DNA from: Prostheceraeus crozeri
Taxonomy: Eukaryota > Platyhelminthes > Polycladida > Euryleptidae
Reading direction: 5' to 3'
Length of the DNA: 64,000 nt
Assembly: GCA_907163375.1 (NCBI GenBank)
Contig: CAJQUW010004437.1
Location: 62,001 to 126,000 of the forward strand
In this document: positions 1 through 64,000 of the stretch, in pieces
Numbering within the stretch: the stretch's first letter is position 1
Layout: every line of letters starts with the position of its first letter
Program-made: the position numbers and the translations under genes
Notes under the pieces: model-generated
Told to the model about the DNA's origin: nothing
The model's database searches: none
Seen by the model: only the letters and a program-made list of their open reading frames with translations

Positions 1-556
1 GTACCGTATTGTACAATTCTTTATAACAATTTGATGTTCTGACGCACATCCGACTGTTTGCTAATTTATTCGCTACTTTTGAACTGATTGATCTTTTTCT
101 GAAACTTCTTTGACTATTTCATTTTGCATCTTCTCTTGTATTCAACTGCTATATTGATTGCCATTCCGAAGAAATAAACGTATATATACATATTATAAAA
201 AGGAACAAAGTTTTGCGTTCTTGAGTTTCACTCAACCATTTATTCAAGCTAAGTTTTCTTTTGTTTTTAGGGTCTGTTAGTTGCGTGATGGAAAACAATA
301 TGATGATGATGAAAGTAATATACACTGTAATTAAGGTCCTCATGCATTCATGCGGCATGTTGACACAAACCATAATAAAACCATGTACTATACAGCCAGC
401 ACACGTCAGCTAATCACGACTTGCTCCTTCTGAGCCTTCGCTCTCGTCGATGCAGAGCGTCTAGAAAGTCAATGCAGTGCGTCTAGAGTATGCAAGGTTC
501 TCCAAGGTAAAAGACTTCCCAGATTCAACCTCTTCCACGTTCGAAGACTACACGGG
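1..556. other. AT-rich spacer, nothing recognised
   Basis: No ORF with protein-like composition, no repeat pair and no RNA gene could be seen here. The short minus-strand ORF at 149-373 has the hydrophobic, low-complexity look of chance translation of AT-rich DNA. Confidence 0.5.
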
Positions 557-564
557 GTCATGAG

Positions 565-1326
565 CAGGGCCAGGCGGATTCCGCGGCACGAAATTCCATA
601 TATCATGACATCTTATCGAAAAACAAGACCGTTTTGAATAGTAATTCATATATTCTTAATCGACTAGTGATGTCCGTTTTCTATTCCAAAGACGTTCACC
701 ATTCAAAATCCGAGTATGTACACACCGCTCGAAAAATTATTCCACTTTACTGACGATTTATATTAAAAAGACTATTATTCAAGATAAACAGAAGGCAATT
801 TTCAGGCATATAACGAATTTTATTGACTACGCAAGTTATGCAAGCAAAATGTGTCTAAAATCGCAGCGTCTTAAAAACTATTGTAATAGGCGTACAGTAA
901 ACCAGAGGCGTTTTCGTCGCGAAGAGACTGTCGTAGCGGAGAGAAGATATTGTTGTAGCAGGAGAAGCTCCGTTCCACCTCAGCTGAACTGATCTTCATC
1001 CAAATACAGTCCAGAGCCAACTTGGACAGCAAGGGAAGTTCACCTGAATGGCTACGCCACCAAATATCCAACTGCATTTCAGGATATCCTTCTTCTGGGT
1101 GAGGCCGCAGACAGATTGCTGTGTAGTTTGCCCACTCATTCAACAAGGCGCTCGATGGATCGTCGAGACCTGGCATCAAAGAATAATCGACGATGACGAT
1201 TCCGCACATTTCCGCTTATAACTGATTATTCCGCATATTTCCGCACGAAATTGTATTTTCCGCATTTACCGTTCGAAATAGGAGATTCCGCGGGTTACCA
1301 CGGCGCGCGGAATCCGCCTGGCCCTG
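565..1326 (-). mobile_element. Non-autonomous hAT transposon with 8-bp TSD
   Basis: The 762-bp element begins CAGGGCCAGGCGGATTCCGC at 565 and ends with its reverse complement at 1326, giving near-perfect inverted repeats of about 21 bp. It is flanked by gtcatgag (557-564) and gacatgag (1327-1334), an 8-bp duplication with one mismatch. Eight-bp TSDs and CAGGG-type ends are typical of hAT elements. Inside is only the C-terminal piece of a hAT transposase, so this is an internally deleted copy that would need a transposase from elsewhere. Confidence 0.9.
871..1209 (-). pseudogene. hAT transposase C-terminal (dimerisation) fragment
   Basis: The 112-residue reading contains the features of the hAT C-terminal dimerisation domain: a WW pair after LDI (LDIWWRSHS), then LPLLSKLALD, the signature SSAEVERSFS and a terminal LRDENASGLLYAYYN-like helix. 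The N-terminal BED finger and the catalytic D and first-E regions are absent, so the fragment cannot be an active enzyme. It lies inside a 762-bp element with hAT inverted repeats. The Met chosen by the ORF is not meaningful, because the real protein would start far upstream of the deletion. Confidence 0.88.
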
Positions 1327-1334
1327 GACATGAG

Positions 1335-2440
1335 TGTCTCTTCAGAAAAGAACAAGGTGCCTACATCGCGTCGTAAACGTGGAATTTTCCTTAATTCGAC
1401 AATTGCTTTTGAAGTACATTCTATCATTCTCAGTCTTCACATAGTCATGCTTGGGGAGCTAAGATACCAAGCTTAAAAACTGCGATCCAATGACATCGAA
1501 ACAAAATTCCACAATTTATGAATTTCAACGATTTTAATATATACACATGGTTTGTAAGTTTGATCCTACGAATTTTGAAATTCAGAAATTTTACTTTTGT
1601 CATTTCAAACCGATTTAAGAATGATTTCTAAAGGTGTTCGAAGAATTAGCGACTCAAAAATGCCTATAAATGAGTCCATGTCAAGAACATACCGGTAATA
1701 GTCATATTTCATTATCCTGTTATAAGTAATATTTTACAATAATACGTGTATATTGTAATAAGTATATTAATATGTAATATTGATATTATTATTAAATTAA
1801 TCAATAATATTTAATGTGTACATATTAATAGTATATAATATGTAATAAGTATATTTTACATTAATACGTGCATAGCATTGTGGCCTCTACACATATCGTT
1901 TAGCAATATATTGCACATGTTGTAATACAACGAATTTCATTGGCCTATAAGCTCTGTATCTGCCAAGTACATGTCAATTGACGATCAAGTGTCATAAAAG
2001 CAACTTTGAGTCCCACGCGCAGTGACAAACGGAGTCTATTTGAAAATTCGATTTGGGCGTCATGAAGACATACAATGAATGTGAGCAAGTAAGAATATGC
2101 CCGCGTCCAATGGCTCATTAAGCAAATAAGAGCTTTCACCGAAATTTCAAATTTTTCTGCTCGTTTCTATTGACAAATTCAAATTTTGAGATATTATCTG
2201 ACTTCATTATTATTTTGTCTACTCTCCATATTATGCGTGTAGCTGTATTATGTATGCTGTATTATGAAGTTCATTCTCCAGCATCTTCGGTGCACCATGC
2301 CTCCAGCATTTTTCTTTCTTCGAAAATCAGTTTTATCTTCAACCGGCTAAATCGAATTACAGAACGATGTTCCGACAAAGCGGATTTCGATGAGCACAAG
2401 TCAATTATCAACAACATAAGGAAAGTTAGTGGTTTTCTTA
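1335..2440. other. Non-coding spacer with AT-rich tract
   Basis: No gene is recognised. Positions about 1700-1880 form a degenerate AT-rich tract built from taatatt/gtaataagtatatt-like words. The ORF at 1945-2139 shows no family features. Confidence 0.5.
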
Positions 2441-2765
2441 AAGGTACGCGCACACATAAGTGCCGATAGCTGATAACCTCCGTTCATCCTGATGGTTGAT
2501 AGAAGCCGGTGACACTTGAGAGCTGATAGTTGAGACAAATCCTGCCCCTCATTTTCACAAACTACTCCTAAAATTAACCGGTGCAGGCAGAAGTGATCTG
2601 ATATCTGTTGAGAGCTTCATTTATAGCTGCTCTCAGAACTCGGTCACACTATTATCGTCTATCAGCAAATAATTTTAGGATTGTTTCTATTTTTGGTTCA
2701 TAATTGTGTCAGAAGTATCGTCACACTTGAGAGTTGACTATCAGATATTTGATCAGTGGTCGAGA
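2440..2765. repeat. Dispersed repeat fragment (TTAA-ended MITE-like family)
   Basis: The block starts cttaaaggtacgcgcacaca and holds several variants of ctgatagttgag and gtcacacttgagag. The reverse complement of 29700-29745 begins with a similar terminus (ttaagatatgttcacacatg followed by agctgatagttgag), and 29440-29640 holds related internal words. The two regions therefore look like members of one short family ending in TTAA plus a cacacat motif. I could not find a matching second end for this copy, so it is called a fragment. Confidence 0.45.
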
Positions 2766-2770
2766 TGTAG

Positions 2771-3520
2771 AACAGTTGAACATTGGCTGCAACACTCCAC
2801 TTTCCTTAAATTTCAGCCCATAAAAGTATGGTCCACGCGATTCGTATTTTTCAATTGTGCCTCTACTTGATGTCGACGCTTTCATATTTCTTTGATCTCC
2901 ATTGCACTGGTTTCGACGGTTATGAAGCTTGTGCTGTATTTCTTCAACATCGCTGTTCAGCGCAGTTGAGATTGCCTGAAAGACAAGTTTGTGGTCGTGT
3001 CGCTCGTCTTTAGTCTATCCCAGCATTCTCCGTTCGATACGCCCCACAATTAATGATAGCTATTATACATTTCGATCAGAATTTCAGTTGATTCGAATAT
3101 CTGAATGTCAAACTAGAAGCTCCTGAAGATTGTGGTGTAGACTGATAATTAGGCCTGCCGCTAGGGTAGAGTGGGGTGCGATGCCTCCTCTAAGCGAAAA
3201 TGACTTTCTAGGAACTTATTGGACATATTTGTACCAGATTCTACCGTAGAGGAAATTCGTGAACTTTAAATGAATAAGGTCAGTATGTCAACAATCAATG
3301 GAATAAGTTTGTCATAACTCAAATATATTCCTATCATGTGGTCAAAGTGCCCCGAGGCGTCTTATCCCTTAAGCATAGGGCGCTTGACTCCCCCTATCGG
3401 TCATTCCTCATCAAATTATTGGCCAATAAATACGCAAAATCGAGGAAAATACAGATTTAAGTCTTCACCACTGATATCTGCTACATCTGACTTCAGTCAA
3501 GCAGGATCTAATTCGTTTTT
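2771..3520. other. Spacer, nothing recognised
   Basis: Short ORFs at 2828-3013 and 3336-3527 have no recognisable motif. No repeat boundary was detected. Confidence 0.4.
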
Positions 3521-4770
3521 ATGGTGAGGAGAATTTTAGGCTTCGCCCACATTCGTTCACAGGCTATGCACTTATCTCACCATGATTTTATGACTAAATG
3601 TTTTGAAAACTCAGGTATTTCCGGTGTGCAAATAATTCCTCATGACTTTGCAAAAGCACTCGATAAGTTGAAATTCGAAGTTATCATAAATCGACAGACT
3701 CAATATTTTATCACTGCTCCAATAATCAAATGGATATGAAGTTACTTTGAAGACCGAACTCAATTTGTGCGTATCGGGTGTGACCTGAGCAATTTTTCAA
3801 ATGTTTCTTTTGGCATCCCACAAGGTTCCGTCCTTTCGCCATACCTTTTTCCCTTGTGACTGGTTCATTTGAATCTCCCAGCTTTCCATCCCACGTTATA
3901 AAGTATACAGATGACTTTTCAATTTGTGTACCATATTTCGAAATTCTGATAATCAGCATGTGCATGAAGTCCATAATTGGTTAACAAAGTGGAGTGAACA
4001 AAATCTGTCTACCTTTGAATATCAGTAAATGTAAATACTTACTCATTTGTCGGACCAACGACTTTTATCCGATACAATTACCCTACATGCGATGTGTTGA
4101 TAATTTGAAACTCCTTGGGGTAACATTCGACTCTAACTTGAATTGGTCATAGCAAGTTGACAACGTTATTCGCTCCGCTTCGTGTAATTTGTTTCTAATT
4201 CGTCAACTCAAAGAAATTCTCACGTACGACTTCTTGTTGACAGTATACAACGCCATCATAAGATCCGTCCTAGAATATTGTTCGCCATTATTCGTTGGGC
4301 TATCAAAGGAGAGTTCGTTGAAGCTTGAAAGAGTTCAGAAAATGTTTCATAGAATAGTGTGTGGCGAAAACTGTGATGCTCATGAAATGGAACCGCTATC
4401 AAGCAGGTGTGAAGCTGCGGCCATCAAGTTATTTCGTCAAGCAGCTTCGAATGACCAACATATTTTGAACTCGATCGTACCCGCAGTATCACAAAGTGGT
4501 AGAATTATAATCCCAGCTGCGAGAAGTGAAAGAAGACTACGTTCATTCATCATGAAGACCTTCAAATTGGCAAATGATCGGCACACGCGCCCAAATTTCT
4601 GATGCATTTTCTTCCATTCTATTGTCGCTACTCAATAGCTTGCAAACTAACTTATCTCAAGAATTTTATCATGTATGTATATTCTTCACCAGTTTTTTGC
4701 TTGATTTTCAGTCCGATGAACTACTTGTAATAACGCTCATTATTATTATTATACGTACACATATGTCTTT
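3521..4770 (+). pseudogene. Non-LTR retrotransposon (LINE) RT fragment
   Basis: Pieces of a LINE reverse transcriptase can be followed across several frames. Near 3810-3840 a frame reads GIPQGSVLSPYLF, the block before the RT active site. It is followed by a TDDFSICVPY segment, where a YADD-type box has decayed to TDD, and by NLKLLGVTFDSNLNW. The longest open part (4189-4602, 137 aa) holds TVYNAIIRSVLEYCSPLF and LERVQKMFHRIV, the thumb and C-terminal region common in Jockey/CR1-like LINEs. Stops and frameshifts at about 3736, 3855 and 4150 make it dead. A short att microsatellite at about 4737-4752 may mark the 3' tail. The clade is uncertain. Confidence 0.8.
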
Positions 4771-4799
4771 TTTGAAAATATCTAAATAATATTCGACTA

Positions 4800-5293
4800 C
4801 GTCATAAAATCTTTTCAACAAACGTAGCATGATTAAACCATTGCATTTTATCACAAAAAATTAAGTGGAGCGACTTTTGAACCTAGCACATTTTACTATA
4901 AGTAGGTATAGCTCGGAGAGCTAAAATATTCTACATCTCCTATGACTGATGAGAAATCAGTGGGGGCGGGATTTACCACCACTATTAGTTATTTAAAAGT
5001 CACATCACTCGTCGAAATGCACACACAGCCCTTGACGACAGCAACTGATCTTACTATGATTCTCTCATTTCTATGTGTCTGTCAAGATAACACATCATTA
5101 AAGCTCTTCTTTGGTGAAATTCGAATAATGATGGATGGACAGACATTGATCCATGGCCTTATGATGCAATGTGCGCCGAGAATACTTTACCACAGAATGA
5201 CATTATCTTGAAAAGTCAGGAACAACTAATCTGATAAATCTCCAAATTTTCCAATTGTATTTACATGTATTATAATATGCGGATATTTGGTTG
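4800..5293. other. Spacer left of the LTR retrotransposon
   Basis: No gene recognised. The region ends at the CTAT target duplication (5294-5297) of the large LTR element. Confidence 0.4.
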
Positions 5294-5663
5294 CTATTGT
5301 GATGTGCTACTTAGCCTCATGTCGGGAACATCTAACTGAGTATAATAACATTGTGGACATTACAAAAAAAATTGGAACATTGATGGAAGGAATATCCGTT
5401 CATTAACCCATTTAAGGCCGCTATATAAATATCGGCAAATTTTCTATAAAAACGGTAGTAAGTATTTCAGAATGTTATAATTAAGAATAATATATGATGA
5501 CCACTTCACTACAATAACCGTATCTTAGAAATTAAAGCCGTAACGATTTCGTTACGATGACGTCATATGATGTCAAAATATACAAAAGCATGCTTTTTTT
5601 CAGATGCAGCTTATGAATTGCTCCAAGCAATTCCTGCCGAAGTAATGAGTCATAGCTTCAGCA

Positions 5664-6038
5664 CACGGTTCACCGGAAGTTGAATCTAAACATAAAAAAT
5701 ACGACCCCAAAACGAAGTTCATTTTTGAACTACACTATACCCATAGATACTCATGTGATATGTCGTTCAAATCCTGAATGAGCTTCTTGCGAGAAAATCA
5801 TAGATATCGGATTGTGTCCAAATCCTCAATTTTTTACTACTAACGTTTTGGACTAATTTCTTCAAACTTAATGCTATTGTAAATCTGACCTTATTAGATA
5901 TCGGGAATAATATTCCACTAGAATTGACAACTTGCATGAAGCTTTGTTTGCTATTTTACATAGATATCTGGCCTGCTTCTAATGTTTTAATACCATATGA
6001 ATCCTTAAAAACTTGTATAATTTTAGATATCGAAAAGT
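5664..6038 (+). repeat. Left long terminal inverted repeat of copy 1
   Basis: It is almost identical to the reverse complement of 8325-8744 except for a roughly 50-bp block unique to the right arm. The first 39 bp read as a heptamer-like CACGGTT (5664-5670), a 23-bp spacer (5671-5693) and an A-rich nonamer-like aaaaaatac (5694-5702). Confidence 0.92.
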
Positions 6039-6105
6039 CTTTTGTGATTAAATTAAATTCTATGTATTACAACATCTTATAAACGAGGTTTGATGTGCAT
6101 GAAGT

Positions 6106-8139
6106 TTACAAATGGCGAGAGTTGTATCGAATTACGCAGTGAAGAAGATGCGTTCCATAATTTTCATTATTCTGACTTACTTTTCCTCCTGATTTCCACA
6201 TAGTGTCAAAATCCGAGTGAACAGCTTCTGATGCCTGCTCACTAAAACGTGATAGTCCGCATTTTTTAAGCTTACAAAATTGAATTAAATGCACCATTAC
6301 AATATGAGCTGCAGTTGTCACAGTCATCCCCGTTTGGAGATATAAGTTTTCAAAGGTTTTAACAGAGTTTTCAAAGACAGGACAAAGTTGTTTTCCGAAA
6401 GAATGGTCGACAACGTTGTCAAATGCGACTAATGTTGATCCAAATAGATTTATTAACGGTGCTTGATTCGATCTATTACCAATTTCAGTTAGAACATGAG
6501 CACTTTTCAATAACTTTCGGCACATATTTCCGGTAAATTCCCCACCGTGATGTTTGGGCTGAACTATTCCAAGCTTGTTTAGCCATTCCTCAGCAATATT
6601 GGGAACGGCCGTTTGTAATTCCTTGAATATTTTGTTTACTATACGAAGAAGTAAATGAAGTTCTGGTGGGGGAATCAGTTGTATAAGCATTTCACTATCA
6701 CTACCTTGGATCATCGGATGATTTACACAACTCCTGAACTCTTTAGCAGATGCCTTCTCGTTGTAAATACGTCGTACATTCATGTAGTCATCAGCATATT
6801 TCTTTATCTCACCGATAGTCCTCATTGGATGAGATCTGAATTTTTCCTTGTCGGAGAATTCCATCTTCGGACAGTTGCAATATACACAGGGAAAACTGCT
6901 TGAGTGTGATTGCAGTCCACATAAAATGTTCGCCATTTTCAGGTCGACTGCACAAACATATTCAAAGTCAATCTCATCGATCTTCAACAGGTTAAGGATT
7001 AGCCGTACATTAAAATATGTTTCTTTCACATCGTAACTTATAGCAACAATGAGAAGCCTCTTCACACTTGTGTCGAGCATTGTCCTATTGATCAGTTTCT
7101 TTGAATCGTTATTGGTATCAGAATTGGACATTATATTCAAGCAAAACTTAAGACAGCCACCGCCACTATCAATTCCCATTTTAAAGGTGACGGATGCTTT
7201 TTCATAGTTGCGCTTTTCACAAACGAAATTAACAAAATCTGTGATATTTGTACAGTATACAAGATCTTTGGAAACGGTTGAGGTTCCATCCTCGTTGGCA
7301 GTACACTCGAATTCACATGTTGTACAACTGAAGAAGTCCAGACAGTTATTATCTCTGTCACGAAGTTTCGATCCAATATCCGATTCAACTGATGCTTTTC
7401 CGAGAACACTTCTGACAAATGGAACAAATTTTCGACGAATTTCGTTGTTAGATGACGAGGTAGCATTTTGAAATTTCATAATATCATCGATGTTGAATTG
7501 AGATGAATCTTTCGTATTATTTGAGAGGACTTTCACTTTTAATGGATGTGAACCACCGGAGTAGAGACTGCTTATATTGTCAATCGAGGATTTCCTGATA
7601 ATCGATGATGCGACAGCCTGCTGTGTATTGTCATCACTTGAGTTTATCATTCTCAACATATTATCACGTAGATTTCTTTGCGTACACTTATGATTGATAC
7701 CTTTTCCGTATTCTGATTTACAGAAGCTGCATAGCACAATCGGCATACTGGTAGGTCTTTCAATGCTTCTTGGGCGACCCTTACTCCGATGAGTTATACA
7801 GCCTGATTTCTGGGATACATTGCATATTTCACAGTCACATAATGGGACAGGATTAGATCTCGTCGTGGTAGTGATGGGCGAAATGTGTATATAATCATAA
7901 AGTTCAGGTAGAATTTCGATCTTCTTCTTGCCGGCACTTATATCAATCAAATTGGATCTGCACTTGCTGCATATGCCACATGGAAATCGATTGTCAGATG
8001 GATCATAGTCTTTTCGAAAATATCGTTGTATTCGCTCAAGAACAATGGCAGTCAGATTGTATTTAGCTTTGCCAAAGCAAATAGCGCAAACTTTACACCG
8101 ATTTTCCTCATGTGTTAACGCACGCTTCATGTGTGCCAT
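6106..8139 (-). CDS. RAG1-like DDE transposase (intact ORF)
   Basis: A 677-residue protein. The start is placed at the Met of MAHMK rather than 14 codons upstream, because copy 2 aligns from the same point. The N-terminus is zinc-rich: CKVCAIC (residues 15-21), FPCGICSKC (53-60), CDCEIC (101-106), then the AT-hook-like SKGRPRS (about 119-125) and CSFC...HKC (137-152). This order resembles the RAG1 N-terminal region. The core has GIDSGGG (D324), AVDLKM (D399) followed after exactly 18 residues by CVYC (418, 421), then HIVMVH (612, 617) and SEQASEAVH (E634/E638). RAG1 has D708-X18-C727-X2-C730, H937-X4-H942 and E962. It also shares a GEFTGNMCRKLL block with a RAG1 core segment. By inference it is a cut-and-paste transposase with a RNase H fold acting on the flanking inverted repeats. 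No RAG2 partner is seen. A Chapaev-type transposase is the main alternative name. Confidence 0.88.
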   Translation of the reverse strand: MAHMKRALTHEENRCKVCAICFGKAKYNLTAIVLERIQRYFRKDYDPSDNRFPCGICSKCRSNLIDISAGKKKIEILPELYDYIHISPITTTTRSNPVPLCDCEICNVSQKSGCITHRSKGRPRSIERPTSMPIVLCSFCKSEYGKGINHKCTQRNLRDNMLRMINSSDDNTQQAVASSIIRKSSIDNISSLYSGGSHPLKVKVLSNNTKDSSQFNIDDIMKFQNATSSSNNEIRRKFVPFVRSVLGKASVESDIGSKLRDRDNNCLDFFSCTTCEFECTANEDGTSTVSKDLVYCTNITDFVNFVCEKRNYEKASVTFKMGIDSGGGCLKFCLNIMSNSDTNNDSKKLINRTMLDTSVKRLLIVAISYDVKETYFNVRLILNLLKIDEIDFEYVCAVDLKMANILCGLQSHSSSFPCVYCNCPKMEFSDKEKFRSHPMRTIGEIKKYADDYMNVRRIYNEKASAKEFRSCVNHPMIQGSDSEMLIQLIPPPELHLLLRIVNKIFKELQTAVPNIAEEWLNKLGIVQPKHHGGEFTGNMCRKLLKSAHVLTEIGNRSNQAPLINLFGSTLVAFDNVVDHSFGKQLCPVFENSVKTFENLYLQTGMTVTTAAHIVMVHLIQFCKLKKCGLSRFSEQASEAVHSDFDTMWKSGGKVSQNNENYGTHLLHCVIRYNSRHL

Positions 8140-8324
8140 CGTGAAGTAAATGAAGAACGTTGACTTGCTTTGTACGTACATTTGAACTAAATTTAGATTT
8201 CAAATTCAATTATGTCGCAACCTGTGTCTCAAATTACGACTATGTTATTGTCATTATTATAAAACAGTGAAACAGGCTAAATATCTATGTAGCAAACAAT
8301 GATATCTAGATAGCATATACTTTT

Positions 8325-8744
8325 CGATATCTAAAAAATTAAACTAGTTTTTAAGAATTCATATGGTATTAAAACATTAGAATCTATCACTATCAAATAT
8401 TGTGTTATTATCATTATTAATAAACCTTGAAGCAGGCCAGATATCTATGTAAAATAGCAAACAAAGCTTCATGCAAGTTGTCAATTCTAGTGGAATATTA
8501 TTCCCGATATCTAATAAGGTCAGATTTACAATAGCATTAAGTTTGAAGAAATTAGTCCAAAACGTTAGTAGTAAAAAATTGAGGATTTGGACACAATCCG
8601 ATATCTATGATTTTCTCGCAAGAAGCTCATTCAGGATTTGAACGACATATCACATGAGTATCTATGGGTATAGTGTAGTTCAAAAATGAACTTCGTTTTG
8701 GGGTCGTATTTTTTATGTTTAGATTCAACTTCCGGTCAACCGTG
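8325..8744 (-). repeat. Right long terminal inverted repeat of copy 1
   Basis: Partner of 5664-6038. The outermost 39 bp have the same heptamer / 23 bp / A-tract layout with one substitution in the first 20 bp. Block 8386-8432 has no counterpart in the left arm. A diverged second copy of the neighbouring segment lies at about 8240-8340, so the inner part of the arm has undergone a local duplication. Confidence 0.9.
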
Positions 8745-8748
8745 AGCA

Positions 8749-10372
8749 TGAAAGCTCTCCATCATATTTCAGAGGCATTTGTCGAAACTGTGAATAAGCA
8801 AATTTAATCAAAGGCCTGCTTTATGCTACTTGTCGTTGCTGTTTGCTGTGAAGTCGCTATCGTTGAAATGAGAACAAGTTTTTATATTTCGAAATTCATG
8901 CCGAGAAATTGATTCTCTTTCTGCATCGACTCCAAATTCATGGTAGAGTTGGAGACGCCTCGGTCATTAGCAATGTCCACATAAATAAAGAACATCAAGA
9001 AATGAACGCATTTGAGATTGTTTAGTATTATGTAGGCCTAAACAAATCTTTTGTCCCTGGTAGTCACTGGTTTCTGCCACTGAGGTCGATAAGACCATCA
9101 GCATGCGTATCAAGCATCTCATAAAGATTCTTGCCTTAAAATGCATCCAGAGAATGTTTGTCCTATCCGCGAAGATGGAAATTACCGATATTTGCCATTA
9201 TGTTGACTGCTTTTTCTGTTCACTGAAATGATCATTCAAATCATCTTTCGTTGCAATCTCACACTGCCTTACGATGTCACTAACCTCTGAGATATCGTTT
9301 GAGAGACTTACCTCTGAGACACATAAACTCATCATCGTTTCAAAACTCTGATGAAACATTTACTTATGGAGGTTTTGTGGCAGCATTCATATACCGTGAT
9401 CGCCGGCATGTGGCCTATTGCATATTTCAGTAACTTCTTTGTCCATACTTAGCAACAGCTTGGGTATTGTCCTCAGATAGCTACACAGGTTGATATAATC
9501 AAGCTAAGCCTTTATAGATATTTCAAACCAGTTTGGGCCATCTCGAGCCTCTAGCGTACCCTTGTAGGGAGAGACGCATCGTATACAGCCAAAGAAGTTT
9601 TGGATTGAAATTGCTCGAGTCGGAGGACATCTTTGTATTCTATGCCCAGGCGAACTGGCACCCTGCAATGTTTATGATTAAGCTATAAGAGAAAATGCTT
9701 GAGATTTGATCTCTCTTTGACTTGCTTATGTAGTCTGTACATGAGCTAACAAGTCTAATATTGAGGAAATTTCTACGGCAATTGACTTCGGTTGGTTTTG
9801 TGACAGGAAGCCATAGACTATAAATAGCAACAAGCACTACAGCCTCATAGAAAACACTAAGAATGCAATATTCCAATCAAATTGTTAATTTCCACCATTC
9901 AACAAACATTAGTTTTAAAGAAAATTGATAGTATTCACCACCATTTACTTCATTTATATTGTTGCTGTATTTAACATTTATATATCATATTACGCCAGTG
10001 TAACTAAAACGTTACGGTTCAAAAAAATTACGTGCCATGTCATGAATGAATATCCGAGCAAGTATTGATCGCTATTTTTGGTATTTGATGGATAATGAGA
10101 TCACGCAAATGACATTGACAGTAAATTACCTGTGGACGTTCATACACTGAGCCTTTCAGTATATTAGCAGATTTTAAGCCCATTTTTTGTCTAATTTCGT
10201 GATAAAGTATAAGCACTAAAAGTGATAAATTTTGAATTGGCGATTGTTTACCTGAAAATATGTGATAAATAATGTATGGTAGTCAAAACATTGTATCATG
10301 TGTCGCAAGCTGGAGAAGACAGCAGATTCCGAAAAGTGCTGTAACGAAAACGTTACACTGGCGCTAAATGGG
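8749..10372. other. Right part of the piggyBac-like element, no intact gene
   Basis: Apart from a possible transposase relic at 9640-9876, no coding signal is recognised. Around 10000-10020 and 10341-10358 lie copies of the aacgttac motif that also marks the left end of the element. Confidence 0.5.
9640..9876 (-). pseudogene. Possible piggyBac transposase relic
   Basis: A 78-residue minus-strand reading contains YCILSVFYEAVVLVAIYS followed by a PTEVNCRRNFLNIRL stretch. This loosely follows the hydrophobic segment and the FRRE-type motif near the C-terminus of piggyBac transposases. The catalytic aspartates lie upstream in that family and are not seen. Its position inside a TTAA-flanked element fits, but the match is weak and could be chance. 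Confidence 0.3.
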
Positions 10373-11761
10373 TTAAAGTTGCAAGAGTACAAGAGGAAAG
10401 GTCATCGGTCATCTAAATGTTCTCCAACTTAGTGTGTACCATTAAGTGATGTAATCATGAACAAGTCAAATTACCACTATCACACACTATTTGTGGAACG
10501 TGAGAGAGATGATATCAGAATGGCGACAGTACCACCCAAAAAAGTGACCATGGTCATGGCAGTGGAAATAAGCAAAGACAGTTCAAACATTTTTCTCTCC
10601 AGAGATGGCGACTTACACTTGTGTGGTCAGGGAGAACCAGTATTGGGATGTTGACAGAATTGCTTACAAAGTACTGACGTGTTAATGGAAATAGTGATAA
10701 TCACCAATTAGCTATCTTATGGACCCGACTAAGAATCCCAGAGCTGTGAGTGGATGGCCAATGGTTCGAGAAGAAATTACTTTATAAAGCGATACAGATG
10801 CTTGGACGGGACATTCGATTCCGGCTAGTATGCTTGCTCGTGCTTTGATTCGGGCTTCGGTCAGACGTGACTTGGACTTTGGTCGAAGTGACTGGTTTTA
10901 GTTAGTCAGTCTTGCCTGGCTAACGGGAGAGAAACTTTTTGGAGTGACACATCAAACGGAGAGATAAGACGGTGGTAACGTATACGATCAATTCCATACT
11001 CTAACATTGACAAGGACTTCCTCGTAATCTGTAGCAGCAACTTCCTAGATAATCTCTGGCTATCTAGTTCTGTTTTAGTCGCCAGCATTTTTCTTGTCAT
11101 AATTATATACATATTATCTTTCCGTTGAATAGCGAGTGCTATATTTATATTCTATTTAACTTGTTTTTGATCTTATTGTCAGAGCAGTAGCAGGCAGCCC
11201 GGGAGTCAGAAAAGGGACTTGCAAGAAATCGGTAGTAGGATACACTCAATTACATTACCCTTTTACCGACACCCGGCCCGAACCGGATCTTGGAATCAAG
11301 TCTGGTCGTGCACGTTTCACAGGACCATCGTTATCAGCAAGAGTTAGTGCGTGAACTTAATTTCCCTACTTCAAATTAATATTCGTAGCGGAGTCGCCTG
11401 TCCTTTCGCCTCAGACTGATAGCGCTTAAAGTCGAGAGCGATAGTAAGAGGAGTTCAGTTTACTTGAATTATTTAGGAAGCTTGGGCTCACCAAGCGCAC
11501 TTATAACACTGATCAAGAATTAGGAATAGTGTATACAGTTAACGAATCTCGAGTAGACCTGTACCTACAGTCAGACTGAAATAAATAACTCCGTAAATTG
11601 ACTTCCGAAGGCACTCCATATTGTCGTCTCACTACTATATCTTCCAAGTAACGTTGATCAAATAACTTAAGATCATCATTCAAAAACGCTATCAATATCA
11701 TCACTTAAAAACATTACAGTTTTAAAAATATTATAGCTATATATATTAAAAACGTTACAGT

Positions 11762-11775
11762 TGGAGGTCCCAGCC
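11762..11775 (+). promoter_or_regulatory. Primer binding site of the LTR retrotransposon
   Basis: TGGAGGTCCCAGCC starts 2 bp after the 5' LTR terminus (ACA at 11759). A TGG-starting site at this place is expected to pair with the CCA 3' end of a tRNA primer. The tRNA identity cannot be assigned by eye. Confidence 0.65.
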
Positions 11776-13299
11776 TCTGCTTTGCTACTGCTCTTGTCAC
11801 TTCCTATTCTAAAATTTCTCTTCCGTTAGTATTCAGGCATAGAATCGAGGTCAATTAGGGTAGGTTCGTTTGAGGAAACTTATTAAGTAGCTGCAGAGAA
11901 AGCACTATAATTTATGAGCCTACGGGATATAGCCTTGAGTACTTCTGTTTCTTGACTTTTATTGTCACGTGTTCAGTGATATATTGAGAGTCCGTTTTGT
12001 GATTATTGGTTACCGGCCGGTTATATTGGTTGTACTTGATAAGTACGGATATTTTGGGCTCGGCCTCAGTTGGGTACTGAGTGGTTTGAGTTGGAAATTG
12101 ATTATTGGCGCGCAGGTTTTCCCCGTGTGAGGGACGTTGAGGGCAGTGAGGAAAGCTACCGGTAGTATTGAATTTGTTGATATTGTTCTGCCCGTGTTGT
12201 ATTTCAGGACGTGTTGAGTCCTCGTTTTAGTATTAGGTTGAAATCTCCCCGATCCTCATATAAGTGGGTGCGTAAGTGGTTCAACCCCTACAACAGTACT
12301 TTCATATATTTTTCCTCAGACACATAGGCATTGTAGGTGTTCAGTAAGTACTGTGTAAGCATATTTAATATCGGAAGTCCTTGTATTTTCTTAAGTATAC
12401 GTTTACCACTTGTCTAGCACGCAAATTACCGTCGATCGTTTTCGACATACTATACTCTTACTAATTTCGTCTATTCGTTTCTATCCGAATACTCGATCAG
12501 TCGGTCGTATCCGATCTTTGCTCCAGACTAATAGAACTATTATTCTTTTATTATTTTGTATTTGCGATTCGTGCGAGGTCGAGTTTAACAGTAACTTTGT
12601 CGCACTTTGTTAAAATTCCTTCAGTTGGTGACGTCTACCTTTGTGATACTTATTGGGTTTCGGGGCAATATATATGCGTACATATTGGTGTATACTCGTA
12701 TAATTGTGGTATCATTGTTATTGTTGCTCTCATTTCTATATTGCATTTCTGGTATATATTTTGCATTGATTTTGTACCCATCAGTCCCCATCTCCCCATC
12801 GCAATTGCAATTACGTTATTAGTTTCCCACAGCATTGCCCTAACCTAGTTAGCCATTAAAAATCTTGATAATATTTGGAAACGTTACACAATTTACGTCT
12901 TCTTTTAGTGTCGTATTTGCTTTCTCTTGCTTAAGTATTCAATTTTCGTTCTCATAAAGCGTACAATGGCATTTCTAGTCGATTACATTTTTCAATATCT
13001 GTTATATTGTGGTAAAAGTTTTTGTAACTAATTTAATAACTACTTTCGATAGTTCTACTGCTTCAACCAGTACACGTAAAGATATACGTACAACTACTGC
13101 CGGGTAGTTTTACTGATTTCCCTCCATCCTCCATACATCACTGTTCGTGCGGTTATAGCAATTATAGCAGAAAAGACCGTTGCCCCCTATCTCGTCCTAC
13201 CACCTCCATCCACTGGCAGTTCAACATCTCTGATTAGTTTCAATTCTTCCTTATTTCTTTCACATAATACACAGCTCATACACCTATTTGTTATTCAAA
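11776..13299. other. 5' leader of the LTR retrotransposon
   Basis: About 1.5 kb between primer binding site and gag. No conserved ORF is recognised; the short overlapping ORFs at 12597-12848 look like chance. It presumably holds packaging and splice signals, which I cannot identify. Confidence 0.5.
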
Positions 13300-14964
13300 A
13301 TGGCCAAACGCACCCGCTCCAGTAAGGAAGTTATGGATGTTGACGTTGATCACACTATACTCCCCAACACCTCTTTGGTTGCGGGAAACTCAGGGGGTGC
13401 CCTAACGCCTACTTCTGCGACCCGGCCCTCCGCATTACGAAGAACTTCTATCTCTGCCGATTTAACCAACGGTCCACGTTGCTTACCCCCAAATGCCAAC
13501 ACAGCTTTAGCAATCACACCTTTCTCGGGTGACTGTGCACATACAGAAGCTAATTTTATAGAGTTTATTGATCACTTCGAATTGGTTGGAAGAGCTTTGG
13601 GTTGGACAGATTTGCAAAAAGCGCACCTTCTCCCAACTTACCTTAAGTCTTACGCAATGGAAATGTATCGACAAGTTCCTCCCGAAGCGCAAAACAATTA
13701 CCCATTGCTGATTCGCACAATGAAAACTTTATTGAAAACGCCAGAATCCGAAAAGTTCGCGAGTGTAGAATTACACACACGCAAACAGAACGTAGGGGAA
13801 TCCGTGGCCGCTTTCGCCACTGATATCCAACGCCTAGTGCGAACTGCATATGTTAATCTTGACCAGAAAGCCAAAGACATGTTACCTCGAGAAGCTTTCG
13901 TTTTTGGCCTGCTACCACAGTTACGACGAGCAGTACTTCAAAAGGATCCTGATACATTAGACGAGGCTATCTCATATGCCCGCAAACTGCAGGCCCAAGG
14001 CCACTTGTTGGCCGATGACGATAATTCTCGTACGGTCGCTGCAGTACAAGCCGTACAAGACCGCATGGACTCACTGGTTTCTGCTATACAAGGCATGAAC
14101 ATGTATCCCAACGCCACCTATCCTGCCGCTGAACCGTCCAGGCAATGGAAAGCTGTGCCTCTGCCACGATACACAGCAGACAACAGGGTAATATGCTACA
14201 AATGTGGAAAACCAGGTCATATTCAAAGACAATGCGGACGGCGAGTGACGTTCGCCCAACTATCACCACGCAGATATGCAAATGGGTATGATGTAAGTCA
14301 TAATCACCAGCCTTCAATAATAAGTAGTAACGAAAGACCACATCACAGGACAGACATGTACCGGGCGGCCACCAACTCAATGTCGCCATCATTTGACCAT
14401 CAAAGACCTCCTGCTAGGAACTTCCGGGTATCCTCACATCAACATCCTCCGAACCCACCAAATGGCGCTCAACCACGCCACCTATCTCCGCCACCAGACC
14501 TACAAAGATCATCTTACAGCCCATCGAGGCGTTCTTCTGGAGAATCCATTTTGGGCATTTCTATGAATCTCGGCAGGCATGCAACATCGGAAAACCATAG
14601 CAATGCAATTTTCTCCGACGATATGGAAGATCGAGTACAAACGAGAGACCCTTCCTACCTGGTCGCAGTCATAGCAATCACGTCTCAGCACCCTGACCCG
14701 ATGTTCTCTATTGCCAACCAACAGGATCAGGAAAGGCAAGACTCCACTATAAAAATGGTGGATCTCATGCAACCTACCGAACAGACATCAAGTGATGCCC
14801 TTCCAGCAACGTCTGCACCTCCACTCGCTGAGTTGATAAGAGACATCCAACAGTCACAATCAGCCCAACAAACATTGAGTGATGCCCTTCCAGCAGCGTC
14901 TGCCCCCCCCCCTCACAGACGTCGATGTCACTGTGGACGCAGTACCGCAACCTCAAAACGCTGA
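13300..14964 (+). CDS. gag: Gag polyprotein
   Basis: The ORF opens at 13288, but the Met at 13300 (MAKRTRSS, context aaaATGg) is the better start, giving about 554 residues. The middle (about 13520-13990) has the retrotransposon Gag fold pattern: FIEFIDHFELVGRALGW, LPTYLKSYAMEMY, VAAFATDIQRLV and AFVFGLLPQLRRAV. A single zinc knuckle CYKCGKPGHIQRQC (CX2CX4HX4C, about 14195-14236) follows, then a long Pro/Ser/Gln-rich tail. Gag forms the particle and packages RNA through the knuckle. The frame ends just after a run of ten C (14903-14912), where the +1 frame carries on into the next gene. This could be a programmed slip site or a length error. Confidence 0.92.
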   Translation: MAKRTRSSKEVMDVDVDHTILPNTSLVAGNSGGALTPTSATRPSALRRTSISADLTNGPRCLPPNANTALAITPFSGDCAHTEANFIEFIDHFELVGRALGWTDLQKAHLLPTYLKSYAMEMYRQVPPEAQNNYPLLIRTMKTLLKTPESEKFASVELHTRKQNVGESVAAFATDIQRLVRTAYVNLDQKAKDMLPREAFVFGLLPQLRRAVLQKDPDTLDEAISYARKLQAQGHLLADDDNSRTVAAVQAVQDRMDSLVSAIQGMNMYPNATYPAAEPSRQWKAVPLPRYTADNRVICYKCGKPGHIQRQCGRRVTFAQLSPRRYANGYDVSHNHQPSIISSNERPHHRTDMYRAATNSMSPSFDHQRPPARNFRVSSHQHPPNPPNGAQPRHLSPPPDLQRSSYSPSRRSSGESILGISMNLGRHATSENHSNAIFSDDMEDRVQTRDPSYLVAVIAITSQHPDPMFSIANQQDQERQDSTIKMVDLMQPTEQTSSDALPATSAPPLAELIRDIQQSQSAQQTLSDALPAASAPPPHRRRCHCGRSTATSKR

Positions 14965-17107
14965 AACTCAAACCGATTGTCACAACAGTTCCGCCTATCT
15001 TCATTGGCCTTTGGTCAACAACATTCTCATTCCTATGAGGTCCGTTTCATCCGGCCGTCCATTCAAGGGAGTAACCACTGGTATTTTCCTATTAATGCTA
15101 ACCCTGCTTTGGCTGGGCAGACCAAGCCGGAGCGAGTGGAAACCCAAATCATCCCAACCCTATGATCTGTCAAAAGAAAACAGGGGCCTCGACATGGGAA
15201 GTACCTGATCCACCTCCTTGTGAGTCCGGTATCAAAAGGAATACGGCCCCCATCAACCGAACGCATGAACTATACAAAGTCAATATGCTACAATATGAAA
15301 GTGCAGGCTTCCATTGCATTAAAATAAAGCATATATTCAAAACCCTAATCTACTTTTTTGGAGAGACTTCTAAAGAAGAACATCGTACATATCCCGGTAT
15401 CGAATCTAGAATGTCAGCAAATAATAAAGGAACAACAGTGCTCAGTCGGAAAATTGAAAAGTATCCAGGGAGGATGGTCAACGGACATACCTGCTGTCCA
15501 CGTCCTTGGAGCAGCGCCTTTTGAATGCTGTAAATGGAGAACTCAAGTAATCATCAATTGTCTTGTCGTCCCAATATCAGTGTACAAACGCCACTCGTCA
15601 AAATCAATGGAAAGTTCTGCTGGCATGGTCAAGCATTGTCACAATCAGGCTGGCCACTGCCACCTTAATGATTTTTCTCACATTATTTGGAAACCTTCTA
15701 AGGAAGAAAAGTGCAAATTTCTCAAATGGAAGATTTTCGCCGGTGAACAATGGGGCGACACATGGGTGTCCAGCGATGGCAACCTTGCGCTCACGTTTCG
15801 TAAAGTAAAGTCATCTTACAGGGACTGTAATAACACAACTCTCCTTCGGACTCAACAAGGGATATATGTGAAGGAATGTCATTGGAACCAACAGAAAGTT
15901 CGGGGCAAGAGAGGAGTTACTACATCGGAAGTTGCCTTACAATTCAAACTTACTAATTATGTCCGCTTGGCATTTAACATGGCAATTCAAGCGTCGTGCA
16001 AGAGCATGATGTCGCTGGTCGGCCTTTTCAAGGTTGCAGTTATGTCTCATCCGACTTTGGCAGTTCGGTCATTGTTTCAACGCCATTACCTTCACGCGAA
16101 AGCTGTGGGCAGAATACTTGAAATATTTCCTTGTACAGAGGTCAATAACTTCACGATCCTCTCAATGAAGACACGTTGCCTGAGGCGAATCCTAATCCTT
16201 CATGTTCTGATTCAAAATCAACCTATTTTAGGTTACTTGGATCCAATAACAAATATCGTACATACTACCGCAGCTAGGCGCCCATGTCATGAAATGACCA
16301 ACGTTCCCTTCTGTTACAAGCAAACATGTTGCAATTACCATTACAAGCACGGATGTCACCCTCTACCTCCGGCGCAGAAACTACCAATTTATCCATCCAA
16401 TTTCACCACGGTTCCCTTACCTCCTCACACTATTTTTCATGACCTCGTGGTCTACAATTGGAGCGCTACACAATCTCGAGAAACGATCAGCGACCTTATG
16501 GGAACTCTCACCATGCATAAGGAAATACTACAGCGGCTTGGGATTACACCCAATGAATCTGTTTCCGACAACACTCAGTCCTTGATCAATAACATCGCTC
16601 ATAAAGTGTCCTTTGTTTTTCTTCTTGGCTTCGCGGCTACTGCGAAACAGATATGGATATTCCTTGTGTGTTTATATGTTACTATTTCGGTCTTCATTCG
16701 GATTTGTACACACTGTGGACGTCAAGTCACAAGACCAACATGGATATCCACTCTGCCATCCCTACCATGGTACCGCTCCAACAGAGGACCGAAACATCAC
16801 GATAACCAGGCTACGGAAGTGCCAGCTATTGAAGAATGCGTCGCTATGATAGCCCTCCCATCAGACAGCTCCTCATGTGAAAAGAATAGCTATGAACTTC
16901 CCCAGACAACAGACATGAACCCGCCGTCATACTCTACTGAACTTGAACCAACCGCACCAATGTACCAAAGTCCCCTGCCGGACAGACTCACGCCCGCCAC
17001 ATCTAGCGCACAATCACACAGCGACACCGATCTCGAAACAGGAAACTATCTGCCACAGTCGCCGACATGGCCAAGATCAAATAGCACAGAGGACATCGTT
17101 GCCGCGT
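14879..17107 (+). pseudogene. Envelope-like membrane glycoprotein, frame-broken
   Basis: A membrane-protein gene lies between gag and protease. In the +1 frame after the C10 run a hydrophobic segment (GIFLLMLTLLWLG, about 15080-15120) looks like a signal peptide. Two more frame changes follow (about 15165-15205 and 15355-15370) before a long open part from 15358. That part is cysteine-rich, with possible N-glycosylation sites (NNTT, NFTT, NWSA, NESV). A strong transmembrane stretch lies at about 16595-16710 (SFVFLLGFAATAKQIWIFL and following), then a Pro/Ser-rich tail. This layout is that of a class of viral fusion glycoproteins; I cannot assign the family. The tail continues in frame into the protease. 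The breaks make the copy non-functional as read. Confidence 0.6.
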
Positions 17108-17410
17108 GTGGGCAACAGGAAAAGTCTGTGATACGCATACGCATTGACAACAAGTCTGCCGAAGCACCTTTGGACACGGGGGCGGGAATAACCTTCATTT
17201 CGGAGGATTTTACACGATAATGGAATATCGAATCCAGAGCCACGTCAATGTCCGCTAAGAATGTTAGCGGGGGAGATTTGAAACTTGTTGGTTCTGCAAC
17301 AGTGGTCTTCAGTTTGGCGAAACGTGAAATCCCCATGATGTGGCCATCATGAGAGGTTTATAGTTTGATGCTATTCTCGGAGTGGATTTTCTCACCAAAC
17401 TTGATTATTT
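17108..17410 (+). pseudogene. pro: Retroviral-type aspartic protease, broken
   Basis: The catalytic motif LDTGAGITFIS (about 17168-17200) is intact and lies at the C-terminal end of the 15358-17220 ORF. A TAA at 17218 interrupts the domain. Downstream the flap and C-terminal parts can still be followed (LKLVGSATVVFS, then in another frame DAILGVDFLTKLDY at about 17367-17408, the usual ILG-DFL end of Gypsy proteases). It would cleave the polyprotein. Its fusion to the tail of the envelope-like region rather than to gag is unusual. Confidence 0.85.
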
Positions 17411-18780
17411 CACCATCAATTATAAAAGTAAAAAAATTGAATTCCCACCTCCAACCAACCTCACAGTATGCTCCGTCAAGCTCGATGAAAGCGCTACTAT
17501 ACCACCACGAGCAGAAATGAAAGTCGCGACACGTCTTACTCACCCACTTCCTGCAGAAACAGTCTTGTTTCAACCCAAGAACAGCAACCGACTGTCACAA
17601 GTGCTAATCGCCAACATGGTGGCTTCACCACGGGAACAGCATATTCCAATCTGTATTACTAACATGTCACAGGCACCCGCCAAGTTTCATCGTGGACAAC
17701 TCCTCGGGAAGGCAGAAGCCTTAACTACACAAGACCTCATCATCGATGAAAACCAAATGCAATCGAATTCTGTTACTTGCAAAGAGGAATTCGTGAGTCT
17801 ATTTTCGAAATCCACAACCTTGACCGTTGAACAACAAGCACAACTAAATGATCTCCTTTGGCAACACAAAGAAGTTTTTGCTCAACACGAATTTGACCTT
17901 GGCAAAATGGAAGGCGTTGAACATAACATCCACATTGGAAACAACCCTCCTGTTCGCCAACGACCTTATCGTATCCCTGAATCTCAAAAGTCAACGATCA
18001 AAGAACATATTAGCAAAATTTGCCACCACGGTATCATCCAGCCTACAGCAAGCCCTTTTGCTTCACCAGTTATTCTCGTAAAAAAGAAGGATGGTACTGA
18101 CAGATTTTGTGTCGACTTTCGACGATTGAATGCTAACACCAGTAAAGATTATTTCCCTCTACCAAGAATCGATCAAACGGCCAATTGTTTATCACGCGCG
18201 TTTATCAATACTTCTCAACTCTGGATTTGGCATCAGGGTACTGGCAAATACCCATTGCTCCCGAGTCCCGACCAAAAACCGCGTTCACTACGTTCGTCGG
18301 AAATTTCGAATTCTGCCGACTTCCATTTCGACTATGTAACTCGCCAGCCACAATCCAGCGCGCAATGGAAGTCATTCTGGCTGGTCTACAAAATGAGACT
18401 TGCATTGTCTATATCGACGACATTATCTGCTATTCTCCTGATTTTCTCACTCACTTGCGGCACTTGGAACAAATCTTGTCAAGGATGCTAAAACATGGTG
18501 TTAAGTTAGAACCCAAAATGTGTAATTTTGCGAAGTCCACAGTCAAGTTCCTTGGTCACGTCATCACACGTGAGGATATGAAGCCTGACCCGGATAACAC
18601 GAAAAAGATACACGGGTATCCTACACCAAAATCTACGAAAGAAGTTCGCCAATTTTTGGGTCTTGATTCTTACTGCCGGCGCTTCATCCCCAATTTTGCA
18701 AAAGTAGCAAGTTCTCTCCATCAGTTAATAAAAAAGGACACCCCCTATGTATGGGAAGCCGACCAGCAGACATCCTTCGC
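17411..18780 (+). pseudogene. pol: Gypsy reverse transcriptase, frameshifted
   Basis: RT motifs appear in order: PFASPVILVKKKDGTDRF and VDFRRLNANT (17382-18491 ORF), then in a second frame FSTLDLASGYWQI, TAFTTFVGNFEFCRLPF and the active site IVYIDDIICYS (about 18405-18435), then FLGHVITREDMKPDP and VRQFLGLDSYCRRFIP (18185-18913 ORF). One frameshift lies near 18190-18215. YIDD replaces the commoner YVDD or YMDD, which is tolerated in Gypsy elements. The enzyme copies the element RNA in cytoplasmic particles. Confidence 0.93.
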
Positions 18781-19450
18781 TAAATTGAAAGCGCGCTTGT
18801 GTCAAGAGCCCATACTCGCCTATCCCGATTTTACCAAGACGTTTACCTTACATGCCGACGCAAGTGGTATATACAGCTCTAGGGGCTGCACTCAGCCAAG
18901 GTTCGGGGCGTGAAGAACGAGCAATTGCATGCGCCAGCAGGACATTGAACAAGCACGAACGGAATTACGCGATTGTAGAATTGGAGGCCCTGGCTATTGT
19001 CTGGGCTTGCGATCACTTTCGCCCATACTTGTACGGTAGGCCGTTTACAGTGATAACAGATCACAGCCCTCTTCAGTGGTTATTTACACACCAAAATCCG
19101 TCATCTCGCCTCATTCGATGGGCGCTAAAGTTACAAGAACTTGACATGGTGATCAAGTACCGACCGGGGAAGTGCAATAACGCCGACTCTTTATCGCGAA
19201 TCACCGACATGACTGTTGTATCTGCAGTCACTCGCAACGACAGCATGGAACTTCGTATAACATCTGACATTGCAAATGTACGCACAGCCCAACAAACCGA
19301 TCCACCTCTTCAATGTATAATCCGGAAATTGCTGGGAAGGTCGGTCAACTTTCGAAACGTCTCTAAGTTGGATCAGTCATATGTCCTTACGAAGATCGGT
19401 AACTTCCGCTTACGACATGGAACACTGTACCGTCTGACCGAGAAAGGCAC
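18781..19450 (+). pseudogene. pol: RNase H domain and linker, frameshifted
   Basis: LHADASGIY (first catalytic D) is in the 18185-18913 frame. After a frameshift at about 18870-18900, ALGAALSQ, IVELEALAIVWACDHFRPYL (with the catalytic E) and FTVITDHSPLQWL (D) follow, then the typical RWALKLQELDMVIKYRPG and NADSLSR boundary of Gypsy elements. The domain is complete apart from that single frame change. Confidence 0.92.
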
Positions 19451-20810
19451 TCTTACGTTGGTTCTACCTACCTTTTATCGAATGCAAATCTTTCTCGAAT
19501 TTCACCATGGACAATTTGGAGGACATTTATCGGCGGAAAAGACATTATCACGCTTGCGTAAGTTTTATTATTGGCCAAAAATGAACAAACAAGTCCGTCA
19601 ATAGATAAAGGAGTGTGTCTCATGCAACGCCCGGAATGCACCCAATCGTAAAGTCAAGGTTCCATTGAAATCTATCCCAATCCCGCCTCCATTCTATCGA
19701 TGGGCCGTCGATGTCACGGGATCGTATCCCTAGACCCACGTTGGTAACAAATATATCGTTATCTTTGTGGAATACGCCACTAAGTGGGTGGAAGCTTTTC
19801 ATATCCCCGACCAAACTGCTCAGACAATAGCAAAGCTTTTTACGAACGAAATTGTGTGTCGGTTTGGGTGCCCCGAGACATTACTCTCGGATAGAGGCGC
19901 TAACTTCATGTCCACACTAATGAAAGAGGTCTGTCGGATTACCAATACCAACAAGGTGTTTACTACGGCGTACAACCCCAAGTGTGATGGTCTTGTGGAA
20001 AAAATGTGCGGTGTCATCGTTCGGATGATTTCACATTATGTCAGTTCCGACCAGAAAGATTAGGATGATTTCATACCTGCCATGCTCTTGCATATCGTTC
20101 TTCGGCTCATGCGTCTACAAAAGAAAGTCCTTTCTTCCTTGTATTCGGAAGAGACCCTCAACTACCGTGCGACTTGGTACTCCATGAACAAAGGGTGACG
20201 ATACCCAGACTACTGTGACTGACTATAAAAACCTGTTATCTCGCCGATTATCAACTGCTTGGGAGTTGGCACGTAAGAACAATGATGAGGCTCAGAAACG
20301 CCAGAAAGCGCAGTACGACAAGTCGTCGACGGATTTCTTAGACCATGTTCCGGTTGAGATCGTGTGTATGTTTTTACGCCTCAACCAAAAAAAGGCCTGT
20401 CTAAGAAGTTACAAAAACTATGGCGCGGCCCTTACCGCATTCTGGAGGTTACCGACACAAATGCCCTTGTCGCCCCTATCAATGAGCCTCGCGGTAAAAG
20501 ACAATGGACAAATTTAAATCGTTGCAAACTGGCAACTGAGCCACACACTTCTCAACTGCCAGACTCAGATGCACAACTACTCGATCAGTTCTTTGAGCCC
20601 ATCCCATCTGCCGACGCAAGTGACCATCTTCGAAATAGTCCACCATCCCCGACTGTTTATCGGTCGGAAGCGGGAATGCTATCCACTGCGGCTAGAAAGC
20701 CTGAACGCACCAAGCCCACTTGCCCGGACGCTACCGGAAGAAACACACCTGGTGTATTCCCACCTTGTAAATACCCTTTACGCAATCGACAGCGACACTC
20801 TTCATCCTAA
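19451..20810 (+). pseudogene. pol: Integrase with GPY/F C-terminal module, broken
   Basis: The zinc-binding HHCC domain is visible (EFHHGQFGGHLSAEKTL, YYWPKM, then CVSCNARN) but is cut by a TAG at 19603. The core has WAVDVTGSYP (D), LLSDRGANFMS (D) and DGLVEKMCGV (E), so the DDE residues remain, with further stops near 19731 and 20062. The C-terminal module has KLQKLWRGPYRILEV (about 20425-20470), followed by a basic tail. Integrase inserts the element cDNA; the flanking 4-bp CTAT duplication is its product. Confidence 0.9.
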
Positions 20811-21060
20811 TCGCTTACAGAACTACCATTGTCTTTCGTGTATTTCGTCTTAGAGTATGATTAAGGCTTTATTCTATGTGTGCCCGGTTCTTCCTTACCT
20901 ACGTTAAGCCATTTTTATTTTTGCTTGTTGTATTTGTCTCTTTGTCCTGCACCTCCTCTACAAAGTGCTATTATCTATGTCTATCTCATCCTCGATTCAT
21001 TATTGCTCATGTATATGCCCTATTATTTCCTATTGATGTTCACTCGGCTGTCGGCTCCAC
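20811..21060. other. AT-rich segment after integrase
   Basis: No ORF with family features. It separates pol from a GC-rich block. Confidence 0.4.
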
Positions 21061-22140
21061 ATCCAAACAGACTTTTCTTTGCCCCCTTTGCAAGCGGTCG
21101 CTATATTCTCTCTGCAGGGCTCAACTTTAGGGTCCGGCGAAGTCCTTACCGACCGGCAGTCCGGTCCCGTAGAGGTGGCCATATTAGTTGCAAGACGGAA
21201 CAACATGGGGCGGCTTACCCCCGTCCGTCTAATTGCATCCCTAATTCGGCCTGTGGGCCCAATTTCGTGGCCGGAGCCAACAATGACCCATGGCATCGCC
21301 CCTGAGGCTGTAAGTGATGCCTCAACTTGGCAAAATTTTGTACAAAAGGCTACACGCCGCCCAAGGGACGTGGATATCACCCACGTACTGGTAAAAAGTA
21401 TGGCCGCCCTAGTCTGGGCACGGACAATTCCGTGCCTCAAGGCTGTGGCGGCATCGAAGGTCAGCATCCCTCCGTGGGATATAAGACTCCGATGCCCCGC
21501 CATCTTGCAGGTCCTAGCAAGATGGAAAGAGCAGGCATACCTGCTACCCTGCGCGGATGTCCACCGCCATTTTCAAAGTAGGAGACAAAAGCCAAGAAAA
21601 GCGCCCATATTGCGTTTTTTGTGCCCTAAAAGATGCGGCTGTAATTATGGCCGCCTCAAACGAGGAAACGGTCCCGTTGACCGCAATGCCCGACTTCGCC
21701 CCCTGCCCAAAGAGGATAACCGTCCCACCTCCCCGGTGGAAATGGACATGGGACCGTATGTCGTCCCCGCCATCTCATGGGCGGAAATGGACGACGATCA
21801 GGGCACACCTGACTCAAAGCGGCAGCCCATCTTGGGGATACGGCGCTTCGTGCTACGAGGGGCCGGGTACGTCCCGACCCTCTCAACATGGGAGCCACAC
21901 GAGGTGGAAGAAATAATAACAGCCGCCGCCTTCATGGCCTACCGATCAAGGGATGGACGCAAAAGACAATGGTCGGTCATTACAGACCGTGTACCGGCCC
22001 ATGCCGATATTGGCCGCGGGCTGAGATGCGCCCGTCGAAGGTGCTGCTGGTGGGGGCGCATCGTCTTTCAGCCCCGTCACAAGCCATTGACTTCCAACTG
22101 CCCCACCTCCGGTCCCAAGCATGTGAGAGGAGGTGTGTCA
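21061..22140 (+). other. GC-rich block with 354-residue ORF of unknown nature
   Basis: The composition changes abruptly to GC-rich compared with the rest of the window. ORF 21079-22143 (+) is long, but overlapping ORFs in other frames (21557-21916 and 21327-21581 on plus, 21030-21503 on minus) are long too, as expected by chance in GC-rich DNA. The 21557-21916 frame has RPYCVFCALKDAAV and a later CPKR, a possible zinc motif; I do not recognise the family. It may be an inserted or captured sequence in the place where env normally sits. No function is assigned. Confidence 0.35.
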
Positions 22141-22509
22141 TGAAGGCATGAGCATATGTCATGAGCATGCCCCATATAATAGGGGACTATATAATAGCTG
22201 CTCGCCCAGTAGGAGCAAACTGCTTCAACTGTGTGGGGGCAGCTATAGTCTTGCCGGTTGCATTCCGGCCGTCAATTGACTGGCTCGTGCCCATAGCCGA
22301 GACCCTTCTGGAACTCTTTCCCCGGTTCCCTTGGGTCATCATTGGACCAAGGGCTGTCCCTTTCCGGGTGTCCGCCCGATTCCCGTCTTGTGTCGTCTTC
22401 TCCCAGCGGCACTTCGGTGTCCCCTCGAGACTCGGAGACATTTGTAATTATGTTATAAATAAATACAAAGTTTAGTAAATTCTACACCGTATTTCATTTC
22501 TCCGTTTCA
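22134..22509 (+). repeat. Possible truncated LTR or 3' end of another retroelement
   Basis: A purine run gtgagaggagg (22123-22133) is followed by tgtgtcatgaaggc, a TATA-like ctatataatagc (about 22188), an aataaa-type signal (about 22458-22464) and a terminus tccgtttca. This order resembles polypurine tract plus LTR. No matching second copy was found in the window, so it is tentative. Confidence 0.3.
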
Positions 22510-23215
22510 TGTATAAAGTATCGTGTGACGTCACCAACTGGTTTTAGCCTACATGTACTTGTCTTTATAGTATTTCGTTTTCTCGACTACGCACATCGCA
22601 TTTACGTTTTAGTAAGCATATGCCTCAACCACAGTTCACTGTGCTCGCGTTTCTGTATTCCTTTCAGACACAAGTCGACGTGGACGTCGCTTTTCGAAGA
22701 GGATGGATATTGTGATGTGCTACTTGGCCTCATGTCGGGAACATCTAACTGAGTGTAATAACATTGTGGACATTACAAAAATAATTGGAACATTGGTGGA
22801 AGGAATATCCGTAAATTAAAGTTGCAAGAGTACAAGAGGAAAGGTCATCGGTCATCTAAATGTTCTCCAACTTAGTGTGTACCATTAAGTGATGTAATCA
22901 TGAACAAGTCAAATTACCACTATCACACACTATTTGTGGGACGTGAGAGAGATGATATCAGAATGGCGACAGTACCACCCAAAAAAGTGACCATGGTCAT
23001 GGCAGTGGAAATAAGCAAAGACAGTTCAAACATTTTTCTCTCCAGAGATGGCGACTTACACTTGTGTGGTCAGGGAGAACCAATATTGGGATGTTGACAG
23101 AATTGCTTACAAAGTACTGACGTGTTAATGGAAATAGTGATAATCACCAATTAGCTATCTTATAGACCCGACTAAAAAAGCTTTTAAGATGGCGTCTTAC
23201 ACTTGTGTGGTCAGG

Positions 23216-24064
23216 CAGGAAGCATGATCAAGTGACAAAAAATTTGACGACTTAGGATGAAGCAGCTTTTGGTACTTTTTGATACCCTGATTTCAAAAAT
23301 CATAGTGGTGCAAATCATCTATTGGCTCCTTTCGAGATATAGGGCCATGAATATTCTGACAACCAATCAGAATCGAGGATTTCTATAATTCATGTAAAGT
23401 CTATTTAAAAAGCTTTTAAATGCAGTTTTAAGCTATAAATGTGATTATTTATACATTTTTAGACATTCTAGAATATTGTAGTGCATCCATTACGGATATA
23501 TCAGATGATATAGGAATTCTGACGGCCAATCAGAATCGAGTATTCTATGAATTTGAAATGTGCTAGGCCTACTCAAAACCCTACGAAGTTTAGACTTTAT
23601 TTATGTTATTTATTGAGGAATTACATAAATAGTGATGTTTTTTGATTTGCAACGATTATATACAGACAGTAAACATGATTGTAAACGAATAACAGTCTAA
23701 GAACTAATCAGAATTGAGTATTCGTATAATGCAGGAATATGCTTTTCTTAGAAATGTTGAAACATCAGCTACAATTCCGGCGCTGTGGCCTTGTGGTAGA
23801 GTGTTCGCTCTGTGTCCGGGAGACCTTGGTTCAAATCTTGGTCGGGTCAAACCTGAGACTTTTAAAATAGGTACACTCTGCATTCTTGCTAAACACTCAC
23901 TCAGCACGAAAGAGAATGAGAGTGGTAAATGACAACTCGGCCACATGGAAGAAAGGCTCCGTGCCTAATGTGCTTCCGAGTATAAACAACGTTCATTTTT
24001 TTCTATTCATTTGTAGGCCTATATGTATTTCTGTGGAATTTGTGCTGATTACTGCTGGATGTAG
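23216..24064 (+). repeat. Left ~850-bp terminal inverted repeat of copy 2
   Basis: It mirrors 26898-27756 with very few differences, including a tRNA-like SINE at 23779-23848. It lacks the outermost 9 bp seen on the right. Confidence 0.92.
23779..23848 (+). repeat. tRNA-derived SINE head (left arm)
   Basis: The sequence has pol III promoter boxes: an A-box-like tgtggccttgtggtagagtg and a B-box-like ggttcaaatc, followed by ttggtcgggtc. It reads as a tRNA-like module with a non-tRNA tail continuing to about 23990. The acceptor stem does not close and no CCA context is seen, so it is a SINE rather than a tRNA gene. The same unit lies inverted in the other arm (about 27116-27185). Confidence 0.7.
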
Positions 24065-24257
24065 GGCTTTGTCTTCGGAAATCTTTCAACTAGTGATAGT
24101 TATTTTAATTGTCAGTCATATTTATAACAATATACCGGTACCATTTAAAAACTAATTCCTTCAGCTTGTAACCGCATACAGTAGGGAAAAGTCCTTTTGT
24201 TAAACTATTTTTATTTGCATGAAACAACAACTTGAAATAAATGTGGTTCAATTTAAA

Positions 24258-26305
24258 TCAGATATGACGTCCATTGTATCGGACCGTGGTGTCAAATAGG
24301 TTTCTGTCAAAAGATGGGTGCACTCTTGAAACCTTCCCGCATTGAGTCCACAACGCGCCAAAGTCGGTATGCACGGCTTCTGAGGCTTGCTCTCCGTATT
24401 TTCCATAGGACGATTTCGTGAGGTTGCAAAACTGTCTGATGTGAACCATCACAATGTGGACAGCCGTGGTCACATTGATTCCAAGCCTGAAATACGAATC
24501 TGTGAATTTGTTTATGAATACCGCAAAATCTGGATGCAGTGACCGTCCGAAGCAACTTTCAACCACTAAATTGAAGTGAGAGAAAGCTTCAACGTATGGA
24601 AGTAACCAAGAGTCAGTCGGGTAAATGATATCTCTGAGGAAATCAGTCTTTTTCAATAAACAACGACACATATTTCCATTAAATTCACCTGAGTGCAATT
24701 TCGGTCTCGTCAGCCCCACTCTTCTGCTCCACTCTGTGGCAACTGCTTCTTTTTCTTCCTTTTTTCCTTTTTTTTCTTTTTCTTTTTCTGTCCTCGTTTC
24801 CAGTTCTGTGTACATCTTATTCGTCACACGGAGCAGAAGATGAAGCTCCGGTTGAGGCAACAAAGAAATGATCATCTCATGGCCATCCCCACTGATCAAC
24901 AAAGGATTCGTGCAATTGTTGAAGTCCTTGGCACAAGATTTATGCTTGGAATTTTTGAATTTTCGTGAATCCTAACAGACCCCAGCGTGCGTATAACGGA
25001 AGATCTGCACTTGCAAACATCATTGAAGTTGTCCTTGGAAGCTTGGCAATATACGCAGGGATGAGTGCTTCCATGGGTCTGGATTCCGGTCACTATGTTG
25101 ATCATTTTGAGATCCATGGCCATGGTGAATTTGCTTTGTAGGTTCTCTATTTCCAACAAATCGAAAACTGACTTCACATTCTGATAGCTCTCCTTGAAGT
25201 CGGGAACTATGGCTAGCACAAAGAGATGCTTAACACTCGAATCAGTGAATCTAGTTGATGAACCAGAAGCATTGTCATCAGTAATCATGGACATACACAC
25301 CTTGAAGAATCCAGCTCCACCGTCAGCTCCTATTTTCATAAGGACGTCGTTGCAATCTAATTCACGGATCTGAAAGATATAATCAACAAAGCGAATGACA
25401 TCATTGCAATAAACTACAGGAAGTTTTAAGTCATCGTCCACAATAACTTGTCCCAATGATAAGAAATTGGAAAGACTTTTTTCGCGATTGATGAAGTATC
25501 GCTCGCAATTTCCATCAATAGAATTCCTCCCAGCTGACTTCCGAATGAAAGGACAAATAATCGTCTTCATTTCAACATTAGATGCACCCAAGGATATCTG
25601 TAACTCATTCAAGGTCTCAGAATGAAAATTAGGCTCTTGTCTAGCTTTGCTATCACTCATTGAGATTTTCAATGAATTTGGACTCTTTGTAGCGAACGAA
25701 ATTTGCTCAGGTTGGCCACTCTCCCTCAACATTCCCCGAATCAACTCTTCAGCTATCAAATCCTGGCTTCTCTGATCCTCGGTACTGACGATCGCCGTCA
25801 AGTTGCTCCGCAGAGTCGAAATGTTACGAGAATGCGAGAGTCCGCGATGTATAGTGGAATAACAGGATGTACATATTTTTGCCCTGGACGAACGGGGCAT
25901 AAAAGACTTCTGATCTATTGATGGAGGACGACCTACTTTTCGTTTTGGAGCAACAGTACCTTTACATCTTGCGACGTCACACATCTGACAAGGACAGACA
26001 GGAAAGGGATCTTGGCTTGTAGCCGTAAGACGGATGGAAGAAACGAGACTGCTGAAATCATGGACTTCCGGAAGAGTATTGACATCTTTCTTGTCTTGGC
26101 TTATTTCTAACAAATCATTTCGACATTTTGAACAAATTCCATTCGGTAGTATGCAGTCATCCGCATTGTAATTTTCTATGAAGAATCTCTTAATTCTATC
26201 TACGATGACATTGGTTACATCATATTTGGCTTTCTCAAAGCAAACGATGCAAACCCGGCGGCGGTTCTCTTCATGAGTTCCTGGTCTCCTACCATTAGCA
26301 CTCAT
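24258..26305 (-). pseudogene. RAG1-like DDE transposase, one frameshift
   Basis: It reads from MSANGRRPG (26305) to RYNGRHI (24258) in two frames. The zinc ladder matches copy 1: RVCIVC, ILPNGICSKC, CPCQMC, the GRP-type KVGRPPS, then CTSC. The catalytic layout also matches: GADGGAG, AMDLKM with 18 residues before CVYC, HIVMVH, then GEQASEAVH. Overall similarity to copy 1 is moderate, so this is a different family. A break near 24950-24975, where copy 1 has about six more residues, shifts the frame between RTLGSVR and CAKDFNNC. A charged Glu/Lys repeat (EKEKEKKGKKEEKE) replaces a short loop after the ELHLLL block. All recognisable key residues survive, so inactivation looks recent. Confidence 0.87.
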
Positions 26306-26897
26306 TTCGTAGAAATAAAGAAGACCCAAAAATGTAAACGAACAATGTAACCGCAAGAATTAGAACAGAGCTGCCTTAATTACGCACTCGATAATAAACA
26401 GACTGGCGCCAACTAGCTGTCAATAATCAATTAGCAGCTGCAAACCACGAACGTGCGCGCATCCAAAAATCAATGCAGTCTTCGCTTTAATTGCTTTACG
26501 TCAAACACATCAAGACAGTACGTGCGCATTTGTAATGCTTGTGTTCAATGCATAGTCAGCTCATGATGGCTGACTACCTATCCACACGCTACCACTACAC
26601 AACTGAAAACTTCCCAACCTCTTTCGTATAATGGTTAAGCATTAATAATAACGTGTGATGATGATTTTATTATAAATAGTATTAAGAAGAATTTCTAAAG
26701 CTTAGTTTTCGTATGAATAATCACACGTGATTTTTTTAGATGACATGTCTTAATTTAATAGGTTTTCGACTAGTAGACAATAATTTATTATTATAGGCCT
26801 ACTGATTAGCACGAATGTTTCACAAAAATGCAAATGAATTGTAACCCTATTGTTCTTCGAGGATAAATAAAGAATTACATACATACATACACACACA

Positions 26898-27756
26898 CTA
26901 CATCCAGCAGTGATCAGCACAAATTCCACAGAAATACATATAGGCCTACAAATGAATAGAAAAAAAATGAACGTTGTTTATACTCGGAAGCACATTAGGC
27001 ACGGAGCCTTTCTTCCATGTGGCCGAGTTGTCATTTACCACTCTCATTCTCTTTCGTGCTGAGTGAGTGTTTAGCAAGAATGCAGAGTGTACCTATTTTA
27101 AAAGTCTCAGGTTTGACCCGACCAAGATTTGAACCAAGGTCTCCCGGACACAGAGAGAACACTCTACCACAAGGCCACAGCGCCGGAATTGTAGCTGATG
27201 TTTCAACATTTCTAAGAAAAGCATATTCCTGCATTATACGAATACTCAATTCTGATTAGTTCTTAGACTGTTATTCGTTTACAATCATGTTTACTGTCTG
27301 TATATAATCATTGCAAATCAAAAAACATCACTATTTATGTAATTCCTCAATAAATAACATAAATAAAGTCTAAACTTCGTAGGGTTTTGAGTAGGCCTAG
27401 CACATTTCAAATTCATAGAATACTCGATTCTGATTGGCCGTCAGAATTCCTATATCATCTGATATATCCGTAATGGATGCACTACAATATTCTAGAATGT
27501 CTAAAAATGTATAAATAATCACATTTATAGCTTAAAACTGCATTTAAAAGCTTTTTAAATAGACTTTACATGAATTATAGAAATCCTCGATTCTGATTGG
27601 TTGTCAGAATATTCATGGCCCTATATCTCGAAAGGAGCCAATAGATGATTTGCACCACTATGATTTTTGAAATCAGGGTATCAAAAAGTACCAAAAGCTG
27701 CTTCATCCTAAGTCGTCAAATTTTTTGTCACTTGATCATGCTTCCTGCCACCCGCG
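26898..27756 (-). repeat. Right ~859-bp terminal inverted repeat of copy 2
   Basis: Mirror of the left arm. Its outer end has a heptamer-like CGCGGGT, a 23-bp spacer and aaaaaattt (reverse complement of about 27718-27756). A short (catacata/caca)n microsatellite at 26878-26897 adjoins its inner edge. Confidence 0.92.
27116..27185 (-). repeat. tRNA-derived SINE head (right arm)
   Basis: Mirror copy of the SINE head at 23779-23848, carried inside the right inverted repeat of RAG1-like copy 2. The minus- or plus-strand ORFs here (PRFEPRSPGHR) are shadows of the tRNA-like sequence. Confidence 0.7.
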
Positions 27757-29033
27757 CAGGGAGAACCAGTATTGGGATGTTGACAGAATTGCTTACAAAG
27801 TACTGACGTGTTAATGGAAATAGTGATAATCACCAATTAGCTATCTTATGGACCCGACTAAAAAAGCTTTTAAGATGGCGTCTTACACTTGTGTGGTCAG
27901 GGAGAACCAGTATTGGGATGTTGACAGAATTGCTTACAAAGTACTGACGTGTTAATGGAAATAGTGATAATCACCAATTAGCTATCTTATGGACCCGACT
28001 AAGAATCCCAGAGCTGTGAGTGGATGGCCAATGGTTCGAGAAGAAATTACTTTATAAAGCGATACAGATGCTTGGACGGGACATTCGATTCCGGCTAGTA
28101 TGCTTGCTCGTGCTTTGATTCGGGCTTCGGTCAGACGTGACTTGGACTTTGGTCGAAGTGACTGGTTTTAGTTAGTCAGTCTTGCCTGGCTATCGGGAGA
28201 GAAACTTTTTGGAGTGACACATCAAACGGAGAGATAAGACGGTGGTAACGTATACGATCAATTCCATACTCTAACATTGACAAGGACTTCCTCGTAATCT
28301 GTAGCAGCAACTTCCTAGATAATCTCTGGCTATCTAGTTCTGTTTTAGTCGCCAGCATTTTTCTTGTCATAATTATATACATATTATCTTTCCGTTGAAT
28401 AGCGAGTGCTATATTTATATTCTATTTAACTTGTTTTTGATCTTATTGTCAGAGCAGTAGCAGGCAGCCCGGGAGTCAGAAAAGGGACTTGCAAGAAATC
28501 GGTAGTAGGATACACTCAATTACATTACCCTTTTACCGACACCCGGCCCGAACCGGATCTTGGAATCAAGTCTGGTCGTGCACGTTTCACAGGACCATCG
28601 TTATCAGCAAGAGTTAGTGCGTGAACTTAATTTCCCTACTTCAAATTAATATTCGTAGCGGAGTCGCCTGTCCTTTCGCCTCAGACTGATAGCGCTTAAA
28701 GTCGAGAGCGATAGTAAGAGGAGTTCAGTTTACTTGAATTATTTAGGAAGCTTGGGCTCACCAAGCGCACTTATAACACTGATCAAGAATTAGGAATAGT
28801 GTATACAGTTAACGAATCTCGAGTAGACCTGTACCTACAGTCAGACTGAAATAAATAACTCCGTAAATTGACTTCCGAAGGCACTCCATATTGTCGTCTC
28901 ACTACTATATCTTCCAAGTAACGTTGATCAAATAACTTAAGATCATCATTCAAAAACGCTATCAATATCATCACTTAAAAACATTACAGTTTTAAAAATA
29001 TTATAGCTATATATATTAAAAACGTTACACTAT

Positions 29034-31689
29034 TACCTTAAGAAATGGTACTCGAAACTTGGTTTGCCAGTTTGATAGACCATTCATTTGTTCCATGACT
29101 TTGAACAATGACGCAATGGTCATACGAAAATTGCACGCTGCTTAATTTACAACTCAGGAATGATGATAACATGCAATCGTAGATAAATCAGATTAAAAAA
29201 ATATTATGACATCAACTAATGCCATAAAAACATCAATTTATCAACCTTCTATTTCAAATAGCAGCGAAAGGTTTTAACCTATCAAAGAAGGTTGCTGATG
29301 AGGATCCGTTTTTGTTTACCCTTCAGTCAATAAGGTGTTTCACATGGATTAATTGTACAACATAGGCAGAGAGACCTATGAACGCCCAAACATATTGGAC
29401 TTATTCTTTTCCGAGCTCTCAGAAGATTTGAAATGCATATGCTTTTGCTGATAGAGGTTCGAAGCTGATATTTGAGCTCACAGGGTGGTCACACTATATA
29501 GAAGTGACTTGGAAGTTTCTATAATGTGCAACCATCCACGCCACGCCCGAAATTCTTCGCCGCCCCGCACCGAAGATCATCGAAGTTGATAGTTGCTCTC
29601 AGGGTTGGTCACACTTGATAGTTGTGCTCGTTATACACTGTAGTAGCTTGATTGACGTTTGAAGTCGGCAACGGAAACGTCAGTTTAAGCATTTGATTTG
29701 CCAATTGCTCAACTATCAGCTCTCATGTGTGAACATATCTTAATGATGTCATTTGATGTACCGGTGCAACACTGAAAAAGAAATATACATGTAGATCCAT
29801 ATGTGATGAAGATTTTTCAAATTTCAAAAAGAAGGAATGCACCCAATAAAATTGACCAAAAACGGTGTTATAAAAGTATACATTAAAAAAGGAATGATTC
29901 ATACGAACTGCGTGTAGAACAATAATCCTTACAAATATCTTGAATAAATGCAAAAGGATATACGGTACTCGATTGTAAATTACGAGACAAAATTATATAC
30001 ACAAACACATTATCACCGAAATGTTATGTACGAAATGAAATATGCAAAATGCCGATGGTAATAGGTAGGCCTACATCGGCAACACTATTATTACCTGTGC
30101 ACAATCTGCTCATCTATGAGAATTATAGAACATGATGAGAACTACATGTAGAGATCCTCAGTTTTCAAGCACAAAGGTCCAATATGACAAGCAAATGATT
30201 TTATTGCTCAGATATTGTCATCAACAGAAAATGAAGATGGTCTCAAAATTAAATAAAAGCGTGCATAAGATAATTCAAACGTAAAATTAGCAGCCCTTTC
30301 AAATGCGAGGAACTCCATGATTATACTCATTTCGAATCAGCAACCAGGCTGTTATACAAATGCCTGGCTACATACGTAAATAACACATCATCGAATTTCC
30401 TAATTCTCATTAACACACCTTTATACGGTCAACTCACATGCCATTAATCAACTCAAATTTTGTTGCCTTTCGCTGAACGTTTAGGGTCGGCATTTTCAAT
30501 AGTATGGCTGCAGTTTTCTGTTGGTAGCACTATTCTTATGGTCAAAAAGAGCCATTTACACTAGCCGTTAGAAACTTACACAAAACTTCAATGAGCTTTG
30601 ATAAGGTACTTGCAATTTTCATAATCAATTTAATCCGCTAGAATTATTGAAAGTTATTGATAATGTCGTGTTAGCATTGCACATCAGGCTATTGCTGAAT
30701 TTGATATTTTGCGTGAAAGAAATCATGAAATTTGCCCTTTCAAAACGCTAATTGCTAATTTATCATTGCAGAGTATCAAAAAGTCCAGCCTCTTCCATCT
30801 CAAACGATCCTTTTCTTCTCAGGTGTTTCTGTTGCATGTCAGAAAACATGCAAAGGGACAGCTTCTTTACAAAATCTAAAATTATACATATTTCTACAAG
30901 GAGTTGTATTAATCTGACTACAATTCCATACTTGTTTTTGCAAAGGGATGAATTTCCTTTGTAATTGCAAATAGTGTCAAGACAACTCGATCTTTCACCA
31001 TATCAAAGTTGCATTATCAAAGATTCTAGAATCACGGATTCATAGGAGACAATTAACAAAGCCACTTAGTTGTTGTTGACTATTTTGACAGTCTATACTG
31101 TATCCTAGCATCATTCTTACCCCGGGGCTTCAGACTTGACTTGCGTTATCTCTAATACAGTATATGGAGAAGACAGACGTGATCTCATAAAACTTCTTTT
31201 TATTTTTCATTTTGTTTTCATCAGTCTTTGAATCCAATAATCAGAATTTATATTTGCTTTTCTGGCGCATATTTGTATATAATTTTAAATAAAAAAATTC
31301 ATTCTTTCAAGACGATATCTTTAATGACCATGGCCACGTCGCATCTCTATCGTGGTTAACATGCGAAGTAATTAGGACAATAAATTGGTTTGAAACATGC
31401 CAACGTGAATAAAAATCAATGCATCCTTGATGTGATTATTGTTTCAGGAGTCAAGTTAACATTCGATAAAAAGAGCTATCACGCAATAAGCATTCGCTGA
31501 CCTTTGGCATCATAGATATCAGGTAGTTGAAAGTCATAAGAGACGTTAATTGAATAAACCTTCTATTTATATACAGAGTAAGGGATTCAGACATTTAATA
31601 CATGCAATTTCTAAGATGCAGTAGGTAAATCATAACTGTGCATGGACTTTCTCAAAATACAAAAGTTAAATAAAGTAAATCGAGACTGG
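29034..31689. other. AT-rich spacer with a repeat fragment
   Basis: No gene is recognised. Positions about 29440-29745 hold words shared with 2440-2765 (tgatagttg, ggtcacact, agctctcatgtgtgaacata, ttaa), a second member of that dispersed family. The ORF at 29723-29953 has no motif. Confidence 0.45.
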
Positions 31690-31803
31690 ATAGATTGATT
31701 AGTAACTTGATCTTTAGAACAGCATTAAACTAAGTGTGAAGTCTTCTGTGACCAGACACTTACCATCATGCTCTTCTAAAGATCAAGTTACTAATCAATC
31801 AAT
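31690..31803. repeat. Small hairpin element
   Basis: Arms of about 33 bp (gattgattagtaacttgatc at 31693-31712 and its inverse at about 31780-31799) enclose about 50 bp. The shape is that of a tiny palindromic MITE; no TSD was resolved. Confidence 0.55.
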
Positions 31804-32436
31804 CCGGCACAGCTACATTTATGAGCTTCCCATCTTTTCCTACATTCCTTTCATACTTTTCTATAGTCCTCCTTTCTTTTTGTGACAACCACTATGTCAG
31901 GACGCCTTGCTTGCATACGTAGCGGTCACTTATTATTTTGAAGTCTCAAAAAGTATTCATGATGTTCGCTTTAATAACTGTTTCTGGCGAACGTTTCCAG
32001 TATTAGTCAATTGCGTGTAATCTCAAATTCTCGACAGATGCTCCAATGTATTATCCTCGCCACTTTGTTGTGTCGCTAGAGAAAGTCTGTCGAAGCCATA
32101 GAGATATAGATTTTTTTGCGCGTGGTTTAATCTGGAGCGGACATAATCCTATCCCAATGGTAGCATGCGACAGAATTTCAACGATCAGATTGCAGCAAGG
32201 CCTGTCAAGTGAAAAGTGCGCATCTTTGACTCAGTTTTCCTCTGTGATAAAGTCGACAAATGGAGATATTATTATTCACAACGTTTGACACTTTACGATC
32301 CAAATTTACTGACTGTGTGCGTTTGATGTGGTGTCAATGTTCTAGTTCGTCAGAATTCAGGCTTCAATTTGCATTGAGTTCAATGAAATGTTGAACTTAA
32401 TGCCCCTCGAGACTAGTTCTGATTGACCGTAACCAT
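31804..32436. other. Spacer, nothing recognised
   Basis: The ORF at 32046-32288 shows no family feature. Confidence 0.4.
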
Positions 32437-32735
32437 CAGTATTGAGGAAAGTCATCTGTAGACCCAAACAGGCAGACAAGGCAGTTTATCCCTGTGGTCG
32501 AAGCCAACTTTTCACAACCAGTTAGAATTCGAGTAGCTGTCTCATCTTGACACATTCCACCCTTTGGATCTGCAATTGTTTCTCCATTATTTCGTGCTTT
32601 GTGTGCCTTTCTGCTTAATGCCTCTTCCTGTGCATCAGCGGTTATCAGAGCTTCCGTCTCCATCTTCAGTTCTATTTCTCTGCCAATTATTATTGGCTCA
32701 ATATGAACTGAAAGTGTGCCGCATCGATCATATCA
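32437..32735 (-). pseudogene. LINE C-terminal fragment
   Basis: Reading the minus strand gives EPIIIGREIELKMETEALIT then ADAQEEALSRKAHKARNNGE, GGMCQDETATRILTGCEKLA. This pattern (ETEALITAAQEQAL, then a C-x2-C...ET..HI..GC.KLA zinc motif) is common after the RT of non-LTR retrotransposons. Here the zinc motif is incomplete: one Cys of the CxxC pair and the His are lost. No RT domain is present upstream, so it is a small relic. Confidence 0.6.
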
Positions 32736-33762
32736 AACAACTTGAAATGAATGCTAACGTCTACTGCTGTGATGTGTCGTTTTCATTGACCAGTTGAAGG
32801 TGAATCTGATGAAGAACAACTATATTGATTATCCACAATCTTTGAATATTGTATGAATGGTTGGTCAACAACTGGTTCTACAGGCTTCACTTTCGGGGGA
32901 AGTCTTTTTCTGCTCTAAATTTGAATGTCTAAATTTGATGTCGTGTGTGTCACTGCAAGGCCGGTGTCACACAGACTAAGGCCTTCAGAACAGACAGACT
33001 TCCATCTTCCATTTGGGATTTCCCTATAATTGCATGTAGAGAAGAATACAACCTATCACACTGAAAAAGTCATTAGCCATAAGGCATCTTCCATCATCCA
33101 TCACGCTGTCACACATGAAAAGTCATAAGTCGTCGTCCATCGGACATAAGGCATGAAATTATGCGGCTGATGAAGTTTTTTCCATCATCTGTCAGGCGTC
33201 AGCCGCGAGACTGTTCTAGAATTAGAGCAACGTGAAGTGACGCTTGAGGAAAGATTTAGGAAGTTGTCATTTGCAAAAAATAAGCTATTTATTAGAAAAC
33301 AGCTCTTTGTTCAGCATGTCGGACGAATGATTCTCATACGATGATGAAAGTCATCCCAGTAGCCATTTATAATAGAATATAATGCTTACTAATTTAAATT
33401 ATTAGTTAAAGTAGTTCTAATGAGGACTTATGGCGTTCTCCAATCCGCAAGTGTACAAAGGCAATGCTAGCGTAACCATTGGATTAATCAGTTCTTAAAA
33501 TAACTCAATGTAGCTTTCTCGTGGCAACGAATTAAAATTGATCAGCTTTGGCCCAATATCTGGTAAAAATGGAAATCTTAAGACTTGTACTAATACCATA
33601 GATTCCAAACACTGCCACATACACGCTCAAAACAGACGTCTAATATACCTTACCGACTGCAGATGCTGATAGTGGAAATAGAATAAGACAATGGTCACCA
33701 TAGGTTAAGGAAATTAAAAAATGGATATTATAAAACAACAGAAAACAAATGAATAGAAATTG

Positions 33763-33962
33763 GAAAAGTGGAGGTAACATATGGAAATGCAACGATGCTA
33801 CTACACCGATTACAAGTGAACTATATCTGACACTACACAAAGTGGATAATGGTAAGAGTGGAAAGTGGAAAGTGGATAATGGAGGTAAACAATAGAACTA
33901 CAATGACATTCTACTACACAGAAAGCAATGAAACTATACACACTATACCTAAGACTACACAT
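33763..33962. repeat. Diverged ~108-bp tandem duplication
   Basis: Two successive copies share gtggaggtaac/ggaggtaaacaa, ctactacac and the ending actacaca. They lie inside the 1.9-kb inverted-repeat element. Confidence 0.4.
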
Positions 33963-34689
33963 GGAAAATACTATTTCTTCACTTGAATTTGTTATCGCCA
34001 GTTTCTTCATCCGTCTATAGTACTTCATGTAATTCCACATTTCTTCTTTGAATTACAATACATCGACCATTACTTCAGCTACCGATTAAGGGATATAAAA
34101 CATAATACTGCAGTCCGTCAGTCATCAGCAGGTACTCGTCTAGTTGTGTTTCGACCCCTAACCTGAACACTCAAACCCAGACGAGCGGGGTCCCACACAT
34201 AGTGGCTGACAAAATACTGAATAGGTAATGATATGTCTTGAAAGATATGTCACAAAGATAAATCAGACATCATTCAATTGTTGCGTTTCCACATGCAAAC
34301 TGATCATGTCATTAAATTCATCCCATCAATAGCATCCTTTTTGCGATCCGCACATGTAAACAAATCCTGTACATCAATCTTTGCCTTTTCGATTCCCACA
34401 AGTAAACAGATCCTGTTCATCCTCGAATCCCATAAAGATGTAATCGCTGTGTGATAAATATGTAATCCGCCTTTACACAAACTTCGCCTCATACATCAAG
34501 ACTTAACAATGGGAGCTCTCTCATCTCCCGTAAGCCACGCTAAGCGCTCTGTATTCACTCTTCACCGCCCTCCATGAATGAGGAAGAGAAGAGCTTAGAC
34601 AGTAGTCACAGCAACGGTTTATAGTAAAAGAAACAGCGCTGACTGAATCGGAAATGGATTTCCCTAGTGTGAGTGCGGTCGGTGGAAGA

Positions 34690-34733
34690 TGGACGATGGA
34701 CGATGGACGATGGACGATGGACGATGGACGATG
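34690..34733 (+). repeat. 7-bp minisatellite (cgatgga)n
   Basis: About six perfect copies of cgatgga. It adjoins the right arm of the 32959-34857 element and explains the local ORFs (DDGRWTMDDGR). Confidence 0.9.
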
Positions 34734-34991
34734 GAATGTGGAAGACGGCAGATGAAATCGTCTCATCACGCCATGTGGAAGACGCCTTTTGAAGAATGTG
34801 CAAATATGCGAGTGACATGGAAGATGGAAGACGCCTTATTCTGTGTGACAGCGGCCTTAACCGCATACTTCTAAAGTAAGCTGAAAAAAAGCTCCGAATG
34901 CAAGTCACTAGTCATGAAAACTAGAGGACCTCGAATGTTAGTAAACATCTGGAGCAACATCAGGGGCCCAACATTGTCAATCATCTTTATA

Positions 34992-35269
34992 TTTGGCTTG
35001 TCTAATAAGTTCCCGCAGTGGACACATTTTGCGCGAACGACAAAGTTGTTGAATTTAAGTCATTTTATTCTTAGAAATCCTGATCACTATGCCCTTTCAT
35101 AGCCGAAAACCAGCGGTCTAGCTGATGTCTTTGAAACTTTGCATTTTTCAACTTACTTCACAAAACTCGCGTTAAAGAAGTTGCAAAGACATCAGCTAGA
35201 CCGTTGGTTTGTTTTAGGCTATAGATATATATATATAATGAGATATATTATATATATATATATATATAT

Positions 35270-35311
<42 letters not shown>

Positions 35312-35420
35312 ATTATATAATATATATGATAAGGATTTCTGAGAATAATACTAATTATATTCAATAGCATGTCGCTTGCGTAACATATGCTCAGTGCGGA
35401 AACTTATTAGACAGGCCAAA
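34992..35420. mobile_element. TA-flanked mariner-type MITE with nested hairpin
   Basis: The 429-bp element starts tttggcttgtctaataagtt and ends with the reverse complement of tttggcctgtctaataagtt, flanked by TA (34990-34991 and 35421-35422). Terminal repeats continue inwards for about 110 bp (cttagaaatcctgatc / ctcagaaatccttatc). Inside, a second hairpin (aaccagcggtctagctgatg at 35108-35127 with its inverse at 35186-35208) and a long TA microsatellite follow. Ends and TA target fit Tc1/mariner mobilisation. There is no coding capacity. Confidence 0.85.
35221..35329. repeat. (TA)n microsatellite
   Basis: Nearly uninterrupted TA dinucleotides within the MITE. Confidence 0.95.
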
Positions 35421-35422
35421 TA

Positions 35423-38400
35423 TTAATTGATACATTGTCGTAATATTCGTGGTTCACGTAGCATTAGAAGTTAATCTGTGTGGCTTAGCATCTCAAGTCC
35501 CTTTTCTATGCTACAACTTTGAAACTCAAAACGTTTAAATCAGTAGGAAGTAGCATTAGGATCGTGCAGTTTACAGTGAGACATCCTAAAACTTAGACAG
35601 GTTTCGCTATATTAAACATTTATAATGTGTTTTGGTCATCCTTTATTTTTAGTTCGGATCTCTAAGTTTTGATATAACTTCATTGTAAGTGCAATCAAAT
35701 AAGCTTTATGAGCTATGTACGGAATATCCACTACTCACAATAGTCGCTGATATGGGGATGTGCACATGCATCCAAAATTTCGTCTCCACATCAACTCTGA
35801 TAAATACATGCCTTTTATTGTGATCAAGTGTTATTATTAAAGTTTTCTATAGAACTATTTCTCTTGTTTTGCGGATAAATCAATTCTTCGATCAATTTAT
35901 GAAATGCAAACGAATTTTCTGAAACACAAATGTTATGTTTCTTCTGGATGAAAATCCTATTTTCTGAAATACAAATACAGTAGTCTGAAGTAGAAATCCT
36001 AACTCCTCATTGAAGTCTTAACTTCTGAACTCTTTCCGAAACGCCATGCAAAAATGTGTAGATTAGCATGCGAGCCAGCACATTTGGATCCCATTCCACA
36101 AATTCCCCATCCTGATATTTGCGTCTTCAAATATAAAAATGTTTATGTGTCATCCAAGATTAGACTGAGTCCTTGCAAAATGAAATTATTACTTATTCGA
36201 TTCAGCAACCTCTATTCTCAACATGTGGAGAATACTTGCACATAGATTGATCGTGAAATCATCAGTATCATTGTAAAAGTTCAGATGCTATAGCTATTTT
36301 TCGGAAAACGACATATTACAAGGTCGGTTGTTCTGCTGATGCATACCTTTGCCCGTGTACATATTGCTTTTGAAATTAACAAACACGCCATCTATTAATT
36401 TAATCCATATTCAATATTTCAAGGAAAAAAACCTTACTCTTGCATCATAGCTTGGCATCATTCGTCATAGTGAAGCCATGAATCAACACCGAGTAGTGAC
36501 CCAATGATCTTCCATTAACAACGCTTTGAATGATTTGTGATCCGAAACAGTATATGATGAGTCTATGGCATTCCTTTTGTTCCTCACGACTGTTTTTTAG
36601 TGACCCAGAATTTAATGAAACCACACGGTCCCTGTGATTAATCAAAAAAATGGACACATTTCCAATTATTGTTTATTGTGTGCAAGCCGACTATCAGAAG
36701 TCGCATCCGGCACGCTAACATCCCGTTTTTAAGTTTTTCATTCTGCCTTTTCATTTGCAATCTGAAAACGTCATTGCTAATTTTGTTTTGCATAACTATG
36801 CGAAGATTTTGCAGAATCTATTTAGCGTCGGCTTCTATTGATGTCCACCATAATTATTTGACACCATTGAATGCACTTGGCATTGAGAGGAAACTAGCTC
36901 ATACGGCAGGCAGTTCTATTTGCGAAACCGCTGATATCCAACTGCCAGCCAATATCAGTCATTATAATTATCATCTATATTACTCTTGACTCATTTTTTG
37001 AGATTATTATATAAATGATAAAATAATGCAGCATATTATTCTGATAATTACTCCTTAGGATTCCATTATTTTCGAATCTTTTCATCTGACCATCCTGAAT
37101 GTGAAGAACTTCTAATCATTATTTACGTTGTGGATCTATTAAGCATTATTGAATAATATGTACATTTAGGACCTGTTTTCGGATATTTTCTCGTCCTCCC
37201 CCCCCCACCAGTGCCGCAGGCACGTCCTCTTTATGAGAGATGGCAATGGGAGCATCTTAGCCACTGGGAAACTGAAGCCGAAGACCCTGATGACTCACAT
37301 GTGACGTCACAAATTGCAAAGTCGCACTTATGCGTACTTGTTGTAACTGTCGTCGCATCAATTATCCATTTCGCAAACCAGGTCCCTGATAAGCCATCTG
37401 GAGCGACCGGTCAGAAACACTGTTATGCAAACAAATCTCTGACAATTGGCTCCATAGAGAATTATCGAATGCCTCCAGTAATGGGGAAAATCCAGTGTAA
37501 GAATGACTCGATTACTCTGAAGTTTTGAATGGCTCAGGTGGTCTCATCCAAACTGAACATAGACTTCGAGTGATGAAACTGACAAGGCAGTGAGAGCCAA
37601 AAAGTGATTTAAGTGCATGTGAATACCACAATTATGTTCACAGATTTTACGCAGATTTTGAGGACAAGAAAAATATACCATGTAGTATTTAGCATGATCT
37701 TTCATTGGTGAGTTGATAAACACTGGAAACATATAGACAAAATGTTTCACTGTTTGTTGTTCTATATATTCCAATCAATAGGAAGATTCGTGTAATTTCA
37801 TTCAGCTGATTCCATATGAAATATGGCTATGCTTGTTTATATGTCGCTTTGTCTTTGATGCAGAATGGAACTCGTTTTAAAGTGAATGTTTAAATTTACT
37901 GGAACATGTCCTAAATTGAATGGGACAGGTAATGTGACTGGTAAAGTCAATTGACCGGTACAGACAAGTACCGTAAAGCACAGTAAAGTGATGTGTTGTA
38001 TCTATGTGATTGATATATCGCATTATTGATAAGAAATATTGTTTGTAAGCATTGGCGTCGCGTGCTCCCTGACCATAGGCCTTCATTCGGCATTGGGATA
38101 CTATTTCTAGACAAAGCACTTTTATGTCACAACATTAATTTTCATAAAAGCTGAATTTTTAATAGCAATTTTCCGAACATTTTTTAAGGTCAAGTGAAAG
38201 TGCACATGAGAAGTGATTGCTCATGTCACTTAACCGCCTTACTCAAGTAGCTGAGATCACTATATCCCCTCTCTGTCCAGACCACATTTTCTCAGAAAAA
38301 AGCAGGCAAGGCCAACAGTTTCTTGAATTTCTCATGGCCGGTCAGCCACTCACATGATTGAAATTTTTATACATTAAAATGTCTTGTGTATTTCTTGTTT

Positions 38401-38940
38401 CTTTCTTTGTGAGTACTTTCAATTTCATATCAGGTGTTGGCCTACCTTGCTTGACGACTGTCATCTTTTCAGTATATTCACTTTGGACGAAAGGCATGGT
38501 TATGATCTCATCTGCAGCACTAAACATAGCGTCACATCAATATCGTAAAAACAAATTATGGAATTCTACCGAATCTGGGTGTTCGAGTCAGATGCATTAC
38601 TCCGCATTCATTGTAGAACGCTCATCATCTGATCGCATTCTTGTCTTAACGTCATCCATCTGCCACTGTTGACGTATTGGCTTCTCTCACATTAAGCGAA
38701 GCCAGGAACAATTGGGTTGCGCTTCCCTTACTATATTTAGGTACCACTCCTCGATCAAAAATTGTGTAGAATTTCATTGCAAAAATTGGAGAAGGCAAAG
38801 CATCATGTCTATCGGGAAAGCCAATATTGGCGCGTGCGCTTACTGCCTCACACGCACACAACTCTCTTTCGCTGTCTGAACATCAGTGCTCCGTCTGAAC
38901 ACACGACTAGCTTGAGTGTCTAATTGTTCGAAGAAAGCAG
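35423..38940. other. Mostly unique spacer
   Basis: No transposon or conserved gene is recognised, apart from a weak exon candidate at 37210-37300. ORFs at 36054, 36669 and 38358 have AT-driven composition. Confidence 0.4.
37210..37304 (+). CDS. Possible terminal exon (weak)
   Basis: A pyrimidine-rich tract with ccccccccaccag ending at about 37210 resembles a splice acceptor. The frame that follows (CRRHVLFMRDGNG, then SILATGKLKPKTLMTHM, stop TGA at about 37302) has balanced composition and higher GC than the surroundings. The overlapping ORF 37211-37528 is a different frame. No family is recognised, and no upstream exon could be linked. It may be coincidence. Confidence 0.2.
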
Positions 38941-38949
38941 CTGTGATTC

Positions 38950-40330
38950 AAGCACGTGCTGCAAAACTGTTCACTCTTGAGGTTGAGCGTCTGATTTTGA
39001 GACGGAAGCTATCACGAGAAGCTATCGAATTTAAATGAATGATGACACTTATCATTTTTATAAATGTTCGTAAATAATTTTTGAGGATGCGCCGAAGGCC
39101 TCGCAGGTACGGAGAAGACGCCACTGTTTGTAAGGTTTCCAGTATTAACCCATTCGATCGAAATCGAAAGACTGTCTCAGAATAACAAAACTTGCTTTCA
39201 TTTAAATAAACTGTTTTGATAAATCTCCTTTGGGATTTCTTTTCTATTTGCTTGCAAAGTTCCCACAAGCGTTTCATTTTGTTGTTGGAGCTGTTTAACA
39301 AATGATTGGCATATAAAGAAGTTGTCGGTAGTAACATCAATTCCAGGCTTCAAGTTGCTAACTACAGTAAGCTCTCCGAGAGCAACATGTAATTGATCTG
39401 GCTCTGCACAGCGGAGTGCAAGGATATTCATTCAACACGTAATATGTTGCGAATCTGAGCAGAGCCACAATTTCATCCCAAACTTCCCCGGTTTTGCATG
39501 AAAGCACTGGATGAATCCACGACTTGATCCAAGACTCAGTAACTGATTATCGACGGTGAGACTTTTTTTAGGTCGATATGATTTTCAGCAAAATAAAGCG
39601 ACCCCAAATCGTATAGGAGAAAATCGATCCAGATGACGACGCGTTGTCTTCTGTTATTCTTAATTAACGTCATAACGCAGTAACCCCATGATATTTTATC
39701 ATCGATTCCTGGTAATAGTCTCTTTGAATAAGGCCCGCTCAGTTTCCTCGCTCCAGAAGCTAGACACCGGCTCATTCCGTCCGCTCGTTGCTCTAGGTAG
39801 CTAGGTATATGCCTATGAAAGCTTTCAGTTCGATGATATTCAAGTTGAGGTTACTTTGTTTTGTCCATGAGAAGCAACATCGTTTATGCATTTTACAATT
39901 TCATCAGGATTTCTGGAGTCCAAAAGTCCAATAAATGTGTCACTGATGGTGTCAGATCTTTGCAAAATACATTGTGTGCTCTATGTATTGTCTGGGACCA
40001 CTTCGTCGAATTACGTATTGTGGGGCAGTTCTCGTTGTTCTCGTTGTTCTCGTTGTAGAGATTCCTGCTGCCAATTAGTTTCATCCCTTGACACCAGGTG
40101 ATTTGTTGTTGCAGAAAAGACAGGATTTCAACGTCCATAGGCTCGGACCGGTCAGGTCATCAGCGTCCGAAGTTCCGGCTGTTTCATTGTCGATCGTAGC
40201 TATCTCCTTGTCGTCGGTCGATTCATCATAGTCCATTTCCATATCAGCGTCCGATTGCATTTTATAATCATTATGGTCAGAATTATCAGAATCTTCGTTG
40301 CGTAGTTGTAGTCGTCCAAAAGATTACTCA
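38950..40330 (-). pseudogene. Decayed piggyBac transposase relic
   Basis: The minus strand shows, in order, an acidic N-terminal stretch (40310-40140: DSDNSDHNDY, DADMEMDYDESTDD), a degenerate middle, and a clear second catalytic block at 39431-39198: LKPGIDVTTDNFF, then KQLQQQNETLVGTLQANRKE and IPKEI. VTTDNFF carries the second catalytic D. The first D and the GGVD block are not recognisable, and frames change repeatedly. It is an old copy unrelated in sequence to the better preserved one at 47.6-49.6 kb. Confidence 0.8.
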
Positions 40331-40339
40331 GGGGTAAAT

Positions 40340-42899
40340 CAACGATTATGCATGGATGAATAATGAAAAAAATAGGTTACACATCCACAGATAATTGACA
40401 TTCGAATATGAATCACTTTGCATTGCATGACTGCACGCGTGTGGAATCAGACAGTTTCTACCAAACGTGTGCAGTTCATCTTCTCCGCTGTAGATCTGTG
40501 TTTTGAAATCATCGAATTGCCCGTTGTGACGTGGAATAAGCTCACTCAAATGCGATTCCAAGCATCACAAACAAAGCAGCCGTTAAGTTGATAGCTATTT
40601 CCAGTTCATTAGTTACCGGTCAATTGACCAGCTTTGTAGTTTTAGTAAACGTCGTCTTGATGACTATGTTACGAACGATACAGATAAAACATTTAAATGT
40701 TGTTATACATATAAACAAGTTGGGAATGTACTATGAAATTTAAATTCAGCATTTTTTTATTTAACAATACAACAGTAAAACCGATCAAACGATCAACTGA
40801 CCGGCTTGGGAGTTCTGGTTTTAACATATATTTCAGTAAAAAGTCGTAATTAATTAACTCTAAGAGAAAAAGCCAGCAAGATGGGCACTTGCAGCTCTTG
40901 ATGAGTCTCCTGGTGAACAAGCTACATCTTAAGAAATGGCATAGTTAGTGCCTTTCCTAAAACTTTTCATCGTCCAATGAACTTCGTGGCTGCCTAGGGA
41001 TTTACAGTTGATGGCAAAAATTGAACAACATTGTTGTATTCTTAACTGCTTTTGAAAGATTGAAATTAATGAGATGACGCGATACTGAGGTCACAGCTTA
41101 TCACCGAAAGACCAAGTGATAGCTCTTTCTTAAAATTATTTGCCTTTATGGACATCTGATCTTTCTTCATAAGATGAAATGTAGCACAAGCTGAAGCATC
41201 AGTTATATTGAAGAACATCAGAAGTGCAACATTAGACGTTTGCGCTACAGTCTCACACTCTCAAATACGCTCAGAGCGCCAGCTGTCAGCGCGCGTAACT
41301 GCAGGATCCTCAAGTAATCACACATGCGATGGAGATGCGTTACACTCACAGCTAATCAGATATTTGTGTCGGTATGTGGCAGTTGGAGAGCATGAGCTTA
41401 GCTCCGAAGTTCGACTTGTCTTCTGTCGCTTCAATCGCCAGTCAATCAGCCAGTGATATTCAATGACATACTTATTCAAGTCATTGATGATATTATGCCT
41501 TTGTCGGTGATTTCATCAATCAGTGGCTATTTCTACACCGTCCAGTTTTCCAAAGGGATTATGCGGATACCAAACTATCGTACAAGCACTTAATGACGGT
41601 GAAATAAAAACTGGGAAAGAACATGAGGAGGCACGCAAAGAACATTTTAGCAGCCCTACATTTGAAACATGTAAGTGATTGACAGGCTATAATATACTAA
41701 CAGACTCTTGCGCTGGCGAGAGCTTCATCGATAGTAAAAGTTCTCCATATTAATCTCAGCTCCTTGACCAAGGCGACCAAGCGTCATCTGAGAAATCAAC
41801 ATCGGATTTTCATTGCCATTTGACGTTTAAAATCTTTGGAAAACATAATAGAATTGACGAGCAATCAGATTAGGATTGTATGCTCATCATGAGGCTGTTC
41901 AGAAAGAAAGGCTACCACATTCAGTTGGACTTAAAATGAATCATAATTCACAAACACTATAGTCAATGTAGGGTAGTTTATGAACTTCAGTGGAACTTTC
42001 ATTTAAATATCAGCTTTTTATTTTTCGTGTTGCTTCATTTTCATTTCCTTCTGTAGTCGTACTTGCCAGTATCATTTGAAAATACATGCACCTGTACAAG
42101 TACGTTTGAAAATTCATTGAAATGAAGATAGTGTCAAATTAATTGTTTGAATACCATGCTGTTCATGCTGTCTGTTGCAGAAATGGGAATCCATTATGGA
42201 GCGAAGGCCAATTGTCAGGGAACGCACTTCGCAACGGGGGGCAAAAATCAGACCTTAAGAGCAAAATTCTATAAGATGATCTTTGATTTTTAATTAATAC
42301 TGAAGTAAACATCATCTGATGAACTTCACAAATATGTAAATGTACGCAAACTACATTTAGACAATTCATGAAGTGAAAGACAATAACTCCAAAAAATCAA
42401 TGATCCATTCATTTTCATCTTCAGATTTGGCAACAAAGACTCGCAATATGAACAATATTTCCTATATATCATCAAAAAAAAAGAGAAAGTGCAGATCTCA
42501 GTTGAAACTGACTGCTATTTTGGATGCAGAATTGGCAATTTGTTAATTGCAAAAGTCAATCGAAGAGAAAACACTTTGAAAAATTGAAATAGCTTCATCT
42601 AAAAGATAACGCTAAACTTCTGCAAACTCCAATCTACTCTTTCATGCTATAAGAGCCAATAACAAGAGAAAAGGATTTGTGAAAATTTGATGAAGAATTC
42701 GCGCCTGTCGATGTACCTACTGTCAATGTGCCCATCATACTCGTAGAGTGATAATTTCTATAACGAATGGTGTATCGCACAGCTATCACACTGGAATTTA
42801 AATCATTTTTTAGTTCTGGACACTACAAACTGTCAGTTGCCAAATGAAATAAATTTCGGTGCGAAACCAACTCATCAAAAAAAGTAACATTTCCCGACT
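40340..42899. other. Unique AT-rich spacer
   Basis: No gene, RNA gene or repeat pair recognised. ORFs at 40693-40920 and 41208-41456 lack family features. Confidence 0.4.
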
Positions 42900-42955
42900 G
42901 AAGATGGTTTGGCTCTTTGGCAAGGAGACCGTGTTCATCTCGTAGCGACTGCCTG

Positions 42956-45900
42956 CACTGTAAATCGCTGGACACGAAAATTACATACAAACATATGCCA
43001 AATTCACATGCAATTTGAAACTAACATTTGATACGAGATTCTCGTATGTTTACAGAGATCTGGTATGTTTTTCATACGAAAACATGCTTTTTTCGTATAT
43101 GGGACGCAATCTAGTAAACACCACCCTTGACGATTTTTGCTGTTCTGAGATAGAGCCGATCTAAGTAAATTTGGTCAAAATTTGACAATTTTCTTTTATT
43201 TCATTTTCTGATTGTTGGTATCATTCTCCTCCTACTCTGACTGAAATATTGAGCTTGTGCGCAATCTACAAAGGCAAAAGAACAAAGTTTAAAAAAAGCA
43301 CATTTTTGATATTTGACTACTTTTTGCAATTATATTTTTTTGGTGTAAGTGTGTCGTGATATACTTTCACCATTTGCATCTACATTCTTTTTGTGATATG
43401 CTAATTGCCGTTATTTTTCGTGCTACCTAATATTTGGCGTGTGTTTGAATTCAATCTATTCCAGTATGGATTCTCTTGAAGGTGAAGACGTATTATTTGG
43501 TTCGGCTGAAGTTTTAGAAGAATTCATGGAATCTACAGTCGATGCCGCTCCAATTTCTCCAAAAGAAGAATCTGCCGAGTTGGACCAGATCTTACAAGAA
43601 GTAAATCGTAAGCTAAATACGAGAATTTTCTTATGTAATGCGATCATACCAGTGATTAGCTGAAAGTGAAACAAGAGTGGTGTTTAATAGATTTTTCTTA
43701 TTTCTTTACAATACAAATTAAACCCAGCTTAATCATAAAAATTGAACAAAATGCCATCGCAGAACGATTAGAGATGGGGACTTCGCGGTTTCCTCGACTT
43801 GAGAACAGTTTTTTAAATTTTAAACGAAGGGTGGTGTTTAATAGATTTTTGAATGTTGATCATATCAATGTTGAATGATAACATGTACCACTTTGATAAA
43901 TTTTCTCGTCTTCCTTTATCTAATAGATACATTTTTCATTTCAGAGCTTGACGACAATGCTCTTTTTTGGGAGTAATTGAATATCCTAGCTCTCAAGAGC
44001 CAACTTCTCCAACCAATCCTGAATCCGAAATGGATGGTGATAGAGAGGTGATCCAAAGGAAGATGCTCAACGGATGTGGCTGCAAGAACGTTAATCATTT
44101 TGACCCTTTGACTGTTGATGATATATTTACTCTCAGGTTAAATCTGAGATCAATGACATTCAATGATAGAAGTTTATGCATACTAGCCATGTTGCACACC
44201 ATGAAGTCTTTTGCTGTTGGAAAACGAGTTAACACCTATCCAGTCAACGGCATACCAGTTTGTCGCCATGCATGGGCCTTTGCCCACAACACTGATATTT
44301 ACTTGCTGAAGAAATTAACTCAAGAGTTCCCAAAGTTCCCAGAGTTCAAAGCTCGTTCCCAGAGCTCATAGGAATACTTCCAAAATTCCTCAGCGAACAA
44401 CAGGACCCCCGCTAACTACCGATGATGTGTTTTCAGTTGTCAACTTCCTAGACAACATCGCAGCTCGCTTTGGGATTCCTCATCCAGCATCAGAGGTGAT
44501 ATTCATCCAGGCAAATGTCACTCATAAGAAGGTGGCTGTTTTCTATAATGTCAATGCTTTAACGCCAATTTCCTTGTCGAGTTTTTGTCGCATCTGGAGA
44601 GCTTATCGTCCGAATATTAAACGGATGAACCCCCGATCCGATGTTTGTGATGTTTGTGAAGCTTTTAGACAAAAGATAAAAAGCTTGAAAGGAAAATCTA
44701 TTGATGACGAAGACGATTTTGCAATTCATGATGCGGAGATAGATCAAGTGAACGAAGATTTCAAGGCTCATTTGAAAGCAGCTGAAGAATGTAGACCAAT
44801 GCACGAAGAGTGGAGAACGAGGAGTTCAACCCCCGTCTTAACGATCGATTTTGCTCAGAGTGTGCACCTGCCGAATTATGCTAGACAGGTCGGACCTCTA
44901 TTCTACGTTGTACCCTTGCGGGTCAACTTGCTTGGTATACTCCATGAGCAAGGCCCTATTCAACATAACTTTATCATCGATGAAGGATCGACTCCCGGGA
45001 CCGATAATGGCTTCTGTCACAGTGTCAATGTTATTCTCACCTGTCTGAAAAATGTTCTTGACACCAAAATCTCTTTGGAAGACACACTCCGCTTACAAAT
45101 GGATAACTGCGCGGGTCAGAATAAAAATCGCTTCGTTATGTGGTTTCTCGTTGGTTCAACATCGAACACTGAAATCCATTGAAGTTGCTTTCATGCTCAA
45201 GGGGCATACCAGATGCAGAGTCGACTCATACTTTGGAAACATTAAAAAGAGATTAAGAGAAACTGATGTGGCGTCAATAGATGAGCTAGAGTTGTGCATC
45301 TCACGTAGTGTCTCTGCAAATGAATGTACATCTATTGAGTCAGGAACCTGGACTGATTGGCGAACATTCTGCACAGACAACAAATTGGGCAACATTCCGA
45401 ATATTTCCAAGCTTCAACACTTGGTGTTGAAGAAAGAGAACAACGGATTCACTGACATGTCACGAGAAACCTGATGACCATGGTAAAAAAAGTAAACCTT
45501 CGATTACCTGAAGTTTGGTGTCCCCCGAAAGCTGTATCTTCACCAGGTCTCTCATTGCAAAGATTTAACTATTTGATGGCAAAAGCTTTTCCACATTTAC
45601 AAGAGAATGATAAGCCGTGTTTCAGAGAATTTCTGTGCAGCAGGTTGCGGAAATACCAGTGCGTTGAAATTGTAGACAAAATGGTAATTTGAGACTCTTT
45701 TTGCCAAGACGTAAACGTCATAGTTCATGCAGTGTTATGTTTATCACAGCGTTTATGTGCATTGTAATTCAATAAAATGTGATTTTCAGTAATCATTTGA
45801 GAAGTTTTTGTTTTTAACAATAAAGAGTTTTGAAAATTAAGGTGAAAATTAGAATCTAATATGTTTAAAATAACTTTCCAAAGTAAAATTCGTCTTTCAC

Positions 45901-46858
45901 TTTTAAAATCGCTCTCCTGAAAAATTTTGAAAAAAATTGAGTCAGATTTCACATTTTCAGTCGCGTATATCTTCGGTTCTAGATCAAATTTTGACATCCG
46001 GTTTTTTTTCAAATGAGAAAAATGAATCTCAGATTTTCAGAATATATTGAATTATAAAAATCCGAAAAATTTTCGAGAAAGGTGTTTAATAGATTTCGTG
46101 CCATATGATTGGTATGTAGCGATACGAATCATTCTATCTGTGATTGGCTGTTTTACGATGAAATACGAGTTGTTGGTATGTTTTATACGAGACCCTATGC
46201 AAATTCGTCCTGATTTGTATGCCTTTCCTACATGTAGAGCTTTAAGTCATCTGGCTAAGAAATTGTATATATTGCATACTACTTTCAAATAACTTCTGTC
46301 AGTAATATCAGTCATATACATTCCTATGGATGGCGTGGTATTTAGAGTATTTGATCTAGACGCGATTTTCTGTGAAATTAATGCCGTATCTCATTGTTGA
46401 TACTTGTTAATAACATTCACACCATTCATAAGCTCAGTTCCATGAACTAGTGTGATCAACATCTTTACAATAAAAAGATAACTTTCGAGCTGCCATGTTG
46501 ACTTATACGAGCCCCGTATATCTCAAACATAACTATATTTGCTTTCATGAATTATAATGTTTTTTTATTTCGGATTGATAAAATGCTCATTTTCCAACCT
46601 ACACAATGCATAAATGTTGATATTTATGAAATACCTTTTGACTTGTGTGTATTAAAATCGAATTCAGTATTGAAATTTTGACTCGCAAATGTCATCATCT
46701 TACTACTTACAAAACAGTAGTAAGTGCCATGCAACCTTTAAGCGATCTTCATTTATAAAATGCCTTAAATCATACGAAAAGCATACAAATAGATTCAAAA
46801 ATATACTAATTTTGGTATGCAACCTTCGCATGTGATTGGTATCGAGCGATTTACAGTG
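42956..46858 (+). mobile_element. CACTG-ended DNA transposon with 2-bp TSD
   Basis: The element begins CACTGTAAATCGCT and ends with the reverse complement of the same 14 bases. It is flanked by tg on both sides (42954-42955 and 46859-46860). The matching repeat at 53.7 kb shows the empty site with a single tg, so ends and TSD are proven. Subterminal catacga/tcgtatg motifs recur near both ends (43035-43105; 46140-46200, 46770-46830). CACTG ends suggest the CMC (CACTA/Mirage/Chapaev) group; a 2-bp TSD is reported for Mirage-like members. The transposase gene inside is broken. Confidence 0.9.
43466..45692 (+). pseudogene. Transposase-like protein of the CACTG element, broken
   Basis: The first exon probably starts at MDSLEGEDVLFG (43466) and ends near 43600 at caagaa-gtaaat. 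The acceptor would be ttttcatttcag at about 43944. Later reading frames (43967-44371, 44427-45182, 45052-45474, 45474-45692) need at least four frame changes. Features in order: CGCKNVNHFDPLT, LRSMTFNDRSLCIL, then SDVCDVCEAFRQK (possible zinc pair), LTIDFAQSVHLP, LQMDNCAGQNKNRFVMWFL, and GHTRCRVDSYFGNIKKRL. The three acidic blocks (TIDFAQ, MDNCAGQNKN, VDSYFG) suggest a RNase-H-like catalytic core. I recall similar blocks in animal proteins annotated with an uncharacterised domain (DUF7869-like). Function as transposase is inferred from its place inside the element. Confidence 0.65.
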
Positions 46859-47047
46859 TGGGTGAGATCCGTCGGTCTGGTAGGTAGTTTGTTACTAAAC
46901 CATATTGTGGCTGCCAAATCGGTTTGAATTTTGTTGGCTACTATCTAATTTCTTTTGTCTAAATTTCGCGGCAATGATGATTCGCTGCCAAATGATCCGG
47001 TAGCCATGGTCTTAAATTTTAGTGCAACTTTTATATATAGCTTACAT

Positions 47048-47568
47048 TGACTACTCAAATTACCTATAAATTAGCAGTAGTTGATTTACTACATATCTTT
47101 CAGTGGAATGTTCCAATCACCTATCAGTACGTCCACAGTCATATCAAACCCTTCCATGCCGACGTCAAATTGTGAAAATTACATGAGACGCCAAGCAAAA
47201 AGCGAAAAAACGATGAAATTTAAAATCTTTAGAATTTTATGTAAATCACGTAATCAGTTCCCAAGACTCATGCATGTCATATTTTAGGTTGTAATTATAG
47301 TACTACTGCTATGAAAACTTCCCGTTTCCCTTCCTATGATGGTCGAATCATTCGAAAAAACAACATAACAAATTTGAGAAAATATGTTCTCTTTTCTTCA
47401 GAATCTTGACGTCGAAAATGGCAAATTTAAATTGCAAAATCTGAATATACATGAATACGAAGCCATGAGATTACGAATACGCTCACATAATAATTTTGTT
47501 CTTATGAAAGCCGACATGTCTATCATATAACATGCCAGTCTCTAAAGCATGTGATGGCTTCGTAAGCT
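47048..47568. other. Spacer between repeat copy and piggyBac gene
   Basis: No gene recognised. The left end of the neighbouring piggyBac element could not be found here. Confidence 0.4.
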
Positions 47569-49359
47569 TCACAAGGGAGGCTTACTTTGACAGCCAGAAC
47601 ACCTGAATTGTGTGTCTCTGCGAATTGTCTGCTTTTGAAATTGCTTGCATCTCAACCTTGCTTTCTTACGTTGACCGTCATCACCAACAGGAATTTTTTC
47701 TGGGAAGTGCATCATTGTGATCTCCGCGTTTGGTCCGCTACTGATTCTGCGTCTCTTGGTAGGATCTGAAGCATGACCTGTGAAATGCACAATTGCTGCC
47801 TCTGTGAATTTCAATAGCGATGGTCTGTGGACGTTCTGTTCATGGATATAGCGCAAGAAACCATTGAGTAACAGTCGTTGAAGAAAATGTATTCCCATCT
47901 TCTTGAACCAGATTTGGGATTTGTTGACAGCACTGTATGGAGCGAGCTATTGGTCCGTTAGATCGACTCCACCCATTTTCAAGTTATAAGCTTCAATGGC
48001 AGTGGACCGGCTGTAGTTGACCGCCTCTTCTTGACCCCTTAATCGCCTCGTCTTTTGAAGAACATCAGCATCATCCGCAGTAGATAAAAGGTAGACATCC
48101 TTGCGGTCACAGAATTTGATGGCCAACAGATGATCGTCTTTGACCATGAATGATATTCCCACGTTTGGCAGTTTTTTCTCCTGAGGCACTTTTGGAATAC
48201 CACGGTGCTTGTTCACAGTTCCTCGCATGAATGTCTTTCGGGAATATAGGCATTCCGCCAGGCGAATACTGCTGTACCAGTTGTCTAGTGTGATCGTATG
48301 CCATTGGTCAAGGAGCCCTGCCTCTTTGAGCAGGTGCACAACCACCAGTTCACTTTTCGATAACGAGTCTGTATCCGGCTCATTGAAATCAAGAGTTGTT
48401 CGTGCTCCCTAATATACTTCATAGGCTGGCATGTAGCCAAGACAATCACAAAGAATATAAATCTTTATGTCGAATCTACCTCGTTTGCTGCGGATGAACA
48501 TTTTAAAACAAAGTCTTCCTTTGTGAAGTAACAAGCACTCGTCCAGAGATAATTCCATACCGGGTTTGAAATTGCGACAGATTTGATGAATTTTTTCTTC
48601 CAGTTGGAAAAGATGGCTGTTTCGGTTGTTTGATTCAACCAGATTAGGATCCGAAAATTGAAGGAAGCGGTAAATGGCCCGAAACTGGTTTCTTGACATT
48701 ACTGTGGCGTAGTAGGGCGTGTTCATAATTGGTTCCGTTGACCAATATTCGTCGATAGTGGATTTCTTGGTTAGGGGCATGGCTGACAGAAGTCCGAAGA
48801 ATTTCTTCATTGTTGCGACATCTACCACTTTCCAATCATCTACATCTGCCATATTGGCTCGCTGATTAGTCCTATTACATAGTAGTTGAAACAGTCCATC
48901 AGGAAGGAAAGCACTAATACACCCAGTCACTTCAGTTGATTGCGGCACAGTCCAGCCGGTCACGCCTTCGAAAGAATGATCAGGGTGAGCATATTCATCA
49001 ACTTGGACGAATCTCCAGTTGTCATTTGCATTCTCTCTGCTCTCTTCATCAGTTTCTTCACTTTCGCTGCTGATGCTGCTGGAGTCACTTTCAAACTGTT
49101 CCGTAGGGTCTGCATCGTAGTCATCGTGCTCGGGTTCATCGTCTGAACTATCATCGGTGAACCCAAAGCGGCGAGGAGGAACAACGACTCTCTTAGGACG
49201 AGCAGTTGAAGATGTTGCCATATCAAAACCGATGTCTTTCCAATCGAACGGAAGCGATCTGACTGAATGATTCATCATGCACACTTGACTAACAATCCCT
49301 CTGTGATGACCATAGCTTCCAACGCTATTGATTAGTTTATCCCAATAGAAAACGGACAA
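47569..49359 (-). pseudogene. piggyBac transposase, broken in three pieces
   Basis: Three minus-strand segments make up one transposase. 49359-48409: an acidic N-terminus (DDSSDDEPEHDDYDADP), then the DDE domain with YRFLQFSDP and MELSLDECLLLHKGR (first D). 48345-47947: ITLDNWYSSIRLAECLYSR (second D), MRGTVNKHRGIPK and YNLKMGGVDLTDQ (third D). 47898-47569: C-terminal part with a cysteine-rich RLRCKQF and TQFRCSGC. All three catalytic aspartates remain, but stops and frame changes at about 48410-48350 and 47946 inactivate it. The protein would cut at TTAA and transpose without leaving a footprint. Confidence 0.93.
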
Positions 49360-49544
49360 TAGAAAACGGCCGACAGCGCAGAACTCGTGTGGTCGCTCTA
49401 TGGGGTGTTATCTCAAACAAGGACTTCTAAATATAGAACTGATGTCGGTACTATATTTAGAAGTCCTCGCCATAACGCCAGAACAAAGTTAGAGTTAGTT
49501 ATGTACACGCCACAAACAGTACTGGCTCCATGGATTCAATCACG

Positions 49545-49617
49545 CTATTTGACGCCATATGGCGTCATGGCGTCCGCTGTTTGACGCCATATGGCGTCAT
49601 GGCATGGAAGAGGTTAA
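49545..49617 (-). repeat. Terminal repeat of the piggyBac element and TTAA site
   Basis: Read on the minus strand the end is TTAACCTCTTCCATGCC, a typical piggyBac terminus, with TTAA at 49614-49617. Just inside, the palindrome gacgccatatggcgtc occurs twice about 30 bp apart, a plausible transposase binding repeat. The opposite end was not found, so the left side may be truncated. Confidence 0.8.
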
Positions 49618-52427
49618 ACAGTCACATTAATGCTTTGGGCGTTTACTAGGCCGACGCTTCCAAGACATCGCCCAGCTCATTTCCAACCAATGACGGCGCA
49701 TTAGGTAGAAATCTCCACTACTAAGTATTTGGTGCATCTTTTTGCGCATTGACATTGCAATCGCTAAATATTTCACTCCAAGTTTTCTACACTGTCAACT
49801 GTACGCAGCCAAACCGATGACATGCTTTCTACCAAATGCTTTACTTCTTTTGGTTTTGTTGCGTTGTTGCCATAGAGTAGGTATATTAGGTAGAGTGGTA
49901 ACTCCGCATCTATTAAATCCCCAATGTGTAAACACTTTCGATTTCATCAAATGAACTCGAGGGGATATAATTGGTAATTGTTACCAAATGTGAGATATGC
50001 AAACTTTTGCAGTCTCAAAGAATTTTTTTGAAGAAACTGCCACGGAATTGGGTGATCATGATTGTAATGCAGAAGCAATTATGGAATTTTACAGATTCTC
50101 AGTGGTATGACACCCTTGTTGATTTAATGTTTGTTAAATTAGCAATTCGATATATTCTTATTATGCTAAACCTAAGAGTATTTTCTTACACGTGATCATA
50201 TCACAGGCAACCTGCTACTGGCAGAGCTAAATCATATAATCAAAGACAATGATTTCAATTAACTTTGAAAGATGTAAATGAGTCCACCACTATTCATATT
50301 CAAGAAATGAAACTTGAATTTAGTGAGTGACAAAATCATGCCGATGAAAATTGAATTTTTGAACTTTTTTAAATTTTAGCCAAGAAAGCACAAATAGGAT
50401 CGCAACTTTTTCATGAAGACTTCCATTATAATAAGGTTCATGACATCCCATTGATAATCAGCATAATTTCCGTTTTGTTAGGATGCTTGTTGGCAGATAT
50501 TCATTCTTTTTGATATCCAACTTGTTTCACACTACTTATGAAGTGGCTTCATGTCGGCAGTATATAAATTGGCAAAATTTTAGCCTTTTAAAAATTGATC
50601 AAATAATTGTTTGGATCGCAGGGACGTAATCTACGCAAAAAACTGAATCTTATGATGTAAAAATTTTCACTGTATACAGATACTTTTTTGAGTCGATACT
50701 CTACCTATATATCCTTATTCTATGGTTGTTGATAACTAGTGGCATCTACCAGACCTGTATGGCGCCTACCAGATGCTTCCCTTTCTTCGACTCGCACAAG
50801 TATTAATAAAAAGTATACCTAACTGCAAGATCGAATATTTTCCATAATATTGTATCATGAATGATGCCAAATTTCTACCACTAGAAGAGTTGAAATAGGC
50901 CTACATGCTATCGATCATTGTTTATCCGATTGTTATCTGAATTCTCCATGGTCAATTTCATGGCCATTTCAAGTTTTGCTTGGGTGATATCATATGGTTG
51001 ATAATGCGACTGTGTTCAGGCTCTATGGTGGATTCCTCTCTACCCAAGAAAAAGAATTATGGTTTACTTTCTAAACTGTCTTAAAATATATTAACGTTGG
51101 CAATTTCCAATGCTTTGTCATGATTAACATGGCGATTTCCAAAATTTGCAGTGGAATGATTTATAGCATATTTCAAATTTTAACTTTATTCTCTACTAAC
51201 ATTTTGAAGTTATTTTCATGAAAATTTAACAGCCGTGCAGCAAGCAACTTTTAAATTTTGAGTTTTACATGTGAGAGATTCGTACACATTTTTGAAGCCA
51301 CATCTATGCTACTCCTTGAATGATGCACATGGCAATGCAAAGCATGCATTGCGAATTATTTCAGGCACTTTTTGCGGGTTATAAACGTCTGCATTCCATA
51401 AATGTGATACTCTCAAAAATGATGTTTCATAGCCGCATAGGCCCTATATCATAGACAGATAAATGAATGTCAAATGAAAAGGTTACAAAGGGAAATGTTT
51501 CTATACCTTTATTAATATGTGAGTGGTTACTCAATGACAGCCATTTAACAGCCTAAATTTCCAGATGTGTTAGCAATAATTTTTAAACAGACTGGCTATT
51601 TTTGTTCATTCATAGAATCATAAAATCTTTGCATTGTGAAAAAGATGTCAGGAAGTTCACATTGTCAGCCCATTTTCACCAAAAATTTCTATCGTATCTA
51701 TCTTGAATCTCTGCATGAGAGTTCAATTGTTTTCGTGAGGTTTTTCACCTAAGAAAGTGACACATCTGCTAATTTAGTCAATGAAACACCAGACTTCGCA
51801 TGGCATAATGTTCATAAAAATTGAATTACAACTCCAACGAGAATTTTGCGATTTAAAATATGGTGATCTGAGGCATTTTGTCAAAATACATCGCTCTTGC
51901 GTTGCATGGTACTCAATACTGCGTTATATGTAGTAAACTATTGACGCTTAAGAGTCAAACTTACAATAATAAAATTCGATTATATTGCACGGAATTCTAA
52001 AAGATTTTATAGATAGTCAATAAGTTTTCAATTATGAACAAAATGCATTACGTAAATTTCAAATTTAGCTAACAATCAATCCAAAATGATAATACATTTT
52101 CAATTGATGAAATAGCAAATACAATTATGTTTGAGATATATAAATGAATGCTGCAGTAAAGTTATCTTTCAATCCAAATAAATTAAGTCATTTCAGTGAA
52201 TGGAGTTGAGCATTTACGGAGTTGGGTGGAATGAAGTGATAAGCTCTTAATTCTATTCCACACGACTTCAGAAAGGTCAGCCACTTTTCATGTTTAATAG
52301 CATATGAAATACGACTACCGCTTAAAATTGTGCGTCAAATCTATTGCTGTTGACGATGTATAAGTAGTGAGTATAAGTTAATGTTAGTACATGTATAAGT
52401 AGTAAATATAAGAAGGGGTCGGACGTA
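49618..52427. other. AT-rich spacer, nothing recognised
   Basis: No motif-bearing ORF. The region lies inside the inverted repeat pair at 42.9 and 53.7 kb, so it may be the non-coding body of a composite element. Confidence 0.4.
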
Positions 52428-53571
52428 TAAGGGGATAGGCCCTAAGCCATTTTTTTCAAAAACAGAGATATTTCACCCCATGTTATGTTATATCTGGATG
52501 CTTCTTTTGGCTGAGTTATACGATGATTGGAGGTTTTCTCATATGGTTTCCAGAAAGTGCATAAAGGGATAGGCCACATAATACAGCATGAATAAGGGGA
52601 TAAGCCACTATCTGTACTTTATTGTGCAAGGTCCAAAGCAAGAAATGGGCCATCAGGTCGTTGGTGGGTGGTACAATGATCGGTTGCAACCTGGCGAAAG
52701 AGAAAAAGTTCAAAAGCAGCACCCATGTCTTCCTTCGAACAGGCCGCACACTTATTTATGTGATCGAGACTTCAGCAACATGGAAGAATCGAGTCGAAGA
52801 AGAGAACACACGTATTGATTGTTCTCTGGATGGGCCGCAAGGATCTTCTCCGTTAATAGGGTTCAAGAATAGACGTTGACACAAGATTTCATTAAGACTT
52901 CCGACCTTCCAACGTAAACATAGGGTTTTCAAAGCCCAAGTTTTCCGATTTGACGATGAAAATCCAGGAAATACGTCGCTTAAGGTCTCCAAAGATACTC
53001 CTTCAAAACACGTAATGTGAACTAAAATAGAACAGTTTTTACAAAGGTAAGAACAAATTTAGATCAATCTAATCTAAATTTCAAAGTTGATTTTGATCTC
53101 TAATATTGATCTTTAATTTTAAAGCTGAATGCCGTCAATTTTCTGAAAAATAGTGATCGTGTACTGAAACGTTTAAGTTTTGATAAAAGTGACAACGTGA
53201 ATAAAGATCTTTTTGAAATAAATAAATTGACTTAAACGAAGGGATCAAATTAAATGCTGCTTCAATTAACATTTTTTGAATGACAATGGATGTATAGTGA
53301 ATGGGAGAACTTAAACAAAATTGCTTCAATATACGGCAGTTTTAAGCAAAATTGCAAAAAAGCAAAATTGGGTTACATTTTCATTTGGCCGCCTGTATGA
53401 GATGACTTCGTGCGTCATAATCTTCGCTACTTGATTAGCTGATAATTCGTACGCATAGGCTCGCAACCTCTGATGTTCAGGGAACCAGCGTACATAGCTT
53501 TTGCATGATGATACTTCAAAACCTTTAAATTGCTCTCCTGTAAAATTGCGAAGGTGTGGCTTATCCCCTTA
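52428..53571. repeat. Region bounded by taaggggataggcc motifs
   Basis: taaggggataggcc (52428), aaagggataggccac (52564), taaggggataagccac (about 52593) and the inverse ggcttatcccctta (ending 53571) recur. The outer inverted pair could be short terminal repeats of a MITE of about 1.1 kb, but no TSD is clear. ORFs inside (52588-52879) have no recognisable domain. Confidence 0.35.
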
Positions 53572-53589
53572 TTCGCCCAAAGCCCTTCA

Positions 53590-53831
53590 TAAGCTACATA
53601 TGAAAACGTCCAGTAAAAGTTAATACCATGGCTACCAGATGATCTGGTAGTGAATCATCATTGCTGCGAAAATAAGACAAAAGAAATTAGATAGTAACCA
53701 ATAAAATTCAAGGTGATTTGGCAGCCACAATATGGTTTGGTATCAAACTACCTACCAGACCGTCGAATCACACCCAGGCGGCCGTTACGAGTTGAACACG
53801 TTCTCGTAGCCAAAAACGCCAAGCCATCTTC
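53590..53831 (-). repeat. Right copy of inverted repeat pair
   Basis: Reverse complement of 42900-42955 plus 46861-47047. It supplies the uninterrupted sequence (ccgcc-tg-ggtg) that proves the TG target duplication of the CACTG transposon. Minus-strand reading from about 54000 into it stays open for about 75 codons and ends in LRERVQLVTAAWV then stop, a possible C-terminal coding remnant. Confidence 0.75.
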
Positions 53832-54306
53832 ATTTGGACGATCTCCTCGGTGTCAATTCTTTCATCAATGAACGATTGCTTTTTGCAAATGATCTTTTGA
53901 AGAGCATAGATTTTGATGATTACGTTGCAGATTTGTGGCCCAGCGGTACAAATATCTATTGATTTGCACCCTACAGGTTGCAGGCTACCTTATAATATGT
54001 CTAAGAGAAAATTTACGAAAAATTCGTCAAAGATTTCTATTTGAATATTCATTATCAGCACTTTATCTTCACCCTAATTTTGCTATGACAGTGTAAGGTA
54101 GATGTATATTCAATACACGTTTACCGCATATGAATGAATACCGACTAAAAAGCATACAATTCTGTAGCGCATTTCTCGCTGAAGTGAAACGTAAATATTG
54201 TAATTGAATTAAGACACGATCACGGTGAAAAAATTGAAGGATCCAGGAAACGGAAGATGCCAAAGTTAAGTAACTGCTCTAGGGGCTAGAATCCTGTAAA
54301 TCATCA
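53832..54306. other. Spacer left of the Gypsy relic
   Basis: It includes a degenerate tRNA-like stretch at about 53930-54000 (tggcccagcggt, aggttgcaggc) that may be a SINE fragment; this is weak. No LTR for the adjacent relic was found. Confidence 0.35.
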
Positions 54307-56284
54307 TTGAACCCAGAATTTTCATGCCAACATCAGATCTGCGGCGTCTCGACAAACAGGCTCCATTACCACGAACTTCATCGTCAATCACCGGGGTTAC
54401 TAGTCATCGGCTCCGAGTCATGGGAAAGATTACTGCACAGGTCAACACAAGTAACGGCTCGGTTCAACTGCCCATGCTTATTACACGAGATGTTTCTAAG
54501 GTACTAGGACTTGACGGTCTATGCGCATTAAAAATCTAAGTCGTCCTCAATGCAACCATCAGCCCTACCATTCCGTTTTCCTCAACAATCCGGGAACTCA
54601 TACAACAGTGCACTAACCATACTGGTGGTGTAAATATCCAGCCAGTAACACTGGAATTCGTCAGCAAACCGAAGTTTTACCGATCTTGACAATGGTCTTC
54701 GCGGTCCAGTTCAAGAAAATTTGAAGCAAATGGTTGCTGATGGCATCCTTAGACCGGCTGAATCATCTGCCTGGGCTACTCCGATTTTGACCTCGATTAA
54801 ACCGAATGGACAATCAGGATTTGCGGCGATTATCGCGTGACCGTCAATAAGCGACTGCGGCAAACTGCAGCAACAACGACACCTGTAGGCCATATGTTTA
54901 ATGGGCTCGCGGGCAAGCCTTTCACGAAACCTCCCTCACGAATTTCTCCAGATTCCGCTGGATCAAAAGGACAAAGAATTGACCACCATTAATACACCAT
55001 GGGACCTGCTTCAATACTAGAACTAACCTTTCGACCTGAATGCTTCTCCAGGCATATTTCAAAGGGTTATGGACATAGTCATCCACGAATTGGAGGCTGA
55101 ACGAGCTTACCAAGACGATCCGATGGTGTCGGGCAGCAATCAGGAAGAACACAATCAACGATTGCACTCGCTACTGCAATCATTGTAAAGTTTCAACGTT
55201 CGAATCAATGCAAACAAGTCCGAAAACAACTTCTCAGTCAAGAAGTTAAAATATCTCGGATACGTACTGGACGGCGTCGGCATCTCCGCGGATACCAACC
55301 GAATTAAGTCTCTCAAAGAAGCGCCACGACCTGACACTGCATCAAAGTTGAGATCTTTCTTGGGCTTCGCACAGTTTTATTCAAGATTTGTGCCAACTTC
55401 AACCACATCACGCAGGCACTATATCAGATGCTGAACGACTTTCAATGGACAGCCAAATCTAAGAACGCGTACAACCATCTCATGAATCAACTCTTGCATG
55501 CTCAAGTTTTGCGACCTTTCACCATGGGACGCCTAAAAAGGTTGATGGTAGATGCTCCCGAATACGCCGTGGGAGCTATACTAAATCAAGAAGGGCATCC
55601 AGTCATTTGCGTGTCAAGAAAGTTGAACACCGCCGAACTCAGTTATTCCCATACAATGAAGGAAGCCTTAGCCATCCACACAGCAGCTCAAAGTTTATAC
55701 AAGTACCTCTACGGCCACCGTTTCACGATCGTCAAAAACAAAGCAACTTTCAGAATGTTGCAGAGTTGGGCTTTGGACTTGAGCGGCTACTCGTACAGCA
55801 TGAGCCACCAACCCGGAAAGAAGATACCTACCGCCGACTACCTTTCCAGACACTCTGGTTTTGAGGAACCGTCTTCAGACACAGTTAACTTCGTAAAGAG
55901 TCTGCCAGTACCAAGAAACAGCCTGATTCTTCTGCATTCTACGGTCCTGTCATCGCTGCACTAAATGGAGCCCGGTCTTTGTCTGCCAAGCGACGATTTC
56001 CTGTACTTTACGCGAATCGTGAATATTTGCACACTACTACAGATGGCGTGATCGTTTTTCAAGAAAGGCCTGTCATACTTCCAATTCTGCGCCAAAGCTT
56101 CCTTGAGCATCTGCATCCGTCTCACTTGGGGAGAGACAAGATGGTTTCCATATCTCGTCCTGTCTGTTGGAGACAGAAAAAAAATAAACGTTGATATCCG
56201 CATGCTTGTCGAGTATTGTCAACGATGTGCAAAGAAACCCAGGACTCATACCAACAACGCACTTTGGCTATTACCGTTCCAACC
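54307..56284 (+). pseudogene. pol: Second Gypsy pol relic: PR, RT, RNase H, start of IN
   Basis: The protease C-terminal part appears first (SVQLPMLITRD, VLGLDGLCALKI). RT follows in several frames: RGPVQENLKQMVADGILRPA, SSAWATPI, GIFQRVMDIVI, the active-site box as AYQDDPMV, KKLKYLGYVLDGVGI, and LRSFLGFAQFYSRFVP. The RNase H ORF is 55428-55964: LMVDAPEYAVGAIL (D), SYSHTMKEALAIHTAAQSLY (E), then YSMSHQPGKKIPTADYLSR. The D of the usual TDH box is changed (FTIVKNKATFRML). The integrase zinc part (HLHPSHLGRDKM, VEYCQRCAKK) is cut by a Tc1 element. It is older and more decayed than the 5.3-29 kb element and belongs to a different Gypsy lineage (YQDD type). Confidence 0.9.
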
Positions 56285-56286
56285 TA

Positions 56287-58093
56287 CAGTATGCGACAGC
56301 AAGTTGGCAACATCCCGCTTGAACTGTAAAATCCAGGAATTAATCAACGTTTAATCTATTTTGTTTATCATCAACAACAAAAGACCGAGCTGCTATGACT
56401 ATTATGTATTGTAACTTCACAATAGAACCCAACGATACACAAAAACAACAGGTAAGATGATAAAATGATCAAAATCTAGTATGATGTCCTTTCGACTGGA
56501 TCACATTTCAGGTATCCTGAATTTCATCGTCGTGATACCAGGTGTCGAGAAACGCACGAATGATTTCAGACTTGTTCTTTGGGCGCTTCCGTATTATTCG
56601 TCGCTTCATGATCGCCCTAAGGTTTTCGATTGGATTCAAGTCCGGTGATGAAGCCGGCCAGGACAACAGCGGATTCCAGCATCGTCGAATCGCTTCATGG
56701 ACTTCCTGCTCACGTGGGAGGGTGCATTATCTTGCTGGAAGTAACCATTGCCTTCACCAAATAGTTCCAACATCTGCGGAATAACTCTAGAATTGATTAT
56801 TTTTTCAATGTATTGGTCACTATTCATCGTTCCGTCTACCATATGAACTCGGCCGGTCCCGTACCAGCTCAAGCATGACCAAAACATGACTTTCACAGGA
56901 TGCTTCACCTTGCATTTATAATGGTCCGATGTAGGCTGATGACCATCCACAATCCAAACAAAGCGTGGACAGTCGTCAGAGGCCTCGATTATTGCCTCGT
57001 TACTCCATAATACTGTTCGCCAGTCCTCATTAGTCCACGCCTCGTGCTCATTTGTCCACTCAAAACGAGCCTTGACATTCTTTTCCGTTAAGAATGGCTT
57101 ACTCTTCGGCCTCACTGCAATGCATCCAGCCTCATTCATCGCGCGTTGTACCGTTCTTAATGAGACCGAGTCTCCAAATGCACCCAACTGTTCTTGAATG
57201 TCCGATGCTGTAGATCGAGGGGATCTAACGATGAGGTTTCGTACGTGTCTAAGATCACGATCATCGAAATGTTTGTTATGTCCGCCACAGTTCTTGTAGT
57301 TTGTTTCGTAGTCTCCAGTTTCTTCATATCTTGTTACGACTTTGCTAACCGTGAACACATTCACCCATACGTCCTTCGCAATTTCACCCATACGTTTGGT
57401 GGTATGCTTGTACAGACTGGTAATCTCAATTATCTTCTTGCCTCGGTCGTCCATCTTGCGTCGAATCAGGCGTACAGTAGGGTATGAATTCTTGTGAATA
57501 ATATCATGGCAGGATTTAGTGAAATTTAAACCTGAATCAATAACTCCAAGCAGTCATCAACTACCATAGATATGAATCAATAACCGATAGAAATCATTCT
57601 GTATGAGAAAAATGACATGAGAGGAACATAGCACGTCAAAAACAAAAGTTGAAAATCAAAGCTTCTGATGACGAACCTGCCTTAACGCCAAACGTGTGGG
57701 TTGTCACCAAAAGAAATTTGACAGAGTTTTCTGTAGCCGTTTACAAAATAAAATCATTAATCATAAAATGAAGAAGATGTTTCGCATGTTAAGAACACGA
57801 TTACACGACTGACAGTATTGGGGTTTCGCTGCCTCTAAAAACCTAGTCGTAAATTAATAATTACAAGGACATTCAATAACTTAAGTAATCGAAAATGTCT
57901 GAAATATCTCAAAAGAGAAGCGGTAATATTTGCGTGGTACATCTAATACTCAATCGTACTATCATTTAATGTCTACTTTAGCCATATTTTACTTTAAGTG
58001 TCAGACAAGTTCATGTATAGGACTCACAACGTGTGAATGAAAAATGTTGAATGTACATATACGAGGGTGTTGCCAACTTGCTGTCGCATACTG
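56287..58093 (-). mobile_element. Tc1/mariner transposon in the Gypsy relic
   Basis: The 1807-bp element starts cagtatgcgacagcaagttg and ends with its reverse complement. It is flanked by TA (56285-56286 and 58094-58095). The Gypsy integrase reading stops on the left and resumes on the right, confirming insertion. The transposase lies on the minus strand. Confidence 0.92.
56508..57454 (-). pseudogene. Tc1-type transposase, frameshifted and with D-to-N change
   Basis: The 272-residue ORF (57454-56636) has the N-terminal paired-type helix-turn-helix region and FLTEKNVKARFEW. The first catalytic block reads VLWSNEAI where Tc1 enzymes have VLWSDE, so the first D is N (codon AAC). The second block YFQQDNAPSHVS is intact. 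A 1-nt shift near 56665-56690 puts the end in another frame, where SWPASSPDLNPIENL (with the E) and the tail to the TGA at 56508 are seen. Loss of the first D alone should abolish cleavage. Confidence 0.92.
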
Positions 58094-58095
58094 TA

Positions 58096-59043
58096 TGCAA
58101 CATTTACACGCCAATTACTGTGGACCATTCTTGGCTACCTACTATGCGCTCATATTATAGGACGCCTATGCCAAATTCCCCGAAGCTTTCTTAACAACGA
58201 CAGCAAATGCAGAATTTACCCAGAAGGCGTTGCAGAGCTTCTTCGCAAGGGAAGGTATCGCTCAGGTACTAGTCACAGACAACGGCATCTTCGTATTTGC
58301 AAGCCTGGCTCCGCTCCATTGGCTGCCATCCTATACAAACGGCACCCTGACACTCGCTATCCAACGGCCTCGCTGAGAATTTCGTGCGTACCTTAAAACA
58401 ACCAATCAATGCAGCTTCACCAACTACATTCAAGCAACTCGCCCAGACAATCGACACATTCCTCCTACAGTACCGAAATACGAAACACTCTACCAATGCC
58501 AAGCCTCCAGTCTTGCTGTTCAAAGGGAGATTTTTAAGGATAAATAGAATGGATACCACTGAAATCACTGAAATTCAGTTCTATCGTGGCAATACCTCTC
58601 GAGTTTGCGAGGATATTACTATTTACAAAATAGGAGATCATATGTTCAATATAATTGATAGTTCAGACGGTTCTCTCCAGAGACGTCATATGAATCAAAT
58701 CACCATTTTCTCCTCACATCAACATATTTCTTCCGATCTTCCCTCTTTGGAGCCAAGTCATGATTCCCATGCATCACAAACACACACAGATGCTGCTATG
58801 CGTGATGACTTCCTGCTGACGAGCCGAATCAAGTCGAACTTTCAATTGATTATCCAACTCCTGCTACCTCCATGGATCTTCCTGCAACTTCTCCATCTGC
58901 AGGTGACACTTCTACTGAGCCTTCTACTGAGGCTTCATCTCCAAGACGAAGCACTCGGATCCGAAGAAGTCCTGGCCTATACAGAGACTTCGTTTGTGAC
59001 GGGAGCAGCTGTAACAGGCGCCTACCAATTCGTCCACGCTTAA
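58096..59043 (+). pseudogene. pol: Gypsy integrase remainder and C-terminal tail
   Basis: Continues the relic interrupted at 56284. DAYAKFPEAFLTTTANAEFT, GIAQVLVTDNGIF (second D), ENFVRTLKQPINA (E), then TFLLQYRNTKHSTNAKPPVL of the integrase core are seen in shifting frames. The ORF 58384-59043 includes the C-terminal module (YKIGDHMFNIIDSSDG) and, in an overlapping frame, a basic tail PRRSTRIRRSPGLY. Stops and frame changes make it dead. aataaa at about 59148 may mark the end of the transcript. Confidence 0.85.
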
Positions 59044-59387
59044 AAGCGAAACTAATTTTAGACTTCGTGCCAGAAATCAGCTGCGGAGTGGTGATTAAAC
59101 TTTTCCACTCATCATTTGCATGTGTCTGAAATGAACTTGTGACTTAATAAATCATTTCTGCCAAAAAATCGTAGCATTTCAGTTGTTTTGCTTAGAATAA
59201 CCTAAAGTGAACGCTTTAGAGTTCAATGTAATGAGACCTCATGTTTTGGTATATAAACCCGCACGGTATTGTTGATAGCCTTATACGGGAGGGTGTTCAT
59301 GATGAGGATGAGAAAGCAAAAATGCGGCGTTCCCTTTAGTAATGGCTTTAATAAAATTAGTTGCTAAAAATATATACACGGCAAACT

Positions 59388-59412
59388 TTTCGCGACGCAG
59401 TCGCTGCCTCAG
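59388..59412 (-). ncRNA. Hammerhead-like ribozyme motif, degenerate (left arm)
   Basis: Mirror of 59879-59906 with the same extra base in the first core box, in the left arm of the Penelope-like palindrome. Confidence 0.5.
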
Positions 59413-59490
59413 TGCACTAAAAAGAAGGTAAAAGCAGTCAGAGTGGGTGGTTTATATATCAGGGTGATAATACCGTAGACAGAGCATCTC

Positions 59491-59706
59491 TCAGCCAACC
59501 AGCTCGTCTTTGCGATTCAACTGTGGTCTCCTGTTTCTGATGTAGCGAGCTTCAGCCAGACGATTTTCAAGAGGCGAACTATGCTTGGCAATGATATTGA
59601 TTGTGAAATCGAAAATGTCAAGGTTACTGTCGTGGTCATTTATCGAATGTTCGGAGAGGGCACTAGTATTGTTCTGCAAGCGCAAGATACTCAATATCAT
59701 TGCCAA
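59491..59706 (-). pseudogene. Penelope-like GIY-YIG C-terminus (minus copy)
   Basis: The reading LSEHSINDHDSNLDIFDFTI, then SSPLENRLAEARYIRNRRPQ and LNRKDEL follows the end of the GIY-YIG endonuclease found C-terminal in Penelope-like elements (R..EA.YI...RP.LN). The RT and the N-terminal part of the nuclease are missing, so this is a strongly 5'-truncated copy. Confidence 0.7.
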
Positions 59707-59800
59707 GCATAGTTCGCCTCTTGAAAATCGTCTGGCTGAAGCTCGCTACATCAGAAACAGGAGACCACAGTTGAATCGCAAAGACGAGCTGGTTGGCTGA
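59690..59800 (+). pseudogene. Penelope-like GIY-YIG C-terminus (plus copy)
   Basis: The second, inverted copy of the same coding end: SSPLENRLAEARYIRNRRPQ then LNRKDELVG and a stop at about 59800. It begins inside the minus copy's coding region, so its 5' end is even more truncated. Upstream plus-strand ORF sequence is antisense of the other arm. Confidence 0.7.
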
Positions 59801-59878
59801 GAGATGCTCTGTCTACGGTATTATCACCCTGATATATAAACCACCCACTCTGACTGCTTTTACCTTCTTTTTAGTGCA

Positions 59879-59906
59879 CTGAGGCAGCGACTGCGTCGCG
59901 AAACGT
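59879..59906 (+). ncRNA. Hammerhead-like ribozyme motif, degenerate (right arm)
   Basis: ctgagg, then a stem gcgac-tgc-gtcgc, then gaaac. This order matches the hammerhead core (CUGANGA, stem II, GAAA) except for an extra C before the last A of the first box (ctgagg-c-a). The mirror copy is at 59388-59412 on the minus strand. Penelope-like elements are known to carry hammerhead motifs in their terminal repeats. Activity is doubtful. Confidence 0.5.
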
Positions 59907-60000
59907 TTGCCGTGTATATATTTTTAGCAACTAATTTTATTAAAGCCATTACTAAAGGGAACGCCGCATTTTTGCTTTCTCATCCTCACCGCACGGTATT

Positions 60001-62940
60001 ACTTTCAATATATCATCCATTGGAATACCTTGTTGCCTTGATCGACTTAAACAACCATCTACTACAGTGATGCATACCATTGCATTCAATATTTATTTCC
60101 GTATTTCCTGTGAATCAAACTGAATTCAGAAAGTTATGAGGTTCCCATATCTATTGGACTTTACCCCTTGTATGACATTACTTATTGAAAATACGAGTTT
60201 GTGATGAATGATGATTCATAAATTATTATTATGAGGCAAGCACTTGTCAATTGAAAGCCAGTCAGTATTTCTATTAAAATCAACCATCGACACCTGTCGA
60301 CAAAGGTCGAAAATGGAACCAAGTGGACCTTCTAACCTTCACAGGTGGTGGAGATGGAGATGCTTCGTCTTGCTTAGATTGTTTAAAACCCTTCTCCGAT
60401 GACTGTTGCAGGCATAGAAATCCGACAATACATAATATAAAAGGACTAGAATGGTCATTGACATTGAGAACAATAGAATTTTCGTGGACACGCGCTGTCA
60501 TGACAACGGTACCTAAACGATGGCGGCTTCCAGAAGTAGGTCAGGGTCAGTAAATCAGCTGTTTTCGGTATCTTTCAGATGATCGCATTTTACAGAAGCA
60601 CCGATCATCAAAGAGGTAGAATGCTGTTGCTTTATGTGGATGTCAAAGAGAGCTACATAGATTTTCTGAATTGTCGGTTGAGTTGTATAATTCTCAGAAG
60701 TAATTCGTAAGTGCCTATCATATTTATTCGTGTTTGTATTTCTAAATTTAATGTATACATTTTTTTTGTCTGAATTCAGGCACCAAAATCCAGGAAATTT
60801 GTTCAATATACTACACTGCATTTCCTCAAACAGATAATGCAGCAAAATCAAAGCATCAAATTTGTCAATGTCTCCTCAGGGGTTCCTCACAGCTCCTTAT
60901 GTTAGTGAGCTGACATGTAGTCTTGCTTGCTTTCCCACAGACGAGACGAAAACTCTTCAATTTTATCATTTATGTTTCACTTGAAGGACCATCTATGTAT
61001 TAGAATTTGGAGTCGGATGCCATATTGAAGTGAACAATGAATTCTCTAGGCTACAATTCCTGTAAATGAAGCTCAAACTATTCTTAAATTTGCGCTGTCA
61101 TGAAAGATAAATGAACTCAGTCAGTCCTTTGACTGCATAGTCAAGGCAGTGGCTATTGCAACGGCTGATTCAGTACAATTTTGGTCTGACGACTATCACA
61201 GTAGCTGAGTCGGTGATAGCGAGTGTTTCATAAATATGTCTAAGAAAGGAAATAATCAATATCATAAATAAGTAAAAGATAGAAATTCTCTACAATAAGT
61301 GAACCAGTGAATAGAGAGTTTGGTCATGTATAGTGTTTTGAAGTCTCCTGTAACTGAGAAATATGATGTGTGGTAAGACATGGAAACTGATTGGACCGGC
61401 TCAGCCTGTAAAATAGCTGCGCGGCCAAAATTGCACCGACTAAGTAATTGCAATAGCTTGAAGTCAATTGCAATGTTTTTCGAAGTCAAATAGTCAAATT
61501 CAGGCCTTTTTTTACATATTGACAACATTACTTCGATATGCTATTTTGGCCCTTGCATTAATTATGCTATCGACGGCATTTAGTCATGTGGTCTTCAATA
61601 ATTTTGTCATTTGGCAGGGAAATTTTAGTGCAAATTCAACACGCCTATTGAAATGACGTACATCAACAATGATTGAAAATAATAGCCAGATTTTAGCGAT
61701 TAATGTTCTACAGTGAGTAGAGTCATTAGATTTTGGCGAATTCATCCATCAAAATTTGTGATATCTATCGCGCGCCTCGAATTTATCTTCCGAGCGGCGT
61801 TGGTTGTAGACATTGCTTGATTCATGAATAGAAAATTCATGACGAATTTCTTAATGCGATTACCAGTTGACTGCCGCATGCAAACTGATAGGTGGGTGAC
61901 GAGTGTCACCCACATCAGATGCACCGAGCGGGATTTTCTGACAAGAACTGCATAGTGGAATAATGCCTAAAGTCGGAAATCCACTTTGTCACTATGCATG
62001 TTGAGATAACTGGCATGGTTGATGAATCTGGCGGACAGGCCTGCGAAGTGTTGAAGGAATAAACTTTTATGCAAACATATGTTTCACTGCTCTTGTTCTC
62101 AAGACGATCACTTGAGAGATGAAACGCATACAATTTGGCTAATTTTCTCGTCTTTTGACTAATAGCGGGTCATAATCATCACCACCACCTATGCCACTGT
62201 CTTGGTCATCGTTTGGATAATAGCTTTACTAGATCGAATCATTTAACTTACATGTAGTTCCAGTCATAAACATGATAGCGAATTAGCAGAACCTTCTCAC
62301 GACCCTGCAACTCTTCTCCGCTGACTGCTGCTATGCAGTGAGCCATTAGCTTCAAAAATTGTCAATAAGAAGTCATGGAAGGTGATCAAGTGTTTTCTCA
62401 GGTCATGCGATTTGAAAAAAGATAAAAGTACTTGCACTAATATTAATTAAATTCAGCATGCAACTTTTTACAGTTGGTGTATCTCTTCCATAATAGGAAA
62501 AGTGCTATTAAACTCCGTTCACCATTTTTTGAAGTGACGTATTATTCACTCAATATTAAGATAAAAATTATGCATGTTGTACATATACAGTATTTGACAG
62601 TTGTAAGTACATAAATTTGGTAACATATTGTGACTGAAATGAAGATAGTATAAATGTTTCGATGCATCGCAGTGGCTTCAATTTACGATATTTCTAGATA
62701 AAGTCAAAATGTTGTTCTAATTCGAAATCATTGAATTAAGATCACTTTTAGACAGAATGCACTCTGAAACATATTCAGTCATTGGAATCATTTGAGACAT
62801 AAGATGGCGGTAGGTCGCAAACGAAATAGAGACTAATTGGCTCGATATTGGTCAGATAACACACCATCTCATAGATTCTTTGTCTTGTTTACTTCGGCGA
62901 AGTGGTCAGAACATACTCGACTATGCTTATTAGGAGTAAA
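60001..62940. other. Spacer, nothing recognised
   Basis: No transposon end, RNA gene or conserved ORF. ORFs at 60323-60553, 60555-60851, 61262-61528 and 61915-62133 show no family features. Confidence 0.4.
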
Positions 62941-63260
62941 GTCTTTCCATCCTGTGCTCCGACACTATTAATTGAACAAAGACATTTTTTGGGAAGTATT
63001 GGTGCCGCTGCCACATCCGACGAAAAAGCACTGCGCCATTTTTACAACAGTGAAGAGCTGATGCGGTTGCTTGGGTTGAATGAAGGTGTTGATAGTTTAT
63101 TAAGGACAAATGGAGTGAGATGGTGTGGCCATGTTTTGAGGACGGATGAATTTAGTGCTTTGAGGAGAGCGCTGAATTTTGGGGGTAGAAGAAAGCGAGG
63201 ACGACCCAAGAAAATGTGGAAGACGCTACTGGAAGAGAAATGTCTTGGATAGGCCTGACG
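62941..63260 (+). pseudogene. LINE 3' fragment (post-RT region)
   Basis: The ORF contains LRTNGVRWCGHVLRTDE followed by GGRRKRGRPKKMWKTLL. The pattern R-W-x-GHV-L-R and G-R-x-RGRPKK-x-W is characteristic of the segment after the RT domain of many LINEs. The fragment is truncated at its 5' side: the first ~50 codons have no match to the RT. After the stop near 63250 a related frame continues with DRPDEKVRIGQREME. Confidence 0.75.
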
Positions 63261-63339
63261 AAAAAGTACGTATTGGACAGAGGGAAATGGAGACGATGTG
63301 TGAAGGCGATTGCGGCACGATAAGGTACATCCGGCCACC

Positions 63340-64000
63340 CTCGGACACGGGGAAATCACCGGATTAAAACTGGATAATTAACTAACTAAGTGGCGCCCTT
63401 CGATTCAGATAAAGTGCGACTCGAACTAATGAATTCAATCTCGAGTTCAATATTTTCCAAGTACCGATATCTCGAATTCGAGATTGCAAGTAGGCCTATA
63501 TTAGGTTCGTGTCAATTACTCATAAAGCGCAATTTATTGCATATGGTAACAGGTGTTCAAGAGGCTTGATGTCTGACAGTGGCCGATTTAATTTCATAAT
63601 TCTGTCTTTCTTCTTAATTATAGAAATATTTCAATTACGATTAAAGAACGATCCTTGTTTGCATAAATGCGATAAGAATGGTGTTTCACAAAATTTTATA
63701 CTATATTATCTCAAGTGAAAACAGTTCTGTTTATCAAAGTTTTAAATATCCAGCTAAATGAAGCAAAGGCGTAGGAGATGAATCAAATTACCGGATTCTT
63801 GACCAAAACTGTGTGAAATAGCAGGTGGAAAGTAGGTAAAATTACCCAATTCGACAGTGCTGTGAAAACATGCTTAATAAACTACTTGAGCATTTGAAAA
63901 GCATGGACAGCCTATGAGTATGCAATACTCATAAAAAATAAAAAAACTCGGAGACGTATTCACTACGGCAATTAATGAAATTCATGAAAACAAGTGTTAC
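63340..64000. other. Spacer to window end
   Basis: No feature recognised; the ORF at 63509-63718 has no motif. Confidence 0.4.

Follow-up and report, generated by a model that had tools for sequence, protein, structure and literature searches.

Background

Chapaev transposons (Kapitonov and Jurka 2007, via PMC4079192 and PMC4411706) are recognized by 5'-CAC...GTG-3' termini, a target-site duplication (TSD) of 3 to 4 bp and a DDE core with the motifs C(2)C, LH and H(4)H (PMC4079192). Chapaev3 elements (Garfield, Merrow, Conan) share the motifs and the CAC ends, and all those examined have 3-bp TWA duplications between A and T (PMC4079192). PMC4411706 treats Chapaev as a clade next to Transib and RAG1 that has the core and an N-terminal domain in common with them, and a study of RNase H-like proteins reports that the Pfam family DUF1280 represents the transposases of Chapaev and groups in one clade with RAG1 (PMC3985635). 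The TSD of Transib is 5 bp (PMC8355894). In 2014, the biology of Chapaev was called largely uncharacterised (PMC4079192).

Here, we analyse an element found in the window, i.e., the whole 64,000-nucleotide stretch of Prostheceraeus crozeri DNA under study, for which the original prediction had claimed an intact transposon encoding a RAG1-like recombinase. On the published hallmarks, it is most probably an autonomous cut-and-paste transposon of Chapaev proper (not Chapaev3) within the CMC/CMCT clade. It adds a good new example to a known animal group and is not a new RAG1-like system; the new details are conserved blocks within the outermost ~ 145 bp of its repeats and a wealth of relatives, one of them inside the window. 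The family is undescribed in the literature searched, a search that lay outside Repbase and most subscription journals.

Structure of the element

The boundaries proposed for a 3081-bp element proved exact (Table 1): its first letters at 5664 are CACGGTTCACCGGAAG..., and its last letters at 8744 are ...CGGTCAACCGTG. The inverted repeats, expected to measure ~ 380–420 bp, align with a left arm of 375 nt and a right arm of 426 nt. In the outer stretch, the arms are identical at 312 of 313 positions; after a 49-nt gap on the left side, 62 more nucleotides of the left arm can be paired with 3 mismatches and a 2-nt gap. When the arms of 13 copies were compared, this gap was common to copies L001–L003, which form the subgroup of the window element, and the arms of L015 and L017 were 426 nt each and identical throughout (426/426).

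The predicted 677-residue open reading frame (ORF) is likewise present, read from the second in-frame methionine. According to the ORF listing, the element has no second ORF longer than 109 aa and thus none of RAG2 size, the other ORFs of at least 60 aa being 62–109 aa long and overlapping the transposase when read without regard to introns. The N-terminal region is cysteine-rich, with cysteine pairs conserved in the family alignment, and may correspond to the Chapa domain of Chapaev. In the core, D338, D413 and E652 are the putative catalytic residues; E648, an alternative glutamate within the same SEQASE motif, is conserved in 16/17 rows.

Table 1 Features of the element (window positions; residue numbers refer to the 691-aa form, and conservation is taken from the 18-row family alignment)
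Feature	Position	Strand	Remarks
Transposon, family A	5664–8744		3,081 bp; CACGGTTCACCGG...CCGGTCAACCGTG; CACGG...CCGTG tips
TSD AGCA (left)	5660–5663	.	single AGCA in 6/6 aligned empty loci
TSD AGCA (right)	8745–8748	.	read from the window sequence
Left terminal inverted repeat	5664–6038	+	375 nt; without 49 nt found in the right arm
Right terminal inverted repeat	8319–8744	-	426 nt
Conserved subterminal block TATGTC..AAATCCT..TGAGCT..TCATAGATATCG	5759–5809	+	putative transposase-binding site; conserved in families A–D
Mirror copy of the conserved subterminal block	8599–8649	-	from comparison of the arms and of families A–D
Transposase ORF	6106–8139	-	677 aa from the second in-frame Met, near the start of most relatives
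Transposase ORF, long form	6106–8181	-	691 aa from the first ATG
D338, putative first catalytic Asp, motif GIDSGGG	7168–7170	-	D in 17/17 rows with a letter; assigned by eye
D413, putative second catalytic Asp	6943–6945	-	17/17 rows; aligned to mouse RAG1 D708
C432-x-x-C435, C(2)C motif	6877–6888	-	C432 in 17/17, C435 in 16/17 rows; aligned to RAG1 C727/C730
L508-H509, LH motif of Chapaev	6655–6660	-	17/17 rows; motif named in PMC4079192
H626-X4-H631, H(4)H motif	6289–6306	-	17/17 rows; aligned to RAG1 H937/H942
E652, putative catalytic Glu	6226–6228	-	16/16 rows; on RAG1 E962 in the hhalign alignment

Insertion site and recent mobility

The perfect AGCA duplication of the original prediction was found on both sides of the element, and its origin can be read from empty sites. 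When the window flanks were joined with one AGCA, all 40 scored matches (from 715 first candidates) spanned the junction at 96–98% identity, and each of the six empty loci aligned had a single AGCA at that point. These junction-spanning empty sites show that the element landed in a dispersed repeat and that four bases were duplicated in the process. The target itself (5514–5663 and 8749–8898) has at least 40 copies with 96–98% identity.

The element is complete and recently mobile. Copies L004 and L005 are the same letter for letter over 3,130 bp while their flanks differ, with the TSDs CATT and ACCA, respectively; such identity at separate sites means that transposition was recent. Copies L001 and L002 are 99.94% identical (0.06% differences), and identities of 99.84–99.94% occur among full-length copies that lie at different sites and have different TSDs. 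The opposite reading, that of a fossil copy intact by chance and without recent mobility, could draw on the many genome matches that are stop-bearing or truncated; it is scarcely tenable in view of these full-length copies, identical or nearly so although their sites and TSDs differ, and of the uninterrupted frames of families A and B. The earlier suggestion that the element is perhaps still active is supported, and it may be active today. Substitution ratios are only indicative: two subgroups of family A gave dN/dS values of 0.62 and 0.65 (on 30–31 changes), the values within family B were 0.31 and 0.35 (on 13–14 changes), and the comparison of family A with family B was saturated.

Copies and families in the genome

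Searches of the window's own genome (2.05 Gb) with the transposase gave at least 77 protein matches (64 of 6,515 first candidates scored), a number that takes in fragments, copies counted in several pieces, and members of other families. Among the matches listed, nine family-A frames cover all 691 residues without a stop, and many others are truncated or contain stop codons. A protein 98.7% identical to that of the window (681/690 residues) was found in a 2,361-bp ENA contig, which could be a transcript.

Is the 4-bp duplication a property of the whole group or of the window copy? An exact 4-bp TSD was present in 25 of the 26 copies of families A–D with both ends recognizable (12/13 among loci L001–L020 and 13/13 among L021–L038); the exception, L019, has no TSD, and a 5-bp TSD was seen in 0/26. 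Among these 26 copies, the proposed check of TSD length yielded no contrary case except L019. Copies with an end missing or altered are outside this count, namely, L006, L011, L012, L014, L016, L018 and L020 in the first set and L022, L027, L031, L032 and L034 in the second; in L014 and L020, the right end is recognizable but altered, and there is no exact TSD. The 4-bp duplications have no evident consensus.

The window's family, A, accounts for 18 of the 26 copies. Family B (6/26) has ~ 62% protein identity and the ends CACACTTCACCGGAAG, and families C and D are represented by one copy each, with protein identities of 52% and 48–50%, respectively. The better copies of family E have the ends CACGGGTGGCAGGAAG, and a 4-bp TSD was read by eye in five of its six loci with both ends, two of which share flanks. 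The more distant family F is a single copy (L059) with an uninterrupted frame, the ends CA[C/G]GGTGA[C/T]ACGGAAG, the right one reading CAGGG, and CACA on both sides (1/1, read by eye). Uninterrupted transposase frames occur in families A, B and F, and one more was found in a further copy, L060.

The inverted repeats of families A–D, compared with one copy per family, are only 48–57% identical overall; the tip CAC..TTCA.CG.AAG is shared by all four, as are short blocks around positions 32–44, 58–64, 96–101 and 106–143 of the repeats. These blocks, which lie within the outer ~ 145 bp, are candidate transposase-binding sites, the plain alternative being that they were kept through shared ancestry of the repeats. 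The sequence GATATC at element position 140 is present in families A, B and D, and the idea that such sites are universal was rejected, since the outer repeats of the tested family C and F copies lack them.

A search with the first ORF of a second, family-E element of the window gave at least 97 matches in the same genome, 11 of which, at 35–43% identity, are stop-free with an open frame of at least 671 aa; within a single genome, this group of transposases has thus radiated richly. Three such loci were read (L059–L061), and L061 seems to be without a normal C-terminus. A search by ends, in which 40 of 201 candidates were scored, did not establish any miniature elements; 32 of these 40 rows represented 16 end pairs a few kb apart.

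Relation to RAG1 and Transib

The core spacing said to equal that of RAG1, or to differ from it by one residue, is present as described: the window protein has D413-X18-C432-X2-C435 and H626-X4-H631-X20-E652, and mouse RAG1 has D708-X18-C727-X2-C730 and H937-X4-H942-X19-E962, with a difference of one residue between H942 and E962 and their counterparts (X20 versus X19). The RAG1 residue numbers given with the claim (D708, C727, C730, H937, H942 and E962) are right when checked on a 1,040-aa PDB chain.

Profile comparisons were made with 18 distinct family proteins, several of them partial: the window protein, P0002–P0012, L021, L029 (two pieces), L030, L059, L060 and L061. The Pfam RAG1 family (PF12940) matched 0/18 of them when asked up to E 10, a range in which HMMER filters drop most matches above about 0.1; in the window's own genome, the same family found nothing, and no control gave a signal either.

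An hhalign comparison between the family profile and a set of 18 vertebrate RAG1 proteins nevertheless brought the core motifs into register: D413 on D708, C432/C435 on C727/C730, LH on LH (H795), GNMCRKL on GNFARKL, H626/H631 on H937/H942 and E652 on E962. The same register from D413 to E652 was obtained in repeated runs; the alignment stops short of the first aspartate, and D338 was not placed on RAG1 D600. None of the column shuffles reached the score (0/100, 0/200 and 0/150), although the margins were narrow in the first and last runs (26.8 versus a best shuffle of 26.1; 28.8 versus 27.8), and the core score was also above a reversed control. The core runs were weak (probability 2–6%, E 0.0066–0.022), whole-length profiles or a single RAG1 gave a probability of 0.3–0.4% with E 0.16–0.2, and the global mode returned a one-column alignment. 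The transposase appears to be a distant cousin of the RAG1 recombinase. The profile check proposed at the outset came out divided, with no Pfam match on the one hand and motifs in register above all shuffles, albeit at weak E-values, on the other. The name "RAG1-like recombinase" was too strong given 0/18 Pfam matches and hhalign E-values of 0.0066–0.2 at probabilities of 0.3–6%; what stands is the kinship at the level of the clade. The RAG1-like spacing is common to the whole CMCT clade, and therefore the motif marks the clade and not RAG1 alone.

At its N-terminus, the family resembles, by eye, N-RAG-TP of Aplysia (Panchin and Moroz 2008) in the order of the cysteine pairs. As cited in PMC8355894 and PMC2996935, N-RAG-TP is a mollusc transposon with a protein said to be like the RAG1 N-terminus. 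The N-terminal similarity of our family to RAG1 was not distinct from shuffles, which reached its score in 13/200 and 9/150 cases.

Probable assignment to the Chapaev group

All three hallmarks given above for Chapaev were found. The 5'-CAC...GTG-3' termini are present in the window element and in families A–E, the TSD is 4 bp in 25/26 copies and at the empty site, and the motifs C(2)C, LH and H(4)H are all present and nearly invariant in the 18-row alignment. The 3-bp TWA duplication of Chapaev3 is absent from the copies with both ends among L001–L038, where 4 bp without evident consensus was read instead, and Chapaev3 therefore does not fit. The earlier proposal of a cut-and-paste relative of the Transib/RAG1/Chapaev clade is thus borne out, with Chapaev, one of the options named, fitting best; the remark that a 4-bp TSD differs from the 5 bp of Transib also holds, but the length is no oddity, since 4 bp is within the Chapaev hallmark as described in PMC4079192.

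DUF1280 gave sub-threshold matches in 4 of the 18 proteins (E 0.0031, 0.0044, 0.046 and 0.062), each spanning the first-Asp motif and scoring 13.3–17.6 bits against a curated cut-off of 25. The window protein matched no Pfam family, DUF1280 included; a DUF1280 search of its own genome found nothing at E <= 0.001, where no control responded either. No homologue with an informative name was found, and viral contigs gave no match. The PDB sequence search returned nothing for the window protein alone and two unrelated matches (E 0.86 and 0.95) with the profile.

Two other placements have to be weighed against Chapaev. The family might form a CMCT lineage of its own, so far undescribed, next to Chapaev, EnSpm, Mirage and Transib. 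This would agree with the lack of informatively named homologues, with the fact that none of the 18 proteins reaches the cut-off of any Pfam family and with a clade that, according to PMC12730594, already holds additional lineages such as Plavaka, ESTA and Lanisha; we consider it unlikely, because the TSD length, the ends and all three diagnostic motifs are as published for Chapaev, and the weak DUF1280 matches point the same way. Even less probable is a place inside the RAG1/Transib lineage in the narrow sense (Transib, TransibSU or ProtoRAG-like), combined with a shift to a 4-bp TSD. The CAC ends, the order and spacing of D, CxxC, LH, H-X4-H and E, with D-X18-C-X2-C identical to RAG1, and the profile register from D413 to E652 (score 28.8, reached by 0/150 shuffles, best 27.8) speak for it, although the profile similarity to vertebrate RAG1 is weak. 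Against it, the TSD is 4 bp and not the 5 bp of Transib, TransibSU/ProtoRAG and RAG1 in every family read, Pfam RAG1 was matched by none of the 18 proteins, the hhalign probability is only 0.3–6%, the RAG1 search of the genome was empty (as were its controls), and the element has no second ORF above 109 aa, hence none of RAG2 size. PMC4411706 counts Chapaev itself among the clades of a Transib superfamily taken broadly, and in that wide sense this placement is compatible with the preferred assignment to Chapaev.

Proposed mechanism and significance

Directly seen are the intact ORF and the repeats, the 4-bp TSD of numerous copies from several families, a precise empty site and the recent spread. 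In the mechanism that we propose, the 677-aa DDE transposase, consisting of the N-terminal cysteine-rich region and the catalytic core with C(2)C, LH and H(4)H, would recognise the long inverted repeats, excise the element by cutting both ends, probably through double-strand excision, and join it to the target with a 4-bp stagger that would give rise to the 4-bp duplication.

Tentatively, the genome may be viewed as carrying a large, possibly still mobile Chapaev-type radiation of at least six families (A–F), with a RAG1-related core, no RAG2 partner and subterminal binding blocks shared by families A–D, a picture that we hold to be possible though open to considerable doubt. If it is true, the radiation could be used as a side branch that is alive and accessible to testing, beside the Transib/RAG1 recombinases; its richness, its youth and its use for comparison with RAG1 are the points of interest. 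Moreover, the identical uninterrupted copies at separate sites make the element a good candidate for testing RAG1-style cutting through a hairpin intermediate.

Other mobile elements in the window

The second relative in the window is an older element of family E (23214–27749), with an inverted repeat whose arms match at 848 of 852 columns. Its transposase is split into two ORFs (24896–26356 and 24258–24902, minus strand), for which Pfam gave nothing at E <= 0.1, and its outer ends are damaged in comparison with other copies; it is decayed, yet its arms are 99.5% identical. By eye, the repeat contains a tRNA-SINE-like stretch.

Pieces of a Gypsy-like retrotransposon lie at 13288–20810 (plus strand), including a zinc-knuckle Gag-like ORF, reverse transcriptase, RNase H and an integrase zinc finger. 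A piggyBac-like transposase fragment (Pfam DDE_Tnp_1_7) was identified at 48409–49359 and a Tc1/mariner-like transposase piece (HTH_Tnp_Tc3_2) at 56636–57454, both on the minus strand, and an ORF with a DUF7869 match at 44427–45182 (plus strand) perhaps belongs to another mobile element.
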